The notes beneath the pieces were generated by a model that saw only the letters and a list, made by a program, of their open reading frames with translations, was not told where the DNA came from and did no database searches. 64,000 bases of DNA from Futiania mangrovi (lineage in GTDB: Bacteria > Pseudomonadota > Alphaproteobacteria > Futianiales > Futianiaceae), in assembly GCF_024158125.1 (NCBI RefSeq), contig NZ_JAMZFT010000002.1, positions 1,054,001 to 1,118,000 on the forward strand. Reading direction: 5' to 3'. Numbering within the stretch: position 1 is the first letter of the stretch; every line of letters begins with the position of its first letter. Below, piece by piece: positions 1-64,000 of the stretch. Made by a program: the position numbers and the translations under genes.

Positions 1-18
1 TGGATCATCATCTCCGTT

Positions 19-783
19 TCACCCCGCCGTATAGCCGCCGTCGACGAAGATCGTCTGGCCGGTGATGAACGCGCCCGCATCCGATGCGAGCAGGAGCAGC
101 GCGCCCGAAAGATCCTCCGGTTGCCCCAGGCGGCCCAGCGCGGTGCGCCTCACGACGCCCTCGTAGAGTTCGGGTTGCGTCTTCACCGCCTCGCGGTTGA
201 GGTCGGTGACGATCACGGTCGGGGCGAGCGTGTTCACGGTGACGCCGTGCGGCCCGAGTTCGAACGCCAGGGCTGCCGCCATGTTGGCGACTGCGGCCTT
301 GGTGGTGCAGTAGGCAACGCGGTTCGCCATGCCGCGCGCGGACAGGATCGACCCCATGTTGACGATCCGGCCACCCCCCTTTGCGATCATCGCCGGGGCA
401 AACGCGCGTGTGGTGAGGTAGGTGCCCGTGACATTGACGTCGATGAGCGACTGCCACTCGTCGGGCTCGGTATCGAGCAACAGCCGGGGCGAGGTGATGC
501 CGGCATTGTTGAACAGGATGTCCGCCCCGCCGAAATCCGCAGCGACGCGCTGCGCGGCCTTCTCGAGGTCCGCCCTGGAGGTGACGTCGGCGTGGATCAC
601 GGTCGCGCTGCCTCCGGCCTGGCGCACCTCCGCGGCCGCGGCGTCGAGCTTTCCGGCGTTGCGGCCCAGCAGCACGACATCGGCGCCAGCGCCGGCAAAG
701 GTGCGGGCGGCCAGCGAACCGAGGCCGCCGCCGCCCCCGGTGATCACTGCAACCCTTCCATCCAGGCGAAACCTCTCAAGCAT
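19..783 (-). CDS. SDR family NAD(P)-dependent oxidoreductase
   Basis: Classical short-chain dehydrogenase/reductase of 254 residues, the usual length. The cofactor loop TGGGGGLG is at residues 15-22, NNAG at 92-95, and the catalytic Ser145, Tyr158 and Lys162 (YCTTK) are all present. Family members oxidise or reduce hydroxy/keto groups. It lies at the distal end of a minus-strand acyl-CoA operon, so a beta-hydroxyacyl-CoA or alcohol substrate is an inference. The operon probably continues past the window edge: GGAG followed by two in-frame ATGs lies at 8-15 on the minus strand. The substrate is unknown; the family call is secure. Confidence 0.93.
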   Translation of the reverse strand: MLERFRLDGRVAVITGGGGGLGSLAARTFAGAGADVVLLGRNAGKLDAAAAEVRQAGGSATVIHADVTSRADLEKAAQRVAADFGGADILFNNAGITSPRLLLDTEPDEWQSLIDVNVTGTYLTTRAFAPAMIAKGGGRIVNMGSILSARGMANRVAYCTTKAAVANMAAALAFELGPHGVTVNTLAPTVIVTDLNREAVKTQPELYEGVVRRTALGRLGQPEDLSGALLLLASDAGAFITGQTIFVDGGYTAG

Positions 784-849
784 CGCACTGCGCTCCCTCC
801 TCCCGCCGTGCCGGATCTCTCGTCGTGTCCGGCTTCGGCAGAACTGCCC

Positions 850-1626
850 TCACATCGCCATCTGTCCTCCGTCGACCGGCAGGGCCACGCCGGTCAGCAT
901 CCGCGCCTCGTCGGAGGCGAGGAACAGAAGTGCGTTCGCCGTGTCCTGCGGTTCGGGCATGCGGCCAAGCGGGATCGTGGCGCGCAGCCGCGCCATCGCC
1001 TCCTCGCGGTCGCTGGCCACGCCGGACAGGAAATGCTGTAGCATCGGCGTCTCGGTCACCGTTGGGCAGACGGCGTTCACCCGGATGTTCTTCGGCGCGA
1101 GTTCGAGCGCGAGACTGCGCACAAGACCGACCAGGCCATGCTTGGCAACGGTGTAGAGGCTGAAGTTCGGCTTCGCCTTCAGGCCCTGCAGAGAAGACGT
1201 GTAGAGCAGGCACGCGCCTGCGGGCGACGCGGCCGCCTGCCGTTCGAGCGCGGGAAGCGCCGCGCGCGTCATCTTCAGGCTGCCCATGAGGTTGAGCCCG
1301 ATGACACGATCGAGCGTCTCGTCGTCGATGTCGGCGAACGCCCCGGTGAACGGCCCCCCGGCGTTGTTGTGCAGGATGTCGAGCTTGCCGAAGCGGTCGA
1401 GCGTGAAGGCAACGGCGCCTGCGCAGTCATCCGTCCGGGTATGGTCGCAATGAACCCACGCGGCCTTGTCGCCGAGCGCCCGGGCGAGGTCGCCGGCGCC
1501 TGCGTCATCGATGTCGGCGATGACGACGGACGCGCCTTCTGCCACGAACCGCTCGACCACCGCGCGGCCCAGCCCCGAGGCCCCGCCGGTGACGATCGCG
1601 ACCTTGCCCTCAAGACGTCCGCTCAT
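850..1626 (-). CDS. SDR family oxidoreductase (second copy)
   Basis: A 258-residue classical SDR. TGGASGLG is at residues 13-20, NNAG at 87-90, and the catalytic Ser145, Tyr158 and Lys162 are intact. The ATG at 1626 is chosen because the SDR fold begins immediately after it (MSGRLEGKVAIVTGG) and because the upstream 71-aa gene ends inside this start, which is typical of translational coupling; longer upstream reading adds residues without SDR character. It shares strand and operon with the other SDR but is clearly divergent from it. The two probably act on different intermediates of the same acyl-CoA pathway (inference). Confidence 0.93.
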   Translation of the reverse strand: MSGRLEGKVAIVTGGASGLGRAVVERFVAEGASVVIADIDDAGAGDLARALGDKAAWVHCDHTRTDDCAGAVAFTLDRFGKLDILHNNAGGPFTGAFADIDDETLDRVIGLNLMGSLKMTRAALPALERQAAASPAGACLLYTSSLQGLKAKPNFSLYTVAKHGLVGLVRSLALELAPKNIRVNAVCPTVTETPMLQHFLSGVASDREEAMARLRATIPLGRMPEPQDTANALLFLASDEARMLTGVALPVDGGQMAM

Positions 1627-1825
1627 CCCCGCCTCCCGGAAATCCAGCCCCGCCGGCAAGATCGGCAATGTCGTCCCCCGCGATGGAGAGAAGCCCGTCG
1701 ATCCGGCCACGCAGGACTTCGGCCTGTCCCTGCAGCAACGGATCCGGCGCCGCACACAGCCTCTCCGCGAGGCTCCGCATCTCGCGCAGGACGGCGACCG
1801 CGTCGGTCTTGTCGCGTCCGTTCAT
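1610..1825 (-). CDS. Small hypothetical protein, 71 aa, translationally coupled
   Basis: I do not recognise this family. The 71-residue frame starts with an ATG that overlaps the stop of the CoA ligase gene in an ATGA arrangement at 1822-1825, and its stop lies 16 nt inside the start region of the following SDR gene. That tight double overlap is the main evidence that it is real. The product begins MNGRDKTDAVAVLREM, is predicted helical and acidic/polar over about 45 residues, and ends in a Gly-rich tail. No signal peptide, membrane segment or metal motif is visible. A small accessory or subunit role for the CoA ligase is possible but unsupported. Confidence 0.6.
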   Translation of the reverse strand: MNGRDKTDAVAVLREMRSLAERLCAAPDPLLQGQAEVLRGRIDGLLSIAGDDIADLAGGAGFPGGGDERTS

Positions 1826-3174
1826 AGCCGGTACCCCGACTGCCGCTCGTCGGTCCAGCGGCGCGCCTTGTAGGTGAACTCCGGCAGTTCGGTCCGGTCC
1901 ACCAGGGTGACCCGCATGGTGACGTTCGTTCGCTCCTTGACGGCGCGGCAGATGCGCTCGGGAACGCTGTCGGCGCCGCATCCCTCGCGGACCGCGACGC
2001 GCAATTCGACCTCGGTCCGGCCTTCGGCGTCCGTGAAGGCCCGGCCGACGTACTCGGCGACCTCGGGAAAGGCGAAGACGGTCGCGTCCACCGCGTCGGG
2101 CCAGACATTGTTGCCGCGGATCTTCAGCATGTCGTCGTACCGCCCGACGCCGCCGCATTCGATCGCGCCCAGCCCGCGGCCGGTGTCCTGCGGCGCGAAG
2201 TAACGCACGCGGTCGCCGGTGCGGAAGCGGATGACGGGGGAGGCCTCGACGGTGAGGTTGGTAACGACAAGCTCGCCCTCCTCGCCCGAGGCGACGTGGC
2301 GCCCCGTTTCGGGGTCGAGCACTTCGCACAAGGTCATCCACTCGAACATGTCCATCGTGCCGCGCCCGCCGCCGGGGGCGACCGCCCCGTGCGGACCCGT
2401 CGACGCGGCGAAGCCGATGCATTGGGTGCTGCCATAGCCCTCGTGCAGCGGGCAGCCCCAGATCTCCTGAACGCGGCTTGCCCATTCCGGCGGATAGCCC
2501 TCGGCGGCGATGAACACGCCCACAAGATCCGGGAACGCCTCGCGCGGGGAGGAGCCCAGCGCGCCCAGAACCTCCGTCAGCCGGTGCAGGAAGTTCGTCG
2601 AGGCGTAGATGAAATGGATCGGCCGGAAGCGCATCATCAGCTCGACCTTGGCCTCGGTCGACAAGGCCGCAGGCGGCGTCAGCGCCGTGGCGCCAATGAG
2701 GCGGATGCCCTCGGTCGGTCCCCATCCGCCTGTCGTCATGCCGCCCGTGGGCACGCAGTTCAGGACGGTGTGACCGGGACGCAAGCCCGCGCGGAACCAG
2801 GGCAACGCATGAAGATAGCCGAGCGTCTGGACGTCCGCGTGGGTGCGGCCATAGGCCTCCTGCCCCTGGCCGGAGGTGCCGCCGGTGAGGTTTATCAGCG
2901 CAACCCGCTCCCGCGGAACGCAAAGCCGCGTCCCGAACGGAGGGTGCGCGGTCTGGTCCTCGAGGAAGTCCGCCTTGGTCGAGAACGGCACCAGGTCCCG
3001 GAATGCGTCGAGGCTGCCGATCCGGTCGGGCGCCGCCCCGGCCGCATCCAGCTTCGCCCGGTAGAACGCGCTCGTCCGGTAGACGCGGTCCAGCAATGCC
3101 GAGACGCGCCGCATCTGGATCGCCTCGATCCCCGCGCGGCCAAGCCGGTCATATCCGGACGACAGGGCGATCAT
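1822..3174 (-). CDS. Phenylacetate-CoA ligase family protein (PaaK-like)
   Basis: A 450-residue adenylate-forming enzyme of the PaaK subgroup. The AMP-binding loop LTGGTSGQGQE is near residues 96-106, and the family C-terminal region with VELRVAVREG and KARRW is present. Such enzymes activate a carboxylic acid to its CoA thioester with ATP. In this operon (hydratase, thiolase-fold protein, two SDRs) it would supply the CoA ester that enters beta-oxidation-like breakdown. The acid need not be phenylacetate: no paa ring-epoxidase genes are nearby. The frame ends in an ATGA overlap with the 71-aa gene. Confidence 0.88.
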   Translation of the reverse strand: MIALSSGYDRLGRAGIEAIQMRRVSALLDRVYRTSAFYRAKLDAAGAAPDRIGSLDAFRDLVPFSTKADFLEDQTAHPPFGTRLCVPRERVALINLTGGTSGQGQEAYGRTHADVQTLGYLHALPWFRAGLRPGHTVLNCVPTGGMTTGGWGPTEGIRLIGATALTPPAALSTEAKVELMMRFRPIHFIYASTNFLHRLTEVLGALGSSPREAFPDLVGVFIAAEGYPPEWASRVQEIWGCPLHEGYGSTQCIGFAASTGPHGAVAPGGGRGTMDMFEWMTLCEVLDPETGRHVASGEEGELVVTNLTVEASPVIRFRTGDRVRYFAPQDTGRGLGAIECGGVGRYDDMLKIRGNNVWPDAVDATVFAFPEVAEYVGRAFTDAEGRTEVELRVAVREGCGADSVPERICRAVKERTNVTMRVTLVDRTELPEFTYKARRWTDERQSGYRL

Positions 3175-3183
3175 GGCGCGCGC

Positions 3184-3612
3184 CTACTCCCCTCCCGACG
3201 ATCCGGCGGCCGGTACGAAGAACGGTAGGGTGATTTCCGGCGTCACCGCGTCGAACATCGCCTCGACGCGCATGTCGGCGGCCACGTCCTCCGGTTCCAG
3301 ACCGCGGATGTTGGCCACCATGCGCACACCCTCGTCCAGCGTCACCAGGGCGACCACGTACGGCACGTCGCCGGCGTAGACCTCCCTCGGCACCGGGTGG
3401 CGCACGACGATCCAGCTGAACACCCGGCCACGCCCGCTCGCGCGGATCCAATCGAACGCGCCCGACCGGCAATGCGGGCAGTAGGACGTCGGCGGAAAGC
3501 GCACCTGGCCGCAATCGCTGCACTTCTGGATCAGCAGCAGACCCTCGCGGCAGCCGTCCCAGAATGGCCGCGTTTCCGGATCGGGCGATGGCAGTGGCTT
3601 GTCGTATCCCAT
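3184..3612 (-). CDS. Zn-ribbon/OB-fold DUF35 protein
   Basis: A 142-residue protein of the DUF35 type. It has an N-terminal helix (PETRPFWDGC), a rubredoxin-like zinc ribbon with Cys31, Cys34, Cys45 and Cys48, then an OB-fold. Proteins of this family are obligate partners of thiolase-fold lipid-transfer-protein enzymes, for example the ChsH2 DUF35 domain with Ltp2 in steroid side-chain cleavage. The thiolase-fold gene is directly upstream in the operon, separated by about 10 nt, so a two-subunit complex is strongly suggested. The reaction catalysed by the complex is inferred, not seen. Confidence 0.9.
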   Translation of the reverse strand: MGYDKPLPSPDPETRPFWDGCREGLLLIQKCSDCGQVRFPPTSYCPHCRSGAFDWIRASGRGRVFSWIVVRHPVPREVYAGDVPYVVALVTLDEGVRMVANIRGLEPEDVAADMRVEAMFDAVTPEITLPFFVPAAGSSGGE

Positions 3613-3622
3613 GAGCCCTCTC

Positions 3623-4780
3623 CTAGTTGTGCAACACCATGGCGCTGCCGCAGGTCATCGCGCCCGCTGTGGTCAGCGCCACCTCCGCGCCCGCGATCTG
3701 GCGCGGTCCGCTTTGTCCGCGGAGTTGCTCGACGGCCTCGACGACATGGTTGAAGCCGTGGATGTACGCCTCCGACAGCAGTCCGCCGTGGGGGTTCACG
3801 GGCAGCGCGCCGTCGCGCGCGATGGCGCCGCTCGCGGCAAACGGGCCGCCCTCGCCTTCCCTGCAGAAGCCGAAGCCTTCGAGCTGCATGACGATCGAAT
3901 AGGTGAAGCAGTCGTAGATCAGCGCGAGGTCCACGTCCTTCGGGCCGACGCCTGCGCTCTTCCAGAGTCCGTCGGAGATGTACTTCGCATAATTGTGCGA
4001 ATGGTTCGGCCAGCGGATCGCGTCGAACAGGTCCTCGCCCTGTTGCGGCCCTCCGCCATAGGCGCCGCCCGCGACGAAGACCGGCTTGTGCCGCATGTCG
4101 CGGGCCCGCTCCGCAGAGGTCACGACGACCGCGCATGCCCCGTCGGATTCGAGGCAGATGTCGAGCATCCGGAACGGGTCGACGATCTTGCGCGAGTTGA
4201 AGTAGTCGTCGAGCGTGATCGGCGTGCGCTGCATCGCCCGCTCGTTGAGCACGGCATTGTCGCGCAGCGTCACGGCGATGGTGCCGAGCTGTTCGTTTGT
4301 CGTGCCGTACTCGATCATGTGCCGGCGGCACCACATCGCCATCGCCTGCGGATAGGTGATCCAGCCGAAGGGCGCGGTGAACTGCGTGATGCCGTGGGCG
4401 GCCATCTGGCGCCCTCCGCCGAGGCGGAAGCCCGACCGGCCGTTCATCGCCCGATAGCAGACGACGGTCTTCGCAAGCCCTGCCTCGATGGCGGCGATGG
4501 CGCTCAGCACGATCAGGTTCGCCGCGTTCCCGCCGGCGAGGAAATCGACCGCGTAGCCCGCCTCGGGCACGCCGATCTCCGTTGCGACGGCGATGGCCGG
4601 CACGGAGTCGTTGAAATTGTAGCTGATGATGCCGTCGACATCCTCGACCCGGAGCCCCGCATCCTCGATTGCCTTCATGCAGGCTTCGCTCGCGAGGCTG
4701 CGGACGGTACGGCCGGAATTCTTGGTGTAATCGGTGTAGCCGACCCCCGCGATGGCGCATTTGTCGCGCGCGCTGAACAT
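3623..4780 (-). CDS. Thiolase-fold lipid-transfer protein, probable retro-aldolase
   Basis: A 385-residue thiolase-superfamily protein. At the position of the usual nucleophilic Cys the sequence is LAGGNAAN (residues 81-88) with no cysteine, so it should not be a normal thiolase. Tyr289 (in YDCFT), His331 (NPHGG) and Tyr339 (SEAY) are present. The 50-residue Tyr-Tyr spacing agrees with the catalytic tyrosines I recall for Ltp2 aldolases. With the adjacent DUF35 partner this points to retro-aldol or retro-Claisen cleavage of a CoA ester. The start at 4780 is fixed by a TGATG overlap with the hydratase stop. Confidence 0.85.
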   Translation of the reverse strand: MFSARDKCAIAGVGYTDYTKNSGRTVRSLASEACMKAIEDAGLRVEDVDGIISYNFNDSVPAIAVATEIGVPEAGYAVDFLAGGNAANLIVLSAIAAIEAGLAKTVVCYRAMNGRSGFRLGGGRQMAAHGITQFTAPFGWITYPQAMAMWCRRHMIEYGTTNEQLGTIAVTLRDNAVLNERAMQRTPITLDDYFNSRKIVDPFRMLDICLESDGACAVVVTSAERARDMRHKPVFVAGGAYGGGPQQGEDLFDAIRWPNHSHNYAKYISDGLWKSAGVGPKDVDLALIYDCFTYSIVMQLEGFGFCREGEGGPFAASGAIARDGALPVNPHGGLLSEAYIHGFNHVVEAVEQLRGQSGPRQIAGAEVALTTAGAMTCGSAMVLHN

Positions 4781-5616
4781 CACGTCTGGTTCCCTTGCTG
4801 CTTGGCGCCGCCGAACACGGGCTTGCGCTTCTCGCTGAAGGCGGCGAGCCCTTCCATCGCGTCGGGCTCGGTCGTCGCATAGGTGTGGACGTACGCCTTC
4901 TCCATCTCGATCCCGTCCGCCAGGGATCCCTTGAGGCCGGTGTTGATGAGGTATTTCGCGCCCTTGAGGCCGGCCGGGCTGGTCTCCAGCAGGCGCGCCG
5001 AGAGATCGTCCGCGGCGCGTTCGAGATCGGCCGCAGGCACGGCGAGCGTAACGAGGCCGATCCGCGCCGCCTCCGCGCCTGTGATGAGCCGGCCGGTGAA
5101 GATCAGGTGGCGGGCGTGCATCACGCCCACGACCCGCGGCAGGCGCTGAGAGCCGCCCGCGCCCGGAAGCTGGCCGAAATTCACATGGCAGTCGCCGATG
5201 CGCGCGTCGTCCGCCGCGATCACCACGTCGCAGGCGAGGATCAGTTCCAGCCCGCCCGCGACGCACGCGCCGTTCACCACGGCCATGTAGATCTTGCCGG
5301 AGTCCTCGATCGCCCGGTTCAGCGCCTGGAAATCGTCGAGAAACGCCTGAAACGCCACCTTGTCCCGGTAGAGTGCCTTGTAGCCCTCGAGGTCGCCGCC
5401 GGCGGAGAAGGCACGCCCGCGCCCCGTGATTCGCACGATGCGCACGGCGTCGTCGGCCTCCAGCGCCGCGACCGTGTGCAGCAATGCGGCCACGGTCTCC
5501 TTGTCGAGCGGGTTCATCTTCTCCGCCCGGTCGAGCGCGATCCGCGCGATACCGCCGGACACCTCGACAGTGTGTCCCTCGCCCTGCCGCGCACCTTGGG
5601 AAGCCCCGTTTCGCAC
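4780..5616 (-). CDS. Enoyl-CoA hydratase/isomerase family protein
   Basis: A 278-residue crotonase-fold protein and the first gene of the operon. The oxyanion-hole segment GRGRAFSAGGDLEGY is near residue 66, and GACVAGGLELILACD contains Glu124, the equivalent of hydratase Glu144. The second catalytic Glu of true hydratases is replaced: the loop reads QLPGAGGSQRL with Gly152. It may therefore be an isomerase, hydrolase or a one-acid hydratase. The N-terminal 15 residues are not family-like, so the true start may be slightly downstream. The gene sits next to a FadR-type operator. Confidence 0.9.
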   Translation of the reverse strand: MRNGASQGARQGEGHTVEVSGGIARIALDRAEKMNPLDKETVAALLHTVAALEADDAVRIVRITGRGRAFSAGGDLEGYKALYRDKVAFQAFLDDFQALNRAIEDSGKIYMAVVNGACVAGGLELILACDVVIAADDARIGDCHVNFGQLPGAGGSQRLPRVVGVMHARHLIFTGRLITGAEAARIGLVTLAVPAADLERAADDLSARLLETSPAGLKGAKYLINTGLKGSLADGIEMEKAYVHTYATTEPDAMEGLAAFSEKRKPVFGGAKQQGNQT

Positions 5617-5680
5617 GTCCTGCCTGCACCCGTTGGTCCGCCTGTTCCGGCGGCATCATTTTCTGTTTGCCCAACTGTGG

Positions 5681-5695
5681 AATTGTCGGACAATT
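5681..5695. promoter_or_regulatory. Perfect FadR/GntR-class operator palindrome
   Basis: AATTGTCGGACAATT is a perfect 15-bp palindrome around a central G. It contains TTGTCGGACAA, which matches the TNGTNNNACNA consensus established for FadR-subfamily GntR regulators. It lies 65 bp upstream of the hydratase start and about 150 bp upstream of the divergent FadR-type regulator, so it probably mediates repression of the catabolic operon and autoregulation, relieved by an acyl-CoA or carboxylate ligand (inference). Confidence 0.72.
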
Positions 5696-5846
5696 GACAA
5701 ACCGTAGCTTGCGACCCTAAGCCGATCAAGCAAAGATCGTTGCCTTGGACCCGCCTGTGACGGCAGAAGGGGCGCGTACGACCCCTCTGAACCTCGCCGA
5801 ATTCGGGCGGTTGCGGCCGATACCGGCTGCCAGAACGGAAAAACGC

Positions 5847-6623
5847 ATGACAGAACCGCAGTTCTCCGTCATCGAGCGCTTGCCGACCTACCGCCTCGTC
5901 TACAATGCGATCCAGAACGAGATCATGAGCGGCCGGCTCAACGTGGGCGACCGCTTGCCGTCGGAAACCTCGCTTGCCGAGCAGTTCGGCGTGAACCGCT
6001 CGACCGTGCGGGAGGGGATCAGGCTGCTGGAGGAGAGCGGGCTCGTCACCCGCAGCGGCGCGGGGCGCCCGCGTGTCGCGCTGCCGCACTTTCTCGACCT
6101 CGCGTCACGTGCGAGCCGCGCGCTGATCCTCCATTCCGTGACTTTCCGGGAGCTGTGGGAGGCCGCGGTAATCATCGAGCCGGCGACGGCCGAGTATGCG
6201 GCGACCCGGATCGACGAGGCCCATCTCGAACGGCTGGCCGCCAACATCGCCGCGATGGAAGAGATGGTCCTGACCGTGGAGAGCGGAGGCCGCGTGGACA
6301 CCGACGCCTTCGTCTCGCTCGACACGGAGTTCCACGAGATCATCTCGGAAAGCGCCAGCAATCGCGTCCTGGCGCTTGCGCGCGAGCCGGTCAGCAGGCT
6401 GTTCATTCCCGCCGGCCGGATCATGCTGCCGCGCCTCAACACCCATCGCCGGGTGCTGGTTGCGCACCGGCACATCTACGATGCGTTGCGCGGCCACGAC
6501 GCGCCGCAGGTGCACGAGTGGATGAAGCGGCACATGGAGGACTTCAAGCGCGGTTACGACGCGACCGGCCTTGCGATCGACATGGCGCTCGACGCCGCCG
6601 CCCTCGGCCAGACGGCTGACTGA
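5847..6623 (+). CDS. GntR-family transcriptional regulator, FadR/FCD subgroup
   Basis: A 258-residue regulator. The N-terminal winged helix-turn-helix (residues about 13-70) contains the GntR signature GDRLPSETSLAEQFGVNRSTVREGIRLL in pieces. It is followed by an all-helical FCD ligand domain with several His/Asp positions suited to metal or carboxylate binding. The ATG at 5847 follows a GGAAAA stretch and starts directly before the conserved region; the open frame extends further upstream without homology-like content. It is divergent from the acyl-CoA operon with the operator in the gap, so it is the likely local repressor. Confidence 0.93.
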   Translation: MTEPQFSVIERLPTYRLVYNAIQNEIMSGRLNVGDRLPSETSLAEQFGVNRSTVREGIRLLEESGLVTRSGAGRPRVALPHFLDLASRASRALILHSVTFRELWEAAVIIEPATAEYAATRIDEAHLERLAANIAAMEEMVLTVESGGRVDTDAFVSLDTEFHEIISESASNRVLALAREPVSRLFIPAGRIMLPRLNTHRRVLVAHRHIYDALRGHDAPQVHEWMKRHMEDFKRGYDATGLAIDMALDAAALGQTAD

Positions 6624-6695
6624 CCGGACGCCCCGTTCGCTGCCGTCAGCCCATGCCAGCATGACGGGGGTGGCCCCGGCCGGGGGGCGCGGGCG

Positions 6696-7097
6696 TCACA
6701 GTGCGGAGGCGATCGCCAGGTAGAGCACGATGAACAGGGGCGGCACGCCGAGGTAGGCGTCGCCGAACAGGAAGAGCTTCAGGAAGAAGAACAGGAACGC
6801 CCCGTAGAGCGCCACGGCGAACGGCAGCAGGAATGCCGGCGTCACCGGCCCAACGAGCGCCAGCAGCGGATCGGTGATCCGCCGCAGGACCGCGAAGAAG
6901 GCAATGTCCCGGTCGATGCCGATCACAAGCTCGAGTATCCCGCGGGAGAACAGCAGCGCCGCGAGCGCGGTCAGCGCATAGGTACCCCCGAGATAGACCG
7001 CCACCATGCCCGGCGCGCCGCCGAGCAGGAAGGTGGCGACGGCCATCGCATAGGTCAGCACGAGGATCACGATGCCTGTGAGGGCCGAGGCCTGCAT
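6696..7097 (-). CDS. Small integral membrane protein, possibly YggT-like
   Basis: A 133-residue hydrophobic protein with about four predicted membrane segments. The segment RRITDPLLALVGPVTP resembles the ITxPLLxPxRxxxP element of YggT-family proteins, but the match is partial, so I treat the family as tentative. It follows the solute symporter on the same strand but is separated from it by a strong terminator-like hairpin, so it is probably transcribed at a lower level or from its own promoter. The start at 7097 is chosen because the extra 18 upstream residues would be encoded by the terminator itself. Confidence 0.7.
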   Translation of the reverse strand: MQASALTGIVILVLTYAMAVATFLLGGAPGMVAVYLGGTYALTALAALLFSRGILELVIGIDRDIAFFAVLRRITDPLLALVGPVTPAFLLPFAVALYGAFLFFFLKLFLFGDAYLGVPPLFIVLYLAIASAL

Positions 7098-7120
7098 CAC
7101 TGTCTCCAGTTCCGGACAGG

Positions 7121-7151
7121 AAAAAGTGCAGGGCCCCGAGGGGCCCTGCAC
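7121..7151 (-). terminator. Rho-independent terminator after the solute symporter gene
   Basis: Read on the minus strand, GTGCAGGGCCCC pairs perfectly with GGGGCCCTGCAC across a very short loop and is followed by five T. This is a textbook intrinsic terminator placed 19 bp after the symporter stop codon. It is nearly symmetrical, but only the minus strand has the T tract. Confidence 0.85.
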
Positions 7152-7169
7152 CGTGTCTTATCAGGAGTG

Positions 7170-9020
7170 TCAGTGCGTTTGCACCATGATACTCCCGCCC
7201 TTTGGCAATCGTAGTCGGTCCACGAAGTCCTGCATCTCCTGTGTCGGTGCAGGCGTGATGAGCGATACGAGATAGGTGACGATGAACGCCACGGGCACCC
7301 CGAACACGCCCGAGGAGATCGCCGCGACCCCGAACCACTTGATCTCGTCGCCGGACCCCTTCACGAAGTCGAAGCCGTAGACGTTGCCGACCAGGTAGTA
7401 GAGCGTCACGCCGAAGCCCGCGGCCATGCCGACGACCGCGCCGATGTTCGTCGTGCGCTTCCACCAGACCCCAAGCACGAGCGGCGCGAAGAGCCCCGCC
7501 GCCGCGAGCGAGAACGCCCAGGCCACCATCGACAGGATGTCCGACGGCTTGGTCCGGGCGAGGAACGCCGCCGCCAGGGCCACCACCACAAGGAGGATCT
7601 TCGCGACCATCAGGCGGCGCTTCGTGTCCGCCTTCGGGTCGATCATCTTGTAGTAGACGTCGTGCGAGAGCGCGTTGGCGATGGCGAGCAGCAGCCCGTC
7701 CGCCGTCGAGAGCGCGGCGGCGAAACCGCCGGCCCCCACAAGGCCCACGACCCAGATCGGCATGCCGGCAATCGACGGCGTCGACAGCACGATCATGTCG
7801 TTGTTGAGCCGCAACTCAGAGTAGGGGAAACCGCCGACCAGGCCCTTGCCTTCGCAGGCCGCGGTGATTGCCGCGACGCTTTCGGCCTTGGCGCCGCAGA
7901 TGGTGACGAGCTGGTGGCCCTCGATCGAGCCCCACGCCAGCATCCATTCGGGGATGGCGCTGAAGGCCAGCTGCAGACCCTCCGCATTCGCGAAGAGGCT
8001 CATCAGGTTCATCTTCGAGAACGCCGCATAGGCCGGCGCCGTGAAATACAGCAGGAAGATGAAGAACAGCGACCAGCCCACGGACTTGCGCGCCTCACGC
8101 ACGGTGGGCGTGGTGAAGAAGCGCATGAGGATGTGCGGCAGCGAGGCGGTGCCGACCATCAGGCAGAAGATCAGGAAGAAATAGTCACGGGGCGAATAGG
8201 TGGTGAAGGGCGCGACGTGCGACTTCGCCACGTTCAGCAGCTGTTCGTACTCCGCGATCTGCGTCAGCGCGCCGCCATAGGTCAGCTGCGGGATCGGGAA
8301 CCCGAACTGGACGGTCGACATCCAGATTGCAGGCAGCAGGTAGGCCACGATCAGGACGATGTACTGCGCAACCTGCGTCCAGGTCACGGCCTTCATGCCG
8401 CCCAGCATCGAGCAGACCAGGATGCCTGCGAGGCCCGCGAACACCGCATACTCGAAGGCGATGCCGAGGAACTGCGAGGCGATGATGCCCGAGGCGTAGA
8501 CCTGCGCCGTGATGTAGGTGAAGGAGCAGGCGAACAGGACGACGATGCCCACCAGGCGCGCGAGATTGCCGCCGTACCGGGTGCCGAGGAAGTCTGGCAC
8601 CGTGTAGGCGCCGAACTTGCGCAGGTAGGGGGCGAGCAGCACCGCCACCAGCACGTAGCCGCCGGTCCAGCCCAGCACGAACGCCAGCCCGTCATAGCCC
8701 AGCACGAACAGCGTGCCGGCCATGCCGACGAAGCTCGCGCCCGACATCCAGTCCGCGCCCGTCGCCATACCGTTGTAGACGGCAGGAACGGTGCGGCCGG
8801 CGACGTAGTATTCGGCAACCTGTGCCGTCCGTGACATGATGCCTATGAAGGCATAGATGCCAATTGTCGCGGCCATGTACATCCAAAGGATGAACCTGTC
8901 GGGAATTCCGACCATGGAAAGGATGGCCATCAACAGCACAAAGGCGGCAAAGCCGCCTACATATATGCCATAGATCTTGCCGAGATTGTCGGTGAAGTCG
9001 CCTTTCATCGAGAGTGCCAT
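7170..9020 (-). CDS. Sodium:solute symporter family protein (large subunit, ActP/VC2705-like)
   Basis: A 616-residue transporter of the SSS family with about 13 hydrophobic segments, including ATGADWMSGASFVGMAG and GGFAAALSTADGLLLAIANA, which match the core sodium/substrate helices. It contains an insertion with paired Cys (TICGAKAESVAAI) seen in the VC_2705 subgroup, which uses a DUF4212 small subunit; that partner is immediately upstream. Substrates in this subgroup are small monocarboxylates such as acetate or lactate; the exact one is not readable. The ATG at 9020 is preferred over the upstream in-frame TTG, which lies inside the small-subunit gene. Confidence 0.92.
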   Translation of the reverse strand: MALSMKGDFTDNLGKIYGIYVGGFAAFVLLMAILSMVGIPDRFILWMYMAATIGIYAFIGIMSRTAQVAEYYVAGRTVPAVYNGMATGADWMSGASFVGMAGTLFVLGYDGLAFVLGWTGGYVLVAVLLAPYLRKFGAYTVPDFLGTRYGGNLARLVGIVVLFACSFTYITAQVYASGIIASQFLGIAFEYAVFAGLAGILVCSMLGGMKAVTWTQVAQYIVLIVAYLLPAIWMSTVQFGFPIPQLTYGGALTQIAEYEQLLNVAKSHVAPFTTYSPRDYFFLIFCLMVGTASLPHILMRFFTTPTVREARKSVGWSLFFIFLLYFTAPAYAAFSKMNLMSLFANAEGLQLAFSAIPEWMLAWGSIEGHQLVTICGAKAESVAAITAACEGKGLVGGFPYSELRLNNDMIVLSTPSIAGMPIWVVGLVGAGGFAAALSTADGLLLAIANALSHDVYYKMIDPKADTKRRLMVAKILLVVVALAAAFLARTKPSDILSMVAWAFSLAAAGLFAPLVLGVWWKRTTNIGAVVGMAAGFGVTLYYLVGNVYGFDFVKGSGDEIKWFGVAAISSGVFGVPVAFIVTYLVSLITPAPTQEMQDFVDRLRLPKGGSIMVQTH

Positions 9021-9031
9021 CGTTCTGCTCC

Positions 9032-9298
9032 TCAATCTTCAGCGACGCCGAATTCCTCGTCTATCTTGTTCTGCCTGTGGGAGAACCAGAAGATGAGGAC
9101 GACGAAGACCACGAGCGAGCCCTGGGCTGCCATGTAGAAGCCCAGCGGAAAGCCGAAGATCACAATGCTGTTCAGAGACGTGACGAAGAAATGGATGATG
9201 AAGCTGAACACAGCCCAAATGGCGAGCGTCACCCACATGAGGTTACGCGTCTTCCCCCAATGAGCCTCCGCCTGTTCCGGCGGTAGCAATTCTGTCAA
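9032..9298 (-). CDS. DUF4212 protein, symporter small subunit
   Basis: An 88-residue protein with two membrane helices (about residues 22-42 and 50-72), ending in HRQNKIDEEFG, as is typical of DUF4212 sodium/substrate symporter small subunits. It uses a TTG start preceded by GGGGAGGG at about 7 nt on the minus strand. The stop is 11 nt before the large-subunit ATG, so the two are co-translated. A long hairpin lies in its 5' leader. Confidence 0.88.
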   Translation of the reverse strand: MTELLPPEQAEAHWGKTRNLMWVTLAIWAVFSFIIHFFVTSLNSIVIFGFPLGFYMAAQGSLVVFVVLIFWFSHRQNKIDEEFGVAED

Positions 9299-9325
9299 GT
9301 TGAGCCCTCCCCTTTTGATGCGCTT

Positions 9326-9354
9326 GGAGATATTGGAGGCACGCCAATATCTCC
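9326..9354 (-). promoter_or_regulatory. Leader hairpin upstream of the DUF4212/symporter operon
   Basis: GGAGATATTGG and CCAATATCTCC form a perfect 11-bp inverted repeat with a 7-nt loop. It lies 28-56 nt upstream of the TTG start. No T tract follows on either strand, so it is not an obvious terminator. It could be a protein operator or an mRNA-stabilising leader structure. Confidence 0.45.
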
Positions 9355-9492
9355 TCCCCCGCCAGTTTTAACTGTGCGCGCAAGTCCGGTTTTGTCGACC
9401 GGTTACTAGATTCGCGTTCGAGCCGCGGGGTAAACAGAAATGCGCCAGTTCATATTTGCGCAATCCCCGATTCCTGTCAATTATAGTCAAAA

Positions 9493-9510
9493 GTCGTAAG
9501 GCCTTACGAC
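9493..9510. promoter_or_regulatory. Perfect 18-bp palindrome, candidate operator
   Basis: GTCGTAAGGCCTTACGAC is perfectly self-complementary. It lies 48 bp upstream of the ATG of the plus-strand signalling operon and about 195 bp upstream of the symporter operon, in their shared divergent gap. The length and perfection suggest a dimeric regulator site; I cannot assign the regulator. Confidence 0.5.
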
Positions 9511-9557
9511 TGGGGTGTCCGGACGGGGCACAGTGTTCCGCGGACGGGGAGGATGCG

Positions 9558-10184
9558 ATGCGGGATCTGATCGGGTCGCTGCTGCCGTCGCGGCGGGCAA
9601 CGGACTGGCCGTCTGCCGTGGAGGCCATCCGCGCCGGTGCGGCCTATCTCGCGCAGGGCGCGAGCTATTCGTACCTGCGCGCGCGCACGCTGCTCGCGGG
9701 TCCGCGGCTCTTCCAGGACGCCGACTTCGGCTTCGCGCTCGATGTCTGCAAGTGGGAGGCGTTCGGCGTCGCTGCGCAGGACCTGATCCTGATGATCGAG
9801 GCGGAGCTGCGGCCGTCGCTGCCTGTGGATGCGCGCCTGCGCGCGGCCGGGCTCGCCCGCCTGTATCGCGAGGTGATGGAGAGCGAGGCCGTGCCGCCGC
9901 ATCGCGCCGGGCGGGGCTGGGACGACCTTTATTCGGAGTTCGACGCGCGCCTCGCGGTCTTTCTCGCCCGCCCGCCGCTGAAGCCCGACGCGATCTCGAT
10001 TGCAACCGCCCTGCGTCTCCTGGACCATGCACCGATAGAGGACAGCGTGCGCGAGGCTGACCGCATGATGGTCGTGAACAACACCGCCTTCCGGTTCATC
10101 GAGTACCAGGCGAAGCTGCGCCGCACGCTCGACATGCGCGCGCTGGCCGCCCTGCTTGCGCAGCGGATGACGGACGCCGCGTGA
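9558..10184 (+). CDS. Hypothetical protein upstream of the nuclease/CBS/DUF294 gene
   Basis: A 208-residue soluble protein I do not recognise by name. It is mostly helical, with a Trp-rich middle (CKWEAFG, GRGWDDLYSEFDARLAVFLARPP) and a basic helical C-terminus. The ATG at 9558 is preceded by GGGGAGG at good spacing, and its stop overlaps the next ATG (TGATG), so it is co-translated with the CBS/DUF294 protein. Genes in this position beside DUF4212/SSS symporters are commonly uncharacterised, and a role in symporter regulation is inferred only from context. Confidence 0.8.
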   Translation: MRDLIGSLLPSRRATDWPSAVEAIRAGAAYLAQGASYSYLRARTLLAGPRLFQDADFGFALDVCKWEAFGVAAQDLILMIEAELRPSLPVDARLRAAGLARLYREVMESEAVPPHRAGRGWDDLYSEFDARLAVFLARPPLKPDAISIATALRLLDHAPIEDSVREADRMMVVNNTAFRFIEYQAKLRRTLDMRALAALLAQRMTDAA

Positions 10185-12319
10185 TGCGGGCATCCTCGGC
10201 GGCTCCGCTCATCGCGCTCGATGTGGTCGTCATGGATACCGAGACGACCGGCCTCGACGTGCGCCAGGACCGGATCGTCCAGATCGGTGCGCTGCGGATG
10301 CGCGGCGCCGATATCCTCGACGGCCACGCGCTGGAGCTTTTGCTCGACCCGGGCGTGCCGATCCCGCAGATCGCAACGCGCATCCATGGGCTGGCGGACG
10401 CCGACGTGGCGGGAAAGCCGGGCTTCGCCTCCGCGGTGCGGGACTTGCGCGACTTCATCGGCGACAGCGTCGTGGTCGGCCATTCGATCCAGTTCGACCT
10501 CGCCATCCTGCGGCACGAGGCACGGCGGCACGGCATCCAGTGGGAGGAACCGCGGGCGCTCGACATCGCGCTGATGGCGGCGGGCCTCGACCGCGAACTG
10601 GTCGACACGTCGCTCGACAGCCTGGCGCTGGCCCACGGCGTCGCGATTTCGGGCCGGCACACCGCACTGGGCGACGCGACGGCGACGGCCCGCGTCTATG
10701 CCGCCATGCTGCCGCCCCTCATGGCGCAGGGCGTTCGCACGCTGGGCGAGGCCGAGGCGGTCAGCAGGCGCGCCGGCGACCTGATCGCGCGCCAGGAGCA
10801 CGCGGGCTGGTACGACCGGCCGGGAGAGCGGCCGAGCCTCGCGCAGTCGGCGCTCGAAGCCGGGGGGCAGCGCGCCATCGACAGCTTTCTCTACCGCCAG
10901 CGGCTGGGGGACGTGATGACGCATCCGGTGCTCACCGTCGCGGCGGACGCGCGGCTGCACGATGCCGCTGCACTGATGCACGATAAGGGCGTGGGCTGCC
11001 TGTTCGTCCATGCCGGGGATGAGACCGGCATCGTGACCGAGCGGGATGTCCTGCGTCTCTTCGCGCTCGAGGGCGGGGCCGCGGCCTCCGTCCCGGTCGG
11101 CGAGGTGATGAGCGCGCCCGTGATCGCTGCCCCGGCGGACACATTCCTCTACCGCGCGCTCGGGCTGATGGCGCGCCGCAATTTGCGCTACATGGGCGTC
11201 ACAGATGCCGGCGGGCGCGTGACGGGCCTGTTCACGCTGCGCACGCTGCTGCGCGAACGGGCGCTTGCCACGCTCACGGTCGGCGACGAGATCGCGGTTG
11301 CCGGGACGGCCGGAGAACTTGCGCGGGTCCAGGCGGCACTTCCCGATCTTGCCGGGGGGCTGCTGGCCGACGGGCTGGAGGCGCGCGCCGTCGCCGCCGT
11401 GATCGCGGCGGAGGGCCGTGCGATGACCGCCCGCGCCGCTGAGATCGCGGAGGCGGAACTGGTCGCGGAAGGTGCGGGGCCGGCGCCTGCCGACTACGCG
11501 CTCCTCGTGCTAGGTTCCGGCGGGCGGGGGGAGAGCCTCCTCGCCCCCGACCAGGACAATGCGCTGGTCGTCGCCGACAGCTATGCGGGCGATCTCGACG
11601 CGCCCGGCGACTGGTTCACACGGTTCGCCGTGCGCTTCACGGAGATCCTCGACCAGGCGGGAATTCCGCTGTGCAAGGGCGGCGTCATGGCGCGCAACCG
11701 GCCCTGGCGGCGGCGGCTGTCGGAGTGGCGCACCCAACTCGAGGCCTGGTCGCACAAGCCCGAACCGCAGGCGCTGCTGAACGTCGACATCTTCTACGAC
11801 TTCGCGCCCGCGCACGTGTCTGCGCATGGCGCCGCCCTGGCCGAGGCGTTGCGCATGTCCGCGACCGAGACCGCGCGCGCCTCGCCGGGCATGCTGCGCA
11901 CCATGGGAGAGCTGGCGGGCTCGCACGCGGCCCCGCTCGGCTTCTTCGGGCGCATCCGCAAGGACGACGCCGGACGTGTCGACCTGAAGTCGGGCGCGCT
12001 CCTGCCGATCACGGCGGGCGCGCGCGTGATCGCGATGCGCCACGGGATTACTGCGCTCTCGACGCCCGAGCGGTTCCTGCAGGCGGCCCGCGCGTCAGGC
12101 CGCAGCGAGACCGATGCCGCCATGATGGCCGAGGCGCACGGTCTCATCCTCCGCCTTGTGCTCACCCAGCAGATCGCCGACATCGCGGCCGGCATCCGTC
12201 CGGGCAACCGTGTCGACGTCGCGGCGCTCGGGCGGCTCGACCGCGATCACCTGCGCGAGGCGCTGGGGCGCATCGACACGATCCGCGAGATGTTGCGGGA
12301 CATGCTCGCAGGCATCTGA
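10184..12319 (+). CDS. 3'-5' exonuclease domain + CBS pair + DUF294 nucleotidyltransferase fusion
   Basis: A 711-residue three-part fusion. Residues about 10-180 are a DnaQ-like DEDD exonuclease with MDTETTG (Asp18, Glu20), HSIQFDLAIL and HTALGDATATARVY. Residues about 235-365 are two CBS domains (DVMTHPVLTV, GEVMSAPVIAA) that usually bind adenine nucleotides. The C-terminal part is a DUF294 putative nucleotidyltransferase with LVLGSGGRGESLLAPDQDNA, resembling the GlnD active-site loop, plus its helical partner domain. CBS-DUF294 proteins often neighbour ActP-type symporters; the exonuclease fusion is less usual. It probably senses energy state and modifies or regulates a partner protein (inference). 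Confidence 0.9.
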   Translation: MRASSAAPLIALDVVVMDTETTGLDVRQDRIVQIGALRMRGADILDGHALELLLDPGVPIPQIATRIHGLADADVAGKPGFASAVRDLRDFIGDSVVVGHSIQFDLAILRHEARRHGIQWEEPRALDIALMAAGLDRELVDTSLDSLALAHGVAISGRHTALGDATATARVYAAMLPPLMAQGVRTLGEAEAVSRRAGDLIARQEHAGWYDRPGERPSLAQSALEAGGQRAIDSFLYRQRLGDVMTHPVLTVAADARLHDAAALMHDKGVGCLFVHAGDETGIVTERDVLRLFALEGGAAASVPVGEVMSAPVIAAPADTFLYRALGLMARRNLRYMGVTDAGGRVTGLFTLRTLLRERALATLTVGDEIAVAGTAGELARVQAALPDLAGGLLADGLEARAVAAVIAAEGRAMTARAAEIAEAELVAEGAGPAPADYALLVLGSGGRGESLLAPDQDNALVVADSYAGDLDAPGDWFTRFAVRFTEILDQAGIPLCKGGVMARNRPWRRRLSEWRTQLEAWSHKPEPQALLNVDIFYDFAPAHVSAHGAALAEALRMSATETARASPGMLRTMGELAGSHAAPLGFFGRIRKDDAGRVDLKSGALLPITAGARVIAMRHGITALSTPERFLQAARASGRSETDAAMMAEAHGLILRLVLTQQIADIAAGIRPGNRVDVAALGRLDRDHLREALGRIDTIREMLRDMLAGI

Positions 12320-12396
12320 GGGGGCGCGGCACATGTGCCTTTCGGTGCACTGCGAAGGTTTCGCGGCCAGGGACGGGCGTCGCGTGCGAGACGCCT

Positions 12397-13515
12397 TCAC
12401 GTCCGACGGATCCCCTGCGCGAGGGAAAGCGCAAGGCTGACGAGTTCCGCTTGCCGATGGGTGTCCGTCTTCGCCATGGCGTTCTTCAGCAGAGTACGCG
12501 CGGTGTGGAGTGCGATGCCCGCTTTGCCGGCGTGGGCGGCGGGGCTGTCGCCACGGCAGAGCGCTGCCGTCAGCAGCGCCTCCGCCGGCGTGAGGCCCAG
12601 GCAGGCGGCGATCAGGGCGGGGTCGGGCGCGGCGGGGCGCGGTTCGAACAGGCGAAGCAGGACAGCGGGACGGCGCGTGCCCTCCCCGATGCTCGGCGGC
12701 AGCGGCAGCGCCTCGGCCAGCAGGGGTGTGCCCGTCCTGTCGCGGGCGATGGAGACGATGGCGCTGTCCGGGCCGCGGCCGGGGCGGGCTTGACCGGCCA
12801 GGAGCGCGTCGAGCCTGGATGTGTCCACCGGGCGGTCGCATCGCAGGCGCCCGTGGCTGAGGCGCAAGCCGTCGCCGGCAGAGAGCAGCGCCGCGGCGTC
12901 CGCGTTCGCGCGCAGCACGCGCCCGTCATGGCCGAGCAGGATCACCGCGCCTGCAAGCCTGTCCAGCAGCGCATCCAGCACGGCCTCGGTCCGCGCCATG
13001 CGTCCGATGATGCGGTGCAGGCGCAGTGCCTTGACGAGATGGGGGCCGAGGCTGGCGAGACGATCGCGCTCGGCGCGGGTGAAATGCCCCGCCCGCCGGC
13101 CCCTGCGCACGATCATGTAGGTGGAGCGGTCGCCGCTGCGCTCCAGGTCGATACCGAGCAGGTGGACGGACTCCAGCGGCAGGTAGAAATCATTGTAGAT
13201 CTCGCTGCGTTCGTAGGCCTGCTGGTCGGGATAGTCGGCATCCGTGTAGGCGAGGCCGAGCGGTACCGACTTGAAATAGGCGAAGAGGGGGCTCAGCGGT
13301 GCGTAGTACGCCTCGTAGGCGTGCACCGTGTCCTCGGGCACGGCAACCGCATGCGCCCGCACGGTGGCCGTTCCCGTGCGCGTCTCCTGGTGGATGAGCG
13401 CGGCCTGGGCACCGTGAAACGTGCGCGCAAGGTCGCCCGCGAGCGCTGACCAGCCTTCGTCGATCACGGTGTCGTAGATGCGCGCAATCAGCTCCGCAGG
13501 AGGTGAAGCCGCCAT
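12397..13515 (-). CDS. LuxR-family transcriptional regulator with N-terminal sensory region
   Basis: A 372-residue protein. The C-terminal 60 residues form a LuxR-type helix-turn-helix: LGLTPAEALLTAALCRG, then GIALHTARTLLKNAMAKTDTHRQAEL in pieces, where the T-H-R-Q-A-E-L ending is characteristic. The central part (about residues 185-260) reads like a PAS-type fold (GAVILLGHDGRVLRANADAA). The N-terminal 180 residues are a sensory domain of unknown ligand. I see no autoinducer-binding signature or receiver domain. The start is the ATG at 13515, one codon after an in-frame GTG. The target is unknown; an imperfect palindrome lies upstream. Confidence 0.85.
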   Translation of the reverse strand: MAASPPAELIARIYDTVIDEGWSALAGDLARTFHGAQAALIHQETRTGTATVRAHAVAVPEDTVHAYEAYYAPLSPLFAYFKSVPLGLAYTDADYPDQQAYERSEIYNDFYLPLESVHLLGIDLERSGDRSTYMIVRRGRRAGHFTRAERDRLASLGPHLVKALRLHRIIGRMARTEAVLDALLDRLAGAVILLGHDGRVLRANADAAALLSAGDGLRLSHGRLRCDRPVDTSRLDALLAGQARPGRGPDSAIVSIARDRTGTPLLAEALPLPPSIGEGTRRPAVLLRLFEPRPAAPDPALIAACLGLTPAEALLTAALCRGDSPAAHAGKAGIALHTARTLLKNAMAKTDTHRQAELVSLALSLAQGIRRT

Positions 13516-13586
13516 CACAGGATCCTCTGGCGCCGGTCTGGCGCCCCCGAACCTACGCCGCCCAGGACATCACTCCACGCAAACCT

Positions 13587-13604
13587 ATACCACAAATGCG
13601 GTAT
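13587..13604. promoter_or_regulatory. Imperfect palindrome upstream of the LuxR-type gene
   Basis: ATACC and GGTAT arms flank an 8-bp centre, extendable to 7-bp arms with one mismatch. It lies 72 bp upstream of the LuxR-type start and about 130 bp upstream of the divergent exported-protein gene, so it could serve either. Weak evidence only. Confidence 0.3.
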
Positions 13605-13729
13605 GACGGCCCAGCCGATCTCCCGCAGGCTCCGTGTTGCCCGCGCTGCCGGGGCGCTTCGCCAGTCGCTGCCGCTTCGACCGCCATGCCCCCGGCTATG
13701 CGCTCGTGCATGCAGAAGGAGGCGCCGCC

Positions 13730-15931
13730 ATGCCTGCCAAACGAACGCTTTGCCGCGCCATTGCCGGAGGAGTCGCGCTGATCGCCGCGGCGGCCCCGCT
13801 ACAGGCGCTTGGCGGGGTCAGGACGCCGGACTGCGCCGGGATCGAGCCCTGGGCCGTCAGCATCGATCCCGACGACCGCTGGAACCCCAGCCCCGTGGAC
13901 CGGCGCTTCTGGCTGCCACGGCAGTTCGACGCACCCGACGTCCAGGCCCTGTTCGGGGCGCCCGTGCTCGACTGGACACTGGAGGATGTGAAGACCGTCC
14001 GGTCCCTCCTGGGGAAATGCATGAACGAGGCGCGGCGCGCGAAGAGGTACGAGGTCCAGAAGGCGTTCAACGCCGCGCGCTCCTTCGTCTCCGGCAATCT
14101 GAGGGCCCATATCCGGCAGAATGCGCGCGCCGACCGGAAACTCGACAGGTCGCTCGACAGCCTGCTCGATCTGCCGGATTCGCCGGCGCTGCTTCGGGTT
14201 CTGGCGCTCCTCAAGGGCGCCGAGGCGGGGAACCGGGACGCGCTGGAAGGGACGGAGCGCGATATTTCGCGCATCCGGGGGCAGGAGGCGCGCGCCGCCC
14301 GCGGCGTCGTGCTGTCGGCCCGCAGCCAGACGCCGGAGGAGTATGCCGCCGACGCTCTGCCCCGGCTCGATGCGCGGTATGGCGACCTTCGCGATGCCTA
14401 CATGGAGGAGGCGGAGACGCGGCTGAGAGGCCACCCACCCGGCGCGCCCGGCCTCGCCCGCATCGAGGCCGTTCTGGGAGAAACGCAGGCCCTTTATGGC
14501 GATGGCCTCGCCGCGGGGGACTATGCCACGCTCGATGGCGTCGCCGAGGAGGAACGCGAGGCGCTGCGCGACGGCATCCTCGCGCAGGCGCGTGCGGACA
14601 TCGATGCGCTGGCGCAAGAGGCACGATCGCTCGATCGCGCCGACAGCATCGCGTCCGTGGCGTCCGGGTCGCTCGATCCGGAGCGGTTGTCAAACCTGAC
14701 ATCTCATGCGCGGACCCGGCAGCAGGAAATCGCGCTCGGGCTTCTCGACGCCGCGGAGCGGCAGGCGGTGGCGCTGCCCGCAACGCTTGCAGGCATCGCC
14801 GAACTCGATGTGCTGGCGAGCGAAACGCTGCGCGCGGCAGGCCGCCATGCCGGGACGGAGCGCGCGCAGCGGTTCCGCAACGGCATCGACGGCCGGCGCA
14901 ACGCCATGGCCAGGGCGGCACTTGGCGAGTTTGCAGATCGTGTTGCATCCTTGCCGGAGGACGAGAGCGGCGTGCGCGACCTCGCGGCGCTGGAGAACCG
15001 CGTGGCCGGATGGGACCGGATCGCGCCGGACACGCGCGACGCCTATCGCGCCGTCGCCGAGGCGCGGCGCGGGCAGATCGAGACCGCCGTTGCCGAGGCG
15101 GCCGCGGCGCGCGAGCGCGAGCGGCAGCGGAGCGTCGTGGCGGATGCGAAGGCCCGGCTCGAAGCCCTGCCCGTCGATTTCGATTCGCTCGGCAAGGCCG
15201 ATGCCGTTGTCGAAACCGTGCGCACGGCCAATGTCGCGCCCGCGCTGCTGCAGGAGGTGGAGGCCCACAGCACACGCCGTAAGCAGGCGCTGGCAGACGG
15301 CATCCTCGCGGAGGTCGTGCCGAAGTTGCGCGAAGGGCCGCGCGATCTCGACGGGTTCGGGAAGCTGCTGCACATCGTCGGCCTCGTGCTCTCGAAGACG
15401 GAGCAGGCAGCGAGCCCGGATGCGCTGCAGACGTTCCGGGATGAGGCCGAAGCGATCGCCACGGCCCTCGGCCGCGAGGTGTTTCCCGCGTTCGAGGCGG
15501 AACTGGACGCCCTGTCCCCGGACCGGAGGGGCATGGCGCGGGCGGAAGCGGCGGCAGGCTGGGCCGAGCGCATCGCGCATGTCGATGCGGGGCTGCGGGA
15601 CCGCTATGTCGGCGCCGCGCGTGCCCGTCTGGACGCCATGTCCGCCGAGGTTGCCGCCCGCGAGGCCGACCGGCGTGCGCGCATCGTGGCAGCGGGCGGC
15701 GATCCCGATCTCGTCGGCCATATGTTCCGCGACGGCAATGGCATATCGTCGCTGGAGTTCGTCGACGAGAGCCGGGTGATCTTCGCGATGATGGGCATGC
15801 GGTTCGGGGGCACGTACGAGGTGGTCGCCGACGACATCTTCGTGGAGGGTCCGAACGGAAGCATCGTCTTTGCGCGGCAGGGCAACACGCTGACCGGCAT
15901 GGGCCTGGCGCTCACGCGGGTGGAGGAGTGA
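13730..15931 (+). CDS. Large exported alpha-helical hypothetical protein
   Basis: I do not recognise a named family. The 733-residue product starts at an ATG with AAGGAGG 7 nt upstream and a clear Sec signal peptide (basic MPAKRTLCR, then GGVALIAAAAP, cleavage near residue 29). From about residue 130 to 650 it is almost entirely charged, Ala/Arg/Glu-rich helix with repeated heptad-like segments, so an extended periplasmic coiled coil or helical-repeat rod is likely. The last 70 residues change to beta-rich sequence (GTYEVVADDIFVEGPNGSIV) like a small barrel domain. There are two Cys (CAGIEP, GKCMNEA) in the N-terminal region. A surface or envelope role is inferred. Confidence 0.75.
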   Translation: MPAKRTLCRAIAGGVALIAAAAPLQALGGVRTPDCAGIEPWAVSIDPDDRWNPSPVDRRFWLPRQFDAPDVQALFGAPVLDWTLEDVKTVRSLLGKCMNEARRAKRYEVQKAFNAARSFVSGNLRAHIRQNARADRKLDRSLDSLLDLPDSPALLRVLALLKGAEAGNRDALEGTERDISRIRGQEARAARGVVLSARSQTPEEYAADALPRLDARYGDLRDAYMEEAETRLRGHPPGAPGLARIEAVLGETQALYGDGLAAGDYATLDGVAEEEREALRDGILAQARADIDALAQEARSLDRADSIASVASGSLDPERLSNLTSHARTRQQEIALGLLDAAERQAVALPATLAGIAELDVLASETLRAAGRHAGTERAQRFRNGIDGRRNAMARAALGEFADRVASLPEDESGVRDLAALENRVAGWDRIAPDTRDAYRAVAEARRGQIETAVAEAAAARERERQRSVVADAKARLEALPVDFDSLGKADAVVETVRTANVAPALLQEVEAHSTRRKQALADGILAEVVPKLREGPRDLDGFGKLLHIVGLVLSKTEQAASPDALQTFRDEAEAIATALGREVFPAFEAELDALSPDRRGMARAEAAAGWAERIAHVDAGLRDRYVGAARARLDAMSAEVAAREADRRARIVAAGGDPDLVGHMFRDGNGISSLEFVDESRVIFAMMGMRFGGTYEVVADDIFVEGPNGSIVFARQGNTLTGMGLALTRVEE

Positions 15932-16040
15932 TCCCGTGGGCGGCGGTTGCGGCCTTCTGCGGGCTCGCCGTCCGGTTCAAGCCCCCCGGGGCCGGGCCGA
16001 CGCCGCGTGCCGAGAGGGGTGGTTCGGCGCACCGCAGGGG

Positions 16041-16075
16041 GCGGGAGCCGTCCCGGAAATCGGAACGGCTCCCGC
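16041..16075. terminator. Hairpin between convergent genes
   Basis: GCGGGAGCCGT and ACGGCTCCCGC form a perfect 11-bp stem with a 13-nt loop between the convergent exported-protein and symporter genes. No T tract follows on either strand. It may be a bidirectional Rho-assisted end or an mRNA-stabilising structure. Confidence 0.45.
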
Positions 16076-16105
16076 CGGCAAGCCCTGTGGCTTCGATGGC
16101 CCGGA

Positions 16106-17650
16106 CTATTTGTACTTCCGGATTTCGCCCGACCGCAGACGCGCGAGATAGCTGTCGAGCTCCCGCTTCACGATCGGCATCAGGAAGTAAAGCCCGATGA
16201 TGTTGACCACCGCCATGGCGAAGATCGCGGCGTCGGAGAAGTCGATCACCGGGCCGAGATTGGCTGCCGCGCCGATCACCACGAAGACACAGAAGATGAC
16301 CTTGAACACCAGTTCCTTGGCCTGCCCCTCGCCGAACAGGAAGGTCCATGCCTTGAGGCCGTAGTAGGACCAGCTGATCATCGTGGAGAAGGCGAACAGG
16401 ATCACCGCGATCACCAGGACGTACTGGAACCAGCCGAACGCCGACGCGAAGGCGGCAGACGTCAGCGCAACCCCCGTGTTGCCGTCGACCGTCTGGATTG
16501 TGGTCCCGCCCTCGTTGAGCAGGTAGAGGCCCGTGCCGGGGTCGGAAACGAGCTGGCCGGTGATGATGATCACCAGGGCCGTCATGGTGCAGATGACGAC
16601 CGTGTCGATGAACGGCTCCAGGAGGGAGACGAAGCCCTCCGTGATCGGCTCCTTGGTCCGGACGGCGGAGTGGGCGATCGCGGCCGAACCGACGCCGGCC
16701 TCGTTCGAGAAGGCCGCCCGGCGGAACCCCTGGATCAGCGCGCCTACCATGCCGCCGGCCACCCCGAGCCCGGTGAAGGCGCCCGCGAAGATCTGCCCCA
16801 CGGCCCAGCCGATCTTGTCGGCATTCATCAGGATGATCACGAGCGCCGCAACGACATAGAGGATGCCCATGAACGGCACGACCTTCTCCGTTACCCGGGC
16901 GATGGACTTGAGTCCGCCGACGATCACCGCGAAGACGATCGCGGCCAGGGCCAGCCCGGTAATCCACCCCGGATAGTCACCGACGACATTGGCGATCTGC
17001 GCGTGCGCCTGGTTGGCCTGGAACATGTTGCCGCCGCCCAGTGCGCCCAGGATGCAGAAGATCGAGAACAGCACCGCAAGAACCTTGCCCGCGGGGATCC
17101 CCCGTTCCGCGAAACCCTTGGTGAGATAGTACATGGGGCCGCCGGATACCGTGCCGTCTGCGTATTCGTTCCGGTATTTGACGCCCAGCGTACATTCCGT
17201 GAATTTCGAGGCCATGCCCATGAGGCCGGCCAGGATCATCCAGAACGTGGCGCCCGGCCCGCCGATACCGACGGCAACCGCAACGCCTGCAATGTTGCCG
17301 AGGCCGACGGTTCCGGAGAGGGCCGTTGCCAGCGCCTGGAAATGACTCACCTCGCCGGCATCCTCGGGATCGGAATAGTCGCCCCGGACGAGGGCGATGG
17401 AATGTGGGAAAGCGCGAAACTGTATGAAGCCGAAGTAGACGGTGAAGACGGTGGCCGCGACGACCAGCCACCCCACGATCCATGGAAACGATGTCCCCGG
17501 GAAAGAACTGAAGATGAAACTGACGAACCAGCCGGTCGAGCTGGCGAAGAGTTCGTTGACCTGGTCGTCGATCGATTGAGCCAATGCCGGTGCCGTCGCA
17601 GCCAGCAGGGCGGGCGCGGCGAGAAGAGCCGCCTTCGCATGTAGGTTCAT
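16106..17650 (-). CDS. Alanine/glycine:cation symporter family protein (AGCS)
   Basis: A 514-residue transporter with about 11 membrane helices and the AGCS hallmarks ALSGTVGLGNIAGVAVAV, GPGATFWMILAGLMGMASKF and NEAGVGSAAIAHSA. It imports alanine or glycine with sodium. The N-terminus looks like a cleavable signal sequence (AALLAAPALLAATAPALAQ), a feature seen in alphaproteobacterial members. The uspA-like gene lies 18 nt upstream on the same strand, suggesting co-transcription. I looked for a glycine riboswitch upstream and did not find one. Confidence 0.93.
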   Translation of the reverse strand: MNLHAKAALLAAPALLAATAPALAQSIDDQVNELFASSTGWFVSFIFSSFPGTSFPWIVGWLVVAATVFTVYFGFIQFRAFPHSIALVRGDYSDPEDAGEVSHFQALATALSGTVGLGNIAGVAVAVGIGGPGATFWMILAGLMGMASKFTECTLGVKYRNEYADGTVSGGPMYYLTKGFAERGIPAGKVLAVLFSIFCILGALGGGNMFQANQAHAQIANVVGDYPGWITGLALAAIVFAVIVGGLKSIARVTEKVVPFMGILYVVAALVIILMNADKIGWAVGQIFAGAFTGLGVAGGMVGALIQGFRRAAFSNEAGVGSAAIAHSAVRTKEPITEGFVSLLEPFIDTVVICTMTALVIIITGQLVSDPGTGLYLLNEGGTTIQTVDGNTGVALTSAAFASAFGWFQYVLVIAVILFAFSTMISWSYYGLKAWTFLFGEGQAKELVFKVIFCVFVVIGAAANLGPVIDFSDAAIFAMAVVNIIGLYFLMPIVKRELDSYLARLRSGEIRKYK

Positions 17651-17668
17651 GACTGTCCCTGACGTTTG

Positions 17669-18103
17669 TTACGGCACGATGGTCACGGGCACCGGCGAAG
17701 CCTGCGCCAGGCTGCCCGCAACGGAGCCGAAGAGCCGCGAAGACAGGGCAGAATGCCCGGTCCTGCCCACGATGATCTGCGAGGCGCCGGCCTCTTTCGC
17801 GATCGTACAGAGCGTCTCGGCGATATGGCCGTACTTCAGCGCCGTGGAAACGGTGATGCCGCTTCCCCTCAATCCCTCGACGGCGGGCTTCAGCAGCGCG
17901 GTTTCGGCGCGCTTGAGTTCCTCCTGCCGCCGCTTGTGGCGCTCTTCCAATTCCTCCGGTGTGAGGAATGAATAGGGCGACCACTCGAGAACGTGAGCGA
18001 CAACAAGCTCGCCGCCCTGTGCCTTTGCAAGGCTTGCGGCGAACTCCAGCGCAGATTTTGCGCTGGCGCTGTCGTCATAGCCGACAACAATCTTCTGAGG
18101 CAT
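17669..18103 (-). CDS. Universal stress protein (UspA family)
   Basis: A 144-residue single UspA domain. It begins KIVVGYDDSASAKSALEFA, and the ATP-binding loop GRTGHSALSSRLFGSVAG fits G-2X-G-9X-G(S/T), placing it in the nucleotide-binding subgroup. Residues 42-66 are a long charged helix. It is the first gene of a two-gene unit with the alanine/glycine symporter; UspA proteins paired with transporters usually modulate activity under stress or energy limitation (family knowledge, not shown here). Confidence 0.93.
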   Translation of the reverse strand: MPQKIVVGYDDSASAKSALEFAASLAKAQGGELVVAHVLEWSPYSFLTPEELEERHKRRQEELKRAETALLKPAVEGLRGSGITVSTALKYGHIAETLCTIAKEAGASQIIVGRTGHSALSSRLFGSVAGSLAQASPVPVTIVP

Positions 18104-18273
18104 ATCCCCCTCCCCCTTGGATACTCCTGCGATTTACTGTGACTTCACTGTAGCCTCAAAGCGACAGAAGTCCTCAGTATTTTTCCCTGTGCGGCCTGTT
18201 GCCCATTTTGACCGGATGTCGACTGAGTGGTGCGATGCTCCGCGATGTGCCGGGGGCGCCGGCAAGGGCAGAG

Positions 18274-18665
18274 GGTTCTGTCAGACGAAAGCTAACCAGT
18301 CTCAGTTCGCGCAGGGCAGGGGGCTATCAGGCCGCACCGAGTTGACGCCACGTGTTGAGGGCGGCGGTTCGGGCCTGTTGTTGAGCCACCGGCCCGTTTC
18401 CTGGCGACCCGCTTCCTGCGGATGTCGCCAGCAAACATCGGTCCGAACCTGTTCCACCAGAACCGCACCGCTTCGTGGCTGATGTCGATGCCCTTTTCGT
18501 GCAGCAGGTCCGCGACGTTCCTCAGAGAAAGCGGAAACCGGACGTACATCATCACCGCGAGGCGGATGACCTCGTGCGACGTCTTGAAATAGCGGAAGGG
18601 GCTGGGCATCCGGGGAGGACAGGAACACCGCCCGGCGGGCTCAACGCTTTTCCCGAGACAAGACC
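18274..18665 (-). mobile_element. IS6-family element remnant, copy A (internally deleted)
   Basis: A 392-bp relic of an element that is about 812 bp when complete. The left end starts GGTTCTGTCAGACGAAAGC like the other copies; the right end has decayed (CTTTTCCCGAGACA instead of TTTTCCTCTGACA). Two internal deletions remove the middle of the transposase gene. It lies between the uspA and ATP-grasp genes. No 8-bp target duplication is apparent. Confidence 0.8.
18292..18609 (-). pseudogene. IS6-family transposase remnant (copy A)
   Basis: The frame begins MPSPFRYFKTSHEV and keeps the N-terminal helix-turn-helix region as far as GDIRRKR, then jumps out of frame into sequence corresponding to the C-terminal GRWLNN region. 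All three catalytic DDE residues are lost. Compare the near-complete copies near 55 kb and 63 kb. Confidence 0.8.
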
Positions 18666-18851
18666 CGGCTGCCCGACCTGTCACAACGCCGTCCGGCACA
18701 TGCGGGTTCCCTGCCTCCGACGAGCATTGCAAGCGGGCGGATGCTTCAGGGTGAACTTTTCGGCCCGGCGCGCGTTTACCCTTTCGAACCAGGACAAACC
18801 GATCGGATTTCGCCGTCCGGCGAATGACCGCATCGTGGCAAAGGAGGGGGC

Positions 18852-20078
18852 ATGACAGAAAAGAACCCGGACAAAGGTTATATCGCGATTCTGGGCTGGA
18901 GCCTGAACGCGATCGACGCGATCGATCGTTTCGACCGCCGCTATGTGGTGGTGGCGCCGACCTGGGCGGAGGAGTATGCCCGTGCGAACGGCATTCCGTT
19001 CATCCCCTGGGATTTCGACCGGCTGAACGAAAGGTCGCACGAGATCGCCCAGACGCTTAAGGAAGAGGGATGCGACGTCGCTATCCCGCTCTACGAGGAG
19101 ACGGTGGAGTGGGCCGGCGCGATCAATTCGGTCCTGCTCGACAATCCGCGGCTCCTCGCCCAGTCCATGCTGTTCCGCGACAAGTCCCTTATGAAGCGAC
19201 GGGCCCAGTTGAGCGGCATCCGGGTCGGCATCTTCGAGGAAGCCGACAGCCGCGCCGACGTGGTGCGCTTCCTCAAGCGGGTGAACCAGACGCTTCTGAA
19301 ACTGGATGGCGACCCGAACGACCCGATCCATTTCAAGGCGTTCGACAAGGCAGGCTGCCTCGGTCACCGCATCATCAGGACCGTGGACGATGTCGAGTCG
19401 ATCTCCGACGACGAGTTTCCCGCCCTTCTCGAAAGCCATCTCGACGGCTGGGAGTTTGCGGTGGAAGCGTGGATCAAGGACCGGAAGATCCAGTTTCTCA
19501 ATATCTCGGAGTACGTGACACTCGGCTATTCCGTCTTCGTGCCCGCCACACCTGAACTGGAGAGCTGGCGCGGCAAGATCACGAGGGAAATCGAAAAGCT
19601 CATCGAGGCGTTCGATATTGATTTTGGATTCATTCACCCCGAGTACTTTGTGACTTCGGATGGCACGATGTATTTCGGCGAGGTGGCGTATCGGCCTCCG
19701 GGGTTCAACGCGCTGGAACTTATCGAGCGGGCATATGGCTTCAACGGGTACCAGGGCATTGTGCTGGCCTTCGATCCCAAGACCACGCAGGAGGAGATGG
19801 ATGCCTTCTTCCCCACGCCGGTCACGGACGCCAAGGGACACGCGGGATGTTTCGGCGCCTACCCGCGCCGGCGCGTGGTCAGCGAGATGCAGATCCCGGA
19901 AGAGACGCAGGACGATCCCTATTTCGAGTTTCACGAGCTTGCCCAACCGCTCGAGCAGAAGGTCACGAAGCGCAGCGCATTCGGGACGCACTGGGGGCTC
20001 GTCTACTTCTTCGGCGAGGATCCGTACCGGATGCGCGATCTCCTCAAGGTCCAGGAAGACCTCGACTTCTACGTGTGA
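18852..20078 (+). CDS. ATP-grasp domain protein, putative carboxylate-amine ligase
   Basis: A 408-residue ATP-grasp protein. The N-terminal pre-ATP-grasp Rossmann-like part is KGYIAILGWSLNAIDAIDRF; the central domain contains TLLKLDGDPNDPIHFKAF and EFAVEAWI; the Mg-ATP loop FIHPEYFVTSDGTMYFGEVAYRPPG (read in pieces) has the Glu-x-x-x-Arg-x-x-Gly ending of PurK/CPSase-type enzymes. The ATG at 18852 follows GGAGGGGG. The downstream papain-like gene starts 22 nt later, so they form one transcription unit. It is expected to ligate a carboxylate to an amine with ATP; substrates are unknown. Confidence 0.87.
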   Translation: MTEKNPDKGYIAILGWSLNAIDAIDRFDRRYVVVAPTWAEEYARANGIPFIPWDFDRLNERSHEIAQTLKEEGCDVAIPLYEETVEWAGAINSVLLDNPRLLAQSMLFRDKSLMKRRAQLSGIRVGIFEEADSRADVVRFLKRVNQTLLKLDGDPNDPIHFKAFDKAGCLGHRIIRTVDDVESISDDEFPALLESHLDGWEFAVEAWIKDRKIQFLNISEYVTLGYSVFVPATPELESWRGKITREIEKLIEAFDIDFGFIHPEYFVTSDGTMYFGEVAYRPPGFNALELIERAYGFNGYQGIVLAFDPKTTQEEMDAFFPTPVTDAKGHAGCFGAYPRRRVVSEMQIPEETQDDPYFEFHELAQPLEQKVTKRSAFGTHWGLVYFFGEDPYRMRDLLKVQEDLDFYV

Positions 20079-20099
20079 GTTCGTAACGGTGGCGCGATC

Positions 20100-22124
20100 A
20101 TGAGCGAGAGGGACAGCGCACGGCTGGATCAGTTGCGGGCCACGATGGAGGTTGCCCTGTCGCGACTCGAAGCCGCCCGGCCGTTCGCGAAGCAACGCTT
20201 CCAGCAACCGGTGCTGGACGTCGCCTACCGGATGCTGACCCTGCCTGACGGCCCCGATGCCCTCTACGCACTCGCGCCACGGCTCGACGCCGCCGGGCTG
20301 TTCGCCGGCTCAGACTGGGACATGCCGGCCACCCTGCAGCCGCGGATCGTCAAGTACACGCTGCAATCGGACCATGCCGCAGCGGTGATGCTGGAGGTCG
20401 CAAGCCTGCTGAGGATGCTGGCGGTCGCCCGCGGGGACGCCGAACACTCCGGCATCCACGCAGACCACGCGCGGCATTTTCTCACGCAGGTCCTCGCCCT
20501 GAACCTGGACCGGTTCTTCGGACAGACCGACGAGGCCGCGCGGCGTCGAGACAGCGTGCGCGAGGCGTCCCTCGACTGCCTGTTCCGCTATCTGGCGGCC
20601 CATATCGGCTTCCAGGACGTTCTGGGCCTGCTGGTCGCGGAGATCTGGCGCATCCTCGGTCAGCGCCCGGTGCAGGTGGGTCTCGTCAAGGACATGATCG
20701 CCCAGATCGCCGTCAGTGCGCTCGAGCGCGGCAACGAGCTCGGCGAGGCGCGGCTGGGCGCGGACCGGCTCGTCTCGGCGCTGTTCGCACCGACGGCGGG
20801 CTGCCGGGAAGACCCGGGGCTCGAGACCTACCGCGCGCGGCTTGGCGCCATGGACGACACCGCGCTACGGCACGAGGCGCAGGGCTTTGCCCGCGCCATG
20901 CACGACACAGGACTGGTGTCGGACTACCACGCGGCCTTCCTGCGCTGGGCGGTCGAGCAGGAGAACGGCGCGCTTGTCCCCGACGCGCTCGGACTGGGAT
21001 CGACGGGGCTGGAGTGCTGGCGGCAGTACGGCGCGCTGGTCGAGGGCCTGATCGCCGAGGCGGTGACCCCCTGGACCGCCCAGTCCGTCTACGGCCTCGC
21101 CATGCTGCTCGAGCGCGGGACCCTGCATCACGCCCCGATCGCGCCGGCCCTGCAGCGCCAGATGGCGCTGAAACTCTGCCCGGCCGCGTGCGCGAACCTG
21201 CAGGCGGCATTCGGCGCGCAGGTCGCACCCGAAACCTTCCTGCTGGCCGGTGTCCTCCAGGTTCTCGGGCAGCCGCTCGGCGTCGGCCAGGGGGCCAATC
21301 CGTCCTGCCAATCGGCGCGCGCGCTGTCCATGTGGGCGCTGAACGCGCCGGACTATCTGCTGCACCTCGTCGCCCAGGCCGCGACGTACGACACCTTGCA
21401 GATGCATTTCGAGGGACACCCGATCAACTCGGCGGACCTGCCGGCGGGGCTGGTTTCGGGCGCGCCGCTCGACGCTGACGCGGTCTCTGTGATCCTCGTT
21501 CCCCACCTCGACCGGATCTATGCGGAGATGGGGCGACGGTGTGCCGACCGAGGCGACGATCCGCACCGCTGGATCAATCCGGAGTTCCATGGCTGGTGGG
21601 TCGGCCGGGAATGTCTCGTCATCGTCGATGTGCCCTCGGGCGGACTGGCGGACGTGCACGGCTTCGTCCGGCGCTTCTACCGGACCTATCACCCTGAGTA
21701 CAACGGACAGGAGCCCGTCATTCATCCGCAGCCGGCGGGGATCGCGGTCACGGACGCCTCTGCCCGCTTCGTCGGCTGGCACGCGATCTCGATCCTGCGC
21801 GTCGCTGAGGATCAGGCGGGTGTGATGCGCGTCTATTTCTACAACCCGAACAACGACAGCGGGCAGGACTGGGGCGCGGGCCTGGTCGTCTCGACGCAAG
21901 GCATGGGCGAGCGTCACGGCGAGGCCTCGCTGCCCTTCCCGGACTTCGCCGCGCGGCTCTACCTCTTCCATTATGATCCGGTCCTGCGGACGCAGAGCAG
22001 GAAGGAGCCTCCGCCGGAGGCGGTCGCCGGGGTCGTGGATGCAATCAGGTCGAGCTGGGCCGCCGGGCGTCCGGACGTGGACGATGACGTCCTGCGCGCC
22101 GCTGCCGCGCCTGCGTCGCCATGA
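20100..22124 (+). CDS. Large protein with putative papain-like Cys/His/Asn catalytic triad
   Basis: I do not recognise a named family. The 674-residue protein is cytoplasmic (no signal). Its first 380 residues are helical. Then GVGQGANPSCQSARALSMWA places Cys403 at the start of a hydrophobic helix, GWHAISILRV places His561 on a strand, and VYFYNPNNDSGQDWG supplies Asn582 one strand later. The order Cys-helix, His-strand, Asn is that of papain-fold peptidases and transglutaminases. It is paired with the ATP-grasp ligase gene, so it may hydrolyse or transfer an amide that the ligase forms. The catalytic assignment is my inference from pattern. Confidence 0.75.
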   Translation: MSERDSARLDQLRATMEVALSRLEAARPFAKQRFQQPVLDVAYRMLTLPDGPDALYALAPRLDAAGLFAGSDWDMPATLQPRIVKYTLQSDHAAAVMLEVASLLRMLAVARGDAEHSGIHADHARHFLTQVLALNLDRFFGQTDEAARRRDSVREASLDCLFRYLAAHIGFQDVLGLLVAEIWRILGQRPVQVGLVKDMIAQIAVSALERGNELGEARLGADRLVSALFAPTAGCREDPGLETYRARLGAMDDTALRHEAQGFARAMHDTGLVSDYHAAFLRWAVEQENGALVPDALGLGSTGLECWRQYGALVEGLIAEAVTPWTAQSVYGLAMLLERGTLHHAPIAPALQRQMALKLCPAACANLQAAFGAQVAPETFLLAGVLQVLGQPLGVGQGANPSCQSARALSMWALNAPDYLLHLVAQAATYDTLQMHFEGHPINSADLPAGLVSGAPLDADAVSVILVPHLDRIYAEMGRRCADRGDDPHRWINPEFHGWWVGRECLVIVDVPSGGLADVHGFVRRFYRTYHPEYNGQEPVIHPQPAGIAVTDASARFVGWHAISILRVAEDQAGVMRVYFYNPNNDSGQDWGAGLVVSTQGMGERHGEASLPFPDFAARLYLFHYDPVLRTQSRKEPPPEAVAGVVDAIRSSWAAGRPDVDDDVLRAAAAPASP

Positions 22125-22248
22125 CCGGGCAGCCGTAGCGGACGGCCGCAACGCCAGCAGGTGCGGGAAGCGCCGCCAGGGCCATAAGGCTTCTGCCTTG
22201 TCCCCATCTGTGGTTTCCTTGGAGAAAACCGGATCGGGAGTCCATGGG

Positions 22249-22653
22249 ATGTTTCGAAAACTCTGCCACGCCCTCGCCTTGCCACTCGCGTTGCTCATGC
22301 TCGTCGTGCTCGGCCCGCTCACCGCTGCGCAGGCGGCCATGGTCTCGACCGAGGCGCTCATCGCCGGCCCGCAAGCGGCGCAGGACCGCGAGCGGGTGCT
22401 CGCACTGCTCGAACGACAGGAGGTGCGGGCCGAGCTCGTCACGCTGGGCGTCGACCCCGGTGTCGCCCTCGAGCGGGTGCAAGCCCTGTCGGACGCCGAG
22501 ATTTCGCAGATCGCCGGGCGCCTGGACGAAATGGAGGCCGGCCAGGGCCTCGGACCCGTCATCGGTGCCGCCGTGCTCATCTTCCTCGTGCTGCTCGTGA
22601 CCGATATCTTGTGCCTGACGAACGTCTTCAGCTTCACGAGATGTTCGCGATAG
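22249..22653 (+). CDS. PA2779-family protein (small exported membrane-anchored)
   Basis: A 134-residue protein with an N-terminal hydrophobic signal/anchor (LPLALLMLVVLGPLTAAQA), a helical charged middle (RERVLALLERQEVRAELVTLGVDP) and a C-terminal membrane helix (VIGAAVLIFLVLLVTDIL), the architecture of PA2779/DUF6627 proteins. Members almost always precede a PA2778-type cysteine peptidase, as here. The next gene starts 13 nt before this stop, so they are translationally coupled. Function is unknown; a substrate or chaperone of the peptidase is a reasonable guess. Confidence 0.82.
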   Translation: MFRKLCHALALPLALLMLVVLGPLTAAQAAMVSTEALIAGPQAAQDRERVLALLERQEVRAELVTLGVDPGVALERVQALSDAEISQIAGRLDEMEAGQGLGPVIGAAVLIFLVLLVTDILCLTNVFSFTRCSR

Positions 22654-23600
22654 GGTGGAGGCGGTCCTCCTTCGGCTCCGCCCGGCGCGGGCTCTGCGGG
22701 TGCCTGCTTCTTGCACTCGCCGCCTGCACCGCGCCGCAGACCGTGGCTCTGCTCGACGCACCGGATGCTCTGCCGCTCCGCGTCGCACTGGAGCGCGTGC
22801 CCTTCTTCCCCCAGGAAGACTACTACTGCGGACCGGCGGCACTTGCCATGGCGCTGGTCTGGACGGGCGAGGACACGACACCTGAGGCGCTGGTGTCCGA
22901 GGTCTATACGCCCGGGCGCGAGGGCACGCTGCGCACAGACATCGTCGCGGCCGCCCGCCGTCATGGCCGCGTCGCTGTGCCCGTCGGAAGCCTCAGAGGC
23001 CTGCTCGGGGAAGTTGCCGCAGGCCATCCCGTCATCGTGTTCCAGAACCTTGGCATCGGTCTTGCGCCGCAATGGCATTTCGCGGTTGCGGTCGGCTACG
23101 ACCTGCCGGCGCGCGAGATCCTGCTGCACACCGGGTTGGAGGCAGGCGCACGGCGCGATCTCGACACCTTCGAGCGCACCTGGGCGCGCGGCGATCACTG
23201 GGCGCTGGCGGTGCTGCCCGCAGGCCGCCTGCCGGTGACAGCCGGCGAACGCACGGCGATCGAGGCGGCGATCGGGCTGGAGCGCGCAGGCCGCCACGGC
23301 GCGGCGGCAATGACCTATGCCGCGATTGCGGCGCGCTGGCCCGATAGCTTCATCGCCCGGATGGGGCAAGGCAACGCGCTCTACGCGGCCGGGGACCCGC
23401 AGCGCGCCGAGAGCGCCTTCCGCAGCGCCATCGCCGTGCGTCCGGATGCGCCGGCGGCCTGGAACAATCTGGCCCACGCGCTGCACGCGCAGGGCAAGAG
23501 GACCGAGGCGCAGGACGCAGCCCGACATGCAATCGGCCTCGCTGGAGCAAATGACGCACCCTACCGCGAGACACTGCGCGCAGTATCTCGAGCGCCGTGA
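22641..23600 (+). CDS. PA2778-family cysteine peptidase, C39-like lipoprotein with TPR
   Basis: A 319-residue exported lipoprotein: the signal peptide ends in the lipobox LAAC. The peptidase part starts VPFFPQEDYYCGPAALAMAL, where the Cys after YY is the C39-type nucleophile, and continues to PQWHFAVAVGYD with the His and GDHWALAVLP. The last 110 residues contain tetratricopeptide-like repeats (AAMTYAAIAARWP, NALYAAGDPQRAESAFRSAI). The start at 22641 overlaps the PA2779 gene. It probably acts on a periplasmic protein at the outer membrane; the target is unknown. Confidence 0.88.
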   Translation: MFAIGWRRSSFGSARRGLCGCLLLALAACTAPQTVALLDAPDALPLRVALERVPFFPQEDYYCGPAALAMALVWTGEDTTPEALVSEVYTPGREGTLRTDIVAAARRHGRVAVPVGSLRGLLGEVAAGHPVIVFQNLGIGLAPQWHFAVAVGYDLPAREILLHTGLEAGARRDLDTFERTWARGDHWALAVLPAGRLPVTAGERTAIEAAIGLERAGRHGAAAMTYAAIAARWPDSFIARMGQGNALYAAGDPQRAESAFRSAIAVRPDAPAAWNNLAHALHAQGKRTEAQDAARHAIGLAGANDAPYRETLRAVSRAP

Positions 23601-23669
23601 CGGGATGATGGCCGGTCGACGGGGGAACCTGCCAGGTCTTCCCGCGAGCCACGAAAACCGCACCAGAAA

Positions 23670-23683
23670 TTGATCGCAATCAA
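23670..23683. promoter_or_regulatory. Perfect FNR/FnrL-type box upstream of the dodecin gene
   Basis: TTGATCGCAATCAA matches the TTGAT-N4-ATCAA consensus of FNR/Anr/FnrL regulators exactly. Its centre is about 74 bp upstream of the dodecin ATG, a position suitable for activation at low oxygen. The match is direct from sequence; that the host has an FNR homologue is assumed. Confidence 0.75.
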
Positions 23684-23750
23684 AGACATTCCGGCTGGAT
23701 GACAATATCATTTCTATGTCCGAAAATATTGAACACGAAAGGAGGCAGTC

Positions 23751-23957
23751 ATGGCTGTCCTGAAAGTGATCGAAGTTCTGGCGCAATCGGACAAGAGCTG
23801 GGAAGAAGCTGCACAGCAGGCCGTAACCCAGGCATCCAAATCTGTGCACGGGATCAAGTCCATCTACATCAAGGAGATGGAGGCGACCGTCGAAAACAAC
23901 CGGATCGTGAATTATCGCATAAATGGCAAGGTGTCGTTCCTGATCGATGGATCGTGA
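23751..23957 (+). CDS. Dodecin family flavin-binding protein
   Basis: A 68-residue protein matching dodecin from end to end: VLKVIEVLAQSDKSWEEAAQ, then ASKSVHGIKSIYIKEMEATVENN in pieces, and a final strand IVNYRINGKVSFLID. Dodecins form hollow dodecamers that store or buffer flavins. The start is supported by AAAGGAGG 7 nt upstream. An FNR box upstream suggests oxygen-responsive expression. The stop overlaps or closely precedes the amidoligase gene, so both are probably in one transcript. Confidence 0.95.
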   Translation: MAVLKVIEVLAQSDKSWEEAAQQAVTQASKSVHGIKSIYIKEMEATVENNRIVNYRINGKVSFLIDGS

Positions 23958-24012
23958 TGCGAGGCGCGCGCCGGGCCGCCAGGGTCGGCACGCGCAGGAT
24001 CGAACGAGGGAT

Positions 24013-25014
24013 GTGCCATTGATCGACATTTCGGAGCCTGCCGTCCCGCCCCGCATGCGGACGCCGGAGGGTACGCCCCGTCGCGTGGGCGTCGAGCTTG
24101 AGTTTGCGGCGGTCTCCGCGCGGGAGGGCGCGCGTCATGTGCAGCGTCTCTTCGGCGGCGACATCGAGGAGAGCGACCCGCACCGGTACCGCATCGCCGG
24201 GACGGCACTTGGCGACTTCGTGTCGGAACTCGATGTGCAGTATGCGCACCGTCCCACGTCGCCGGATGAGGCGGGCTTCGACCTCGGCGCCTCGCTGGAG
24301 GGCTTCAGCGAGGCGATCCGCCGGTTCGTGGGGGACGTGAGTTCCCTCGTGATGCCGTGCGAGATCGTCTGCCCGCCCGTCGGGATAGAGGCGCTGCCGG
24401 AGATCGCCAGGCTGGTCCCCGCGCTCACCGAGGCGGGGGCGGAGGGCACGCGCGCAAGCCCGCTCTATGCGTTCGGCGCGCAGTTCAATCCCGACGTGGC
24501 GGAAGGCGGCGACGAATGGATCGTCGCCGTATTCAAGTCGTACCTCCTCATGTCCGACTGGCTTCGCGCGGTCATGTCGATCGACCTGACACGCAGGATC
24601 ATCGCCTTCGCGGACCCCTTTCCGCGCGCCTATGTCGAGAAGGTCGTAGCGCCGGACTACTGGCCGGACATGGAAACCTTCACGACGGACTACCTTGCGG
24701 CCAATCCGACCCGGAACCGTGAACTCGACCTGTTGCCGCTCCTTGCATGGTTCGACGAGGACCGCGTGCGCCGGCAGGTAAAGGACAAGCGCGTCAAGAA
24801 GCGCCCGACGTTCCACTACCGGCTGCCCGATGCGAACCTCGGCCAGCCGGGCTGGGGCATCCTGCTCGAATGGAACCGCTGGTGTCTTGTCGAGCGGCTG
24901 GCGGAGCGGCGCGACACGCTGGACCGCATGGGCGCAGCCTATCTGGAAGGCCGCGCGCGCGTGTTCAAGGAGAACTGGGCGATCAGGACGAGCGAATGGC
25001 TGCTGCTGGCCTGA
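24013..25014 (+). CDS. Amidoligase family protein (glutamine-synthetase-like fold)
   Basis: A 333-residue protein with the amidoligase opening TPRRVGVELEFAAV (paired Glu for metal-ATP binding), a YRIAGTALGDFVSELD strand pair, CEIVCPPVG, GAQFNPDV and YWPDMETFTTDYL blocks characteristic of the family. I chose the GTG at 24013 (GAGGG upstream) because family members carry about 25-35 residues before the first motif; an in-frame ATG at 23947 inside the dodecin gene is the alternative. Members are predicted to form amide or gamma-glutamyl bonds and to pair with a glutamine-amidotransferase-like hydrolase, exactly the next gene here. Confidence 0.88.
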   Translation: MPLIDISEPAVPPRMRTPEGTPRRVGVELEFAAVSAREGARHVQRLFGGDIEESDPHRYRIAGTALGDFVSELDVQYAHRPTSPDEAGFDLGASLEGFSEAIRRFVGDVSSLVMPCEIVCPPVGIEALPEIARLVPALTEAGAEGTRASPLYAFGAQFNPDVAEGGDEWIVAVFKSYLLMSDWLRAVMSIDLTRRIIAFADPFPRAYVEKVVAPDYWPDMETFTTDYLAANPTRNRELDLLPLLAWFDEDRVRRQVKDKRVKKRPTFHYRLPDANLGQPGWGILLEWNRWCLVERLAERRDTLDRMGAAYLEGRARVFKENWAIRTSEWLLLA

Positions 25015-25700
25015 CGCGCCGGCCGGTCGTCGGCGTGACCAGTTCGCGCGGACGCGGCCGGTACATGTGGTGGTTCTACTGGCTGGCGCTGCGCCTGGCC
25101 GGCGTGCGGGCGGTGCGTCTCGTCGCGCCTGTGGCCGATCTCGATCCCGGCCGCTTCGACGGCCTTGTCATCGGCGGCGGCGACGACATCGGCTTCGAAT
25201 TGCAGGGAACGGAGCCCGTGCTCGACGTCCGCATCGATCCCGAGCGCGACGCGATGGAACTGGCGCTGCTCCGCCATATGACGGACCGCAACATGCCGGT
25301 GCTCGGCATCTGCCGGGGCGCGCAGATGCTCAACCTCTATGCGGGCGGGTCGCTCCACCAGGACATCTTCGAACGCTTCGCCGACATGCCGCGCATGTGG
25401 ACGCCATTGCCACGCAAGACCGTGACGCTGAACGACGGCACGCGCGTGCTGGCGGCGATGCGGCAAAGGAGGGTACGGGTCAACAGCCTCCACCGTCAGG
25501 CGATCGACAGGCTCGGCGAAGGGCTGTCCGTCACGGGCCGCGACCAGTTCGGCGTCATCCAGGCCATCGAAGACAGCCAGGCCCCGTTTCGCGTCGGCGT
25601 GCAGTGGCATCCCGAGTTCCTGATCTACAAACGGCCGCATCGGCGTCTCTTTCGCGCGTTCGTCGCGGCGGTACGGCGCCGGGTGCGGCACGCAGAGTGA
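24996..25700 (+). CDS. Class I glutamine amidotransferase-like hydrolase (peptidase C26 / PuuD type)
   Basis: A 234-residue protein with the triad of this fold: nucleophile Cys in VLGICRGAQMLN, and His-x-Glu in GVQWHPEFL. The oxyanion region is LVIGGGDDIGF. The PuuD-type signature GVTSSRGRG opens the protein. The ATG at 24996 lies 19 nt inside the amidoligase gene, giving translational coupling. PuuD-like enzymes hydrolyse gamma-glutamyl amides, so together with the amidoligase it may remodel a gamma-glutamyl-type conjugate. The actual substrate is unknown. Confidence 0.9.
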   Translation: MAAAGLTRRPVVGVTSSRGRGRYMWWFYWLALRLAGVRAVRLVAPVADLDPGRFDGLVIGGGDDIGFELQGTEPVLDVRIDPERDAMELALLRHMTDRNMPVLGICRGAQMLNLYAGGSLHQDIFERFADMPRMWTPLPRKTVTLNDGTRVLAAMRQRRVRVNSLHRQAIDRLGEGLSVTGRDQFGVIQAIEDSQAPFRVGVQWHPEFLIYKRPHRRLFRAFVAAVRRRVRHAE

Positions 25701-25755
25701 ATGCAAGAGGGGACGCGACGGCTCCCTGCGCCGATCGTCCCCAAGCTGCGCGGCT

Positions 25756-26421
25756 CTAGGAGCGCGATCTGCCGGCGAACCAGGGCGTTCTTGCCGCAAC
25801 CACGAGCGCGCAGGCCAGCGTGACGCCTGCCGCGACCGCGCCGTCAAGAGGCGATGAGAGAAGATACCCTCCGACGCCGGCAACGCCCGCCCAGGCCAGC
25901 GGCACCGGCAGCAGCCAGAGCGGCGGACCGGGCCGGGCAAGCAACAGGATGCCGCAGGTCAGGAGAACGGTCGGGTCGGAGGCCGTACCCGCAAGGGGCG
26001 CCTCCCGCCACGTGTAACCCTGGGCGGCGACCGCGACGGGATAGAGCAACGCGGCAGCAGCCAGCCCGGCGCCCGTCCAACCCGCAACCCCGCGCGGTCG
26101 GCCGAACCGCATCCCTCCGGGCGCGACGCCAAGCCATAGAAGCAGGACCGCCTGCAACAGGAAGGCCCAGCCGTAGACCGGCGCGAGAAAATCGAGCTCA
26201 GCCATGTGGTCGAGCTGATGCAAGGCGCCCGTCCATGCCCAGCCCGCGCCAAGCAGACCGAAGACCGCGCGAACGCCGCTGCGAGCGCCCACGCCGGAAA
26301 GGGCCAGAACAACCGCGGCGAGCGACAGTGCCGCGCCGGCCGCGACCGCGGGAAGCCAGCGCGCGTTATAGTCCGCCATAAGCGCGAAATAGACCTCGCT
26401 CGAATAGGGCAGGCTCAGCAC
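25756..26421 (-). CDS. DUF6064-like integral membrane protein
   Basis: A 221-residue protein with six or seven membrane helices. The N-terminus (LPYSSEVYFALMADYNARWLP) and the WTGALHQLDHMAELDFLAPVYGWAF block with conserved His/Asp/Glu resemble the DUF6064 family, whose function is unknown. A GTG start at 26421 is used because the family N-terminus begins right there; a start at the downstream ATG (DYNARW) would lose it. It lies 18 nt after the aldo/keto reductase stop on the same strand. Confidence 0.75.
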   Translation of the reverse strand: MLSLPYSSEVYFALMADYNARWLPAVAAGAALSLAAVVLALSGVGARSGVRAVFGLLGAGWAWTGALHQLDHMAELDFLAPVYGWAFLLQAVLLLWLGVAPGGMRFGRPRGVAGWTGAGLAAAALLYPVAVAAQGYTWREAPLAGTASDPTVLLTCGILLLARPGPPLWLLPVPLAWAGVAGVGGYLLSSPLDGAVAAGVTLACALVVAARTPWFAGRSRS

Positions 26422-26439
26422 GTGGCCCTCCCCGCGCGG

Positions 26440-27369
26440 TCAGAGATCCGCGACATGGGCCGCCATGCGCTGGCGCGTGCGGGCGTCCGGCAGGGGGCCG
26501 TGCAACGCGCCCATGTTCTCCCGCATGTGGGCGACCCGCGTGGTCGCGGGGATTGCAGAGGTGACCGCGGGATGGGAGAGAATGAACTTCAGGAAGAATT
26601 CGGCCCAGTTCGCAGCGCCGGCCTCCTCCTGCGCCCAGCCGGGCAGGGGCGCGCCTTCGTACATGCGGAACAGCTGCTTCTGCCGATAGGGCCGGTTCAC
26701 GATCACGCCGATTCCCCGTTCGGCGGCAAGTGGCAGGAGGCGGGCCTCGGCCTCGCGGTCCACGATGTTGTAGGTCAGTTGCACGAAGTCGAGGGGATGG
26801 TCCTGCATGATCCGCTCCAGCTCCGGGTGGCGCCGCCCGTGCGATGTCGTCACGCCGACGTAGCGGATACGGCCTTCCGCCTTGGCCGCAAACAGCGCAT
26901 CGAGATGGCGCTCCCAGTCGACGAGGTTGTGCACCTGCATGATGTCGATGCGGCCGGTACGCCAGAGCCGCTCCGACGCGCCAATCTGCCCGTCGGCGGT
27001 ACCGCCCGCCGGTGTCCACACCTTGGTCGCCGACACGAGGTCGCCGGGCGCGCCGATGCGTTCCAGGCACCAGCCCAGCACGTCCTCAGAACTTCCGTAC
27101 ATCGGCGAACTGTCGATCACCGTACCGCCCAGTTCGAAGAATGTCCGAAGGACCTCCGCACGCGCCTCCCGGAGCGTTTCGCTGCCACCGACATTGAAGG
27201 TGATCCACGTGCCCATGCCAACCGCGGGAAGAAGCTCGCCGCTCGACGGAACCGGGCGGCGCAGCACAGACCCGGACGCGCGCGCCGGCGCATGCGGCAG
27301 GCATATCGCCGATGCAGCCGCCGCGGCAAGGAAACCCCGGCGGGAGATGCTGGGGCTGGCAGGCGTCAT
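26440..27369 (-). CDS. Tat-exported aldo/keto reductase
   Basis: A 309-residue aldo/keto reductase with a twin-arginine signal (SISRRGFLAAAAASAIC, cleavage after ARA). Catalytic features include Asp and Tyr in VIDSSPMYGSSEDVLG, Lys in LVSATKVW and the His-bearing IMQVHNLVDWERH, all in the expected order of the AKR barrel. Export of an AKR is less common than cytoplasmic location and implies a periplasmic role, folded with its cofactor before export. The substrate is unknown. It precedes the DUF6064 gene in a two-gene unit. Confidence 0.9.
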   Translation of the reverse strand: MTPASPSISRRGFLAAAAASAICLPHAPARASGSVLRRPVPSSGELLPAVGMGTWITFNVGGSETLREARAEVLRTFFELGGTVIDSSPMYGSSEDVLGWCLERIGAPGDLVSATKVWTPAGGTADGQIGASERLWRTGRIDIMQVHNLVDWERHLDALFAAKAEGRIRYVGVTTSHGRRHPELERIMQDHPLDFVQLTYNIVDREAEARLLPLAAERGIGVIVNRPYRQKQLFRMYEGAPLPGWAQEEAGAANWAEFFLKFILSHPAVTSAIPATTRVAHMRENMGALHGPLPDARTRQRMAAHVADL

Positions 27370-27610
27370 GTCCGGACCCTCCTTGGTTCGCTCATGGTGG
27401 ACATGGCGCGGGCGGGATGCGCTTCAACCCCGCTGCGTCCGCGCGGGTGCCCGCCGGGCGCGCGCATCGCGCCCAGGCCCGAAAGCTCTCCAGCCATTGT
27501 CAATTGAAGTCGGATGTGGGCAGACGGTATTGTTAAAGGAATGAACCGAGAGTGGCCCTAAGGGTCTTGGCGCTTGGCTTAGGAGCAGTACTTTATCGAA
27601 CTCCCAAAAG

Positions 27611-28078
27611 GGTGCTGTCAGACGAAAGCGAACCGGTCTCAGTTTGCGCAGGGCAGGAACCTGAGAGCCGCCTTGCGTTCCCGGATTTTTGTGACATAGG
27701 CCTCCAGCACCTCGCCCTCGTGATCGACGGCCCGCCACAGGTCATGCATCTCCCCGCCGATCTTCAGGTAGACCGCGTCCAGGTGCCATCGCCACCGGCG
27801 GAAGCCACCCAGGAACTGGGCCCGCTTCCGTCGGATCTCACCGGCGAACATCGGCCCGCACCGGTTCCACCCGAACCGCACCGCTTCGTGGCTGATGTCG
27901 ATGCCTCGCTCGTGGAGCAGATCCTCGACATTCCTCAGCGAGAGCGGGAACCGGAGGTACATCATCACGGCGAGGCGGATCACCTCAGGCGATGTCTTGA
28001 AATAGCGGAAGGGGCTGGGCATCCACCGAGGCTAGGGACACCGCCTGTCGGCCTCAACGGATTTCCTCTGACAACACC
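27611..28078 (-). mobile_element. IS6-family element, copy B (internally deleted)
   Basis: Both ends are recognisable (GGTGCTGTCAGACGAAAGC at left; TTTCCTCTGACAACACC at right), but an internal deletion fuses the left end directly to the middle of the transposase gene, leaving 468 bp instead of about 812. It is nested in a MITE-like element. Confidence 0.85.
27639..28022 (-). pseudogene. IS6-family transposase, truncated (copy B)
   Basis: The 127-residue frame keeps MPSPFRYFKTSPEVIRLAVM through KAALRFL with the first catalytic Asp (WHLDAVY), then ends in PCAN because the segment carrying the second Asp and the Glu is deleted. The usual VRFWWNR is VRFGWNR. It cannot be a functional transposase. 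Confidence 0.85.
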
Positions 28079-28104
28079 GATCAGTTTCCTCTGACGCCGC
28101 CCCA

Positions 28105-29091
28105 CTAGGCAGTGGAGGTGCGCTCCCCTGGGAAAACCGTCTCGTAGATGCGCAGCCAGTTGTCGCGAAGGATCTTCCGTGCCTCCTCTGCGTTGAACCC
28201 AACGGTCCGCAAAGCGTCTGGAATCTTTCCGAGATCCGAGACGTCTTGAAACCAGTCGGCTGGCGGCACTTTTCCGGGCTTCTTGGCGGAACCTGCTCCG
28301 AAGTCGATATCGCGCGACCAGCGCCCCATCCGCATCCAGTCCAGGTCCTTGACGGTCGTGTTGTGACTACGGTCGGTTCCTATGCCTACGTGATCGATAC
28401 CGACGATTTCCACGGTGCGCGCCACCATCTCGCACCATTTTTCGGCTGTCTTGCAATACTCGTCGCCGGTGATGTTGCGGTAAGCCGCACAGCCGATGAT
28501 GCCATTGTTCTCGCGCAGCGCGTCGAGCACATAACGCTGCTTGTTTCGAGGATGCGGGATGATTTCGTGCGGGTTTGCATGGGTGATCGCTACCGGCATG
28601 TGTGATGCCTTTATCGCGTCCGCGCTGGTGCGGTCGCCCACATGCGACAGGTCGATCAGCATCCCTACCCGGTTCATCTCGCGGACCATCTTCAATCCGG
28701 CGCGCGAGAGGCCGGAGTCGTTCGGCTCATAACAACTGCCACCGTATTCATTCTGATTGTTGTATGTCAGTTGCACTACGCGGACGCCCAGTTCATGAAA
28801 CAGCTCCACGAAGCGGATCCGGCCGTCGAACAGGTTCGAATTCTGATAGCCGAGGACCACGGCGACCTTGCCTCGGGCATTGGCGTCTTCGATGTCCTGC
28901 CGCGTGCGCACAATCTCGGCAAGATCCGCACATTCGGCAACGAGATCCCGCCAGTGCGTGATCGCATCAAGGGACTCGATGGCTCCTTCCCAGAAACCCA
29001 GCGTCACGGTCACGCAAGACACATTTCCGCGGGAGAGCGCCTCGAAGCTGCCCCTGTCGAAATGTCCGCACTGAAGGCCGTCAATCAGCAT
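28105..29091 (-). CDS. M19 membrane-dipeptidase family protein
   Basis: A 328-residue M19-fold (renal dipeptidase-like) TIM barrel. The C-terminal-side zinc histidines IDLSHVGDRT and ITHANPHE are present, as is GIDHVGIGTDRSH. The N-terminal metal motif is atypical: IDGLQCGHFDRG instead of the usual DGHND. It lies last in the long minus operon, its start 11 nt inside the end of the LacI gene. A paralogue sits in the divergent plus operon. The substrate may be a small N-substituted amino acid rather than a dipeptide (inference from the surrounding dehydrogenases and importers). Confidence 0.85.
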   Translation of the reverse strand: MLIDGLQCGHFDRGSFEALSRGNVSCVTVTLGFWEGAIESLDAITHWRDLVAECADLAEIVRTRQDIEDANARGKVAVVLGYQNSNLFDGRIRFVELFHELGVRVVQLTYNNQNEYGGSCYEPNDSGLSRAGLKMVREMNRVGMLIDLSHVGDRTSADAIKASHMPVAITHANPHEIIPHPRNKQRYVLDALRENNGIIGCAAYRNITGDEYCKTAEKWCEMVARTVEIVGIDHVGIGTDRSHNTTVKDLDWMRMGRWSRDIDFGAGSAKKPGKVPPADWFQDVSDLGKIPDALRTVGFNAEEARKILRDNWLRIYETVFPGERTSTA

Positions 29092-30208
29092 TGTCCTGCT
29101 CCTGCTCAATGTACCGTGACGGCGCTGGATTGTCCGCGGCCGTCTGCTCAATTCTTCCGGCATCTCGTAGGTAAGCCTGGAGCGCCGACTGGCGCACGGA
29201 TCGCCGGAGGATTAACTTCCGTGGGATTGGCACTGCCGATGGCGTCATGTCTCCGGCGTGGCGCTTCGCTATGATCTCGCTCACCACCCGGGCCATTCGG
29301 GGAAAGTCGCTCGACAGCGTGGACAGCGAGGGACGCACGTGCGCACCCCATTCGACGTCACCGAAGCCGACCAGCGAAAGGTCTTGCGGTATGATCATGC
29401 CGCTATCGATTGCCGCGGCCATGACGCCGAGTGCAATCTCGTCGCTGCCGGCCATGACCGCATCGAGACGCTGGCCCTTCTCCAGCGACTTCAATAAGGT
29501 TGAATAGCCGGCCGGATACCTGTAGGAGGCGTCCCAGATACGGTCGGGCTCTACCTCACCGAACGCCTCGCGAATCGCCCGCATATAGCCCTTGGAGCGC
29601 ATCGCCCCGATAGCCGATCCGTGGATCCGACCGATATAGCCAATCCGCTTGCATCCTGTCGCGATCATGTGTCGGGTTGCGGCATACGAGCCGGCCTCGT
29701 CATCGTGCCAAACGGAGCAGATCCCGTGCGCACTAAGGTCCTGGCCAAGAACCACGATGGGGCACGAATATTCGGTCTCGTCGTCCCGAAACCGGCAGAG
29801 TATCTCGGTATCGAGTTCGTCGCTCGTGGCGATCAGGACTGCACTGAGCCGTAGCTGACGGGCGTGGCTCAGCATGGACTTGAGGCGATCGGTCCTGTGA
29901 CTCGTGTTGAACAGGAGAAGATTGGAACCCGTCTCCTCGAGTTCCGCCTGCAGGTACTTGGACAGCAAGGGGTAAACCGTCTGCTCGATATCCCCGACGA
30001 TGAACCCTACGGTCTGGCTGCGGCCGAGCCTGAGGCTCTGCGCCAATTGGTTGCGCTGATAGCCCAAGGCCTCGACAGCCTTCATCACCCGCTGCCGCGT
30101 CTTCGGCGCAACCGTCTGCTTGCCGCTGAGAACCCGTGAGACGGTCGACACGGAGACGTTCGCCCGTCGTGCCACATCGGTCACCGTGGCCAATGCCGCC
30201 TCCCTCAT
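29081..30208 (-). CDS. LacI-family transcriptional regulator (first of two)
   Basis: A 375-residue LacI/GalR regulator: helix-turn-helix ATVTDVARRANVSVSTVSRVL, hinge helix region NQLAQSLRLGRSQTVGFI, then a periplasmic-binding-protein-like ligand domain (FIVGDIEQTVYPLLSKYLQ, GFGDVEWGAHVRPSLSTL). It is embedded in the minus operon between the isomerase-like gene and the dipeptidase, so it is probably autoregulated with them. The likely sites are the TGAMAACGWTTTC operators in the divergent gap near 36.5 kb. It is clearly paralogous to the LacI regulator near 44 kb. Confidence 0.92.
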   Translation of the reverse strand: MREAALATVTDVARRANVSVSTVSRVLSGKQTVAPKTRQRVMKAVEALGYQRNQLAQSLRLGRSQTVGFIVGDIEQTVYPLLSKYLQAELEETGSNLLLFNTSHRTDRLKSMLSHARQLRLSAVLIATSDELDTEILCRFRDDETEYSCPIVVLGQDLSAHGICSVWHDDEAGSYAATRHMIATGCKRIGYIGRIHGSAIGAMRSKGYMRAIREAFGEVEPDRIWDASYRYPAGYSTLLKSLEKGQRLDAVMAGSDEIALGVMAAAIDSGMIIPQDLSLVGFGDVEWGAHVRPSLSTLSSDFPRMARVVSEIIAKRHAGDMTPSAVPIPRKLILRRSVRQSALQAYLRDAGRIEQTAADNPAPSRYIEQEQDNAD

Positions 30209-30245
30209 CCTGCGCGATGGTCGCAATCACGCATGCCGCTGACGC

Positions 30246-30569
30246 TCAAAGATCCTCGTGACGCAATGGATCCACGGGATGCTTGGCAACGGCATGCACC
30301 TGCAGATCCATGTACGGCCAGACCGGGAGGCTCGTCAGGACATCGTGCAGTTCGGTTGCGTCCTTTGCCCTCCAGAGCCCCCAGTTTTCCTTGCGGCCCG
30401 GAACCCGCCACATGCGCACGAGATGTCCTTTCTTCACGAGTTCGGCCGCATAGGCGCGCTCCCTGTCGCGAAGCTCGGCACGGGTCTCGTCGCTGACCGA
30501 CTCCGGCCAAACGAACTTGATGTTCACAAGAAATTCGGCCACCGCTTTATTCTCCTGCTGTTCCTGCAT
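30246..30569 (-). CDS. Muconolactone delta-isomerase-like protein (CatC family)
   Basis: A 107-residue protein of the muconolactone isomerase fold: EFLVNIKFVWPESVSDE, then LVKKGHLVRMWRVPGRKENWGLW and a final LPVWPYMDLQVHAVAKHPVD. The family forms decamers and isomerises muconolactone in catechol breakdown, but no other catechol genes are near, so the substrate here may differ. The start at 30569 overlaps the end of the FAD oxidoreductase gene by 23 nt. It is unusual to see this fold next to a phytoene-desaturase-like oxidase. Confidence 0.8.
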   Translation of the reverse strand: MQEQQENKAVAEFLVNIKFVWPESVSDETRAELRDRERAYAAELVKKGHLVRMWRVPGRKENWGLWRAKDATELHDVLTSLPVWPYMDLQVHAVAKHPVDPLRHEDL

Positions 30570-32196
30570 GATGAATTCGGGGTTTCTCAAGACTGAGATG
30601 CCCGCTGGCGAGGTCGCGCAGTACTTCCTGCGCGGTGTTATGCCCCGGTATCCCGGAGACAAAATTGCCGGGCCATGTCCCAGCGCCGCTGAGGTAGAGC
30701 CCTCTGGCGGGCGTCCGGTAGCGATGCAAACCGGGCAACGGGCGCATCCAGAACTGCTTGTAGGGAAGTACATCACCATGCGTGATGTTGGCTTCGACGA
30801 GGCTGAATTCGTCTTCGAATTCACCCGGATCGAGGTAGTGGTAGTCCTCGATAATGTCCGGGAGGTTGGGGATCCATTCCGCTGTTTTCGCAATGACGCG
30901 CTCGAACAGCTTGTGCTTCTCGGTTGCCCAGTTCCCCTCGCGTAGCGTGTAGGGTGCGTTTCCTATGTTGAGGCTGAGGACATGCTTGCCTTCCGGCGCC
31001 AAGATCGGCGAGGTGAGCGAGTGGCAAAGTCCCCACACGATCGGGTTTTCCGGCACGCGGCCACGAAGCATGTCCGCATAACTGTCGTCGAGGTAGTCGA
31101 GTGTCGGTGCAATACGAAACTGTGCAGACGCCAGTGTGCGCGCCTCCTCCTCCGACCTTGCGGCGGAATAGCGGGGTATGTCGCCGAGCCCGAGGACAAT
31201 CTTGAAGGCCTTCCCCTTGAGCGGCTTCCTGACTATCTTGGCGCGGAGATCGGCCCAGAAGGGATCCGGTCCGTCGATAACGGCCACAGTCAGGTAGGGG
31301 TTCATCGCAGAGACGACAATCGGCGCCCGGTGGACCGTGCCATCATCGAGTTGAACGCTCTCCACGCCGTCCTGGTCGCACACGATCCGGCTCACGCTCG
31401 CCTCGCGGTGGATCGCTACGCCGCGCGCAAGCAATGAGCGCTCCATTGCATCGATGATCGCGCCCATACCCCCAATCGGCAGTCCGGTTGAACCGCGTAG
31501 CGGCATTCGCCGTGGATCGTCCGTGCTGTCGCTTGCAAGAGACGCAAGTGAGAGCGGGCGCATCATCAGGCCGAACGGCGTGCCCGGAGTCGATGGCCCG
31601 ACAATGCCGCTGACCGTCGCGAGCGGTCCCATGACGGCCTTGGTTTCTTCTGCCAGGCCAAATTCGTCAAAGAGCGAGCGCACGCTTCCGAAGAAAAAGC
31701 GGGAGAAGGCCTCCTGCTCCTCGATGCTGTCGAGATTACGCACCAACTCCTTCAGCGAAGGCGGCGGCTCGAACAGCGAAATTCCCAAGCGGTTCGCGAA
31801 CCATTGAACGTAGTCGAGAAGCCCTTGGTAACGGGCACTCTCCCCGGTTGCATAGCTCTCGAGCTGGTCCTGGGTCTTCTCACTTTCGCGCCATCCCAGG
31901 AACAGCCGGTTTCCGGGAAGCGGGTGAACGAGGGTCGGATTCGGCCGTACGAATTCCAACCCGAACCGCTCAAGTTCGAGGTCGGCAATAACCTTTGGCT
32001 CCAACGACCCAGGAGAGTTGGTGATCGTTGAACGGTATCCCGGCATGAAGTCCTGGGTGCCGGCGGGCCCGCCCAGCCTTGCGCGCCTTTCGAGAACCGT
32101 GACGCGCAGGCCGGACCGGGCGAGATATCCGGCGCAGACCAGTCCGTTGTGACCGCCGCCGACCACGATGACGTCGCTGTCGCTATGTCTGTTCAT
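30547..32196 (-). CDS. FAD-dependent oxidoreductase, phytoene desaturase-like
   Basis: A 549-residue flavoprotein. The dinucleotide-binding VIVVGGGHNGLVCAGYLARSG is at the N-terminus and is followed by LERRARLGGPAGT. The C-terminus has the FAD-contacting GLYLSGAGTWPGNFVSGIPG. This NAD(P)/FAD family includes carotenoid desaturases and ketolases and many uncharacterised amine or alcohol oxidases. No carotenoid genes are nearby, so a catabolic oxidation is more likely. The ATG at 32196 is preferred over a GTG three codons upstream. It follows the ABC substrate-binding protein in the operon. Confidence 0.86.
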   Translation of the reverse strand: MNRHSDSDVIVVGGGHNGLVCAGYLARSGLRVTVLERRARLGGPAGTQDFMPGYRSTITNSPGSLEPKVIADLELERFGLEFVRPNPTLVHPLPGNRLFLGWRESEKTQDQLESYATGESARYQGLLDYVQWFANRLGISLFEPPPSLKELVRNLDSIEEQEAFSRFFFGSVRSLFDEFGLAEETKAVMGPLATVSGIVGPSTPGTPFGLMMRPLSLASLASDSTDDPRRMPLRGSTGLPIGGMGAIIDAMERSLLARGVAIHREASVSRIVCDQDGVESVQLDDGTVHRAPIVVSAMNPYLTVAVIDGPDPFWADLRAKIVRKPLKGKAFKIVLGLGDIPRYSAARSEEEARTLASAQFRIAPTLDYLDDSYADMLRGRVPENPIVWGLCHSLTSPILAPEGKHVLSLNIGNAPYTLREGNWATEKHKLFERVIAKTAEWIPNLPDIIEDYHYLDPGEFEDEFSLVEANITHGDVLPYKQFWMRPLPGLHRYRTPARGLYLSGAGTWPGNFVSGIPGHNTAQEVLRDLASGHLSLEKPRIHHAGTAGE

Positions 32197-32229
32197 GTCG
32201 ACCACTCTCTGCGCCGGATACCTGGCCGA

Positions 32230-33234
32230 TCAGTTCGGCACGTAGGCGTTCGTGAAGAAGGCGTCGACGTCATATCCGCCGTCGATCTCACCGACCTTCT
32301 CCAGCGTGCCGAGGAGCGCCACCCACTCCTCACGGGTCTGGTGCCCCCAATCCGCCGACTTGGGATCCTGGGACAGGTCCAGCAGGTTCGTCACATAGTC
32401 GACGCACTGCTGCTGCGAGCCGGGGATCTCCTTCTGGGTCCGGATATAGGTGCAGGCGCCGTCGGGATCGGCCGCGACCTCTGCGAAGGCGCGCTTCGTC
32501 ACCTCGAGGAAGGTCCTGATCTTGTCCCCGTTGTCCTTCTCGAACTCCTTGTTCACGGCGAAGCCGAAGCCCAGGAGCGGCACTCCGAAGTCGGCGAGTT
32601 GAAGCGCGACGGGGTTGCCGCCCGCGCCCTTGACGATCGCCTTGTAGGCATAGCTGTCGCCGCTCACCACGTCGATCTCGCCCGCCAGAAGCGCTGCCGT
32701 CTTGGTGTTGCCGTCCAGCGAAACAACGTTCAGATCGCTGTCGGAAAGATTGTTGGCCGCCTTGAAGATCGACAGGCTGAGCTGATCCGACCCGCCCGGC
32801 GTGCTGCCGATGCGGTATTTCTTCAGCGACTCCACGCCATTGGAAAAGTCGACCTTCTCCGCCAGCCCGATGAAGGACGCGGCTGTCTTGTGCTGATAGA
32901 CGCCGACCACGTGGAGCGGCACGCCCTTCGCGATCGCGTGCGCAGCATTGGTCACGTTCAGGTGGCCGATGTCGTAATTACCCTGGGACACCATCAGGGC
33001 CGTGTTCTTAGACCCCCGGCCCTGCTCCATTTCCACGTCGAGGCCGGCGTCCTTGTAGTACCCCTTCCCCTCCGCGAGGATGAACGGCGCATGATAGGGG
33101 CGCCATGCCCAGTCGAGACTGACCTTCAACGGTTCCGCCGAAGCGATCGATGCGAATCCGCCGACGGCGACGGGCGCGAGGACGACAGCCGACAGTACGG
33201 CGGCCAGACCGCTGATCCCTTTTTTGCTTGCCAT
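32230..33234 (-). CDS. ABC transporter substrate-binding protein, NMT1/SsuA-type
   Basis: A 334-residue periplasmic binding protein with a signal peptide (ISGLAAVLSAVVLAPVAVGG, cleavage near ASA) and the NMT1/THI5-like core VSLDWAWRPYHAPFILAEGKG and IGSTPGGSDQLSL. This family binds thiamine precursors, sulfonates, taurine or aromatic and amine compounds. Permease and ATPase genes lie directly upstream in the same operon. The ATG at 33234 precedes the signal; longer reading adds non-signal sequence. The aromatic residues in the first block (W, W, Y) suggest an aromatic or quaternary amine ligand, a weak inference. Confidence 0.9.
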   Translation of the reverse strand: MASKKGISGLAAVLSAVVLAPVAVGGFASIASAEPLKVSLDWAWRPYHAPFILAEGKGYYKDAGLDVEMEQGRGSKNTALMVSQGNYDIGHLNVTNAAHAIAKGVPLHVVGVYQHKTAASFIGLAEKVDFSNGVESLKKYRIGSTPGGSDQLSLSIFKAANNLSDSDLNVVSLDGNTKTAALLAGEIDVVSGDSYAYKAIVKGAGGNPVALQLADFGVPLLGFGFAVNKEFEKDNGDKIRTFLEVTKRAFAEVAADPDGACTYIRTQKEIPGSQQQCVDYVTNLLDLSQDPKSADWGHQTREEWVALLGTLEKVGEIDGGYDVDAFFTNAYVPN

Positions 33235-33286
33235 GACACAAACCCTCCTTGCTCTCGTTGGAGTCCGGTTGGACTGCTTTGCCCCG

Positions 33287-34126
33287 CTATGTCGCGCCAG
33301 GGCTTTCCCGCTGGCTTGCATGCCAGGGAATGGAAAGACGCTCGATCATCTCGGCGAGGTACCAGATCAGGATTCCGAAGGCCGATATGATGAAGACCGC
33401 CGCGAAGGCGAGTGGCGTCTCAAGATTTCCGACGGCCTGGATAAGCACGTATCCAAGCCCTTCGTTCGAGGCGACGAACTCGCCGATCACCGCGCCAACC
33501 GGTGCCAGCGTCGCCGAGATCTTGATGCCTGCGAAGATGTGCGGAAGCGCGTTTGGTATCCGTATCTTCCACAGCGCCTGACGCGGGGTTGCTCCCATGG
33601 AACGCACCAGCTGAAGAAGATCGGGGTCCGACGATTTCAGGCCGGTAACGGTGTTCACCACGATCGGAAAGAACGTGAATACTACCACGAAGATGATGCC
33701 GCTCTTTATCCCGAAGCCGACCCACACCAAGAGGAGCGGGGCGACCACAACCTTCGGGATCGCATGGGAAATCACGAGCCAGGGATAGGCCATGCGGTCG
33801 ACGACTGCAGAGGCCGTGATGGCCGCGCCAAGGAAGACACCTCCCACGAGCGCGATCGTGAACCCCGTGATGGAAGCAATGACGGTGTAGATCAGATTGC
33901 TCTGCAGAAAGGACCACTTCTCGATCATTGCCTCGACGACAACGGTTGGCGCAGGGAGCAGGTAGACGGGGAAATCGAACAAGATCACCGCGACTTCCCA
34001 AAAGCCCAGACCCAGCAGGCCGCTCAGCAGCGGAAGAAACAGGTTCCGGCTCAACCGATCGCGACGCGCCTTGCGAAGCCGGTCGTGAAAGATCGCTTCA
34101 TCCTCGGCTCTCATCTCGTAGGTCAT
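33287..34126 (-). CDS. ABC transporter permease, SsuC/TauC type
   Basis: A 279-residue inner-membrane permease with about six helices and the EAA-type loop LVRSMGATPRQALWKIRIPNALPHIFAGIKISATLAPVGAVIGE in pieces, which contacts the ATPase. It forms the importer with the neighbouring NMT1-type binding protein and ATPase. Its start overlaps the ATPase stop by 4 nt. Confidence 0.93.
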   Translation of the reverse strand: MTYEMRAEDEAIFHDRLRKARRDRLSRNLFLPLLSGLLGLGFWEVAVILFDFPVYLLPAPTVVVEAMIEKWSFLQSNLIYTVIASITGFTIALVGGVFLGAAITASAVVDRMAYPWLVISHAIPKVVVAPLLLVWVGFGIKSGIIFVVVFTFFPIVVNTVTGLKSSDPDLLQLVRSMGATPRQALWKIRIPNALPHIFAGIKISATLAPVGAVIGEFVASNEGLGYVLIQAVGNLETPLAFAAVFIISAFGILIWYLAEMIERLSIPWHASQRESPGAT

Positions 34127-34938
34127 CCGACAAGCACCCCCGCGCGCTCGAAGTGTTCCCGGATCCGCCGCGTGATCTCCGTGAAGGCAGGCTCTTCGCG
34201 AATGCTGAGCGTTCGCGGCTTCGGCAGATCGACCTTAATGTCGTCAAGCACCTGACCCGGCCGGTTCGACATCACGATGACGCGGTCGGAAAGGAAGACG
34301 GCCTCCGGAATGCTGTGCGTGATGAAGAGCGTCGTGACCCGCTCATGCATTTGCAGTCGTTGGAGGATCACGTTCATCTGGTCGCGCGTCAGCGCGTCTA
34401 GCGCGCTGAAAGGCTCGTCGAGCAGAAGCATCGACGGCCGCAGCAACAACGCCCGCGCGATGGAGACGCGCTGGCGCATCCCGCCGGACAGCTCCCACGG
34501 ATTGCGCTCGGCGAAATCGGCAACACCCAATTCCTCGAGAAGCTCGTAGGCGCGCTGCAGCGTCGCCTTCCTGTCGGTCTTGCGCAACTCCGACGGAAGC
34601 ATCACGTTGTCGATCACCGATCGCCAGTCCAGCAGCAGATCGCGCTGAAACACGATCCCGACATCGGTGAGCGGCGCCGTCACGGGCTTTCCCGCCACCT
34701 CAACCTTGCCGCGTGTCGCCGTATCGAGGCCTGCCACCACGCGCAAGAAGGTGCTCTTGCCGCATCCGCTAGGACCGACGATGCCGAGCGTTTCCCCAGC
34801 GGGGAGCGAGATGGAGACTGGCCCGAGGGCGCGCACGATGCCCTGCGCCGTGAAGTAAACCTTTTCCAGATCCCGGGTTGAAATGATCTGGAATCTATCG
34901 ACCGAACCGTTATCACGTGCTGCGGCGTCTTCCGACAT
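34123..34938 (-). CDS. ABC transporter ATP-binding protein, SsuB/TauB type
   Basis: A 271-residue ATPase: Walker A GPSGCGKST, Q-loop VFQRDLLLDW, signature LSGGMRQRVSIARAL, Walker B MLLLDEPFSALD and switch His THSIPEAV. I chose the ATG at 34938 because GAGGGG lies 6 nt upstream; an in-frame ATG at 34944 would leave no spacing. The gene is 11 nt downstream of the ALDH stop and energises the NMT1-type importer. Confidence 0.93.
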   Translation of the reverse strand: MSEDAAARDNGSVDRFQIISTRDLEKVYFTAQGIVRALGPVSISLPAGETLGIVGPSGCGKSTFLRVVAGLDTATRGKVEVAGKPVTAPLTDVGIVFQRDLLLDWRSVIDNVMLPSELRKTDRKATLQRAYELLEELGVADFAERNPWELSGGMRQRVSIARALLLRPSMLLLDEPFSALDALTRDQMNVILQRLQMHERVTTLFITHSIPEAVFLSDRVIVMSNRPGQVLDDIKVDLPKPRTLSIREEPAFTEITRRIREHFERAGVLVG

Positions 34939-34948
34939 CCTCATCCCC

Positions 34949-36412
34949 TCAAAAGGCGAACGCGTCGACGGCCGGCGCGCTCTCGACGACCACGGTCTTG
35001 ACGTTGAGCACCTCATAAAGCGCCTCGAGACCGTTCTCCCGGCCGATGCCCGAGTCCTTGTAACCACCGAAGGGCACGCGGTGGTGCATGATGCGATAGG
35101 TGTTGACCCAGACCGTTCCCGTCTTGAGGGCGGCGCTGACGCGCTGAATGCGGCCAAGGTCGCGCGTCCAGACACTGGCTGCGAGGCCGTAGTCGGTGGC
35201 GTTGGCAAGCGCGATGGCCTCGTCCTCATCGTCAAATGGGTGGACTACGGTCACCGGGCCGAACACCTCCTCCTGCCAGATCTCAAAATCTGGCGTCACG
35301 CCCGTGATGACGGTCGGCGCGAAATAGAATCCCTTAGCGATCGGCTTGGGCACCTGCGGCGGCGCACCGCCAGTTAGGAGTTCAGCGCCCTGGGCAACGG
35401 CCCGATCGACCATTGCCTGCACCCGTTCGAGCGCCCTGGCGCTCGACAATGGGCCGATGTGGGTGCTCTCGTCTAATGGATCGCCCACCCGTAACTTTTT
35501 CGCCGATGCGGTGAGGCGGTCCACAAATGTTTCATAGACAGGGCGCTGGACGAGCAGGCGCGACCCAGCGACACAGGATTGTCCTGCATTCGAGAACACG
35601 CCCTGTCGCGCCTGGATCAGGGCGGAGTCGAGATCGGCGTCCTCAAATATGATCTGTGCGGACTTGCCCCCTGCCTCGCAAACGATAGGCCGCATCCGCG
35701 AGAGCAAGGCTGCGCCGAGGTGCTTGGCGACAGCCGTACTGCCCGTGAAGGTCAGAAAATCGACCTCTTCCGACGTGGCAAGCGCTTCGCCGATATCCGC
35801 GCCACCCGGGACAACATTGAGAACTCCCGCTGGCATTCCGGCCTCGGCCGCCAACTCCGCAAGCAGCAGGGTCGAGCCCGGCGCCTCAAGCGGGGGTTTG
35901 ACCAGAACGACATTGCCCGCCGCAAGGGCCGGTGCCATTTTCCACGCTCCAAGGGACAGTGGCCCGTTGGAAGGCGTGATGGCAGCGACGAGACCGACCG
36001 GCTCATGTACAACCTTGGCTTCAGCGGTTTTCGTAAGCTGTGCCTGGGCGCCGTAAATCTTGTCAGCAGCCCCAGCGTAGAACCGGTAGCGGCCAGCCGC
36101 GCCCTTTGCCTCGTTCCGGGTCACCCGCCGCGTCTTGCCCGATGCCTGAACCTCGAGATCGGCGAAAGTTTCTCCATGCTCCTCGATGAGATCCGCATAC
36201 CGCAGCAGGATGCGCGCACGCTGCGACGGATCCATCCCGGTCCACTCGCCGCTGTTACGGGCGCTGGCGGATGACGAGATCGCCTCCGCTAGGTCATCGA
36301 GAGACGAGGTTACGCTTGCCCATTCGTTTCCATCGATCGGGCTGATGATCGGAGCCGGCTGTCCCCGACCTGCTTTTGTCCGGCCATCGATGTGCACGCC
36401 GAATGTCTGCAT
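34949..36412 (-). CDS. Aldehyde dehydrogenase family protein (operon leader)
   Basis: A 487-residue NAD(P)-dependent aldehyde dehydrogenase. The general base Glu is in VCEAGGKSAQIIFEDAD and the nucleophile Cys in NAGQSCVAGSRLLV; the C-terminal LYEVLNVKTVVVESAP is also typical. It oxidises an aldehyde to its acid. It is the first gene of the long minus operon and diverges from a second, only moderately similar ALDH across a 416-bp gap that carries LacI-type operators. Confidence 0.94.
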   Translation of the reverse strand: MQTFGVHIDGRTKAGRGQPAPIISPIDGNEWASVTSSLDDLAEAISSSASARNSGEWTGMDPSQRARILLRYADLIEEHGETFADLEVQASGKTRRVTRNEAKGAAGRYRFYAGAADKIYGAQAQLTKTAEAKVVHEPVGLVAAITPSNGPLSLGAWKMAPALAAGNVVLVKPPLEAPGSTLLLAELAAEAGMPAGVLNVVPGGADIGEALATSEEVDFLTFTGSTAVAKHLGAALLSRMRPIVCEAGGKSAQIIFEDADLDSALIQARQGVFSNAGQSCVAGSRLLVQRPVYETFVDRLTASAKKLRVGDPLDESTHIGPLSSARALERVQAMVDRAVAQGAELLTGGAPPQVPKPIAKGFYFAPTVITGVTPDFEIWQEEVFGPVTVVHPFDDEDEAIALANATDYGLAASVWTRDLGRIQRVSAALKTGTVWVNTYRIMHHRVPFGGYKDSGIGRENGLEALYEVLNVKTVVVESAPAVDAFAF

Positions 36413-36509
36413 CGAGTGACCTCGACCCCTTCAAAGAATGATGGAGAACACGACATCACGCGGCCGCAACAAACCTCAGAAAACCATTTGTTTTCCGCGG
36501 GTTTTTCAA

Positions 36510-36523
36510 TGACAACGTTTTCA
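36510..36523. promoter_or_regulatory. LacI-type operator O1
   Basis: TGACAACGTTTTCA is a near-palindrome with a central CG, as is typical of LacI/GalR operators. It differs by one position from a perfect TGAAAACGTTTTCA. It lies about 100 bp upstream of the minus-strand ALDH start. Confidence 0.65.
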
Positions 36524-36558
36524 TATTGATTGCCTGAAATGAATGAATCAAGAAAAAA

Positions 36559-36572
36559 TGACAACGATTTCA
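36559..36572. promoter_or_regulatory. LacI-type operator O2
   Basis: TGACAACGATTTCA repeats O1 with one base change, 49 bp away. The two similar sites suggest cooperative or looped binding by a LacI-family dimer or tetramer. Confidence 0.65.
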
Positions 36573-36752
36573 TAAGTGCCTGTCGATTCATACTTTTCTA
36601 GGGGCTCCTTATGTGGACGGCGTGCGAAAAGGGAAGTCGTCGTGACCTGCCTGTTCGCCAGAGCGCGGATTTTATCGTGAGGTTGCCGTTGGTTGCGATC
36701 CCTTCGCGCTCGACCCAAGTGAAACACATTTCGAATGTGAATCCGCTCCCCC

Positions 36753-36781
36753 TTGCATCACCTAAAAATAGGCTGTTAGAT
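36753..36781 (+). promoter_or_regulatory. Candidate sigma-70 promoter of the plus-strand ALDH/ABC operon
   Basis: TTGCAT is followed by 17 nt and TTAGAT. Transcription would start near 36788, which falls inside the third LacI-type operator, a geometry that fits direct repression. Confidence 0.5.
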
Positions 36782-36786
36782 GGGTG

Positions 36787-36800
36787 TGAAAACGATTTCT
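36787..36800. promoter_or_regulatory. LacI-type operator O3 over the predicted +1
   Basis: TGAAAACGATTTCT matches the same motif as O1 and O2. It lies 28 bp upstream of the plus-strand ALDH ATG and overlaps the predicted transcription start. Confidence 0.6.
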
Positions 36801-36828
36801 TTTCCAGTTTTAAAGGTCTTCATTCTGA

Positions 36829-38256
36829 ATGCTCGATCTCAATAAGCATTTCATCGATGGTGCGTGGTCATCTTCCAGTGGAGATGTCATCGAGGCCATT
36901 GACCCTTCAACCGAGACCGTCTTCGCCAGGGTGGCTCGGGGCACGGCGAACGATGTCGATCATGCTGTCAATGCGGCAAGGGCCGCGTTCCCCGCATTTG
37001 CCGCGACCCCGGTTGGCGAGCGTATTCGGCTGCTCGAGGCCATTGCCTCCGGACTTGAGGCGCGGCGCACCGAGATTTCCGAGGCCATGTCGGTCGAGAT
37101 GGGCGTGCCTCGAAAGGCTGCCGATGCCGTACATTTTCCGAGTGGACCCGCGCACTTCCGGGAAGCCGCTCGGGTACTCGCGTCCTTTGCCTTCGACGAG
37201 CAACAAGGCTCGACGATGGTGACGCACGAGCCGATCGGTGTTTGCGGCCTCATCACGCCGTGGAACTTTCCGATCAATCAGGTCGCGTGCAAGGTTGCGC
37301 CAGCCCTCGCTGCCGGCTGCACCATGGTCCTCAAACCGAGCGAGATAAGCCCATGGAGTGCCGCGATCATCGCGGAAGTGATCGCGGACGCCGGGGCGCC
37401 TTCTGGTACCTTCAACCTTGTCCAGGGGGACGGCCTGACAACCGGTTCTGCGCTGACCGTCCACCCCTTGGTCGACATGATTTCTTTCACTGGCTCGACA
37501 CGGGCCGGCGTCGAGATTTCGAAGGCCGCGGCCGACACAGTGAAGCGTGTCACGCTGGAGCTCGGTGGCAAGTCGCCCAACATCATTCTGCCGGACGCGG
37601 ATCTCGAGGATGCGGTCAGCAAAGGCGTCGCCCGGTGTTTCAACAACAGCGGCCAATCTTGCATCGCACCGACGCGCATGCTTGTGCCCCGGCCCTTGCT
37701 CGAGAAGGCCGAAGCTATCGCGGCAAGGGTGGCGGGTGAGACCCTCGCAGGTCCCGCGGACAGTCCCGGCAGCGTTATCGGCCCGGTCGCCAATGCAGCG
37801 CAATTCGCGAAGGTGCAGGCTTACATCGAGGCAGGCGTTGCTTCCGGGGCGCGCCTTGTCGCTGGCGGTCCAGGCCGGCCGGACGGGATCGTGCGCGGCT
37901 TCGTGGTGCAGCCAACGGTATTCAGCGATGTCGACCCGTCGATGGCGATCGCGCGAGAGGAAATCTTCGGGCCAGTTCTTTGCCTTATTCCCTACGAGGA
38001 CGAGAACGACGCGGTACGGATCGCCAACGACATCCCGTATGGCCTCGCTGCCTTCGTCCAGGGGCGGGACATGACCGCCGTGCGACGTGTCGCGAGGCAG
38101 ATGAGGGCCGGGATCGTCCAGATGAATTACCCGCCCGTGGATCGAAGCGCCCCTTTCGGGGGCTACAAGCAATCCGGCAACGGGCGCGAATGGGGTGTCC
38201 ACGGGCTTCGCGAGTATCTCGAAGTGAAGGCGATGGTCGGTTTCGGGGAGGCCTGA
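36829..38256 (+). CDS. Aldehyde dehydrogenase family protein (plus-strand operon)
   Basis: A 475-residue aldehyde dehydrogenase. ITPWNFPINQVACKVAPAL, the base Glu in LELGGKSPNIILPDAD and the catalytic Cys in NNSGQSCIAPTRML are intact. It opens an operon with a polyamine-type ABC importer, an M19 protein and a GST, so it probably oxidises an aldehyde made from the imported compound. The Shine-Dalgarno is weak (AAAGG about 15 nt upstream). It is distinct from the ALDH on the other side of the gap (for example GGKSPN versus GGKSAQ), so the pair is not a recent duplication. Confidence 0.94.
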   Translation: MLDLNKHFIDGAWSSSSGDVIEAIDPSTETVFARVARGTANDVDHAVNAARAAFPAFAATPVGERIRLLEAIASGLEARRTEISEAMSVEMGVPRKAADAVHFPSGPAHFREAARVLASFAFDEQQGSTMVTHEPIGVCGLITPWNFPINQVACKVAPALAAGCTMVLKPSEISPWSAAIIAEVIADAGAPSGTFNLVQGDGLTTGSALTVHPLVDMISFTGSTRAGVEISKAAADTVKRVTLELGGKSPNIILPDADLEDAVSKGVARCFNNSGQSCIAPTRMLVPRPLLEKAEAIAARVAGETLAGPADSPGSVIGPVANAAQFAKVQAYIEAGVASGARLVAGGPGRPDGIVRGFVVQPTVFSDVDPSMAIAREEIFGPVLCLIPYEDENDAVRIANDIPYGLAAFVQGRDMTAVRRVARQMRAGIVQMNYPPVDRSAPFGGYKQSGNGREWGVHGLREYLEVKAMVGFGEA

Positions 38257-38313
38257 TCCTGACGGCTCATGGAGCGTTGGAGTAACCAGAACGAACCAAT
38301 GGAGGATTGTCAG

Positions 38314-39366
38314 ATGAATATCACAAGGCGCGGCCTGATCGCCGGTATCGCTGCGGTTCCAGCGGTTGGGTTGGCTGGGCGGCTCGCTGCACAGAACACG
38401 AAGACTATTCGTGTGGCCTCATGGGGCGGCAGCTGGCGCGATTCCTATGTAAAGAACATAGTTCAGCGGATTCCGGACACGTCGATTGGCGTCGAGTTCG
38501 TTCTCGGCAACCCGGACGACAATCTCGCCAAGCAGATTGCTGCCTCCCGGCAGGGTCTGAATGCGTTCGAGGTTATGGAATACACGCCAGCTCAGGCATC
38601 CGTTCTCGACGGTTCCGATATCTTCATGCCGCTGGACTATGACCAGTTGCCCGCTGCGCGGGATTTGCCAGGGTGGGCGCGAACGCCCACCGCGGTCGCT
38701 ACCCAGTTCACTGTCGACGGAATTGTCTACAACAAGGAGAAGTTCGCAGAGTTGGGTATCGAACCGCCTCAGCGCCATGCCGATCTGATCGACGAGCGCC
38801 TCGCGGGACATGTCGCGTTTCCGGACATCGCCAACGGTGCGCACTGGGCCGCCATAGTCGGACTGGCGGGAGGCAACGAGAGCGATCTCTCTCCCGCGCT
38901 CGAACTCGTTAAGAAGATGAACCCCGCCTATTTCTTTTCAGGCTCGACGGACCTCGCTACAAGGTTCGGCTCCGGTGAGATCTGGGCCGCGCCATGGCAA
39001 TCGAGTTGGGCTCTGCGCCTGAGGCGTTCCGGTGCACCCGTCGCGGTTTCCTACCCGAAGATCGGCGAAAAGACCGCGGCGCTGTGGCCGCTGAAGTTTG
39101 CTATTTTGAAGGGCGCATCCTCACCCGAAGCGGCACACGCCTTCATCAACACTGCACTGACAGCGGAGGCGCAGTACGGGCACGGGTCTGTCGTCGGCCA
39201 GGTCCCCGTCAACCCGGAGGCGCGTGCGCGTATGATGAACGAGCCGGAACTGGCGTCCGTCATGCTGCTCAAGCCTGAGCAGATCGAGAATGCCTACCGT
39301 ATCGACTGGACCAAGCTGGATCAGACGGCCTGGCGTGATCGATGGAACCGGCAGATGAGCCGCTAA
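38314..39366 (+). CDS. ABC transporter substrate-binding protein, spermidine/putrescine (PotD) type
   Basis: A 350-residue periplasmic binding protein with a Tat-like signal (MNITRRGLIAGIAAVPAVGL) and the PotD-family core IRVASWGGSWRD, FVLGNPDDNLAKQI and a late SVVGQVPVNPEARARM. GGAGG precedes the ATG at 38314. With the following ATPase and two permeases it forms a polyamine/opine/thiamine-type importer. A stable hairpin follows the stop codon. Confidence 0.9.
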   Translation: MNITRRGLIAGIAAVPAVGLAGRLAAQNTKTIRVASWGGSWRDSYVKNIVQRIPDTSIGVEFVLGNPDDNLAKQIAASRQGLNAFEVMEYTPAQASVLDGSDIFMPLDYDQLPAARDLPGWARTPTAVATQFTVDGIVYNKEKFAELGIEPPQRHADLIDERLAGHVAFPDIANGAHWAAIVGLAGGNESDLSPALELVKKMNPAYFFSGSTDLATRFGSGEIWAAPWQSSWALRLRRSGAPVAVSYPKIGEKTAALWPLKFAILKGASSPEAAHAFINTALTAEAQYGHGSVVGQVPVNPEARARMMNEPELASVMLLKPEQIENAYRIDWTKLDQTAWRDRWNRQMSR

Positions 39367-39377
39367 AGGACGCACTT

Positions 39378-39402
39378 GGCCGGCGGCCAGGTGCCGCCGG
39401 CC
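39378..39402 (+). promoter_or_regulatory. Intercistronic hairpin after the binding-protein gene
   Basis: GGCCGGCGG and CCGCCGGCC form a perfect 9-bp stem with a 7-nt loop, 12 bp after the stop. There is no T tract. Such structures after binding-protein genes often protect the upstream mRNA, giving more binding protein than permease. Confidence 0.5.
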
Positions 39403-39445
39403 GCCATTGCCTGCCTGCGGGATCAAAAGAACACCGAGGAAAAGC

Positions 39446-40501
39446 ATGGCTCAGACCCGGGTCAATGGACACTCACGACAGGAAGTCCCCCTCATCATCG
39501 ACGGACTATCCATGCCTACGCCTGAGCGGCGATGGTTCGAGGAATGGCGCGATGGCGGTATCGGTTGCGTGAACACCTGCATTTGCGTCTGGGAAAATGC
39601 GCGCGAGGCGATCACTGTCCTGAGCAGATGGCGTCGGGCTCTCGAGGAAAACAGCGATCTTATTGCGCCTGCGACCTCCGTGGATGAGATTCGCTCCATC
39701 GCTGCGTCTGGGCGCACGGCTGTCGTCTTCAGTTTCCAGAATACCGCGCCGATTGAGCACGACATCGAGCTGTTTACGCACTTCCGGGCGCTCGGCGTGT
39801 GCATCATGCAGCTGACCTACAACCTGCAGAATTATATCGGTTGCGGCTATTGGGAGGCAAAGGATGCGGGGATCTCCTCCCGTTTCGGCGCACTCGCTGT
39901 TCAGGAGATGAACCGCGTCGGGATCATGATCGACCTATCGCATTGTGGTGAGCGAACGACGCTGGATGCGATCGAGATGTCGGAAAAGCCGGTCGCGATC
40001 ACCCATGCGAACCCGCGCGAATTCGTTGGCTCGCCTGTCTATGGGGCGGGCCGACTGAAAACAACGGAGGCGATAAAGGCGCTCAGTGCACGCGGCGGCG
40101 TGATCGGGCTTACGCCGAACCGCAACATGACGCCGGAAGGTGCGGCAACCACGCTCGAGCGCTTTTCCGAGATGGTCGCCTGGACTGTCGACCGCATTGG
40201 CATCGACCACGTCGGCATTGGCCTTGACTACTGTCCCGGTCACCCGAACAGCGTGCGAACGTGGTGGCGCTTTGCCCGCTGGTCGCGGGAGAGTGCTCCG
40301 GCTGAGCAAATGAAGATTGCACCGCACGAGGGGTGGTCCGACTGGATCAGATCACCAGCACAGATAAGCAACATTGCCAAGGGGCTGTCGCAAAGAGGAT
40401 TCTTGCAGGGTGAGATCGACAAGGTCATGGGCGGCAACTGGCTGCGCATCTACGATGTCTGCTTCGCCCCCGCCGCGGCCTACGTGTCGGCCGATTCCTA
40501 A
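39446..40501 (+). CDS. M19 membrane-dipeptidase-like protein lacking the N-terminal metal motif
   Basis: A 351-residue M19-fold protein, paralogous to the one near 28.6 kb: shared blocks are MQLTYNLQNYIGCGYWE, EMNRVGIMIDLSHCGERT, VAITHANPREF and RIGIDHVGIGLDY. The N-terminal HxD zinc motif is absent (IDGLSMPTPERRW), while the two later histidines remain. A binuclear zinc centre would therefore be incomplete, suggesting altered chemistry or a mononuclear enzyme. GAGGA precedes the ATG. It is embedded inside an importer operon, so it probably acts on the imported compound. Confidence 0.85.
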   Translation: MAQTRVNGHSRQEVPLIIDGLSMPTPERRWFEEWRDGGIGCVNTCICVWENAREAITVLSRWRRALEENSDLIAPATSVDEIRSIAASGRTAVVFSFQNTAPIEHDIELFTHFRALGVCIMQLTYNLQNYIGCGYWEAKDAGISSRFGALAVQEMNRVGIMIDLSHCGERTTLDAIEMSEKPVAITHANPREFVGSPVYGAGRLKTTEAIKALSARGGVIGLTPNRNMTPEGAATTLERFSEMVAWTVDRIGIDHVGIGLDYCPGHPNSVRTWWRFARWSRESAPAEQMKIAPHEGWSDWIRSPAQISNIAKGLSQRGFLQGEIDKVMGGNWLRIYDVCFAPAAAYVSADS

Positions 40502-40527
40502 TCTTCGGCGCCAGTGCAGGAGACGGG

Positions 40528-41616
40528 ATGTCCAGTGTTTCCCTGAGGGGGGTATCCAAGTCCTATGGCGGCTCCGTCGCCGTAAGGGATGTGAACCTCG
40601 AGATCAGCGAGGGCGAGTTCATAGTCCTCCTGGGCCCTTCTGGATGTGGCAAGACTACGACGCTTCGGATGATCGCGGGGTTCGTAGATCCGACGGCAGG
40701 GCAGATTCTGCTCGGAGGCAAGGACGTAACGCGTCTGCCACCACGCAAGCGTGACATCGGCATGGTCTTTCAGAACTATGCCCTGTTCCCGAACATGAAT
40801 GTCGCCGAGAATATCGCCTTCGGGCTTCGTCGCCGTGGCGCCCCTCGCGAGACGATCAAGGCTCGGGTCGAGGAACTTCTGGACCTGGTGCACCTTTCGT
40901 CTCAGGCGGACTATCACATTGACGAGCTTTCCGGCGGGCAGCAGCAACGCGTTGCCCTGGCCCGGGCGCTTGCCCATACGCCCAGCGTCCTGTTGATGGA
41001 CGAGCCACTCGGCGCTCTTGACCTCAAGCTCCGCGAGCAGCTTCAGGAAGAGATCCTTCGCATCAAGAAGACTTTGGGGATAACGACAATTCTGGTTACG
41101 CACGACCAGCAGGAAGCGATGGCGTTGGCCGATCGTATCGTCCTCATGGACAAGGGGGAGATCCGCCAGGCCGGGACCGCTGACAATCTTTACCGCCGAC
41201 CGGCGAGTCCGTTTGTCGCCGGTTTCATTGGAAAGCGGAATGAGATTCCGGCTGATGTCGCTGGTATGGGCGATCAACTCATTGCCCGTGCATCTGACGG
41301 AACGATTCTTGTGATCGGCCTGCCGGATGACCACCCCTTGGGAGGGAAGGTAACGATCAATCTGCGGCCTGAGCACCTAATCCTGTCGCGTGAGCCGGGG
41401 GAGGCCTGTTCCGACCACACAAGCCTCTCCGCAACTGTTACGGGAAAGCGCTTTCTCGGAAACGTGGTGCACTATGAACTGACCCTGCCATGGGGAGAGG
41501 CCGTGCTTTCGGAGAGCCGCGATGGCGACCACGCTGTAGGGGATAGCGTCTTTGTTTCGTTTGCGCATTCCGACATCGTCATGTTCCCCGAAGATAGCGC
41601 TGGGCGCAGAAAATGA
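40528..41616 (+). CDS. ABC transporter ATP-binding protein, PotA/FbpC type
   Basis: A 362-residue ATPase: Walker A GPSGCGKTT, Q-loop VFQNYALFPNMNV, signature LSGGQQQRVALARAL, Walker B LLMDEPLGALD, switch THDQQEAM, and a C-terminal TOBE-type regulatory domain from about residue 240. It powers the polyamine-type importer of this operon. Its stop overlaps the first permease start by 4 nt (ATGA). Confidence 0.94.
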   Translation: MSSVSLRGVSKSYGGSVAVRDVNLEISEGEFIVLLGPSGCGKTTTLRMIAGFVDPTAGQILLGGKDVTRLPPRKRDIGMVFQNYALFPNMNVAENIAFGLRRRGAPRETIKARVEELLDLVHLSSQADYHIDELSGGQQQRVALARALAHTPSVLLMDEPLGALDLKLREQLQEEILRIKKTLGITTILVTHDQQEAMALADRIVLMDKGEIRQAGTADNLYRRPASPFVAGFIGKRNEIPADVAGMGDQLIARASDGTILVIGLPDDHPLGGKVTINLRPEHLILSREPGEACSDHTSLSATVTGKRFLGNVVHYELTLPWGEAVLSESRDGDHAVGDSVFVSFAHSDIVMFPEDSAGRRK

Positions 41617-42491
41617 GTTCGGCCGCCCTACCGACCCGTAGCCGACATGCGGTGCGCTGGGAGCACTTCCTGTGGGTCCCCGGGCTCGTCAGCCTGATCC
41701 TGCTCGTTGTCCCACAGGCTTCGTTCATCTGGATGAGCCTTCATCGCGACACAGGCTTTGGCTCGGTCGGTGACGAACTAACCTTCGCGAACTATGCGAC
41801 CATCCTCACCGATCCGTTCTATCTGGGCTCCATCTGGCTGACGTTGCGTCTTTCGGCTATCGCCACCATCGCGGTGCTGATCGTTGCGATGCCGACGGCG
41901 TACTCATTTGCCCGGCTTGGCGGATTGACGGCATCCGTGCTTCTCGGCCTCGTGTTGACAACATCGCTGGTCACCATCGTCATCAAGATCCTCGGACTCA
42001 ACATCATCCTGGGCTCGACGGGGATCATCAACGAGGCGCTTGCCGGGCTTGGCGTCACCGACAGGCCCATCGCGATGATCAACAATGAAATCGGTGTGCT
42101 GATTGGCCTGATGCACTACACATTGCCGATCGCAATCCTGATGCTGTTCGCTGTGTGCCAAACCATTCCGTTGTGGCTTGAAGAGGCGGCGGCAATCCAT
42201 GGGGCGACGCGCGGGGCAATCTTCCTTCGCGTGATCCTTCCGATCATGCGGCCCGGGCTCATCGCGACGGCTCTCATCGCGTTCAACATGAATGTCGGCG
42301 CATTCACGTCAGCGCTGCTGCTGGGAGGCGGGCGGGTGCGTACGATGCCGGTTCTGATCCAGCAAGAAATAATCCAGGGGAATCGATATGCGATGGGGGC
42401 GGCACTCGCGACCACAATGCTTGTGATCGTGTTTGTCCTCAACGTGGCGGTCGCTCTCTCGATGACCTCCCGTAGAAGGAAGGCGAGATGA
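41613..42491 (+). CDS. ABC transporter permease, PotB type
   Basis: A 292-residue inner-membrane permease with six helices and the EAA loop EEAAAIHGATRGAIFLRVILP. It overlaps its neighbours on both sides by 4 nt and pairs with the next permease in a heterodimeric importer. Confidence 0.93.
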   Translation: MSSAALPTRSRHAVRWEHFLWVPGLVSLILLVVPQASFIWMSLHRDTGFGSVGDELTFANYATILTDPFYLGSIWLTLRLSAIATIAVLIVAMPTAYSFARLGGLTASVLLGLVLTTSLVTIVIKILGLNIILGSTGIINEALAGLGVTDRPIAMINNEIGVLIGLMHYTLPIAILMLFAVCQTIPLWLEEAAAIHGATRGAIFLRVILPIMRPGLIATALIAFNMNVGAFTSALLLGGGRVRTMPVLIQQEIIQGNRYAMGAALATTMLVIVFVLNVAVALSMTSRRRKAR

Positions 42492-43312
42492 TGGGACACG
42501 TCCGCATCCCGCGCCTTTCCCACTTTGTTGCCTTTTTCTCAATGGCATTTCTGCTGGCGCCGTTCGTTATCGTCGTCGGGGCGTCCTTTGATACGGCTGA
42601 GGGCTTCGCGATCCGCTTTCCGCCTCGCGAACTAACGCTGGAGTGGTACCTCTCGCTTCCACAGAAGTACATGGACGGATTTGTGGTGAGTCTGCTGGTC
42701 GCGATATTGGTGGCAGTATGCTCTGCCGTTCTCGGTCTCATGATCGCGCTCGCTTTGGTGCGTGGACGGATCATTGGTCGTGCATTTCTGGAGTCTTTCT
42801 TCCGCATTCCGGTGCAGATCCCCCTCGTCGTCACAGGCGCGGTAATGATGAACTTTGCCTACCAGGTCATCGCGATTACGGGCTTCAACCCGTTGACCAA
42901 CCTGACGGCCCTTGTGGTTGGTCACAGCTTTGTGGCCATCCCCTATTGCGTAGGCGCCATCGGCTCGGTACTGGCCCGCCTCGACGAGGGACTGGAAGAG
43001 GCGGCAGCGAGCCTCGGTGCAACGCAGTGGGAAACGTTTTGGCATGTGACGCTGCCGGCGTTGCGGCCCGGCCTGTTGGCAGGGATGTTCTACGCTTTCA
43101 TCTTCTCGTTCGGGGATGTGCCGGTTTCGCTCTTTCTCGTTGGCCCATCCACGACGACGCTGCCCATCCAGATTTTTCAGGACATGCAGTTCGATTTCCA
43201 GCCCGGGATGTTGGCGATTTCCGCAATAATCGTCGTCTTTTCCTTTCTTGCGATCCTGACGGTTCAGCGGGTCGTCGGGCTCGACCTCGTCTTGCCGTCC
43301 CGCCGCAAATGA
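42488..43312 (+). CDS. ABC transporter permease, PotC type
   Basis: A 274-residue permease with six helices and the EAA loop EEAAASLGATQWETFWHVTLP. Second permease of the polyamine-type importer. The stop overlaps an in-frame upstream ATG of the GST gene (ATGA), indicating one polycistron. Confidence 0.93.
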   Translation: MMGHVRIPRLSHFVAFFSMAFLLAPFVIVVGASFDTAEGFAIRFPPRELTLEWYLSLPQKYMDGFVVSLLVAILVAVCSAVLGLMIALALVRGRIIGRAFLESFFRIPVQIPLVVTGAVMMNFAYQVIAITGFNPLTNLTALVVGHSFVAIPYCVGAIGSVLARLDEGLEEAAASLGATQWETFWHVTLPALRPGLLAGMFYAFIFSFGDVPVSLFLVGPSTTTLPIQIFQDMQFDFQPGMLAISAIIVVFSFLAILTVQRVVGLDLVLPSRRK

Positions 43313-43329
43313 TCCTGGAGCCGCTGCAA

Positions 43330-43935
43330 ATGATGACTCTCTTCTGGTCCGCAACTTCCCCCTTCGCGCGCAAGGTGATGATCACCGCACATGAGTTGGG
43401 GATCGCCGATCGAATAACCTTGCAACCGACCGTTACCGCCGACGAACCGGAAGAACTTCTGGCTGTCAGCCCAGCTGGCAAGCTGCCAGTTCTGCTGACA
43501 GAGGACGGAACGGCAATTGCCGATTCCCGGGTGATCTGCGCGTATCTCGACGCCGAGTTCGGCCAGAATCGGCTGCTTCCAGCCGGTAGTACGGACAGGT
43601 GGAAGGCGTTGACTGATGCGGCGCGGGCGGATGCCGCTACCGAGGCCGGCATCCTGGTTCGGTTGGAGAGGATGCGGCCAGAGCCCTTGCGCTCAGCGCA
43701 GGTTGAGGCAAAGCAACTTCGGAAGGTGATGCGCAGTCTTGATGCGTTCGACGCTGCCCATCTCCGGTCAGAACCCTTCGATGTTGCGGGGATAGCGCTC
43801 GGTGCTGCCCTGGGCTGGTTGTTGCTACGGCTTCCCGACGACCGCCTTCTCAACGATCGGCCGCGTCTTGCTGACTGGTTCGCGGCGATAAGCAGCCGTC
43901 CTTCGATGCAGGCTACTCTCCCCCCGGTGGGATAG
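43330..43935 (+). CDS. Glutathione S-transferase family protein
   Basis: A 201-residue GST. The N-terminal thioredoxin fold is MMTLFWSATSPFARKVMITAHE, with the Ser/Thr-Ser-Pro-Phe-Arg-Lys segment of beta/zeta-like classes, and DSRVICAYLDAEFG binds the gamma-glutamyl part. It is followed by a helical C-domain. I chose the ATG at 43330 (GGAG 9 nt upstream) because the fold starts there; an ATG at 43309 overlapping the permease stop is the alternative. It may remove a reactive aldehyde or electrophile formed in the pathway (inference). Confidence 0.88.
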   Translation: MMTLFWSATSPFARKVMITAHELGIADRITLQPTVTADEPEELLAVSPAGKLPVLLTEDGTAIADSRVICAYLDAEFGQNRLLPAGSTDRWKALTDAARADAATEAGILVRLERMRPEPLRSAQVEAKQLRKVMRSLDAFDAAHLRSEPFDVAGIALGAALGWLLLRLPDDRLLNDRPRLADWFAAISSRPSMQATLPPVG

Positions 43936-43939
43936 CGTT

Positions 43940-44977
43940 TCAGGATGACTGGCGTTGGACCAGGCCGCGTTCGATCATCACAAGCTCCTGCGGTGCCTGC
44001 CCTTGCCATTGGCTGTCTAGCGCCTGGTGAATACAGCGGGCCATCTCCTCGGCATGCGAGGAAAGTGTCGTTAGTGCCGGACGCAGGTGGGCGCTCATCT
44101 CGACATTTCCGAAGCCGACCAACCGCACATCCCGCGGTACTCTGAGGCCGTGATCGGTGAGGGCCGCCAGCGCTCCCATGGCGAGTTCGTCGCTTCCTGC
44201 CTGAATGGAGCGAAAGGCAATCCCTTCCCTGAGAGCACGGTTTACCGCGTCACGGCCTGCGGAGTACCGATAAGCAACATCCCATGTTAGCGCCGCGTCA
44301 CGCGGGGCCCCTGCAGCCTCGTGCGCATCGCAGTATCCACGATGCCGCTCGGTGCCGACGGCGGAGCCCTGAACGCGGCCAACATAGGCGCAGGGCGCGC
44401 CGCCGAGAGCCAAGAGCTGCCCGACCGAATGACGGGCTGCTGCCCGTTCATTGTAGGTTACTGATGGCACCCCGGCCCACGTGAGGTCTTGCCCCGCTGC
44501 CACAATCGGGATCCCGGCGTTGCGCGCCGCTGCAATTTCGGTCGCTGCTGCCGAGGAGATCGTGTCAGACGATGCGAGAACGATGCCGTTCAGTTGAAGC
44601 GCTGGTGCCTGCCGAAGGATATGCATCAGCCGGTCCTCGCGGTGCTCTAGATCATGCAGCAGCAGGTCGGTCCCAACTGCGGACAGTTCCTTCTGCACGT
44701 GCTTGGTCAACGAGGAAAAGTGGCTCTGCTCGATGTCACCGACCAAGAGGGCGACGATCCTTGAGCGTCCCTCCCGCAAGCCACGGGCGAAGGCGTTCGG
44801 GCGATAGCCGAGCGCATTCGCCGCATCCTGAACACGCTGGCGCAGCTCCGGCGAGACAACAGCCTTATCTCCCAGAGCGCGCGAGACAGTCGCGGGAGAA
44901 ACGCCTGCCCTTTTTGCAACGTCCCGTACGGTCGGGACGAGCCGGCTGAGCTTCTTTCTTTTGCTTTGGTCGGACAT
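43940..44977 (-). CDS. LacI-family transcriptional regulator (second of two)
   Basis: A 345-residue LacI/GalR regulator: helix-turn-helix PTVRDVAKRAGVSPATVSRAL, hinge NAFARGLREGRSRIVALL, and a ligand domain sharing VGDIEQ, VGFGNVEMSAHLRPALTTL and AGSDELAMGALAA with the LacI protein near 29 kb. It diverges from the 868-aa gene and has a perfect operator just upstream of its own start, so it is probably autoregulated. Confidence 0.93.
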   Translation of the reverse strand: MSDQSKRKKLSRLVPTVRDVAKRAGVSPATVSRALGDKAVVSPELRQRVQDAANALGYRPNAFARGLREGRSRIVALLVGDIEQSHFSSLTKHVQKELSAVGTDLLLHDLEHREDRLMHILRQAPALQLNGIVLASSDTISSAAATEIAAARNAGIPIVAAGQDLTWAGVPSVTYNERAAARHSVGQLLALGGAPCAYVGRVQGSAVGTERHRGYCDAHEAAGAPRDAALTWDVAYRYSAGRDAVNRALREGIAFRSIQAGSDELAMGALAALTDHGLRVPRDVRLVGFGNVEMSAHLRPALTTLSSHAEEMARCIHQALDSQWQGQAPQELVMIERGLVQRQSS

Positions 44978-44991
44978 TTCACCCGTCGCTT

Positions 44992-45005
44992 TGAAATCGA
45001 TTTCA
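44992..45005. promoter_or_regulatory. Perfect LacI-type operator between the LacI gene and the 868-aa gene
   Basis: TGAAATCGATTTCA is a perfect 14-bp palindrome centred on CG. It lies 15 bp upstream of the LacI-family ATG and 44 bp upstream of the divergent 868-aa gene, so one site could control both. It shares its outer bases and centre with the three sites near 36.5 kb. Confidence 0.75.
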
Positions 45006-45048
45006 GTGAGTGATATAGGTTTCCGTCAGGTTATGGGAGGCCCGTGCC

Positions 45049-47655
45049 GTGACACCCCTTAAGCACCTCACTCCTACCATTGGAGGACGCGGCGCGCCGC
45101 TCAGTGAATCTGACGCGGCAACGGCTGTCTCGACCCGACTTGGTTTTGCGCGAGCTGGAATTGAAGCGCTCCTGAAGAGGCGATGGCGGTTGCAGAAAGT
45201 AGACCTGCAGCTTGATGCCAACGGTTGTGGCGAAGCGTTATACCGCCTCTCCTGCGACGGTAAAGACTTTCATTACTTTGTCATTTCGCAAGATTTGCCA
45301 GAAAGCCAGAAGCTGGATCGCAATTTCGCTGCGAGCTGGGATATCATGGCGGTGCTCTGCGAGGGCTCGTGGACACCCGACCGCGAGGAGTATCTCCGGC
45401 GTCAGGTTCCACTCCAGCGCGCCGGGCGGGGCGACATAGACACGCTCATCTACGCGCGGGGTAACCGCAGCGGCCGGCTCTTCAACGCCGTGGTTGATGC
45501 GCTCGCCGCCGGGCGGCAACCGGACTTGAGGGAACTTGCCAGGGTCGGCTACATCGTTCGGACCACCGCGTTTATTGGCAATGGTCAGCTGGGGACGCGT
45601 CCTTTCTCGGGCTACGGGGCAGACCATCCATTCGGGGCGCCCTATCATGCACAGATTATGGCGGGCTTCCTGCTGCGGGAATTCTCGTTCGACCTCGTGA
45701 ACGAGATGGCTGCGGCTCGATCGGCGGGCGCTGTGCAGCTTGCACCTGAGATCTGCCGCTTTCTGGGGCTCGGTAACGCCGCTGCCACAGGATTAGTGCC
45801 TTTTCTCGTCAATCATCCGCGGCTCGTGGGAGAGTGGGTAGCCAGTGACCGGGCCGCTCTCGCCGATATCTGCGCACAGCCTGTAACGCCAGCGATTGTG
45901 GAGCGAACGCGGGCTCTCGTCGGAAAGGCGGCGGCCTTCCTCGCCGAGACGGACAGGCCGGACGATGGTGTATTCGCGACGGATGCCACGCTTGCTGCCG
46001 GACTTGGCGTTGCCCGTAGCAGACTAGACGAAGGAGGGGACAGGACGCTGACGCTGGGCGAGCTTCGTGAGCGCATGGCGGACGGCCTCCATCCGGGTGT
46101 TCGCGCACTACTGGATTCGATCTTTCTCGACGTACTGCCCGGCGTCGCGGATCGCCACGCGCGTATTCGCTCCATTGACGAGCGACTTGCCCCCGATTGG
46201 CGAGGCACCACGGGGTCTCTTCTGTCCGTCGTGCGAGACCGGTATGGATGGGCACTTGCGGCCGCCGATCGGGAGGGGAGTGGTGCAGCCTTCTGGTACC
46301 GTGCGTCGGGAGCGCCGCGCGACCTGCGGCGGGGCCTGATCGGGCGGCGGCCCGAGGCGGAGTTTGAGACTGCCATGGACGTCGTGCCGCGTATCCAGGC
46401 GCTCCACGCAGCTCTTGAAAAGGCGCAGGACAAGCCGTTGGCGGACTTCCTGGCCGATCACCCGGAACTTCGGCACATCGCTGCCCGGGTTCATGGGCTC
46501 GCCGACTTGCCCTTCGCGGAACTAGAGGTTGACCTGACCGCGATGGCGCTCTCACCCTTTCCGCCCGTGCGCCTCGTGCTCGCCCTGTTTGGCCTTGACC
46601 AGTTTGAGGCGGCACACCCGAAATCCGTACGAGGTACATTTCTCCAGGGTGCCCCGATTGAACTCGATCTTCGCCAACGGGTGGCCGATGAGGATGACCA
46701 GGGTCATCGCTGGCCGTTTCCGTTAATGCCCCAAAAACTGAGTGCTGGCGCCCGACCTGTGATCGCCCGGGATGCAATACGTTTCGATGCCGAAGGCAAG
46801 TGGAGATGTCCTTACGGAGAAGACGCGGAAGGGAGAGAAACGCTGATTATTACCCCCATCGAGCTCGAGCGGGGCTTCCTGGGGCTCATGCAGTCGGGTG
46901 GGCTCGACCTGGGCGTAGCGGAAGAAGCCGCCGTGCTCGCAACGGAAGCAGTGATCTGGCAGCCGAGGTTGGCGGGCGTGCTAGTGGACGAACTGTCGGC
47001 GGCAGATGCGAACCTCGGAGAACCGCTGCGTCTGGTCCAGAGTGAACCTAACAGGCCGGCGCTGCTCTCTGGAGGCTGTGCAGCACTTGCTGCTGCCCCA
47101 GCGGTTCTCGATCTCGCCTGTGCAAGGGCGATCACGGGGGCAGGGTCCGGGCTGGCAATTGCACATGTTGGCGTCGCCGGCCTCGCAGCCGGTCCCGCCC
47201 TTGCCGCGGCAGCGGCGCGCCGGGGTTTCATTGCTCTCGTGGCCACGTGCGACGGAAGTACTTGCTCTCTGACGCTCGCGGAAGATCGAGGCACATCGGT
47301 GGCGTTGACAGAGCCGACACCAATCTCCGGACCCGATGCGGCCTTGCTGTTCAACGGCCGCTTCGACCTTGAAACGATCAAGGGCGCTTTGAGAAACCAG
47401 GGGCGCGCTAGGGTACCTGCGGGCCTCTTCCTCGCCTGCGTGACATCGGGTGAAATCGCTGACGCTTTGCGTGACGCTATGCCTCACGAGCCCGCTGACG
47501 CTGATGTTTTGCTCATGTCTGCGAACCGGGACGGGGTAGCTATCTCCCGCGACGTCTTCCTCGCGCTGGAGCGACTTTCCGCGCGACTCTACGTTTCGCC
47601 GGATGTTGAAGTCGACCTGCGAGACGAGATCATCGATCCACTGAAGATGTTCTGA
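45049..47655 (+). CDS. Large cytoplasmic hypothetical protein, 868 aa
   Basis: I cannot identify this protein. It begins with GTG preceded by GGGAGG at 8 nt. No signal peptide or membrane helix is visible. Residues about 20-230 are mixed with conserved-looking GKDFHYFVISQDLPESQKLDRNF (in pieces) and GTRPFSGYGADHPFGAPYHAQIM blocks rich in aromatic and charged residues. The last 270 residues carry a helical, Ala-rich region (GLDLGVAEEAAVLATEAV, GVAGLAAGPALAAAAARRG) faintly like DUF3726 or malate/lactate-dehydrogenase-type proteins, a weak resemblance. It is under a LacI-type operator, so it is probably an inducible enzyme of the adjacent pathway. Confidence 0.8.
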   Translation: MTPLKHLTPTIGGRGAPLSESDAATAVSTRLGFARAGIEALLKRRWRLQKVDLQLDANGCGEALYRLSCDGKDFHYFVISQDLPESQKLDRNFAASWDIMAVLCEGSWTPDREEYLRRQVPLQRAGRGDIDTLIYARGNRSGRLFNAVVDALAAGRQPDLRELARVGYIVRTTAFIGNGQLGTRPFSGYGADHPFGAPYHAQIMAGFLLREFSFDLVNEMAAARSAGAVQLAPEICRFLGLGNAAATGLVPFLVNHPRLVGEWVASDRAALADICAQPVTPAIVERTRALVGKAAAFLAETDRPDDGVFATDATLAAGLGVARSRLDEGGDRTLTLGELRERMADGLHPGVRALLDSIFLDVLPGVADRHARIRSIDERLAPDWRGTTGSLLSVVRDRYGWALAAADREGSGAAFWYRASGAPRDLRRGLIGRRPEAEFETAMDVVPRIQALHAALEKAQDKPLADFLADHPELRHIAARVHGLADLPFAELEVDLTAMALSPFPPVRLVLALFGLDQFEAAHPKSVRGTFLQGAPIELDLRQRVADEDDQGHRWPFPLMPQKLSAGARPVIARDAIRFDAEGKWRCPYGEDAEGRETLIITPIELERGFLGLMQSGGLDLGVAEEAAVLATEAVIWQPRLAGVLVDELSAADANLGEPLRLVQSEPNRPALLSGGCAALAAAPAVLDLACARAITGAGSGLAIAHVGVAGLAAGPALAAAAARRGFIALVATCDGSTCSLTLAEDRGTSVALTEPTPISGPDAALLFNGRFDLETIKGALRNQGRARVPAGLFLACVTSGEIADALRDAMPHEPADADVLLMSANRDGVAISRDVFLALERLSARLYVSPDVEVDLRDEIIDPLKMF

Positions 47656-47847
47656 AACTCGGCACGCGTTTGAGCCATCCTGCGGCCATCCCGTGATGAT
47701 GACCATGGCCCGAAAACTCTAGCCCCGGACGGGCGCGCGTTCGGGAGCACTCCAATGCAGCTTGGACTCTAACTCCCCTTGGGGGAATTTCTCAGTGGCA
47801 GGTTAGGCAATCACGGGGTGCTTCAGACTCACCGTGCAAATGAGGGA

Positions 47848-48330
47848 TCAAACGAGGTTCAGACCACCCGTAGCACCCAGTTCGCGAAACGCCGCGCCAT
47901 AGGATCTGAGCCTGTCCGTAACTATCTTCTCTGGCTGGCCGAACCGCTTCATGGCTTTCCGCAGCAACCTCAAAGCTGCCTTGCGATCCCGGGTTTTCGT
48001 GACATAGGCCTCGAGAACTTCACCCTCGTGATCGACGGCGCGCCAGAGGGAATGCATCTCGCCGCCGATCTTCACGTAGACCTCGTCCAGGTGCCATCGC
48101 CACTGGCGAAACCCTTGCAGGAACTGGGGCCGCTTCCTGCGGATCTGCCCAGCGAACATCGACCCGAACCGGTTCCACCAGAACCGCACCGCTTCGTGGC
48201 TGATGTCGATTTCTCGCTCATGGAGCAGGTCCTCGACGTTCCGGAGCGACAGGGGAAACCGGACGTACATCATGACCGCGAGGCGGATGACCTCGGGGGA
48301 CGTCTTGAAACGGCGGAGGGGGCTGGGCAT
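47848..48330 (-). pseudogene. IS6-family transposase, 3'-truncated (copy C)
   Basis: The 160-residue frame begins MPSPLRRFKTSPEVIRLAVM and keeps two catalytic Asp (WHLDEVY and IVTDRLRSYG), but homology stops after GAAFRELGA and the Glu-bearing AENSHLPFRRRE segment is missing; the last residues are foreign. Not functional. Confidence 0.85.
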
Positions 48331-48345
48331 CCACCGAGGCTAGCG
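47872..48345 (-). mobile_element. IS6-family element, copy C (both ends lost)
   Basis: Homology to the other copies covers only the N-terminal two-thirds of the transposase gene and a few bases upstream. Neither terminal repeat is recognisable. It lies between the 868-aa gene and the alpha/beta hydrolase gene. Confidence 0.8.
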
Positions 48346-48413
48346 GGTACCCTATTAGAGACTCGGCTTCTTTCCTGTGCCGCCACCTCCTCCTCGGTGG
48401 TTTTCCTTTGATA

Positions 48414-49223
48414 TCAACCTTGTCGCCTAATGAATCCAATAACTGCGTTTACGCACTCCCCGGGATGCGAGAAGACGACACCGTGGCGTGCTCCCGAAAT
48501 GACATGAAGGCTGGCTGCCTGCCCAATCTGCTGCCGGATGTCGATGACCGCCTCAACGGGTACGAAGGGGCTCGCCTCCCCGATCAGCAGGAGAAGCGGT
48601 GTCCGGATCGTGTGCAAATGAGGCCGCAAATCCATCTGGCGTATGATCCCGGAGACTTCGAGGACCACATGCGGCTCAGACGTCATCTGATGCTCGTGAT
48701 ACCAGCTGCTCTTCTCCGCGGACAGCGCGTCCGGCGGAAATCGGCCCTCCATCATCATCTCCGACCAGGCCTTGATCCCACCCTGATCGATCAGGGCTTG
48801 CCAGTCGGCTACGCCGCCCCTTAGCCAGCCGGCCTGATGGGACGCGGTCACGGACACTATGGAAAGCAGACGTTCCGGACGATGAATGCCCAAATTGTAA
48901 CCGATGATGCCACCCAACGACTCGCCAATGAAATGGAACCTGTCCGCGCCGACCGCGTCGGCGATCGCGAACAGATCATCCATCAACAGCTCGTAGCTCC
49001 AGGGGAAGCCTGGTTCGGGTACGCTCGATCTGCCGCAACCCCGCATGTCATATGCAACGAGCCGATACTGGCCAGCGAGCAGCGGTAGCCACTCGGCCCA
49101 TGTCGCCGACGTCGTTCCCAACCCGTGATGGAAAACGATGGTCTCGGGACTGTCGATCCATGGATAGGTCGCATCGACCAGATGGTAGTGAAGCGTTGCG
49201 CCGTTGTGTTCGAGGGTTGGCAT
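48414..49223 (-). CDS. Alpha/beta-fold hydrolase
   Basis: A 269-residue alpha/beta hydrolase: oxyanion HHGLGTTSATW, YDMRGCGRS, nucleophile elbow FIGESLGG (Ser) and C-terminal GARHGVVFSHP with the catalytic His; the acid is likely the Asp or Glu in LLIGEASPFVP. This subgroup contains lactonases, carbamate and ester hydrolases. It is downstream of the deacetylase and amidase genes on the same strand, so the three hydrolases probably act in sequence on one compound imported by the TRAP system (inference). Confidence 0.9.
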   Translation of the reverse strand: MPTLEHNGATLHYHLVDATYPWIDSPETIVFHHGLGTTSATWAEWLPLLAGQYRLVAYDMRGCGRSSVPEPGFPWSYELLMDDLFAIADAVGADRFHFIGESLGGIIGYNLGIHRPERLLSIVSVTASHQAGWLRGGVADWQALIDQGGIKAWSEMMMEGRFPPDALSAEKSSWYHEHQMTSEPHVVLEVSGIIRQMDLRPHLHTIRTPLLLLIGEASPFVPVEAVIDIRQQIGQAASLHVISGARHGVVFSHPGECVNAVIGFIRRQG

Positions 49224-49236
49224 GGCTCGATCTCCC

Positions 49237-50166
49237 TTATCCCTTTGGTGAAAAGGGATGGGTCTCCATCCAATGGCGCGCGATATCGATGCGGCGGCAA
49301 ACCCAGGCGTCCGGATGCTCTAGTGCATAATCCAAAAAGCGTGCTAGCCCGGCCAATCTCCCGGGGCGGCCGATCAGGCGTGGGTGCAAGCCGATAGACA
49401 TCATCCGTGGCGTCCTTCGACTTTCTTCCATCAGGACGTCGAAGGCATCCTTCAGGTAATCGAAGAATTCGCGCCCGGTCACAAAGCCATTCATATTCGA
49501 GAAACGCATGTCATTGTTGTCGAGGCTATAGGGTACGATGAGCAATGGCTTGCCCTGCTCGACGATCCAGTACGGTACGTCGTCGGCGTAGCTGTCGGAG
49601 TCGTACAGGAAGCCGCCTTCTTCCATCATCAGGCGTCTCGAGTGGTCGCTCATCCTGCCGGCGAACCAGCCCAAAGGGCGTTCTCCCGTGGTATCCTTGA
49701 TGGCCTTCACGGCACGGCGGATGTGATCGCGCTCTGTCGCTTCGTCCACCTGGGAATAATCGATCCAGCGGTAGCCATGGCAAGCGACCTCGTGTCCGGC
49801 TTCAGCCAGGGCGCGGCCTGCTTCAGGATAGCGCTCCAAAGCCATTCCCACGGCGAAGGCTGTAAACGGCGCGCCGCGCGAGCCGAAAAGCTCAAGTAGC
49901 CGCCACAGGCCGACCCGGCTTCCGTACTCGTAGATGGACTCCACCATGAGATTGCGGCGGCCCTCCCACGCACCGAGAGAGGGGTGGCCGGGCATGTCGG
50001 TCAGGATGCCCTCGGATGCCGCATCCCCGTGGAGTATGCAGTTCTCTCCACCCTCCTCGTAATTCACGACGAACTGTACTGCCAGTCGGGCTCCTCCGGG
50101 CCACTCCGTTTCCGGAGGAGTGGCTCCATAGCCGACCAGGTCGCGCGGATATTTCGAAGGGGGCAT
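49237..50166 (-). CDS. Polysaccharide deacetylase family protein, PuuE-type
   Basis: A 309-residue NodB-fold protein of the PuuE (cofactor-independent allantoinase) subgroup: FVVNYEEGGENCILHGDAASE, GFLYDSDSYADDVPYW and a late SIGLHPRLIGRPGR. Members hydrolyse cyclic amides, N-formyl or N-carbamoyl groups. The ATG at 50166 is 3 nt after the amidase stop. The context (amidase, alpha/beta hydrolase, TRAP importer) suggests degradation of a small amide or ureide; no other purine genes are present. Confidence 0.86.
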   Translation of the reverse strand: MPPSKYPRDLVGYGATPPETEWPGGARLAVQFVVNYEEGGENCILHGDAASEGILTDMPGHPSLGAWEGRRNLMVESIYEYGSRVGLWRLLELFGSRGAPFTAFAVGMALERYPEAGRALAEAGHEVACHGYRWIDYSQVDEATERDHIRRAVKAIKDTTGERPLGWFAGRMSDHSRRLMMEEGGFLYDSDSYADDVPYWIVEQGKPLLIVPYSLDNNDMRFSNMNGFVTGREFFDYLKDAFDVLMEESRRTPRMMSIGLHPRLIGRPGRLAGLARFLDYALEHPDAWVCRRIDIARHWMETHPFSPKG

Positions 50167-50168
50167 GA

Positions 50169-51659
50169 TCAGCTCCGTTGTTCCGACTCCAGGATCTTTT
50201 TGACGGGTGGCGGCAGAGCACTTGAGAACTCCATGACGCCCTCGATGGAAGCTGCTGCTGCAACGACCTCCAGGTCTGCCAGGTGACGGCCCACGATCTG
50301 CAGGCCCACAGGCAGCCCCTCCGGGGTGCAGCCAATCGGGACCGTTGCCGCCGGCTGGCCGGTCATGTTGAAAGGAAAGGTCATGCCGGTCCACTTTATC
50401 GGGGGCACCGGGACGCCGTTGATTTCCTCAGGTCCACGAATGCCGAGACCGAAGGCGGGAACCAATGACGTTGGCGTCACCAGGAGGTCGAAGCGGCGCA
50501 TGAAGCGCCACATGCAATTCGCGATCTCCTTGCGGGCACGCACTGCGTCGGTCAGATCTTCCGCCGTCCAGTCGCGCTCCAGAAAGGCGACCAGATGCGG
50601 GGACATTTCGTCACGATGTTCGGCGCAGACCCTTCTGAAACCGCGCAGATCCGTATCAAGTGCGACCAGTCCCCAAAAGGCGTTCTGCATGTCGCGAAAA
50701 CCTGGTGAGGCTTCCTCGACATGGCAGCCTAGTCTGTCTGCCAGTTGCGCTACTGCTGAGCGGAAGAGCCGCCGCACGTCGTCATCAACGGGCAGGAAGC
50801 CCCAATTCTCTGAATAGGCGATCTTCTTGCCGGCCAGGGTTCGCGTTCGTGCTGCGTCTTGCCAATTCAGTCCTTCGTCGGGGATCGAATGACGATCGCG
50901 GTCGTCCGGTCCGGCCATGACCGACAGCATCAATGCCCCGTCAGCGACGCTTCGCGTAATGGGGCCGATGTGCTCGATCGTCTCCCAGCTGGAAATTCCG
51001 GGAAAGCGTTCGTCCCGGCAGCCTGGGTACAGAGGGACCCGGCCAAAGGACGGCTTCATTCCAAAGAGGCCGCAAAGGGCTGCCGGAATCCGTATGGACC
51101 CACCGCCGTCGCTGCCGACCGCGAGAGGTACCATGCCTGCTGCCACTGCCGCGGCCGAACCGGCGCTCGATCCGCCGGAGGTTCTGTCGAGATTCCAAGG
51201 ATTGCGGGTGGTTGGGAAGACCGGATTGTGCCCCACTCCGGCGTATGCCAGTTCGGGTACATTCGTCTTGCCGACAATGATCGCTCCGGCAGCGCGCAGC
51301 CGCTCGACAACGATGTCATCCTCTTCCGGAACGAAATCCCTGTAGATCGGGGAGCCTTGTACGGCAGGCAGCCCGCGCACCATTACCGTGTCCTTTACGG
51401 CAACCGGCACGCCCGCCAGAGGTCCAAGCAACTCGCCTCGGCGCCTGCGGACGGATAGCGCTTCCGCTGCGGCATATGCTCCCTCGGTATCGACCACACA
51501 GAAGGCGGCAATGTGGGGGTCGAGTGAACTGATGCGTCGGCGTACCTCCGAGATCACTTCGATCGGGTTCAGGCTTCCCTCCCGAACGCCGCGCGCGATC
51601 TCGATGGCCCCCTTGTCGAGCGCGCCGGGTACGGATGAATCGTTGAACCGATTGGGCAT
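50169..51659 (-). CDS. Amidase signature family enzyme
   Basis: A 496-residue amidase. The Ser-cisSer-Lys triad is visible: Lys89 in VAVKDTV, the cis-Ser in GGSSAGSAAA (around residue 164) and the nucleophile Ser188 in GSDGGGSIRIPA. It hydrolyses a carboxamide to acid and ammonia in the cytoplasm. It is 7 nt after the TRAP large-permease gene and 3 nt before the deacetylase gene, so all belong to one operon. Confidence 0.94.
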   Translation of the reverse strand: MPNRFNDSSVPGALDKGAIEIARGVREGSLNPIEVISEVRRRISSLDPHIAAFCVVDTEGAYAAAEALSVRRRRGELLGPLAGVPVAVKDTVMVRGLPAVQGSPIYRDFVPEEDDIVVERLRAAGAIIVGKTNVPELAYAGVGHNPVFPTTRNPWNLDRTSGGSSAGSAAAVAAGMVPLAVGSDGGGSIRIPAALCGLFGMKPSFGRVPLYPGCRDERFPGISSWETIEHIGPITRSVADGALMLSVMAGPDDRDRHSIPDEGLNWQDAARTRTLAGKKIAYSENWGFLPVDDDVRRLFRSAVAQLADRLGCHVEEASPGFRDMQNAFWGLVALDTDLRGFRRVCAEHRDEMSPHLVAFLERDWTAEDLTDAVRARKEIANCMWRFMRRFDLLVTPTSLVPAFGLGIRGPEEINGVPVPPIKWTGMTFPFNMTGQPAATVPIGCTPEGLPVGLQIVGRHLADLEVVAAAASIEGVMEFSSALPPPVKKILESEQRS

Positions 51660-51666
51660 TGGGAAC

Positions 51667-52959
51667 CTAATGGCCAGAGAGGGAGGGAAGGAAGAGGGCG
51701 AGTTCCGGAAACATCACCAGCAGGGTGACGAACGCCAGAAGGGTGAGAAAATAGGGAAATACCGCGCGTACGATGGAAGAGATCTCGTGCCCGGTCAGCG
51801 ACTGCATGACGAAGAGGTTCAACCCTACCGGAGGCGTGATCAGCGAGATCTCGATTATCGCGATCAGATAAATGCCGAACCAGACCGGGTCGATGCCTGC
51901 CTCCGTCACGATCGGCGTGAGGATGGCGCCGGTGAGCACGATGAGCGACATGCCCTCAAGAAAACAGCCGAGCACGACAAAGAACAGTGTCAGGACGACG
52001 ATCAGGCCGATCTGCGACAGGCCGAAGGACGCGATGCTTTCTGCCAGCATGCGGGGAATGCCTGTATAGCCCATCGCGGTCGACAGGAAGGCCGCGGACA
52101 CCGTGATGAAGCCGATCATGCAGGTCGTCCGGATTGCGCCGAGTACGCCTTCCTTGAAGGAGGCTGCGGTCAGTTCACGGCGCATCAGGGCTATGACAAG
52201 CGCGCCGGCAACGCCGACTGCCGCAGCTTCTGTTGGAGTTGCATACCCGCCGTAGATGGAACCCAGAACGATCACGATCAGGCTGAGGATCGGGAAGAGG
52301 CCTGCTCCGCGGCGCAATATCTCTGCCCAGCCGATGCGGGGCTCCTCGGTCGTCTTGGTGCCGGGGTCCATGAACCCCGCCACGACCATCAGCATGAGCA
52401 TCAGTACGAAACCCGGGAGAAAGCCGGCTAGGAACAGCCGTGCGATCGAAACCTCGGCTACTACCCCGTAGACAATCAGCCCGATCGAGGGCGGTATCAT
52501 CAGTCCCAGCGCGCTTGCTGACGTCAATGTGCCGATGATTTCCCTGTCGGCGTATCCCCGTTCCCGCAGCGCGGGAATGGTCAGCTTGCCGACCGTAACG
52601 CACGTGGCCGATGAAGACCCGCTGACCGTAGCGAAGACGCCGCTCCCAACGATATTGGTATGGATTAGGCCGCCGGGGAGATTGCGCAAAAGGGGTGATA
52701 GTGCAGAAAACAGAAGCTCCATGACACGGGTGCGCGACAGGATCTCTCCCATCCATATGAACAACGGAAGTGACACGAGCGCCCACTGGGAGCTTGCGCT
52801 CCACAGTGCAGTGGCCATGACCTTGCCAGTGGGTACGTTGGTGAACGCTGCAAGAGACACAACGCCGATCGTTATCAGGGACCAGGCAACCCACACGCCC
52901 AGTCCGAGCAGCAGAAACAGCAGACCCAGCAATCCCACCGACAAAATGGGCCCGCTCAT
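51667..52959 (-). CDS. TRAP transporter large permease (DctM type)
   Basis: A 430-residue membrane protein with about 12 helices and DctM signatures LPLFIWMGEILSRT, GLMIPPSIGLIVYG and LITPPVGLNLFVMQ. It is the transport channel of the sodium-driven TRAP importer with the adjacent DctQ and DctP proteins. The gene begins 3 nt after the DctQ stop. Confidence 0.95.
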   Translation of the reverse strand: MSGPILSVGLLGLLFLLLGLGVWVAWSLITIGVVSLAAFTNVPTGKVMATALWSASSQWALVSLPLFIWMGEILSRTRVMELLFSALSPLLRNLPGGLIHTNIVGSGVFATVSGSSSATCVTVGKLTIPALRERGYADREIIGTLTSASALGLMIPPSIGLIVYGVVAEVSIARLFLAGFLPGFVLMLMLMVVAGFMDPGTKTTEEPRIGWAEILRRGAGLFPILSLIVIVLGSIYGGYATPTEAAAVGVAGALVIALMRRELTAASFKEGVLGAIRTTCMIGFITVSAAFLSTAMGYTGIPRMLAESIASFGLSQIGLIVVLTLFFVVLGCFLEGMSLIVLTGAILTPIVTEAGIDPVWFGIYLIAIIEISLITPPVGLNLFVMQSLTGHEISSIVRAVFPYFLTLLAFVTLLVMFPELALFLPSLSGH

Positions 52960-52962
52960 CGG

Positions 52963-53457
52963 CTAACCTCCGTTACTCTGCCGGGGCGCGGCAGGGTGGG
53001 AGGATCCCGTGACGATCTCGGCCAGCCTGTGGAGCATTGCGAGGCTTGTCAGCCCGAACCCGATAGCCATCGCCAGCTTCGGGATCCACAGCGGCGTTGC
53101 CATCATACCCATGGCCCGATCGTTGAAGCGATAAGAATCCCAGACGGTTCCGGCTGCGTAATAGGAAAGAAACACCATCAGAATGATGCCGAGGATCAAA
53201 CAACCAGCATTAAGAAGAAGAGCCTTTCTTGGTGGCAAAAAACCAAGGAGGAGACTCACCCTGACGTGTGCGTTTTCCCTGAAGGCATAGGGCATGGTGA
53301 GGAAAATCGTCGCCGCCAGGCAATAACCAGCCAAGTCTGACGCGACCGGAAGGAAAATACCAAGCCAACGTGCCGAAATCTGAGCCAGCACGAGGGCTGC
53401 AGTAGCTATCAGGGAGCATCCTCCGAGAAGGGCCGATACTAGATAGACAAACTGCAT
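52963..53457 (-). CDS. TRAP transporter small permease (DctQ type)
   Basis: A 164-residue protein with four membrane helices and the DctQ-like FLTMPYAFRENAHVRVSLLLGFL block. It connects the binding protein to the large permease. About 175 bp separate it from the binding-protein gene; this gap is GC-rich with short inverted repeats (CGGGC/GCCCG near 53506) and a following T-rich patch on the minus strand, perhaps a partial terminator that lowers permease expression. Confidence 0.92.
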   Translation of the reverse strand: MQFVYLVSALLGGCSLIATAALVLAQISARWLGIFLPVASDLAGYCLAATIFLTMPYAFRENAHVRVSLLLGFLPPRKALLLNAGCLILGIILMVFLSYYAAGTVWDSYRFNDRAMGMMATPLWIPKLAMAIGFGLTSLAMLHRLAEIVTGSSHPAAPRQSNGG

Positions 53458-53634
53458 TCACCAGCACCCCTGTACTGCGACCCAGGCTCAGAAAATCGGA
53501 ACCCGGGCGCTTGGCCCGAACGGCCCGTCGGCCGGGGACGCGAAGCAGAACGCACGGCGGCATGGGCGTTGCCAGTTCGAGGCGCCGTTCAAGCCGCCGC
53601 GCGGGTCCGTCGGAATTCTTGACCGCGCCAACCG

Positions 53635-54603
53635 CTACTTCGCGCGATAGGCCTCCACAACGGCTTGTCCCTCCGGCCCTGCCTTGTCGAGCCAGACTTT
53701 GAGGATTGTTTCGCCAACCTCTCGCAAGTCGCTGACCAGCGTCGCGTTTGCCTCCTTCACGGTCATCCCGTTCTGCGCAAGCATTCCAAGCTGTTCTGCG
53801 AGTACGGCCCGGGCAGCCTTCCAGGCTTCCGCTTCGGCCCGTTCGCCCGCGGCGAGCAGTGCCTCTTGCCGCTCTTTGGAGAGGCTTTGGAACGCGCTTT
53901 CGTTCACCACAACCGCGTTGGTTGGAATGTGTGAGCCGACGTGAGTGAAGGCCTTGACGAAATCCCAGCACTTCAAGGCAAGGCAGAGCTGGGGAGCGGT
54001 GAACATGCTGTCGATCAGCCCGGTGGCAAAGGCCTGAGGAACCTCGGAGAATTGTACGATCGTCGGTTCGGAGCCGGTCTCGACGAAGAACCGCCGCGTG
54101 ATGTCATTGTAGACGCGGATCTTGGCGCCCTTCAGTTGGTCGACAGTGTTGATTGGCTCATTGGAATAGAAGCCGCTCGTGGGCCAGGGTCCGATGTAGA
54201 GAAGCCGCATCTCGGAGGCGAGCAGGGCATCTGCGACCTTGGGCCTCAAGACGGACCAAAGCTTCTCAGCCTCGTCGAAGTTCGCGGCAAGGAAAGGAAT
54301 GTTGTCGAGCTCGTAGAGTGGGTTTTCGTTTCCGAGTTGGCTCAGCAGGATTTCGCCGATCTGAACCTGGCCGGTCTGCACGGCTTGTTTCATATCGCCA
54401 AGACGCACCAAGCTCTGATTGTCGTGAAGGGTTATCTTCAGATCTCCGCCGGTGGTATCCTCCACGTCATTTATGAAGGATTTGATTACCTTAGTCAGAA
54501 AGAAGGCATCGCTGTAACCGGATGCCATATTCCAATCCTGTGCGGATGCGGCGGACGAAAGTCCCATGAGTGTTGTTGCGATAATGGCTGAGCGTAGCTT
54601 CAT
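53635..54603 (-). CDS. TRAP transporter solute-binding protein (DctP type)
   Basis: A 322-residue periplasmic binding protein: signal peptide ending SAASA, then DWNMASGYSDAFF, the carboxylate-anchoring region GAKIRVYNDITRRFFVETG and EVPQAFATGLIDSMFTAP. The family binds carboxylate-bearing solutes through a conserved Arg. It is the first gene of the TRAP/amidase operon and is preceded by a good -10 element. Confidence 0.94.
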   Translation of the reverse strand: MKLRSAIIATTLMGLSSAASAQDWNMASGYSDAFFLTKVIKSFINDVEDTTGGDLKITLHDNQSLVRLGDMKQAVQTGQVQIGEILLSQLGNENPLYELDNIPFLAANFDEAEKLWSVLRPKVADALLASEMRLLYIGPWPTSGFYSNEPINTVDQLKGAKIRVYNDITRRFFVETGSEPTIVQFSEVPQAFATGLIDSMFTAPQLCLALKCWDFVKAFTHVGSHIPTNAVVVNESAFQSLSKERQEALLAAGERAEAEAWKAARAVLAEQLGMLAQNGMTVKEANATLVSDLREVGETILKVWLDKAGPEGQAVVEAYRAK

Positions 54604-54998
54604 TTTAAGTAAGGTCCCCGTGTATTTAGACCGGTGCCATTATATTTGTGGAATTGTGCTTTTTAATTCCGGCAATCTCGATCTGTGGTTGATTGGGAAA
54701 CGCGATTTCTTGATGTCGGGCATTGGCGTTGCACTCTGAGTGGTGCGCTAAGCGCCACCAGATCGGCGGTGGAATCGCTTCGCCTCACCTCTTCCCACCT
54801 CAAAATTTGTGCGAACATCTTAGTGCGTTTCCGCCTTGCGGTGTCAAATGGAATCTTCAGCACAACGTTATGTGATCAATTGCTGTGCATAAAAGCTGAA
54901 TTATTAGGCGTAAAAATTCATCCGAGACTTGAAAGATCCACAGGATCAATAAGAGGAATCATCCGTACAAATAAGGTCTTGTTTCAGGGATCCGACTT
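54604..54998. other. Non-coding AT-richer region between the TRAP operon and IS copy D
   Basis: Apart from the promoter near 54640 I see no gene-like frame. A GAAACGCGATTTC sequence near 54698 loosely resembles the LacI-type operators but has an extra central base. The right part runs into the truncated end of an IS6-family copy. Confidence 0.5.
54639..54671 (-). promoter_or_regulatory. Candidate promoter and operator of the TRAP/amidase operon
   Basis: On the minus strand a perfect TATAAT lies 36-41 bp upstream of the DctP ATG. The -35 region is poor (ATTAAA), but it overlaps an inverted repeat GGAATT-N9-AATTCC, suggesting an activator or repressor site. Confidence 0.4.
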
Positions 54999-55701
54999 GG
55001 GGGGCCGCGCCGAGCTGACGCCACGCGTTGAGGGCGGCGGTTCGGCTCTCCTTGAAATTTTGTCTCTGGTTGAGGTGGCGCTCCAGGTTGAAGTGGTTGT
55101 GGACCGAGGAGTGGATGGCGACGAATTTTTGCAGGCTTCGCATCCGGCGAAATCGCTGCATCGCCCGCTCTCGTCGCCGGAACGGCAGGTGTGAGTTTTC
55201 GGCCCGGTCGTTGAGCCACCGGCCCGTTTCCTGGCGGCCTTGTGCACCGAGGTCCTTTAGCGCTGCGCCATAGGATCTGAGCCTGTCCGTGACGATCGCG
55301 TCGGGCCTTCCGAACCGCTTCATCGCCTTGCGCAGCAACCTGAGAGCAGCCTTGCGATCCCGGGTCTTCGTGACATAGGCCTCGAGCACCTCGCCCTCGT
55401 GATCGACGGCGCGCCAAAGGTAGTGCATCTCCCCGCCGATCTTCACGTACACCTCGTCCAGGTGCCATCGCCACTGGCGAAACCCGCGGAGGAACTGGGC
55501 CCGCTTTCTGCGGATTTCGCCGGCGAACATCGGCCCGAACCGGTTCCACCAGAACCGCACCGTTTCGTGGCTGACGTCGATCCCTCGCTCATGCAGCAGG
55601 TCCTCGACATTCCGGAGCGACAGCGGGAACCGGACGTACATCATCACCGCGAGGCGGATCACCTCGGGCGAGGTCTTGAAGTAGCGAAAGGGGCTGGGCA
55701 T
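54946..55701 (-). CDS. IS6-family transposase with 18-residue non-native C-terminus
   Basis: A 251-residue transposase. The start MPSPFRYFKTSPEVIRLAVM is shared by most copies in this window. DDE residues are Asp82 (HLDEVYVK), Asp139 (IVTDRLRSYG) and Glu168 (RAENSHLPFRRRERAM). The native protein should end NAWRQLGAA at residue 233; here the frame runs on for 18 residues into flanking DNA because the element's end is missing. This is the only copy in the window with an uninterrupted catalytic domain and C-terminus, so it could still act in trans. Confidence 0.85.
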   Translation of the reverse strand: MPSPFRYFKTSPEVIRLAVMMYVRFPLSLRNVEDLLHERGIDVSHETVRFWWNRFGPMFAGEIRRKRAQFLRGFRQWRWHLDEVYVKIGGEMHYLWRAVDHEGEVLEAYVTKTRDRKAALRLLRKAMKRFGRPDAIVTDRLRSYGAALKDLGAQGRQETGRWLNDRAENSHLPFRRRERAMQRFRRMRSLQKFVAIHSSVHNHFNLERHLNQRQNFKESRTAALNAWRQLGAAPQVGSLKQDLICTDDSSY

Positions 55702-55758
55702 CCGGGGAGGCCAGAGATGCCGCCCGGCGGGCTCAACGGATTTTCCTCTGACAAGCCC
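55003..55758 (-). mobile_element. IS6-family element, copy D (left end lost)
   Basis: The right terminal sequence (inverted GGGCTTGTCAGAGGAAAATC) is intact, and the transposase frame is complete through its DDE motif, but the left 50 or so bases that contain the stop codon and the left terminal repeat in the 63-kb copy are replaced by unrelated DNA. The element should be immobile unless complemented. It abuts the stop codon of the TAXI-type permease gene by 12 bp. Confidence 0.85.
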
Positions 55759-55769
55759 CTGCAAAGGCA

Positions 55770-57671
55770 TTACCTTGCCCGCACCGCATCTCCCTTCTTC
55801 AACTGGCCGGCGCCCAGCCAGGTGAAGGTAGCGAGGCAGACGACCAGCAGTGGATATTCCAGCGGAATGCTCTCCACCTGCCTCAGTGTTAGATAGGCAA
55901 AAGCCGAGATCGCTGCGACTGCGGCGATAAGACGTTCGGTGCTGCTCAGTCGGCGCAGCGCATGCCCGTAAATCGCTGCGGAAAGTGCGATCAGCGCGAT
56001 GGGCATGGTGACGAGTGCCCCAAGCGCCCAATCCCAGGACACGACCTCAAGCCGCAGGACGGGGTTGAACACCATGAAGAAAGGAATGATGAAGCCCGAC
56101 AGCGCCAATTTGAACCCCTTCGCTGCGCTCAGCATGTAGCGGCCACCCGACAGCGCCGTAGCGGCCAGCGTGCCGAGTGCGACGGGCGGGGTCACGGCGG
56201 ACATGATCGCGAAGTAGAAGGCGAAGAAGTGCGCCGAGATCGGCGACAGACCCATCTTGACGAGCGTCGGGGCCGCCGTGATCGCGACCAGGCTGTAGGC
56301 CGCTGCCGGCGGCACACCGCAGCCGAGGATAATCGACACGACCATGGTAATCAGCAGTGCAATTATCAGGTTGCCACCGCTAAAGGTCTCCACGAGGCCG
56401 GCGATCTTCGATCCCAGGCCGGTGGAGATCAGCGTCTGGGCGATTAGCCCGACGACGGCCAGGGACACGGCGATTTTCGAGCCGACAACCGCGCCGCGCG
56501 CCAGGCAGCGCAGCGTCTCGGCAAGGGAGGGCCGGTCCCTGCGCATCTGGCCGATCGCCAGTGCGGTCACGATGGCCCAGAACGCGGCGACGTCGGGCGA
56601 ATAGCGCATCAGCAGCAGCGTAATGATCACGCCGAGCGGCAGGACGAATGCCGGGCTGCGGTTGAGGATCAGCCGGTAGTCCGGCTTCTCGGTGGGCGCA
56701 AAGATTCCTTCCTGAACGGATGCGAAGTGCACCGAGACCAGCACGCCGAGGTAGAAGAGCAGAGCCGGCAGGATACCGAGCAGCATCACGTCGACGTAAG
56801 GTACGCCTATGAAGAAGGCCATGAGGAAGGCGGCCGCGCCCATGACCGGCGGCATGAGCTGGCCGCCGGTCGAGGCGGTCGCCTCGATGGCGCCGGCAAG
56901 CTCGGGCGAATAGCCGGACCGCTTCATGTAGGGGATGGTGAAGGCGCCCGTCACCGCGACGTTCGCGACCGATGCACCCGTGATCATGCCCACGAGCGAA
57001 CTCGAGACCACCGCGGTCTGTGCAGGTCCGCTGCGCACCCGCCGGCCGACGATTTTGCCCACCTCGCTCAGGAAGTCGTCGATGCCAAGAACGGCGAACA
57101 GCGCGCCAAACACGACGAAGAGAAAGATCTGGTTGGCGGAGATCGACAGGAAGGTCCCGTAGATGCCCGTGAGGCCGACCGAGAGATAGGAGATGACGTA
57201 GCCGAATGAGAACTCGCGGTGGTAGAGCGGCCCGGGCAGAAGGTGACCCAGAAAGAAGTACAGGATGAAAACGCCGGCAACGATCGGAAGGATCAGCCCC
57301 CAGCTTCGCCGCGTCGCCTCGATCACTGCCACCATCAGGATGACGCCGGCGGCCATGTCGACCGGTTCAGGAAAGCCGAGGACCATGTTGAGATGATCGA
57401 TGTTCATCGCGACATAGGTTGCTGCACCGAGACCTGCCGCTGCGATCGTCGTCTGCACAATCCGTGCAATCGTCCCGCTGGCGCCGAAACCCGAGACGAG
57501 CACGATGAAAATCGCGAATGCCAGATGCACGCTCTGGTGGACGAAGGTCGTCACGAAGAAGCCCTGGCTGACAACCATATGGTAAGCCACCATGCCGCAA
57601 CCGGCGGCGACCGTGAGTAGGTCGGCGATACGGCGCGTATGTGTCTGGGTGGCGGGCGGCACCGAATCCAT
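55770..57671 (-). CDS. TRAP transporter permease, fused 4TM/12TM type (TAXI system)
   Basis: A 633-residue permease in which the small and large TRAP subunits are fused, with about 17-18 helices: MKRSGYSPELAGAIEATAST, GGQLMPPVMGAAAFLMA and CGVPPAAAYSLVAITAAPTL are family blocks. The start at 57671 has GGAG upstream on the minus strand. It works with the TAXI binding protein encoded immediately upstream. It is a separate system from the DctPQM importer 2 kb away. Confidence 0.93.
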   Translation of the reverse strand: MDSVPPATQTHTRRIADLLTVAAGCGMVAYHMVVSQGFFVTTFVHQSVHLAFAIFIVLVSGFGASGTIARIVQTTIAAAGLGAATYVAMNIDHLNMVLGFPEPVDMAAGVILMVAVIEATRRSWGLILPIVAGVFILYFFLGHLLPGPLYHREFSFGYVISYLSVGLTGIYGTFLSISANQIFLFVVFGALFAVLGIDDFLSEVGKIVGRRVRSGPAQTAVVSSSLVGMITGASVANVAVTGAFTIPYMKRSGYSPELAGAIEATASTGGQLMPPVMGAAAFLMAFFIGVPYVDVMLLGILPALLFYLGVLVSVHFASVQEGIFAPTEKPDYRLILNRSPAFVLPLGVIITLLLMRYSPDVAAFWAIVTALAIGQMRRDRPSLAETLRCLARGAVVGSKIAVSLAVVGLIAQTLISTGLGSKIAGLVETFSGGNLIIALLITMVVSIILGCGVPPAAAYSLVAITAAPTLVKMGLSPISAHFFAFYFAIMSAVTPPVALGTLAATALSGGRYMLSAAKGFKLALSGFIIPFFMVFNPVLRLEVVSWDWALGALVTMPIALIALSAAIYGHALRRLSSTERLIAAVAAISAFAYLTLRQVESIPLEYPLLVVCLATFTWLGAGQLKKGDAVRAR

Positions 57672-57719
57672 CGGCTGTCTCCGGGCTGAGCGGCGCTTGG
57701 CGGCGCTTGAAAGAAGACA

Positions 57720-57741
57720 GGGCGGACCCATGGGTCCGCCC
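57720..57741 (-). terminator. Intercistronic hairpin between TAXI binding protein and permease genes
   Basis: A perfect 22-bp palindrome with arms GGGCGGACCCA and TGGGTCCGCCC. On the minus strand it is followed by a pyrimidine-rich CTGTCTTCTTTC. It is probably a partial terminator or stability element that raises binding-protein over permease levels. Confidence 0.6.
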
Positions 57742-57761
57742 CGGCCGGTCTGCTATCCCGT

Positions 57762-58760
57762 CTACTTGACGAGACCTGCCTCCCGATAGGCGCGCAGGGC
57801 GCCCGGATGGATGCGGTCCGCGCTCCAGCCCGAGGTGAGCGCCTCCGCCGACATCAGCTTGCCGAGAGAATGGTATTCGGCGAAGGAACCCACATTGTCG
57901 ATGATCGTCTTCGTGACCTTGTAGGCGAGTTCCTCGTCAAGCTCCGGATAGGCCATCCAGGCAACGGCGTCGAAGAAGGCTGGTACCGGGATGTCGAGCC
58001 CGTCGACCGAGCCGGGCTTCACGGTGATGGGAGAGATCGACACGCCGGCCGCGATCGTATCGGCGACTGCCTTCTCGCCCCACGGGATGTGGTGGAGTGT
58101 CCGTCCCGAGGCGAGCAGCTCCACCGTCTGCGGGCTCGGCAGGAACTTGCCCGTGCCGGGGTCGACATATCCGCCGATGATGGCCGCATCGACGTGACCG
58201 TTCAGCAGCGCATCGGCCGCCTCCTTGGTGCCGAGCGTCTCAATGTCGATCTTGTCCTCCAGCCCCCAGCCGTGCCGGATGATCAGGCGCGGCTCGATGG
58301 TCCAGAGGATCTGCGGGGGGCGGCCCAGCGCGATGCGCTTGCCCACGAGGTCCTGCGGCGTCTTCAGGGTCTCGTCGAAGGTCGCGAGCCACACCACCCC
58401 GAGATTGTAGTTGGCGATTAGCATCGCGGAGGGGAGCGTTTCCTTGAACGGGGGCTCCCCGTTTGTGGCCAGGTAGTTGATGCCGGCCGTGAACGCCATG
58501 ATGGTGTTCTTCTTCGCGTCCGGCTCCTTGTTGAGCTTGTTCGCGTTGAAGACCAGGCCCGGCGTTTCGGTCGAATTGATCTGGACGTCCGTGGCCTTGG
58601 CCTTCGAGATCTGCTCCAGCGCGTTGGCAAGAACATAGCTCCCGGTCCCGAAGGGGCCGCTGATGAGGTCCACCGAGGCGTTCTGCGCCGGGGCCGCCGT
58701 TGCGATGGCGACCAGGCCGGCAGCCATCGCTCCTGCCCGGATCCAGGTGACGAGCCGCAT
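57762..58760 (-). CDS. TAXI-family TRAP transporter solute-binding protein
   Basis: A 332-residue periplasmic protein: signal peptide GAMAAGLVAIATAAPAQ, then the TAXI signature SGPFGTGSYVLANALEQISK and a C-terminal HPGALRAYREAG. TAXI proteins bind small carboxylates such as glutamate or 2-oxoglutarate. The second ATG (58760) is used since GGGAGG lies at proper distance. The divergent IclR gene probably controls it. Confidence 0.92.
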   Translation of the reverse strand: MRLVTWIRAGAMAAGLVAIATAAPAQNASVDLISGPFGTGSYVLANALEQISKAKATDVQINSTETPGLVFNANKLNKEPDAKKNTIMAFTAGINYLATNGEPPFKETLPSAMLIANYNLGVVWLATFDETLKTPQDLVGKRIALGRPPQILWTIEPRLIIRHGWGLEDKIDIETLGTKEAADALLNGHVDAAIIGGYVDPGTGKFLPSPQTVELLASGRTLHHIPWGEKAVADTIAAGVSISPITVKPGSVDGLDIPVPAFFDAVAWMAYPELDEELAYKVTKTIIDNVGSFAEYHSLGKLMSAEALTSGWSADRIHPGALRAYREAGLVK

Positions 58761-58815
58761 GTTCATCTCCTCCCGTCGTGTCGACGCCTTAAGCTTGCAA
58801 GGTGACGTCTTGTTA

Positions 58816-58847
58816 CACTATGTGAAACATATTATGCACTATATGAA
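58816..58847. promoter_or_regulatory. Direct-repeat operator candidate for the IclR regulator
   Basis: CACTATGTGAA and CACTATATGAA, identical except for one base, start 21 bp apart, which is two helical turns. They lie 56-87 bp upstream of the TAXI gene start. A related TTAGTGAAAC occurs near 58970 in front of the iclR-type gene. The phasing suggests side-by-side binding of regulator dimers. Confidence 0.5.
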
Positions 58848-58939
58848 CTTTACCAGATGCGGTCGGTGAGTCAATCGACGGGTGAAACCTGGGCATTTCT
58901 GTCCTCAGGGGCTTGGCGCGACCTTCGGGCCCGGGGCGG

Positions 58940-58968
58940 TTGACAGAAACGCCATCTCCCTCATACTT
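58940..58968 (+). promoter_or_regulatory. Candidate promoter of the IclR-type gene
   Basis: A perfect -35 TTGACA is followed after 17 nt by ATACTT (or CATACT after 16). Transcription would start near 58975, leaving a leader of about 25 nt with no clear Shine-Dalgarno before the ATG at 59001. Confidence 0.4.
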
Positions 58969-59000
58969 ATTAGTGAAACGTAGTTGCAAATAGTGTCATT

Positions 59001-59801
59001 ATGCTAGCGGGCGGTTCCAGGGAGTCTGGGAGTTCGACGGGTCCGGTGCTCCAGACCGTGAGCCGGGCAATTGCCGTGCTGCGCGCCTTCGAGGGCGGGA
59101 CGGTCGAGCTCGGCCTGAAGGACCTGTCGGTCAAGGTCGGGCTCAACAAGGTCAACGCGCTCCGGCTTGCCCGCACGCTGGTGCACGAGGGGTTGCTCGT
59201 GCACGACCCGAACACCCGGCGCTATGCCTTGTCGCTCGGTTGCGTGCCTCTGTTTCGCGGGCTGCTGGGCCGCAACGGGCTGCGCGAGGTTGCCCGTGTG
59301 CATCTCGAGAAGGCAAGGGAGACCACCGGGGAAAGTGCCTGCCTGATGGTGCGCGAAGGGTGGGATCGCGTTGCGATCGATTCATCGCCCAGCCGCCAGC
59401 CTGTCCGCTACGTCATCGACATCGGCGACAGGCGGCCGGTCTATCTCGGCGCGGCGGGGCAGTGCCTGATTTCCGCGCTGCCAGCAGGTGAGTGGCAGGC
59501 GCTGCTCGACCACGTCGGGGCGGAGCACGCCGCCGGGCGGACCAGGCTGACACCGGCTGCGGTGCAGGAGCGGATTGACACGCTGCGCGCACGCGGTTGG
59601 GCGATGGGCCGGGGCGAGTGGGCGTCGGAAGCCGCGGGCGCCGCGGCACCGATCCGGGACCGCGCGGGCAATGTGATCGCGGCCATCACCATCGCGGTGC
59701 CGATCACCCGGGCGACGGATTCGCACATGGAGATGTGCGGGCGCATCGCGTTCGCATCCGCGCAGGCCATTCGGGCCGATTTCGAAAAGATCAATCGCTA
59801 G
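59001..59801 (+). CDS. IclR-family transcriptional regulator
   Basis: A 266-residue IclR protein: winged helix VLQTVSRAIAVLRAFEGG through VGLNKVNALRLARTLVHEGL, then the effector domain with RPVYLGAAGQCLISALPAGE and ending AAPIRDRAGNVIAAITIAVP. IclR regulators often act as tetramers on catabolic operons. It diverges from the TAXI transporter genes and is followed 13 nt downstream by the CoA transferase gene, so both are likely targets. Confidence 0.93.
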   Translation: MLAGGSRESGSSTGPVLQTVSRAIAVLRAFEGGTVELGLKDLSVKVGLNKVNALRLARTLVHEGLLVHDPNTRRYALSLGCVPLFRGLLGRNGLREVARVHLEKARETTGESACLMVREGWDRVAIDSSPSRQPVRYVIDIGDRRPVYLGAAGQCLISALPAGEWQALLDHVGAEHAAGRTRLTPAAVQERIDTLRARGWAMGRGEWASEAAGAAAPIRDRAGNVIAAITIAVPITRATDSHMEMCGRIAFASAQAIRADFEKINR

Positions 59802-59814
59802 GGAGGTCATGTCC

Positions 59815-61017
59815 ATGACCCGAAAGGCTCCGCTGGAAGGCCTCAAAATTCTCGACCTCTCGACATTGATCGCCGCTCCGATGGCGAGCGGGCTGCTGGC
59901 CGACTTCGGGGCGGACGTCGTGAAGATCGAGTTGCCCGACGGTCAGGACGCCTTGCGCGACCTTGCCCCGCACAAGGACGGGGAGGCGCTGTGGTGGAAG
60001 GTCACGAACCGCAACAAGCGCGGCATCACGCTCGACATTCGCAAGGACGAGGGGAAGGAGCTGTTCCGCAGGCTCATTCCGCAGTTCGACGTGCTGGTCG
60101 AGAACTTCCGTCCCGGCACGCTGGAGCGCTACGGGTTCGACCCAGAGACGCTTCACGCGCTGAACCCACACCTGATTATCCTGCGCGTGACTGGTTACGG
60201 CCAGACGGGTCCGCTGTCTCAGCGGCCGGGGTTCGCCCGGGTGCTCGAGGCGTTTTCCGGCTTCACCAATCTGTGCGGCGACGCGGACCGCGCGCCGCTT
60301 CATATCGGCTACCCGGTGGGTGACGGCGTCACGGGGCTGTTCGGGGCCATCGGGATCCTGGTGGCCTGCTACCGGCGGGCGCACACTCCCGATGCGCCGG
60401 GAGAGGTGATCGACCTGTCGCTCTTCGAATCCCTGTTCCGGATGATCGAGTTCCTGCCGATCGAGTACGACCAGCTCGGCGTCGTTCGCCAGCGCTCGGG
60501 CAACCGGTCGCAGTACGCGGGGCCCAGCAATGTCTACCGCACCCGTGACGACCGCTGGTTCTCGATGAGCGCCTCGGCGCAGAGCGTGTTCGAGCGGCTC
60601 GCCCGCACCATCGGCCGGGCGGACCTGATCGAGGATCCGCGCTTTGCGACCAACGCCGCGCGCGTGCAGAACGCGGAGGCGCTCGACGCGATCCTGCAGG
60701 GCTGGTTCATCGAGCGCACGCTGGACGAGATCCTCGGCATCCTCGAGGCAAACGACGTATCAGGCGGGCCGATCAACACGATCGCTGATCTGGCCGCCTC
60801 ACCGCACGTGAAGGCGCGCGAGTCTATTGTCCAGGTCGATGATCCCGTGCTCGGTCCCGTTGCCATGCCGGGTGTCGTGCCGAAGTTCCGCGACGCCCCT
60901 GGAGAGGTGAGATCGCCCGGCCCCGCAAAGGGGCAGCATACGGACAGCTTCTTTGCCGACGCGCTGGGACTGGAGCCCGGCGAGATCGAAAGGCTCCATG
61001 CAGCCGGGGTGATCTGA
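59815..61017 (+). CDS. CaiB/BaiF family CoA transferase
   Basis: A 400-residue class III CoA transferase. The N-terminus GLKILDLSTLIAAPMASGLLADFGADVVKIE (in pieces) is typical. The catalytic Asp170 lies in PVGDGVTG, and YRTRDDRWF is also typical. It transfers CoA between carboxylates, for example succinyl-CoA to an imported acid. The ATG at 59815 has GGGAGG 8 nt upstream; the ATG at 59809 is too close to it. It probably activates the carboxylate brought in by the TAXI transporter. Confidence 0.94.
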   Translation: MTRKAPLEGLKILDLSTLIAAPMASGLLADFGADVVKIELPDGQDALRDLAPHKDGEALWWKVTNRNKRGITLDIRKDEGKELFRRLIPQFDVLVENFRPGTLERYGFDPETLHALNPHLIILRVTGYGQTGPLSQRPGFARVLEAFSGFTNLCGDADRAPLHIGYPVGDGVTGLFGAIGILVACYRRAHTPDAPGEVIDLSLFESLFRMIEFLPIEYDQLGVVRQRSGNRSQYAGPSNVYRTRDDRWFSMSASAQSVFERLARTIGRADLIEDPRFATNAARVQNAEALDAILQGWFIERTLDEILGILEANDVSGGPINTIADLAASPHVKARESIVQVDDPVLGPVAMPGVVPKFRDAPGEVRSPGPAKGQHTDSFFADALGLEPGEIERLHAAGVI

Positions 61018-61180
61018 TGGGGCCGCTCAGTAAGCAGGGCAGAAGAACGCAGAGATGATCAGAAGCGCATGGCGGCGGCTTTTCGCTTGGACTCGTGGTC
61101 TGCTGCACGCCCGGTACCGTCCCGAGCGGCGCTACATGCGCGGACGCGACGGTCATTCGGGCTGACGCAAGGGTGTTGCC
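61018..61180. other. Intergenic stretch after the CoA transferase gene
   Basis: 163 bp without convincing coding signal. A 36-codon basic frame (61055-61165, plus) lacks a Shine-Dalgarno and is not claimed. The stretch ends at the left repeat of the MITE-like element. Confidence 0.4.
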
Positions 61181-61343
61181 GGCGTTGTCAGAGGAATGAA
61201 CCGAGAATGCCCCTTGGAGCCTTGGCGCCTAGCGTGGGGCCAATACCTCGCTGATCTGCCGAAAGAATTGTCTTCCGGAGCGCCGCCGAAACCCACCACT
61301 CACCCATCGTCAGGATAGCAGATGCGTTTCCTCTGACAACGCC
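61181..61343. mobile_element. 163-bp MITE-like element with perfect 16-bp terminal inverted repeats
   Basis: The left end GGCGTTGTCAGAGGAA and right end TTCCTCTGACAACGCC are exact inverse complements and match the right-end sequence of the IS6-family copies (TGTCAGAGGAAAATC). The interior encodes a 40-codon frame beginning MNRECP at 61196 whose start is homologous to the decayed element at 27.5 kb. No 8-bp target duplication is seen. It interrupts a P-loop ATPase gene on its right side. Confidence 0.7.
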
Positions 61344-61447
61344 ATGAGGACGGTGTCGGGCGAACTGGCAAGGCTGGCCGCCAGGGTGGATTTCCCGGCG
61401 GCGATCTTTCCGCACAGCATGTGCAGGGTTGGCGAATGATCGGGCAT
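61344..61447 (-). pseudogene. N-terminal stub of a P-loop kinase/AAA ATPase, cut by the MITE-like element
   Basis: Reading on the minus strand from the ATG at 61447 gives MPDHSPTLHMLCGKIAAGKS and then TLAASLASSPDTVLM, an unmistakable Walker A (GKIAAGKST) at the start of a small P-loop kinase-type protein. Homology-like sequence ends exactly at the terminal repeat of the 163-bp element, and I do not find the remainder on the other side, so a deletion accompanied the rearrangement. Confidence 0.7.
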
Positions 61448-61469
61448 GATAGACCTTGAATGTTTTGGC

Positions 61470-61580
61470 TCACCAGAGCTGGTGGCAGGGCAAACGCGGG
61501 CGTTCGGGCCATGGATCGAGGCCGATGTCGCGCATCAGGCGGCGGTGCCGGGCAGCTGTGCGGAGGAACGGGAGCGTCAT
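61470..61580 (-). CDS. 36-aa micro-protein, DUF1127-like
   Basis: A short frame with AAAGGA 8 nt upstream of the ATG and a product reading TLPFLRTAARHRRLMRDIGL then DPWPERP. The Arg-rich helix followed by LMRDIGL resembles the end of DUF1127 (YjiS-like) small proteins of alphaproteobacteria, some of which bind RNA. It starts 11 nt after the DsbA-family stop and may be co-transcribed. The evidence is modest. Confidence 0.5.
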   Translation of the reverse strand: MTLPFLRTAARHRRLMRDIGLDPWPERPRLPCHQLW

Positions 61581-61591
61581 GGAGTTTCCTT

Positions 61592-62233
61592 TCAGGCGAC
61601 GAGGCGGAGAGCGGTGCGGATCTGCGCGGCGAGGTCCTCGCGCGGCCCGTTGACGAGGCGCGCACCGGTCTCCCGGACGATGAGGGCCGGGATGGAACGG
61701 ACCTGAAGCGCGCGGGCGTCCTGCCGGTCGGTCGCCACTGCGGTTACCGTTGCCGGGTCGCCGAACGCCTCGGCAAACGCCCCGGCCTCGAAGCCTAGAT
61801 CCCGGGCGGCATGCAGCACCGTTGCCGGGTCGGCGACGTTCTGCGCCTCGGTCAGATGCGCGCGCTGCAGGCGGTCGAACATGTCCCAGTGGGCGGTTTG
61901 GCCCCCGAGCCGCTCCGCCGCCTTGCATCCGAGCGCCGCGCTCATCCCGTGGGGATAGTCGAAGCGCGCGGCCCGCATGGCGTCGATTTCGATGAGGTCC
62001 GGCTGGTCGCTGACCTGGCGGCAGACCGTCCAATGCCCCAGAATGGTCTCGCGGGCGTCCTCGGGCGCGCCCCAGCGCGCGGCCATCTCGGCTGGGCTCG
62101 CCTGCAGGACGAAGGTGCGGTGGCGGATGTCGAGGTCAAACTCCGCGGCAAGGCTCCGCATCCGCGACGAGATATTGAAACACCAGCAGCAGACGACATC
62201 GTGAAAGAAGTCGATGGTAAGGGAGGTCATCAC
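61592..62233 (-). CDS. DsbA-family oxidoreductase (FrnE / 2-hydroxychromene isomerase-like)
   Basis: A 213-residue thioredoxin-fold protein: [19 protein letters not shown] carries the CxxC-like CCWC near residue 15, and the cis-Pro loop is VRSIPALIV. The helical insertion and the lack of a signal peptide fit the cytoplasmic FrnE-type group. The start overlaps the wrbA stop by 4 nt (ATGA). It is probably a redox enzyme in a stress pair with WrbA. Confidence 0.88.
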
Positions 62234-62853
62234 GCGGCCTCCTCGTGCAGAGCGGTCCCTGCAAGCCGTGCGGCAATCCGCGCGACATGCGCGCCCTGGA
62301 AACGCGCACCGGCGAGGTCAGTCTCGGTGGGCGCGCGCGAGCCGTCGGCCCCGGCGATGGTGCCCGCGCCGTAGGGCGCGCCGCCGACGATGCCCTCGGC
62401 CGTCGTCTGACCGGCGAAGGTGTAGGGCATGCCGACGATCAGCATGCCGAAATGTTGGAGCGGGATCTGGGTCGACAGCAGCGTCGCCTCGTGCCCGCCA
62501 TGCTGCGAGCCGGTGGAGGCGAAGACGGCGGCGACCTTGCCAACCAGCGCATTCCGCGCCCAGAGGCCGCCCGCCTGGTCGAGGAAGGATTTCATCTGCC
62601 CAGCCATCATGCCGAAGAGCGTTGGCGTGCCGAAGATGATGGCGTCATAAGCCTCGAGGTCGGCAGGCGTCGCGACGGGGGTGTCGTCGGGGGCGAAACC
62701 AGCCTTCAGCCGGATGCCCTCGGGAACGGTTTCGGGTACGCGCCGCAGGTCGACATGGGTGCCGGGGACGCTGCGGGCGCCTTCGGCCTCGGCCTGTGCA
62801 AGGGCACGGACATGGCCGTAGCTGGAATAGTAGAGAACGAGAACGCGGGTCAT
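62230..62853 (-). CDS. wrbA: NAD(P)H:quinone oxidoreductase, WrbA family
   Basis: A 207-residue flavodoxin-like protein matching WrbA along its whole length: [44 protein letters not shown] (in pieces), [18 protein letters not shown] and [26 protein letters not shown] (in pieces). It performs two-electron quinone reduction with FMN. A hairpin just upstream sequesters its ribosome-binding site. Confidence 0.95.
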
Positions 62854-62855
62854 GG

Positions 62856-62894
62856 GATCCTCTCTGGGGTCAGGTTTCGTTGCCTGAGAGGATC
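62856..62894 (-). promoter_or_regulatory. RBS-sequestering leader hairpin of wrbA
   Basis: On the minus strand GATCCTCTC pairs with GAGAGGATC, with an inner CAGG/CCTG pair. The 3' arm contains the AGAGAGGA that serves as Shine-Dalgarno 3 nt before the ATG. Folding would hide the ribosome site, so a translational switch is plausible. The CTCTCAGG start superficially recalls glycine riboswitches, but the rest of that aptamer is absent. Confidence 0.4.
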
Positions 62895-62959
62895 GGAAAT
62901 CTGGGCGACCGGAATAACCGGCCGGCAGTCACTTCATTCTTTACGCCTGTCGAAGAATG

Positions 62960-63086
62960 TCAGGACTCGAGTGCGGCATGTAGGTAGTCGAGGAACGCCT
63001 TGACCTTTGCGTCCATGCCCAGCCGCGAGGCCGTGACGGCAAAGATCTCCGGCGCGGGGAGTTCCCAGTCGGGAAGCACGCGCACC
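62960..63086 (-). pseudogene. C-terminal fragment of a LysR-family regulator, cut by IS copy E
   Basis: The minus-strand frame ending at 62960 reads VRVLPDWELPAPEIFAVTAS and then RLGMDAKVKAFLDYLHAALES, the characteristic end of LysR-type effector domains. Only 41 residues remain; the rest is absent because IS6 copy E begins at 63087 and different DNA lies beyond it. It would have been the regulator beside wrbA. Confidence 0.8.
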
Positions 63087-63898
63087 GGTGGTGTCAGACA
63101 AAAGCTAACCAGTCTCAGTTCGCGCAGGGCAGGTGCCTTTCAGGCCGCACCGAGTTGACGCCACGCGTTGAGCGCAGCGGTTCGGCTCTCCTTGAAAGTC
63201 TGTCTCTGGTTTAGGTGGCGCTCCAGGTTGAAGTGGTTGTCGACCGAGGAGCGGACGGCGACGAATTTCTGCAGGCTTCGCATCCGGCGAAATCGCTACA
63301 TCGCCCGCTCTCGTCGCCGGAACGGCAGGTGTGAATTCTCAGCCTGGTTGTTCAGCCACCGGCCGGTTTCCTGCCGGTGCTGGATTCCCAAATCCCTGAA
63401 GGCAGCGCCGTAGGAGCGGAGCCTGTCCGTAACGATCGTCTCTGGCTGGCCAAACCGCTTCATCGCCTTGCGCAGGAACCGGAGAGCCGCCTTGTGATCC
63501 CGGGTCTTCGTGACATAGGCCTCGAGCACCTCGCCCTCGTGATCGACGGCCCGCCAGAGATAGTGCATCTCCCCGCCGATCTTCACGTAAACCTCGTCCA
63601 GGTGCCACCGCCATTGGCGGAATCCGCGCAGGAACTGGGCCCGCTTCCGTCGGATTTCGCCGGCGAACATTGGCCCGAACCGGTTCCACCAGAACCGCAC
63701 CGTCTCGTGGCTGATATCGATGCCTCGCTCGTGCAGCAGGTCCTCGACGTTCCGGAGCGAGAGCGGAAACCGGACGTACATCATCACCGCAAGGCGGATG
63801 ACCTCGGGCGACGTCTTGAAATAGCGGAAGGGGCTGGGCATCCGCCGAGGCTAGGCGCGGCCACCCCAGGCCTCAACCGATTTTCCTCTGACATCGCC
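63087..63898 (-). mobile_element. IS6-family element, copy E (both ends present, about 812 bp)
   Basis: The only copy with both ends and full length. The left end is GGTGGTGTCAGACAAAAGC; the right end inverted is GGCGATGTCAGAGGAAAATC. The terminal repeats share GGYGRTGTCAGA. The flanking 8-mers do not match, and the two flanks belong to unrelated genes, so the copy marks a recombination or deletion junction rather than a simple insertion. Confidence 0.9.
63140..63841 (-). pseudogene. IS6-family transposase with premature stop (copy E)
   Basis: The frame starts MPSPFRYFKTSPEVIRLAVM and has all three DDE residues, but a CAG-to-TAG change at 63296-63298 ends it after RRRERAM (181 residues). Downstream the frame continues intact to NAWRQLGAA and a normal TGA at 63140. 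Because the stop lies after the catalytic Glu, partial activity cannot be excluded. Confidence 0.85.
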
Positions 63899-63899
63899 C

Positions 63900-64000
63900 C
63901 GCGACGAGACCGGCGACCGGCTCACGCCGAGCCACACGGTCCGCAAGGGGCGCCGCCTGCGCTACTATGTCTCCCGGCGACTGACGCGCGGCGAGGAGAG
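63900..64000 (+). pseudogene. Fragment of a large serine recombinase, truncated by IS copy E
   Basis: Immediately right of IS copy E, the plus-strand frame reads RDETGDRLTPSHTVRKGRRL and then RYYVSRRLTRGEE, which matches the zinc-ribbon/linker region of large serine recombinases (the LTPSHxxKKGxRYRYYVS type). The 5' part is absent and the frame leaves the window, so its 3' extent is unknown. It indicates a mobile element or phage-like insertion continuing to the right. Confidence 0.75.

Follow-up and report, generated by a model that had tools for sequence, protein, structure and literature searches.

A nuclease-CBS-nucleotidyltransferase fusion divergent from a sodium:solute symporter, a possible CrbS/CrbR-linked carboxylate module

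What does a fused exonuclease-CBS-nucleotidyltransferase protein do beside a sodium:solute symporter, and what switches the two on? For DUF294/CBS proteins and exonucleases encoded beside ActP-type symporters, the cited papers give no function in the text available from them, even though in Pseudomonas the acetate regulator targets their promoter directly. Searches of an open-licence library yielded no paper joining DUF294 with ActP, none on DUF4212 and, among the DUF294 papers as listed, none on the gene pair described here. We analyzed the locus in a stretch of 64 kb (the window), where it comprises the following features.

6696..7151, minus strand: open reading frame for a 151-aa small membrane-type protein, downstream of the symporter
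7170..9020, minus strand: sodium:solute symporter, VC_2705 family large subunit (TIGR03648, 686 bits; PF00474)
9032..9298, minus strand: symporter small subunit, DUF4212 (TIGR03647, 96 bits; PF13937)
9482..9499, plus strand: best ACTU-like match in the gap, TATAGTCAAAAGTCGTAA (weak, 3.8 bits, p = 0.49)
9492..9511, no strand: 20-bp perfect palindrome AGTCGTAAGGCCTTACGACT, 46 bases upstream of the ATG at 9558
9558..10184, plus strand: open reading frame for a 208-aa all-helical protein of an unnamed family (P0001)
10181..12319, plus strand: open reading frame, with domain matches, for the 712-aa exonuclease-CBS-nucleotidyltransferase fusion (P0002)

The arrangement proved to be as the initial annotation had described it, with a fusion of RNase_T (DEDDh), CBS, DUF294 and DUF294_C domains lying divergent from the DUF4212 and TIGR03648 genes (7170-9298, minus strand) across a gap of 259 bp (9299-9557), and with the 208-aa and 712-aa genes joined by reading frames that overlap stop to start (9558-10184 and 10181-12319). 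Both symporter subunits scored above the cut-offs of their families (large subunit 686 bits on TIGR03648 against a cut-off of 320.75, small subunit 96 bits on TIGR03647), as in a VC_2705-family Na+ symporter with its small subunit. The proposal of a DUF294-CBS protein near an ActP-like symporter was borne out for the adjacency but not for the symporter type, which is that of TIGR03648 and fell short of the ActP equivalog model TIGR02711 (148 bits, cut-off 1099). The pairing of the CBS/DUF294 protein with the symporter is supported: of the 26 loci that have the CBS/DUF294 gene, 20 have the symporter's small subunit divergently beside it. In the loci examined, relatives of the 208-aa protein likewise lay in divergent orientation to DUF4212, and the comparison points to this unnamed family accompanying the symporter more closely than the 712-aa enzyme does.

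Along the 712-aa protein, a DEDDh 3'-5' exonuclease (RNase_T, residues 16-173) is followed by a CBS pair at about 243-358, a GlnE-like nucleotidyltransferase (DUF294, 386-530) and DUF294_C (570-706), and no cAMP- or cNMP-binding domain was matched by Pfam in this protein or its 208-aa partner. The exonuclease part superposes on DnaQ/PolC folds with Z of 22-25, and D19, E21, D106, H160 and D165, which we take to be the DEDDh catalytic residues (DxE, D, HxxxxD), were invariant in 11 of 11 sequences; so were S446, G448, R449, D457 and D459, presumably the Pol-beta GS...DxD site of the nucleotidyltransferase. The nucleotidyltransferase, together with its helical C-domain, has the fold of the protein adenylyltransferase GlnE (Z 23.4, rmsd 3.7 over 325 aligned residues for 1v4a; Z 22.7, rmsd 4.1 over 317 for 3k7d_B), although identity is 12-14% and CBS and exonuclease domains stand where GlnE has a second transferase. 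GlnE was not among the best 50 Foldseek matches listed for the 712-aa protein, which belong to the exonuclease part. Because the fold is that of GlnE, a test for AMPylation is sensible, and protein AMPylation by the 712-aa protein is a likely prediction.

The 208-aa protein is all-helical, with a mean AlphaFold2 pLDDT of 93, and matched nothing in Pfam or NCBIfam; searching 28 members of its family against Pfam gave four single weak matches and nothing more. Its best VIA-align Z was 6.3, Foldseek returned no match at E <= 0.001 (an absence that does not prove a new fold), and a sequence search of solved structures at E <= 1 found no relative.

In Pseudomonas, the CBS-domain protein PP_0354 and the RNase_T exonuclease PP_0353 of P. 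putida form one operon, homologues adjoin actP/yjcH in P. aeruginosa PAO1, and the P. fluorescens counterpart of PP_0354, PFLU5625, is annotated with a nucleotidyltransferase domain (PMC9927547, PMC8402216, PMC5715377). The PP_0354 promoter is bound by ErdR (PMC8402216). With its CBS pair, DUF294 and DUF294_C, the 712-aa protein resembles the PP_0354/PFLU5625 type, and it fuses domains that P. putida splits between PP_0354 and PP_0353 of this ErdR-bound operon. The likeness, drawn from published descriptions, has its limits in that P. putida has two genes, the CBS protein preceding the exonuclease, whereas the window has one fusion with the exonuclease first; in that PFLU5625 is reported to carry a cAMP-binding domain, unlike the fusion as searched with Pfam; and in the extra 208-aa partner of the window operon. 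PP_0353 and actP-I influence growth on pyruvate, while deletion of PP_0354 had no effect on acetate, succinate or pyruvate in the available text of the same paper (PMC9927547), and deletion of PFLU5625 is described as having a negligible effect on acetate.

When we searched 38 non-redundant orthologous gaps de novo for motifs, leaving out the window, the top motif matched the published CrbR/ErdR ACTU site by eye and had a log-likelihood ratio of 83, against 33-40 in five shuffled sets. When each tested sequence was left out of the motif, 16 of the 38 gaps had a site at p <= 0.05 where about 2 were expected, these positives not being independent (L010, L097, L100 and L101 are one family) and two of the sites, in L021 and L091, looking doubtful by position; a significant site was missing in the other 22. 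The site tracks CrbR: among genomes with a CrbR match at E <= 1e-45 it occurs in 14 of 16, among the others in 2 of 22 (14 of 17 CrbR genomes if the L022 match, cut by a contig end, is counted), and Fisher p ranged from 1e-6 to 4e-5 with other cut-offs and with the two doubtful sites dropped. The best site ends 35-43 bases before the start codon in six of the 14 CrbR-owning positives and at 4 or 62-162 bases in the remaining eight. The window gap itself held no significant canonical site (best 3.8 bits, p = 0.49, 200 shuffles), and its best half-site was equalled in 446 of 1000 shuffles. Across the window's own genome the consensus with at most one mismatch was found at 9 sites versus 19 in a reversed control, showing no enrichment, and no ACTU site was seen by eye (unscored) upstream of acs.

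This genome has one CrbS/CrbR-like pair, in which the gene of an SLC5-PAS-HisKA-HATPase-REC kinase runs towards that of a REC-LuxR regulator. The kinase, an open frame of 1219 aa, matched SSF at 28.6 bits over cut-off, and a search at 1e-3 gave PAS_7, HisKA, HATPase_c and Response_reg without listing SSF; the regulator gene (L063:7767-8525, minus strand; Response_reg and GerE) overlaps the end of the kinase gene. Judged by sequence, the pair has the SLC5-kinase fusion and the convergent adjacency of S. fredii CrbS/CrbR. In some relatives crbR and crbS lie physically within the symporter cluster: crbR directly follows the CBS/DUF294 gene in six loci (L040-L042 and L044-L046) and, in L084, the homologue of the 208-aa gene; there crbS faces crbR. 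Reyranella-type loci show this neighbourhood, crbR being the adjacent gene opposite crbS. In L021, L022, L025 and L029 crbS lies about 5 kb away. The CrbS/R system of S. fredii NGR234, also alphaproteobacterial and likewise made up of a hybrid SLC5 kinase and a LuxR-type regulator encoded convergently, is required for growth on acetate (PMC9100948). It differs in that the term ACTU is absent from the available text, in which the mapped motif is RpuR's and no link to a DUF4212 symporter is mentioned (PMC9100948).

Because synteny is conserved, a CrbR-type site is present in most CrbR-owning relatives and crbR/crbS are neighbours in some genomes, we favor the reading that the locus is an alphaproteobacterial CrbS/CrbR (MxtR/ErdR) short-chain carboxylate module that controls a monocarboxylate symporter and is predicted to use AMPylation, to which we assign a probability of roughly 55%. 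The DUF4212/TIGR03648 Na+ symporter would be opposed to a cytoplasmic control pair, the 208-aa protein and the 712-aa fusion, and the genome's own CrbS/R would switch on both transcripts in the presence of acetate, pyruvate or a similar acid. With less assurance, the CBS pair may read adenine-nucleotide charge, the nucleotidyltransferase may AMPylate the symporter or the 208-aa protein and so tune uptake, and the exonuclease may trim RNA or nucleotide products. Against this reading count the window's lack of a significant ACTU site, the unenriched genome, the 22 negative relatives and the dependence among positives, as do the negligible or absent phenotypes of the PFLU5625 and PP_0354 deletions and a fused gene in L034 that lies near Rieske-oxygenase-type genes without a symporter. 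With this analysis, symporter loci of Alphaproteobacteria join those with an ACTU-like site, whose occurrence is linked to that of CrbR; the nucleotidyltransferase gains a GlnE-like fold, the 208-aa family is singled out, and a suspected regulation of the symporter becomes two testable claims, binding by CrbR and AMPylation of the symporter or its partner.

The palindrome in the divergent gap bears on how such control might act in the window. The 18 bp initially noticed, GTCGTAAGGCCTTACGAC, are present at 9493-9510, and the perfect symmetry extends to 20 bp (AGTCGTAAGGCCTTACGACT, 9492-9511). The assertion that its length and perfection rule out chance did not hold, as palindromes of at least 20 bp turned up in 18% of 60 dinucleotide-shuffled copies of the 64-kb window (mean 0.22 per shuffle) and of at least 18 bp in 57% (mean 0.78), and the window has a longer one of 22 bp at 57720-57741. 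Within the 259-bp gap alone, at least 18 bp arose in 31 of 20,000 shuffles and at least 20 bp in 8, so the palindrome is unremarkable across the window yet rare for its gap. No perfect palindrome longer than 14 bp occurs in the 38 orthologous gaps, and its inner 18 bp, with at most one mismatch, were found in the own genome only and in none of the other 384 genomes searched, the window's own order being represented by one genome among the 385. Absence upstream of orthologous operons had been named as the first half of what would count against the palindrome, and this is what we found in the 38 gaps; a role as a conserved regulatory element is not supported. A scan of 9290-9570 for a terminator or a sigma-70 promoter near the palindrome gave no site. 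At 5745-6623 the window encodes a GntR/FCD regulator.

If the CrbR reading is right, CrbR may act here through a remodelled site overlapping the palindrome, an idea we entertain because each palindrome arm contains, by eye, the TACGACT that serves as half-site in one of the tabulated ACTU matches; the best ACTU-like match in the gap (9482-9499) overlaps the left arm. A tentative alternative is that the palindrome is a lineage-specific operator of another dimeric repressor or activator and that CrbR does not control the gene pair here, as the rarity of such symmetry in the gap, the missing significant ACTU site and the nearby GntR/FCD gene would allow. As a repeated operator it failed, having a single copy in the genome, where its 14-bp core with two mismatches recurs at 4 further sites versus 15 in the control, and the ACTU half-sites in its arms and its end at 46 bases before the start codon, near the 35-43 of the six positives, also speak against another regulator. 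Just as tentatively, the palindrome may be chance or drifting sequence without function, which fits the 0.22 expected per 64 kb and its uniqueness among orthologous gaps and genomes but sits poorly with its improbability within 259 bp and with the scarcity of perfect palindromes of at least 14 bp in the window (4 versus 8.9 expected).

A bolder version of the module reading, which we consider rather doubtful, would make the 712-aa protein a dedicated CBS-sensed AMPylator of the Na+/monocarboxylate symporter, by analogy with GlnE acting on glutamine synthetase under PII; it would work on or through the 208-aa protein as an adaptor that replaces the gammaproteobacterial cNMP sensor, with CrbS/R setting transcription, and uptake of acetate- or pyruvate-type acids would then be set post-translationally by energy charge. 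It is unlikely, we think, that the exonuclease is instead the regulator, degrading mRNAs of carboxylate metabolism or transport while the CBS/DUF294 part merely controls it. Henriquez et al. speculated on such degradation for PP_0353, whose loss, unlike that of PP_0354, slows growth of P. putida on pyruvate (PMC9927547). The exonuclease-type residues are indeed invariant, but the nucleotidyltransferase site is conserved to the same degree, and two loci, L036 and L037, have the CBS/DUF294 gene beside the symporter but show no exonuclease match (L037 is cut short by a contig end). An MNT/HEPN-like toxin-antitoxin or defence unit, suggested by the small helical partner and by the Pfam clan that DUF294_C shares with HEPN (PMC3710099), is very improbable given the conserved synteny with the symporter, and with crbS/R in some genomes, and the closeness of the nucleotidyltransferase fold to GlnE.

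Beyond the symporter, the 151-aa protein (6696..7151) had no match in a Pfam search, and open reading frames of 133-136 aa occupy the same position in L024, L028 and L031 and, judged by eye from their starts, resemble it.

The window carries two divergent transcription units, with the symporter genes on the minus strand and the genes for a 208-aa protein (P0001) and a 712-aa fusion protein (P0002) on the plus strand, separated by a 259-bp gap (9299-9557):

7170-9020, minus strand: large subunit of a TIGR03648/VC_2705-family Na+ symporter (686 bits, above the model cut-off)
9032-9298, minus strand: DUF4212 small subunit of this symporter (96 bits, above the model cut-off)
9558-10184, plus strand: P0001, 208 aa
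10181-12319, plus strand: P0002, 712 aa, with RNase_T exonuclease (16-173), CBS pair, DUF294 (386-530) and DUF294_C (570-706)

The symporter had been called ActP-like in the initial annotation, a loose label, since the ActP equivalog model was far from satisfied (148 vs 1099 bits). The stop codon of the P0001 gene overlaps the start codon of the P0002 gene, which would fit translational coupling. A small membrane-like ORF without a Pfam match (6696-7151) holds a position after the symporter gene that is common to three related loci (L024:2456-2866, L028:2469-2870 and L031:2474-2881), and such ORFs may encode a further symporter subunit. Adjoining the operon is a 373-aa minus-strand ORF (12397-13518) that by eye has the appearance of a LuxR-type regulator and gave no Pfam or NCBIfam match at 1e-3.

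A search for related loci yielded 30, and our counts use the 26 with a CBS/DUF294 match of at least 40% (L021-L046), L047-L050 being more distant or holding the exonuclease alone. Judged by the reading frame of the matches, exonuclease, CBS and DUF294 parts are fused in 14/26 loci, fused but interrupted in one (L033), and encoded in 8/26 by a pair of genes that adjoin or overlap, the exonuclease preceding CBS/DUF294 (ORFs checked in L044 only), such that the P0002 fusion unites genes lying side by side elsewhere; 3/26 have no adjacent exonuclease. P0001 and the DUF4212 subunit are both present and divergent in 20/26 loci, L033 has P0001 and ends at a contig end, and the other five (L030, L032, L034, L039 and L043) have neither. 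There, the P0002 relative lies near propionyl-CoA carboxylase and methylmalonyl-CoA mutase genes in L030 (Pfam) and L032 (by eye), and near Rieske-oxygenase-type genes in L034 (Pfam), a setting that offers no link to carboxylates.

The P0001 family was found in 60/385 alphaproteobacterial genomes, own genome included, and among the best 30 of these 60 its gene was divergent from DUF4212 in 29/29 non-own loci, as it was in 11 loci of a separate set. Because this pairing was constant in the loci examined, and an exonuclease and/or CBS/DUF294 match was seen in 28/38 non-redundant loci (the sequence around the gap is often short), the symporter's tie to P0001 is closer than its tie to the enzyme. 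P0001 is all-helical in its AlphaFold2 model (mean pLDDT 93), and comparison by sequence and structure gave no convincing relative among solved structures.

In P0002, D19, E21, D106, H160 and D165 of the exonuclease part and S446, G448, R449, D457 and D459 of the nucleotidyltransferase part are invariant in 11/11 aligned fused sequences, and we take them to be catalytic from what is known of these families. Residues ~4-200 of its AlphaFold2 model (mean pLDDT 76, poor in the CBS region) match DnaQ/PolC exonucleases, and a rival reading in which the exonuclease is the active part is favoured by the sole growth phenotype, that of PP_0353 on pyruvate. Three of the 50 VIA-align matches listed cover the C-terminal half. 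Two are the transferase domains of GlnE, 1v4a (Z 23.4, 325 residues aligned) and 3k7d_B (Z 22.7, 317 aligned), and the third is a bacterial AMPylating enzyme (Z 22.6, 293 aligned). Since all three are protein adenylyltransferases, the most economical activity for P0002 would be AMPylation of proteins under the control of adenine nucleotides bound to the CBS pair; a fold in common with GlnE and AMPylators is no proof of function. Candidate targets of such AMPylation would be the symporter, its small subunit or P0001.

In Pseudomonas, the exonuclease PP_0353 belongs to the PP_0354 operon (excerpts of PMC9927547), and CrbR/ErdR, of the acetate two-component system CrbS/CrbR (MxtR/ErdR), has this CBS/nucleotidyltransferase gene (PFLU5625, PP_0354) among its targets, its site being named ACTU (excerpts of PMC5715377 and PMC8402216). 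Across 38 orthologous gaps (near-duplicates removed, window excluded), an expectation-maximisation search for symmetric motifs from random starts gave as best motif AATTAGACTATAGTCTAATT / ATTCGACTATAGTCGAAT (weak columns in capitals), with a log-likelihood ratio of 83 vs 33.0-39.8 in five shuffled sets; compared by eye with the sites tabulated in an excerpt of PMC5715377, this motif is ACTU. With the tested sequence excluded from training, 16/38 gaps held a site at p <= 0.05 (~2 expected). CrbR was sought in 39 genomes (the 38 and our own) with the own CrbR-like protein as query, and the orthologue cut-off (E <= 1e-45) was set after seeing a break between 1.6e-50 and 2.3e-42. An ACTU-like site occurred in 14/16 genomes with CrbR vs 2/22 without (Fisher p = 1.3e-6). 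Including the contig-truncated CrbR match of L022 (72% over 61 residues) gave 14/17 vs 2/21 (p = 7e-6), scoring L021 and L091, whose sites are doubtful (in L021 4 bases ahead of the start codon), as site-negative gave 13/16 vs 1/22 (p = 1.3e-6), and cut-offs of 1e-50 and 1e-40 gave p from 2e-6 to 1.2e-5, or 4e-5 at 1e-50 with L022 counted. As four site-positive loci come from one family and the Reyranella-type positives form another group, we estimate that these positives stem from five or six independent lineages rather than 14.

Gene linkage agrees with this association. In six loci (L040, L041, L042, L044, L045 and L046) crbR comes next after the CBS/DUF294 gene with crbS facing it, in L084 crbR comes after the P0001 homologue, in four Hoeflea-type loci (L021, L022, L025 and L029) crbS lies ~5 kb downstream, and L039 and L109 present further neighbourhoods. 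L109, the second locus of the L031 genome, has a second DUF4212/symporter copy beside crbR with crbS near, and no P0001 or P0002 match within the 3.7 kb examined. Three SSF matches were found in our own genome. Two are in the window symporter, and the third forms the N-terminal part of a hybrid kinase of 1208 aa (PAS, HisKA, HATPase, REC) whose gene converges on that of a REC-LuxR regulator of 252 aa, the same arrangement as crbS/crbR of S. fredii (excerpts of PMC9100948); this pair lies ~290 kb from the window genes and is thus not linked to them. Carboxylate uptake controlled by CrbS/R with a CBS/DUF294 protein and an exonuclease is known, and the form here varies from it in its fused enzyme, its new helical partner P0001, its different symporter family, its ACTU-like site in Alphaproteobacteria and in that no cNMP domain was found.

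For the window itself, evidence of ACTU is weaker than in the relatives, and some of the findings point the other way. At 3.8 bits (p = 0.49), TATAGTCAAAAGTCGTAA (9482-9499) is the top match in the gap; the best half-site was equalled by 446/1000 shuffles, the own genome shows no enrichment of the consensus, and by eye no site was seen before its acs gene. The initial annotation had centred on an 18-bp perfect palindrome in this gap, which is real and in fact spans 20 bp (9492-9511), ending 46 bases before the P0001 start codon. With start codons extrapolated from the protein match, the best ACTU site ends 35-43 bases before the start in 6/14 CrbR-owning positives (L026, L040, L044, L046, L084 and L100) and at 4 or 62-162 bases in the other eight. 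Each palindrome arm holds TACGACT, the half-site of one ACTU match (PFLU0447) tabulated in an excerpt of PMC5715377. Across the DNA-binding region, the own CrbR has 82-86% identity to its counterparts in L105-L109, with the stretch SEATVKAHVSAILQKL in common, and it may recognise the same half-site. The palindrome region could be a remodelled ACTU site, for which its distance to the start codon and its TACGACT arms speak; as these arms are inverted relative to ACTU, this does not imply that a normal ACTU dimer binds there.

That the palindrome was too long for chance does not stand for 64 kb, where 57% of 60 shuffles reached 18 bp or more and 18% reached 20 bp or more, but in the 259-bp gap such lengths are rare (18 bp or more in 31/20,000 shuffles, 20 bp or more in 8/20,000). 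It is the least conserved part of the system: the longest perfect palindrome in the 38 gaps upstream of orthologous operons is 14 bp, and its inner 18 bp, allowing one mismatch, occur in 1/385 alphaproteobacterial genomes, our own, the window's order being represented by one genome. The own genome has no second copy, and 4 other sites with two mismatches to the 14-bp core vs 15 in the control. Perfect palindromes of at least 14 bp seem to be avoided in the window, with 4 found against 8.9 in shuffles, about half. A 22-bp one, GGGCGGACCCATGGGTCCGCCC (57720-57741), lies across the ATG of a 653-aa minus-strand ORF (55770-57731) that by eye resembles a TRAP-type permease and comes directly after an ORF for a TAXI-type solute-binding protein (57762-58766, likewise named by eye); this palindrome could form a translation-controlling hairpin.

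Follow-up and report, generated by a model that had tools for sequence, protein, structure and literature searches.

What kind of protein is encoded by the long reading frame that lies opposite a LacI-family gene in the 64,000-nt stretch of DNA analyzed here (the window), and what might it do there? An earlier note, made from the letters alone, had described an inducible gene of 868 codons under a perfect operator, with no recognized domain, and had proposed a novel enzyme because of its position between an importer operon and an amide-hydrolase operon. The reading frame was borne out at exactly the coordinates given, and its start, ribosome-binding site and operator were confirmed:

45049 to 47655, + strand: fusion gene, an 868-aa open reading frame with a GTG start and no internal stop
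45035 to 45040, + strand: ribosome-binding site GGGAGG, 8 nt ahead of the GTG (read directly)
44992 to 45005: LacI-type operator TGAAATCGATTTCA, a perfect 14-bp palindrome between the fusion gene and the divergent LacI-family gene
43940 to 44977, - strand: LacI-family regulator gene, divergent from the fusion gene

Inducibility is suggested by the LacI-family gene and the operator. The absence of a recognized domain was also correct for searches made with the single sequence: Pfam (maximum E of 1), NCBIfam (maximum E of 0.1) and phmmer against the PDB (maximum E of 1) gave nothing significant, and no curated family matched the 868-aa protein. Comparison with more distant relatives divided the protein into three segments:

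45049 to 46764, + strand: part A region, residues 1-572, of the DUF3726-partner family, which elsewhere stands alone at about 570 aa
46765 to 46836, + strand: linker, residues about 573-596 (roughly 30), missing from the relatives
46837 to 47655, + strand: part B, residues about 597-868, assigned by profile and model to the DUF3726 type and the Ldh_2 fold, without the SHG and GTNP motifs

The relatives of part A are stand-alone proteins of about 560-600 aa that align with window residues from about 20 to 587 only, and elsewhere a separate gene for a DUF3726-type (part B) protein of about 220-250 aa comes after the part A gene. An in-frame ATGA overlap was present in 30 of the 68 called A/B pairs. 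Read-through of the part A frame into part B was found at none of 137 other part A loci (some of these are one place fetched twice), and the long protein of locus L015 owes its length to an insertion within part A, not to fusion. The GC3 value was 0.668 in each half of the gene, compared with 0.455 around the linker. The window protein is very probably a natural fusion of an operon-linked protein pair, which the earlier note had overlooked, and belongs to that type of operon. The fusion is known from one assembly, and its genus has no second genome for comparison.

The part A family is large and unnamed and has no curated model, and the window protein is not an orphan. Whole-genome searches placed the family in 52 of 385 genomes of the class and in 20 of 142 relatives, with the own genome counted in both; the matches in the class genomes ranged from E 2e-70 to 1e-21 over alignments of about 540 residues. 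Relatives with about 26-41% identity were found by tblastn in 168 plasmid records. A profile scan of a genome-contig collection gave at least 566 related stretches, and the best 80 of these came from Vibrio, Halomonas, Marinobacter, Psychrobacter, Pseudomonas, SAR11-type Alphaproteobacteria and Brevibacillus. A pattern scan of the same collection with the window protein returned no relatives because the pattern method reaches close relatives only. Window part A carries the conserved blocks SRxNxSxR, GRQPD, GNGxxG, GxGN, WY-S and xGAP and is thus a member of the family. On a plasmid of the haloarchaeon Natrinema versiforme (L190, 8088-13282), part A is accompanied by a 317-aa neighbor in the part B position, an aldehyde dehydrogenase, a BCCT transporter and a dihydrodipicolinate-synthase-family gene; the presence of part A there likely reflects transfer between domains. 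In S. meliloti ABS7 pSymB (L028), at about 11440, the unannotated part A match is partial, falling into two pieces, because the frame stops early, possibly through a strain-specific frameshift.

The structures of part A and part B were modeled apart. The part A model was confident (pLDDT 84.5, pTM 0.88). Foldseek with the whole long part A model gave 0 matches in the PDB at E<=0.001, the best VIA alignment of the whole model reached Z 5.3 over 114 residues, and the structural neighbors were weak and unrelated; for so long a model, searched in one piece, this is no proof of a new fold. The part A profile gave only helical chance matches against the PDB. Conserved residues in part A include R127, N139, R143, R171, N243, W416, Y417 and R427, and the alignment holds no conserved cysteines or metal-ligand clusters.

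In the part A tree, the window sequence groups with L025, L027, L028, L029, L031, L032 and L011 on a long branch (1.4), within a subgroup of 11 sequences (support 1.0) in which three places are counted twice. Most of this subgroup (group II) has GNGxFGTRxF-like and GVGNGSALGL motifs, whereas the main group has GNGKFGIAD and GIGNxTGLGM. Frequent in operons of the subgroup are a regulator, of the IclR or another family, and an ABC importer of the polyamine type; SMb20383 of S. meliloti may belong to the group-II locus. Window part A retains 60 of 86 near-invariant positions, and its subgroup mates retain 57-64 of 88-90. Because of the long branch, the divergent subgroup and the different conserved motifs, the function of the window protein need not match that of the family, and its substrate may differ.

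Stand-alone part B proteins match DUF3726 (PF12525), a family for which our literature search found no papers. Neither the full window protein nor window part B alone produced a hit to this family at the Pfam gathering score of 22.1 bits. Nevertheless, window part B aligned with the profile of the stand-alone part B proteins by hhalign at E=2.8e-7 over 227 columns and is, to judge from this comparison of sequences, a remote homolog of the DUF3726-type proteins. The best PDB matches of the stand-alone part B profile were nearly all Ldh_2 enzymes, although individually weak, and the profile matched the Ldh_2 enzymes of the same operons (PF02615) at E=2.3e-6. The AlphaFold2 model of window part B (pLDDT 73.9, pTM 0.75) settles the fold, since the 27 PDB chains that it matched at E<=0.001 were all Ldh_2 proteins, with Z values of 13.9-18.7. 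The highest values were those of YiaK (18.7) and delta1-piperideine-2-carboxylate reductase (16.0), followed further down by a drop to Z 4.

The catalytic motifs of that family are missing from part B. SHG was found in none of 25 part B sequences, the window included, compared with 11 of 13 operon Ldh_2 enzymes; for GTNP, the counts were 0 of 25 and 13 of 13. A working dehydrogenase was rejected as the role of part B because both motifs are missing, and part B would no longer be a dehydrogenase of the usual kind. The SRxGAG tail, near-universal at the C-terminus of stand-alone part B proteins, is lost in the window protein, which ends in YVSPDVEVDLRDEIIDPLKMF. The proposal of a novel enzyme is upheld for the N-terminal two thirds, which belong to a large family without curated model, solved relative or PDB fold match, but not for the C-terminal third, which has a known fold without its catalytic motifs.

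Around the relatives, the gene order is LysR, RidA (at times), aldehyde dehydrogenase, M19 hydrolase, BCCT or ABC importer, part A, part B and, at times, an Ldh reductase. Among 87 part A loci, a count that takes in the window and plasmid loci, the neighbors were M19 (80), part B (69), aldehyde dehydrogenase (65), LysR (44), a BCCT betaine-type transporter (42) and RidA (35). On annotated plasmids, part A is followed by a gene called "hypothetical" or DUF3726, with an M19 "membrane dipeptidase" before or after, and some part A loci also have a full Ldh_2 oxidoreductase. In Ruegeria TM1040 and Phaeobacter, the order LysR-ALDH-M19-BCCT-A-DUF3726-Ldh adjoins sarcosine-oxidase-family genes. The nearest PDB entry to the Ruegeria operon Ldh is delta1-piperideine-2-carboxylate reductase (184 bits; next 136), and the Ruegeria operon ALDH scored best with 2,5-dioxovalerate dehydrogenase, under the cut-off. 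In the host genome itself, at about 162,400-169,700 of G000:C4 (L162), an M19 gene (71% to operon M19s) and a DpkA-like Ldh_2 gene (62%) adjoin sarcosine-oxidase-family genes; this is a main-group locus without the A/B pair.

In the window, genes of the same kinds lie to the left of the fusion gene, and two further operator sites accompany them:

36559 to 36572: operator 2 (2 mismatches), between the divergent aldehyde dehydrogenase genes
36787 to 36800: operator 3 (2 mismatches), ahead of the rightward aldehyde dehydrogenase operon
34949 to 36412, - strand: second aldehyde dehydrogenase, divergent from the first, with operators common to both
36829 to 38256, + strand: aldehyde dehydrogenase that opens the importer operon
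38269 to 39366, + strand: extracellular solute-binding protein (SBP_bac_8)
39449 to 40501, + strand: M19 amidohydrolase-type "dipeptidase" (M19a)
40528 to 41616, + strand: ABC importer ATPase (PotA/PhnT2 type)
41613 to 42491, + strand: ABC importer permease 1 (PotB type)
42488 to 43312, + strand: ABC importer permease 2
43309 to 43935, + strand: glutathione S-transferase-like protein, end of the importer operon
28105 to 29163, - strand: second M19 hydrolase (M19b)

Three operator sites with at most 2 mismatches occur in the window compared with 0.07 expected, and these three are among the five found in the whole 3.39-Mb genome. Because the operators are shared, the fusion gene has its likely regulator in common with the kinds of genes found around part A in other genomes. 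M19a shares 65% identity with the M19 of a Variovorax A/B operon, compared with about 43% with other operon M19s, and M19b shares 61% with the M19 of L129, a subgroup locus where this gene adjoins part A and part B. The window regulon contains no BCCT, RidA or Ldh gene, and its importer is of the ABC type. Homologs of M19a (68-70%) also occur in a module that combines an importer of the NMT1 type with an FAD oxidoreductase, and the window carries such a module too. This second catabolic module (28105-36412, - strand) comprises an aldehyde dehydrogenase, an NMT1-type ABC importer, a CrtO-like FAD oxidoreductase, a muconolactone-isomerase-like protein, a second LacI gene and the second M19 gene; similar sets are present in L183 and L184.

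As to the position between two operons, the link to the ABC importer was supported by the common operators and the conserved gene neighbors, but the link to the amidase operon found no such support: an IS240-type transposase copy (47848-48330, - strand) intervenes, and no operator was found in the amidase/allantoinase block. That copy and a second one (54946-56031, - strand) flank the hydrolase/allantoinase/amidase/TRAP block; they are 86% identical over 300 nt and in direct orientation, with the left copy truncated, and the block may form a mobile unit of its own, distinct from the fusion gene. At 49237-51659 (- strand), it contains a PuuE-type allantoinase (above the NCBIfam cut-off), then an amidase for which no NCBIfam equivalog scored above the cut-off, then a TRAP transporter. 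These genes possibly form a hydantoin- or ureide-type pathway.

The reading that we favor, and consider somewhat likelier than all others together, is that the fusion gene encodes the single-chain form of a conserved two-protein catabolic enzyme whose pathway also involves the products of the M19, aldehyde dehydrogenase and importer genes. Part A (about residues 1-565) would most likely be the catalytic unit, and part B (about residues 597-868), as a member of the Ldh_2 fold that is not a dehydrogenase, most likely a subunit that has a structural role or presents the substrate; the two would bind each other. The pair would act with the M19 amidohydrolase, a semialdehyde dehydrogenase and the importer, joined in most relatives by RidA or a DpkA-like imine reductase. 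The LacI protein probably represses the fusion gene and the aldehyde dehydrogenase, importer and M19 genes as long as neither the substrate nor a metabolite is present.

RidA hydrolyzes enamines and imines, and by established chemistry the enzyme set of these operons fits conversion of a 2-carboxylated six-membered N-heterocycle to a glutamate-type (or methylated glutamate-type) product. A classical oxygenase is not a constant member of the part A operons, and the step that activates the ring would therefore naturally fall to the A-B enzyme as candidate. An imported N-heterocyclic carboxylate or betaine is most likely opened or dearomatized in the pathway. A substrate that is N-heterocyclic or betaine-like is a serious possibility, which we rate a little short of even, and the exact A-B reaction can be named with low confidence only. 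For the main, BCCT-linked group, homarine (N-methylpicolinate) would be the leading candidate; the homarine genes carry the names homABCDER. The subgroup of the window protein has no BCCT and Ldh genes in its regulon and may use another heterocycle. A bolder version, which we regard as doubtful, is that part A, a catalyst of new fold, needs no oxygen for its attack on N-methylated or N-heterocyclic aromatic carboxylates and has a dehydrogenase-derived pseudoenzyme as obligate partner, and that the window protein is a fused member with a changed substrate.

The alternative that survives best, although it is unlikely, is that A and B together form an oxidoreductase in which the Ldh_2-fold part B has a novel mode of nucleotide or substrate binding, part A supplies the rest of the active site and a pyridinium ring is reduced. 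Part B and the DpkA-like reductase of the same operons are related, and reduction of a 2-carboxylated ring would suit the pathway; however, none of the 25 part B proteins has SHG or GTNP, and stand-alone part B genes often adjoin a full Ldh_2 gene that is capable of reductions. Slightly less probable still is a pair that is no enzyme at all but regulates, or serves as a scaffold for, either the M19 hydrolase or the aldehyde dehydrogenase. This would agree with the lack of a recognizable catalytic motif in either half, with a part A free of conserved cysteines and metal-ligand clusters, and with M19 as the most constant neighbor (80 of 87 loci), but the glycine-rich loops of part A hold numerous polar and charged residues that are invariant, a pattern more typical of an active site than of a scaffold. 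A decaying or misassembled fusion without function, which the long branch, the low-GC3 linker, the lost SRxGAG tail and the single genome might suggest, is very improbable given 868 stop-free codons, a perfect operator and ribosome-binding site, equal GC3 in the two halves, 60 of 86 near-invariant residues retained in part A and a part B that still models as a complete Ldh_2-type fold.

The fusion provides "Rosetta stone" evidence for joint action, as a single enzyme, of the unnamed protein of about 570 aa and its DUF3726 partner. The A/B pair occurs in SAR11, which is abundant in the ocean, and in Vibrio, Halomonas, Roseobacter, rhizobia and a haloarchaeon, and its reaction therefore bears on the consumption of dissolved organic nitrogen. 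A confidently modeled family without a PDB match, together with a motif-less partner derived from Ldh_2, is a good target for structure determination, and the single-chain version is simpler to express and test than two subunits.

Three known systems can be compared with the window protein. A conserved bacterial homarine pathway in which N-methylglutamate dehydrogenase takes part was described by Ferrer-Gonzalez et al. 2026 (Nat Microbiol 11:1531, as cited in PMC13390433) and is probably the closest system in print. As far as that citation describes the pathway, the main-group betaine transporter, sarcosine-oxidase/Mgd-type genes, imine-2-carboxylate-type reductase and C5-semialdehyde-type dehydrogenase fit homarine catabolism, and the gene match of the part A operons to it is a lead; the window protein, in contrast, lies in a divergent subgroup, perhaps with another substrate, and its regulon lacks BCCT. 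The operons of Ruegeria TM1040, Phaeobacter, Vibrio, Halomonas and SAR11 include members or remote members of both window halves and have M19, aldehyde dehydrogenase and importer genes in common with the window. The window differs from them in its one fused chain, in LacI for LysR and an ABC importer for BCCT, in a regulon without RidA or Ldh, in an identity of about 30% and in its group-II motifs. Finally, the Ldh_2 family (YiaK, type-2 malate/lactate dehydrogenase, sulfolactate dehydrogenase and delta1-piperideine-2-carboxylate reductase) shares the fold of part B, but part B does without the catalytic SHG and GTNP motifs and is instead fused to, or partnered with, part A.
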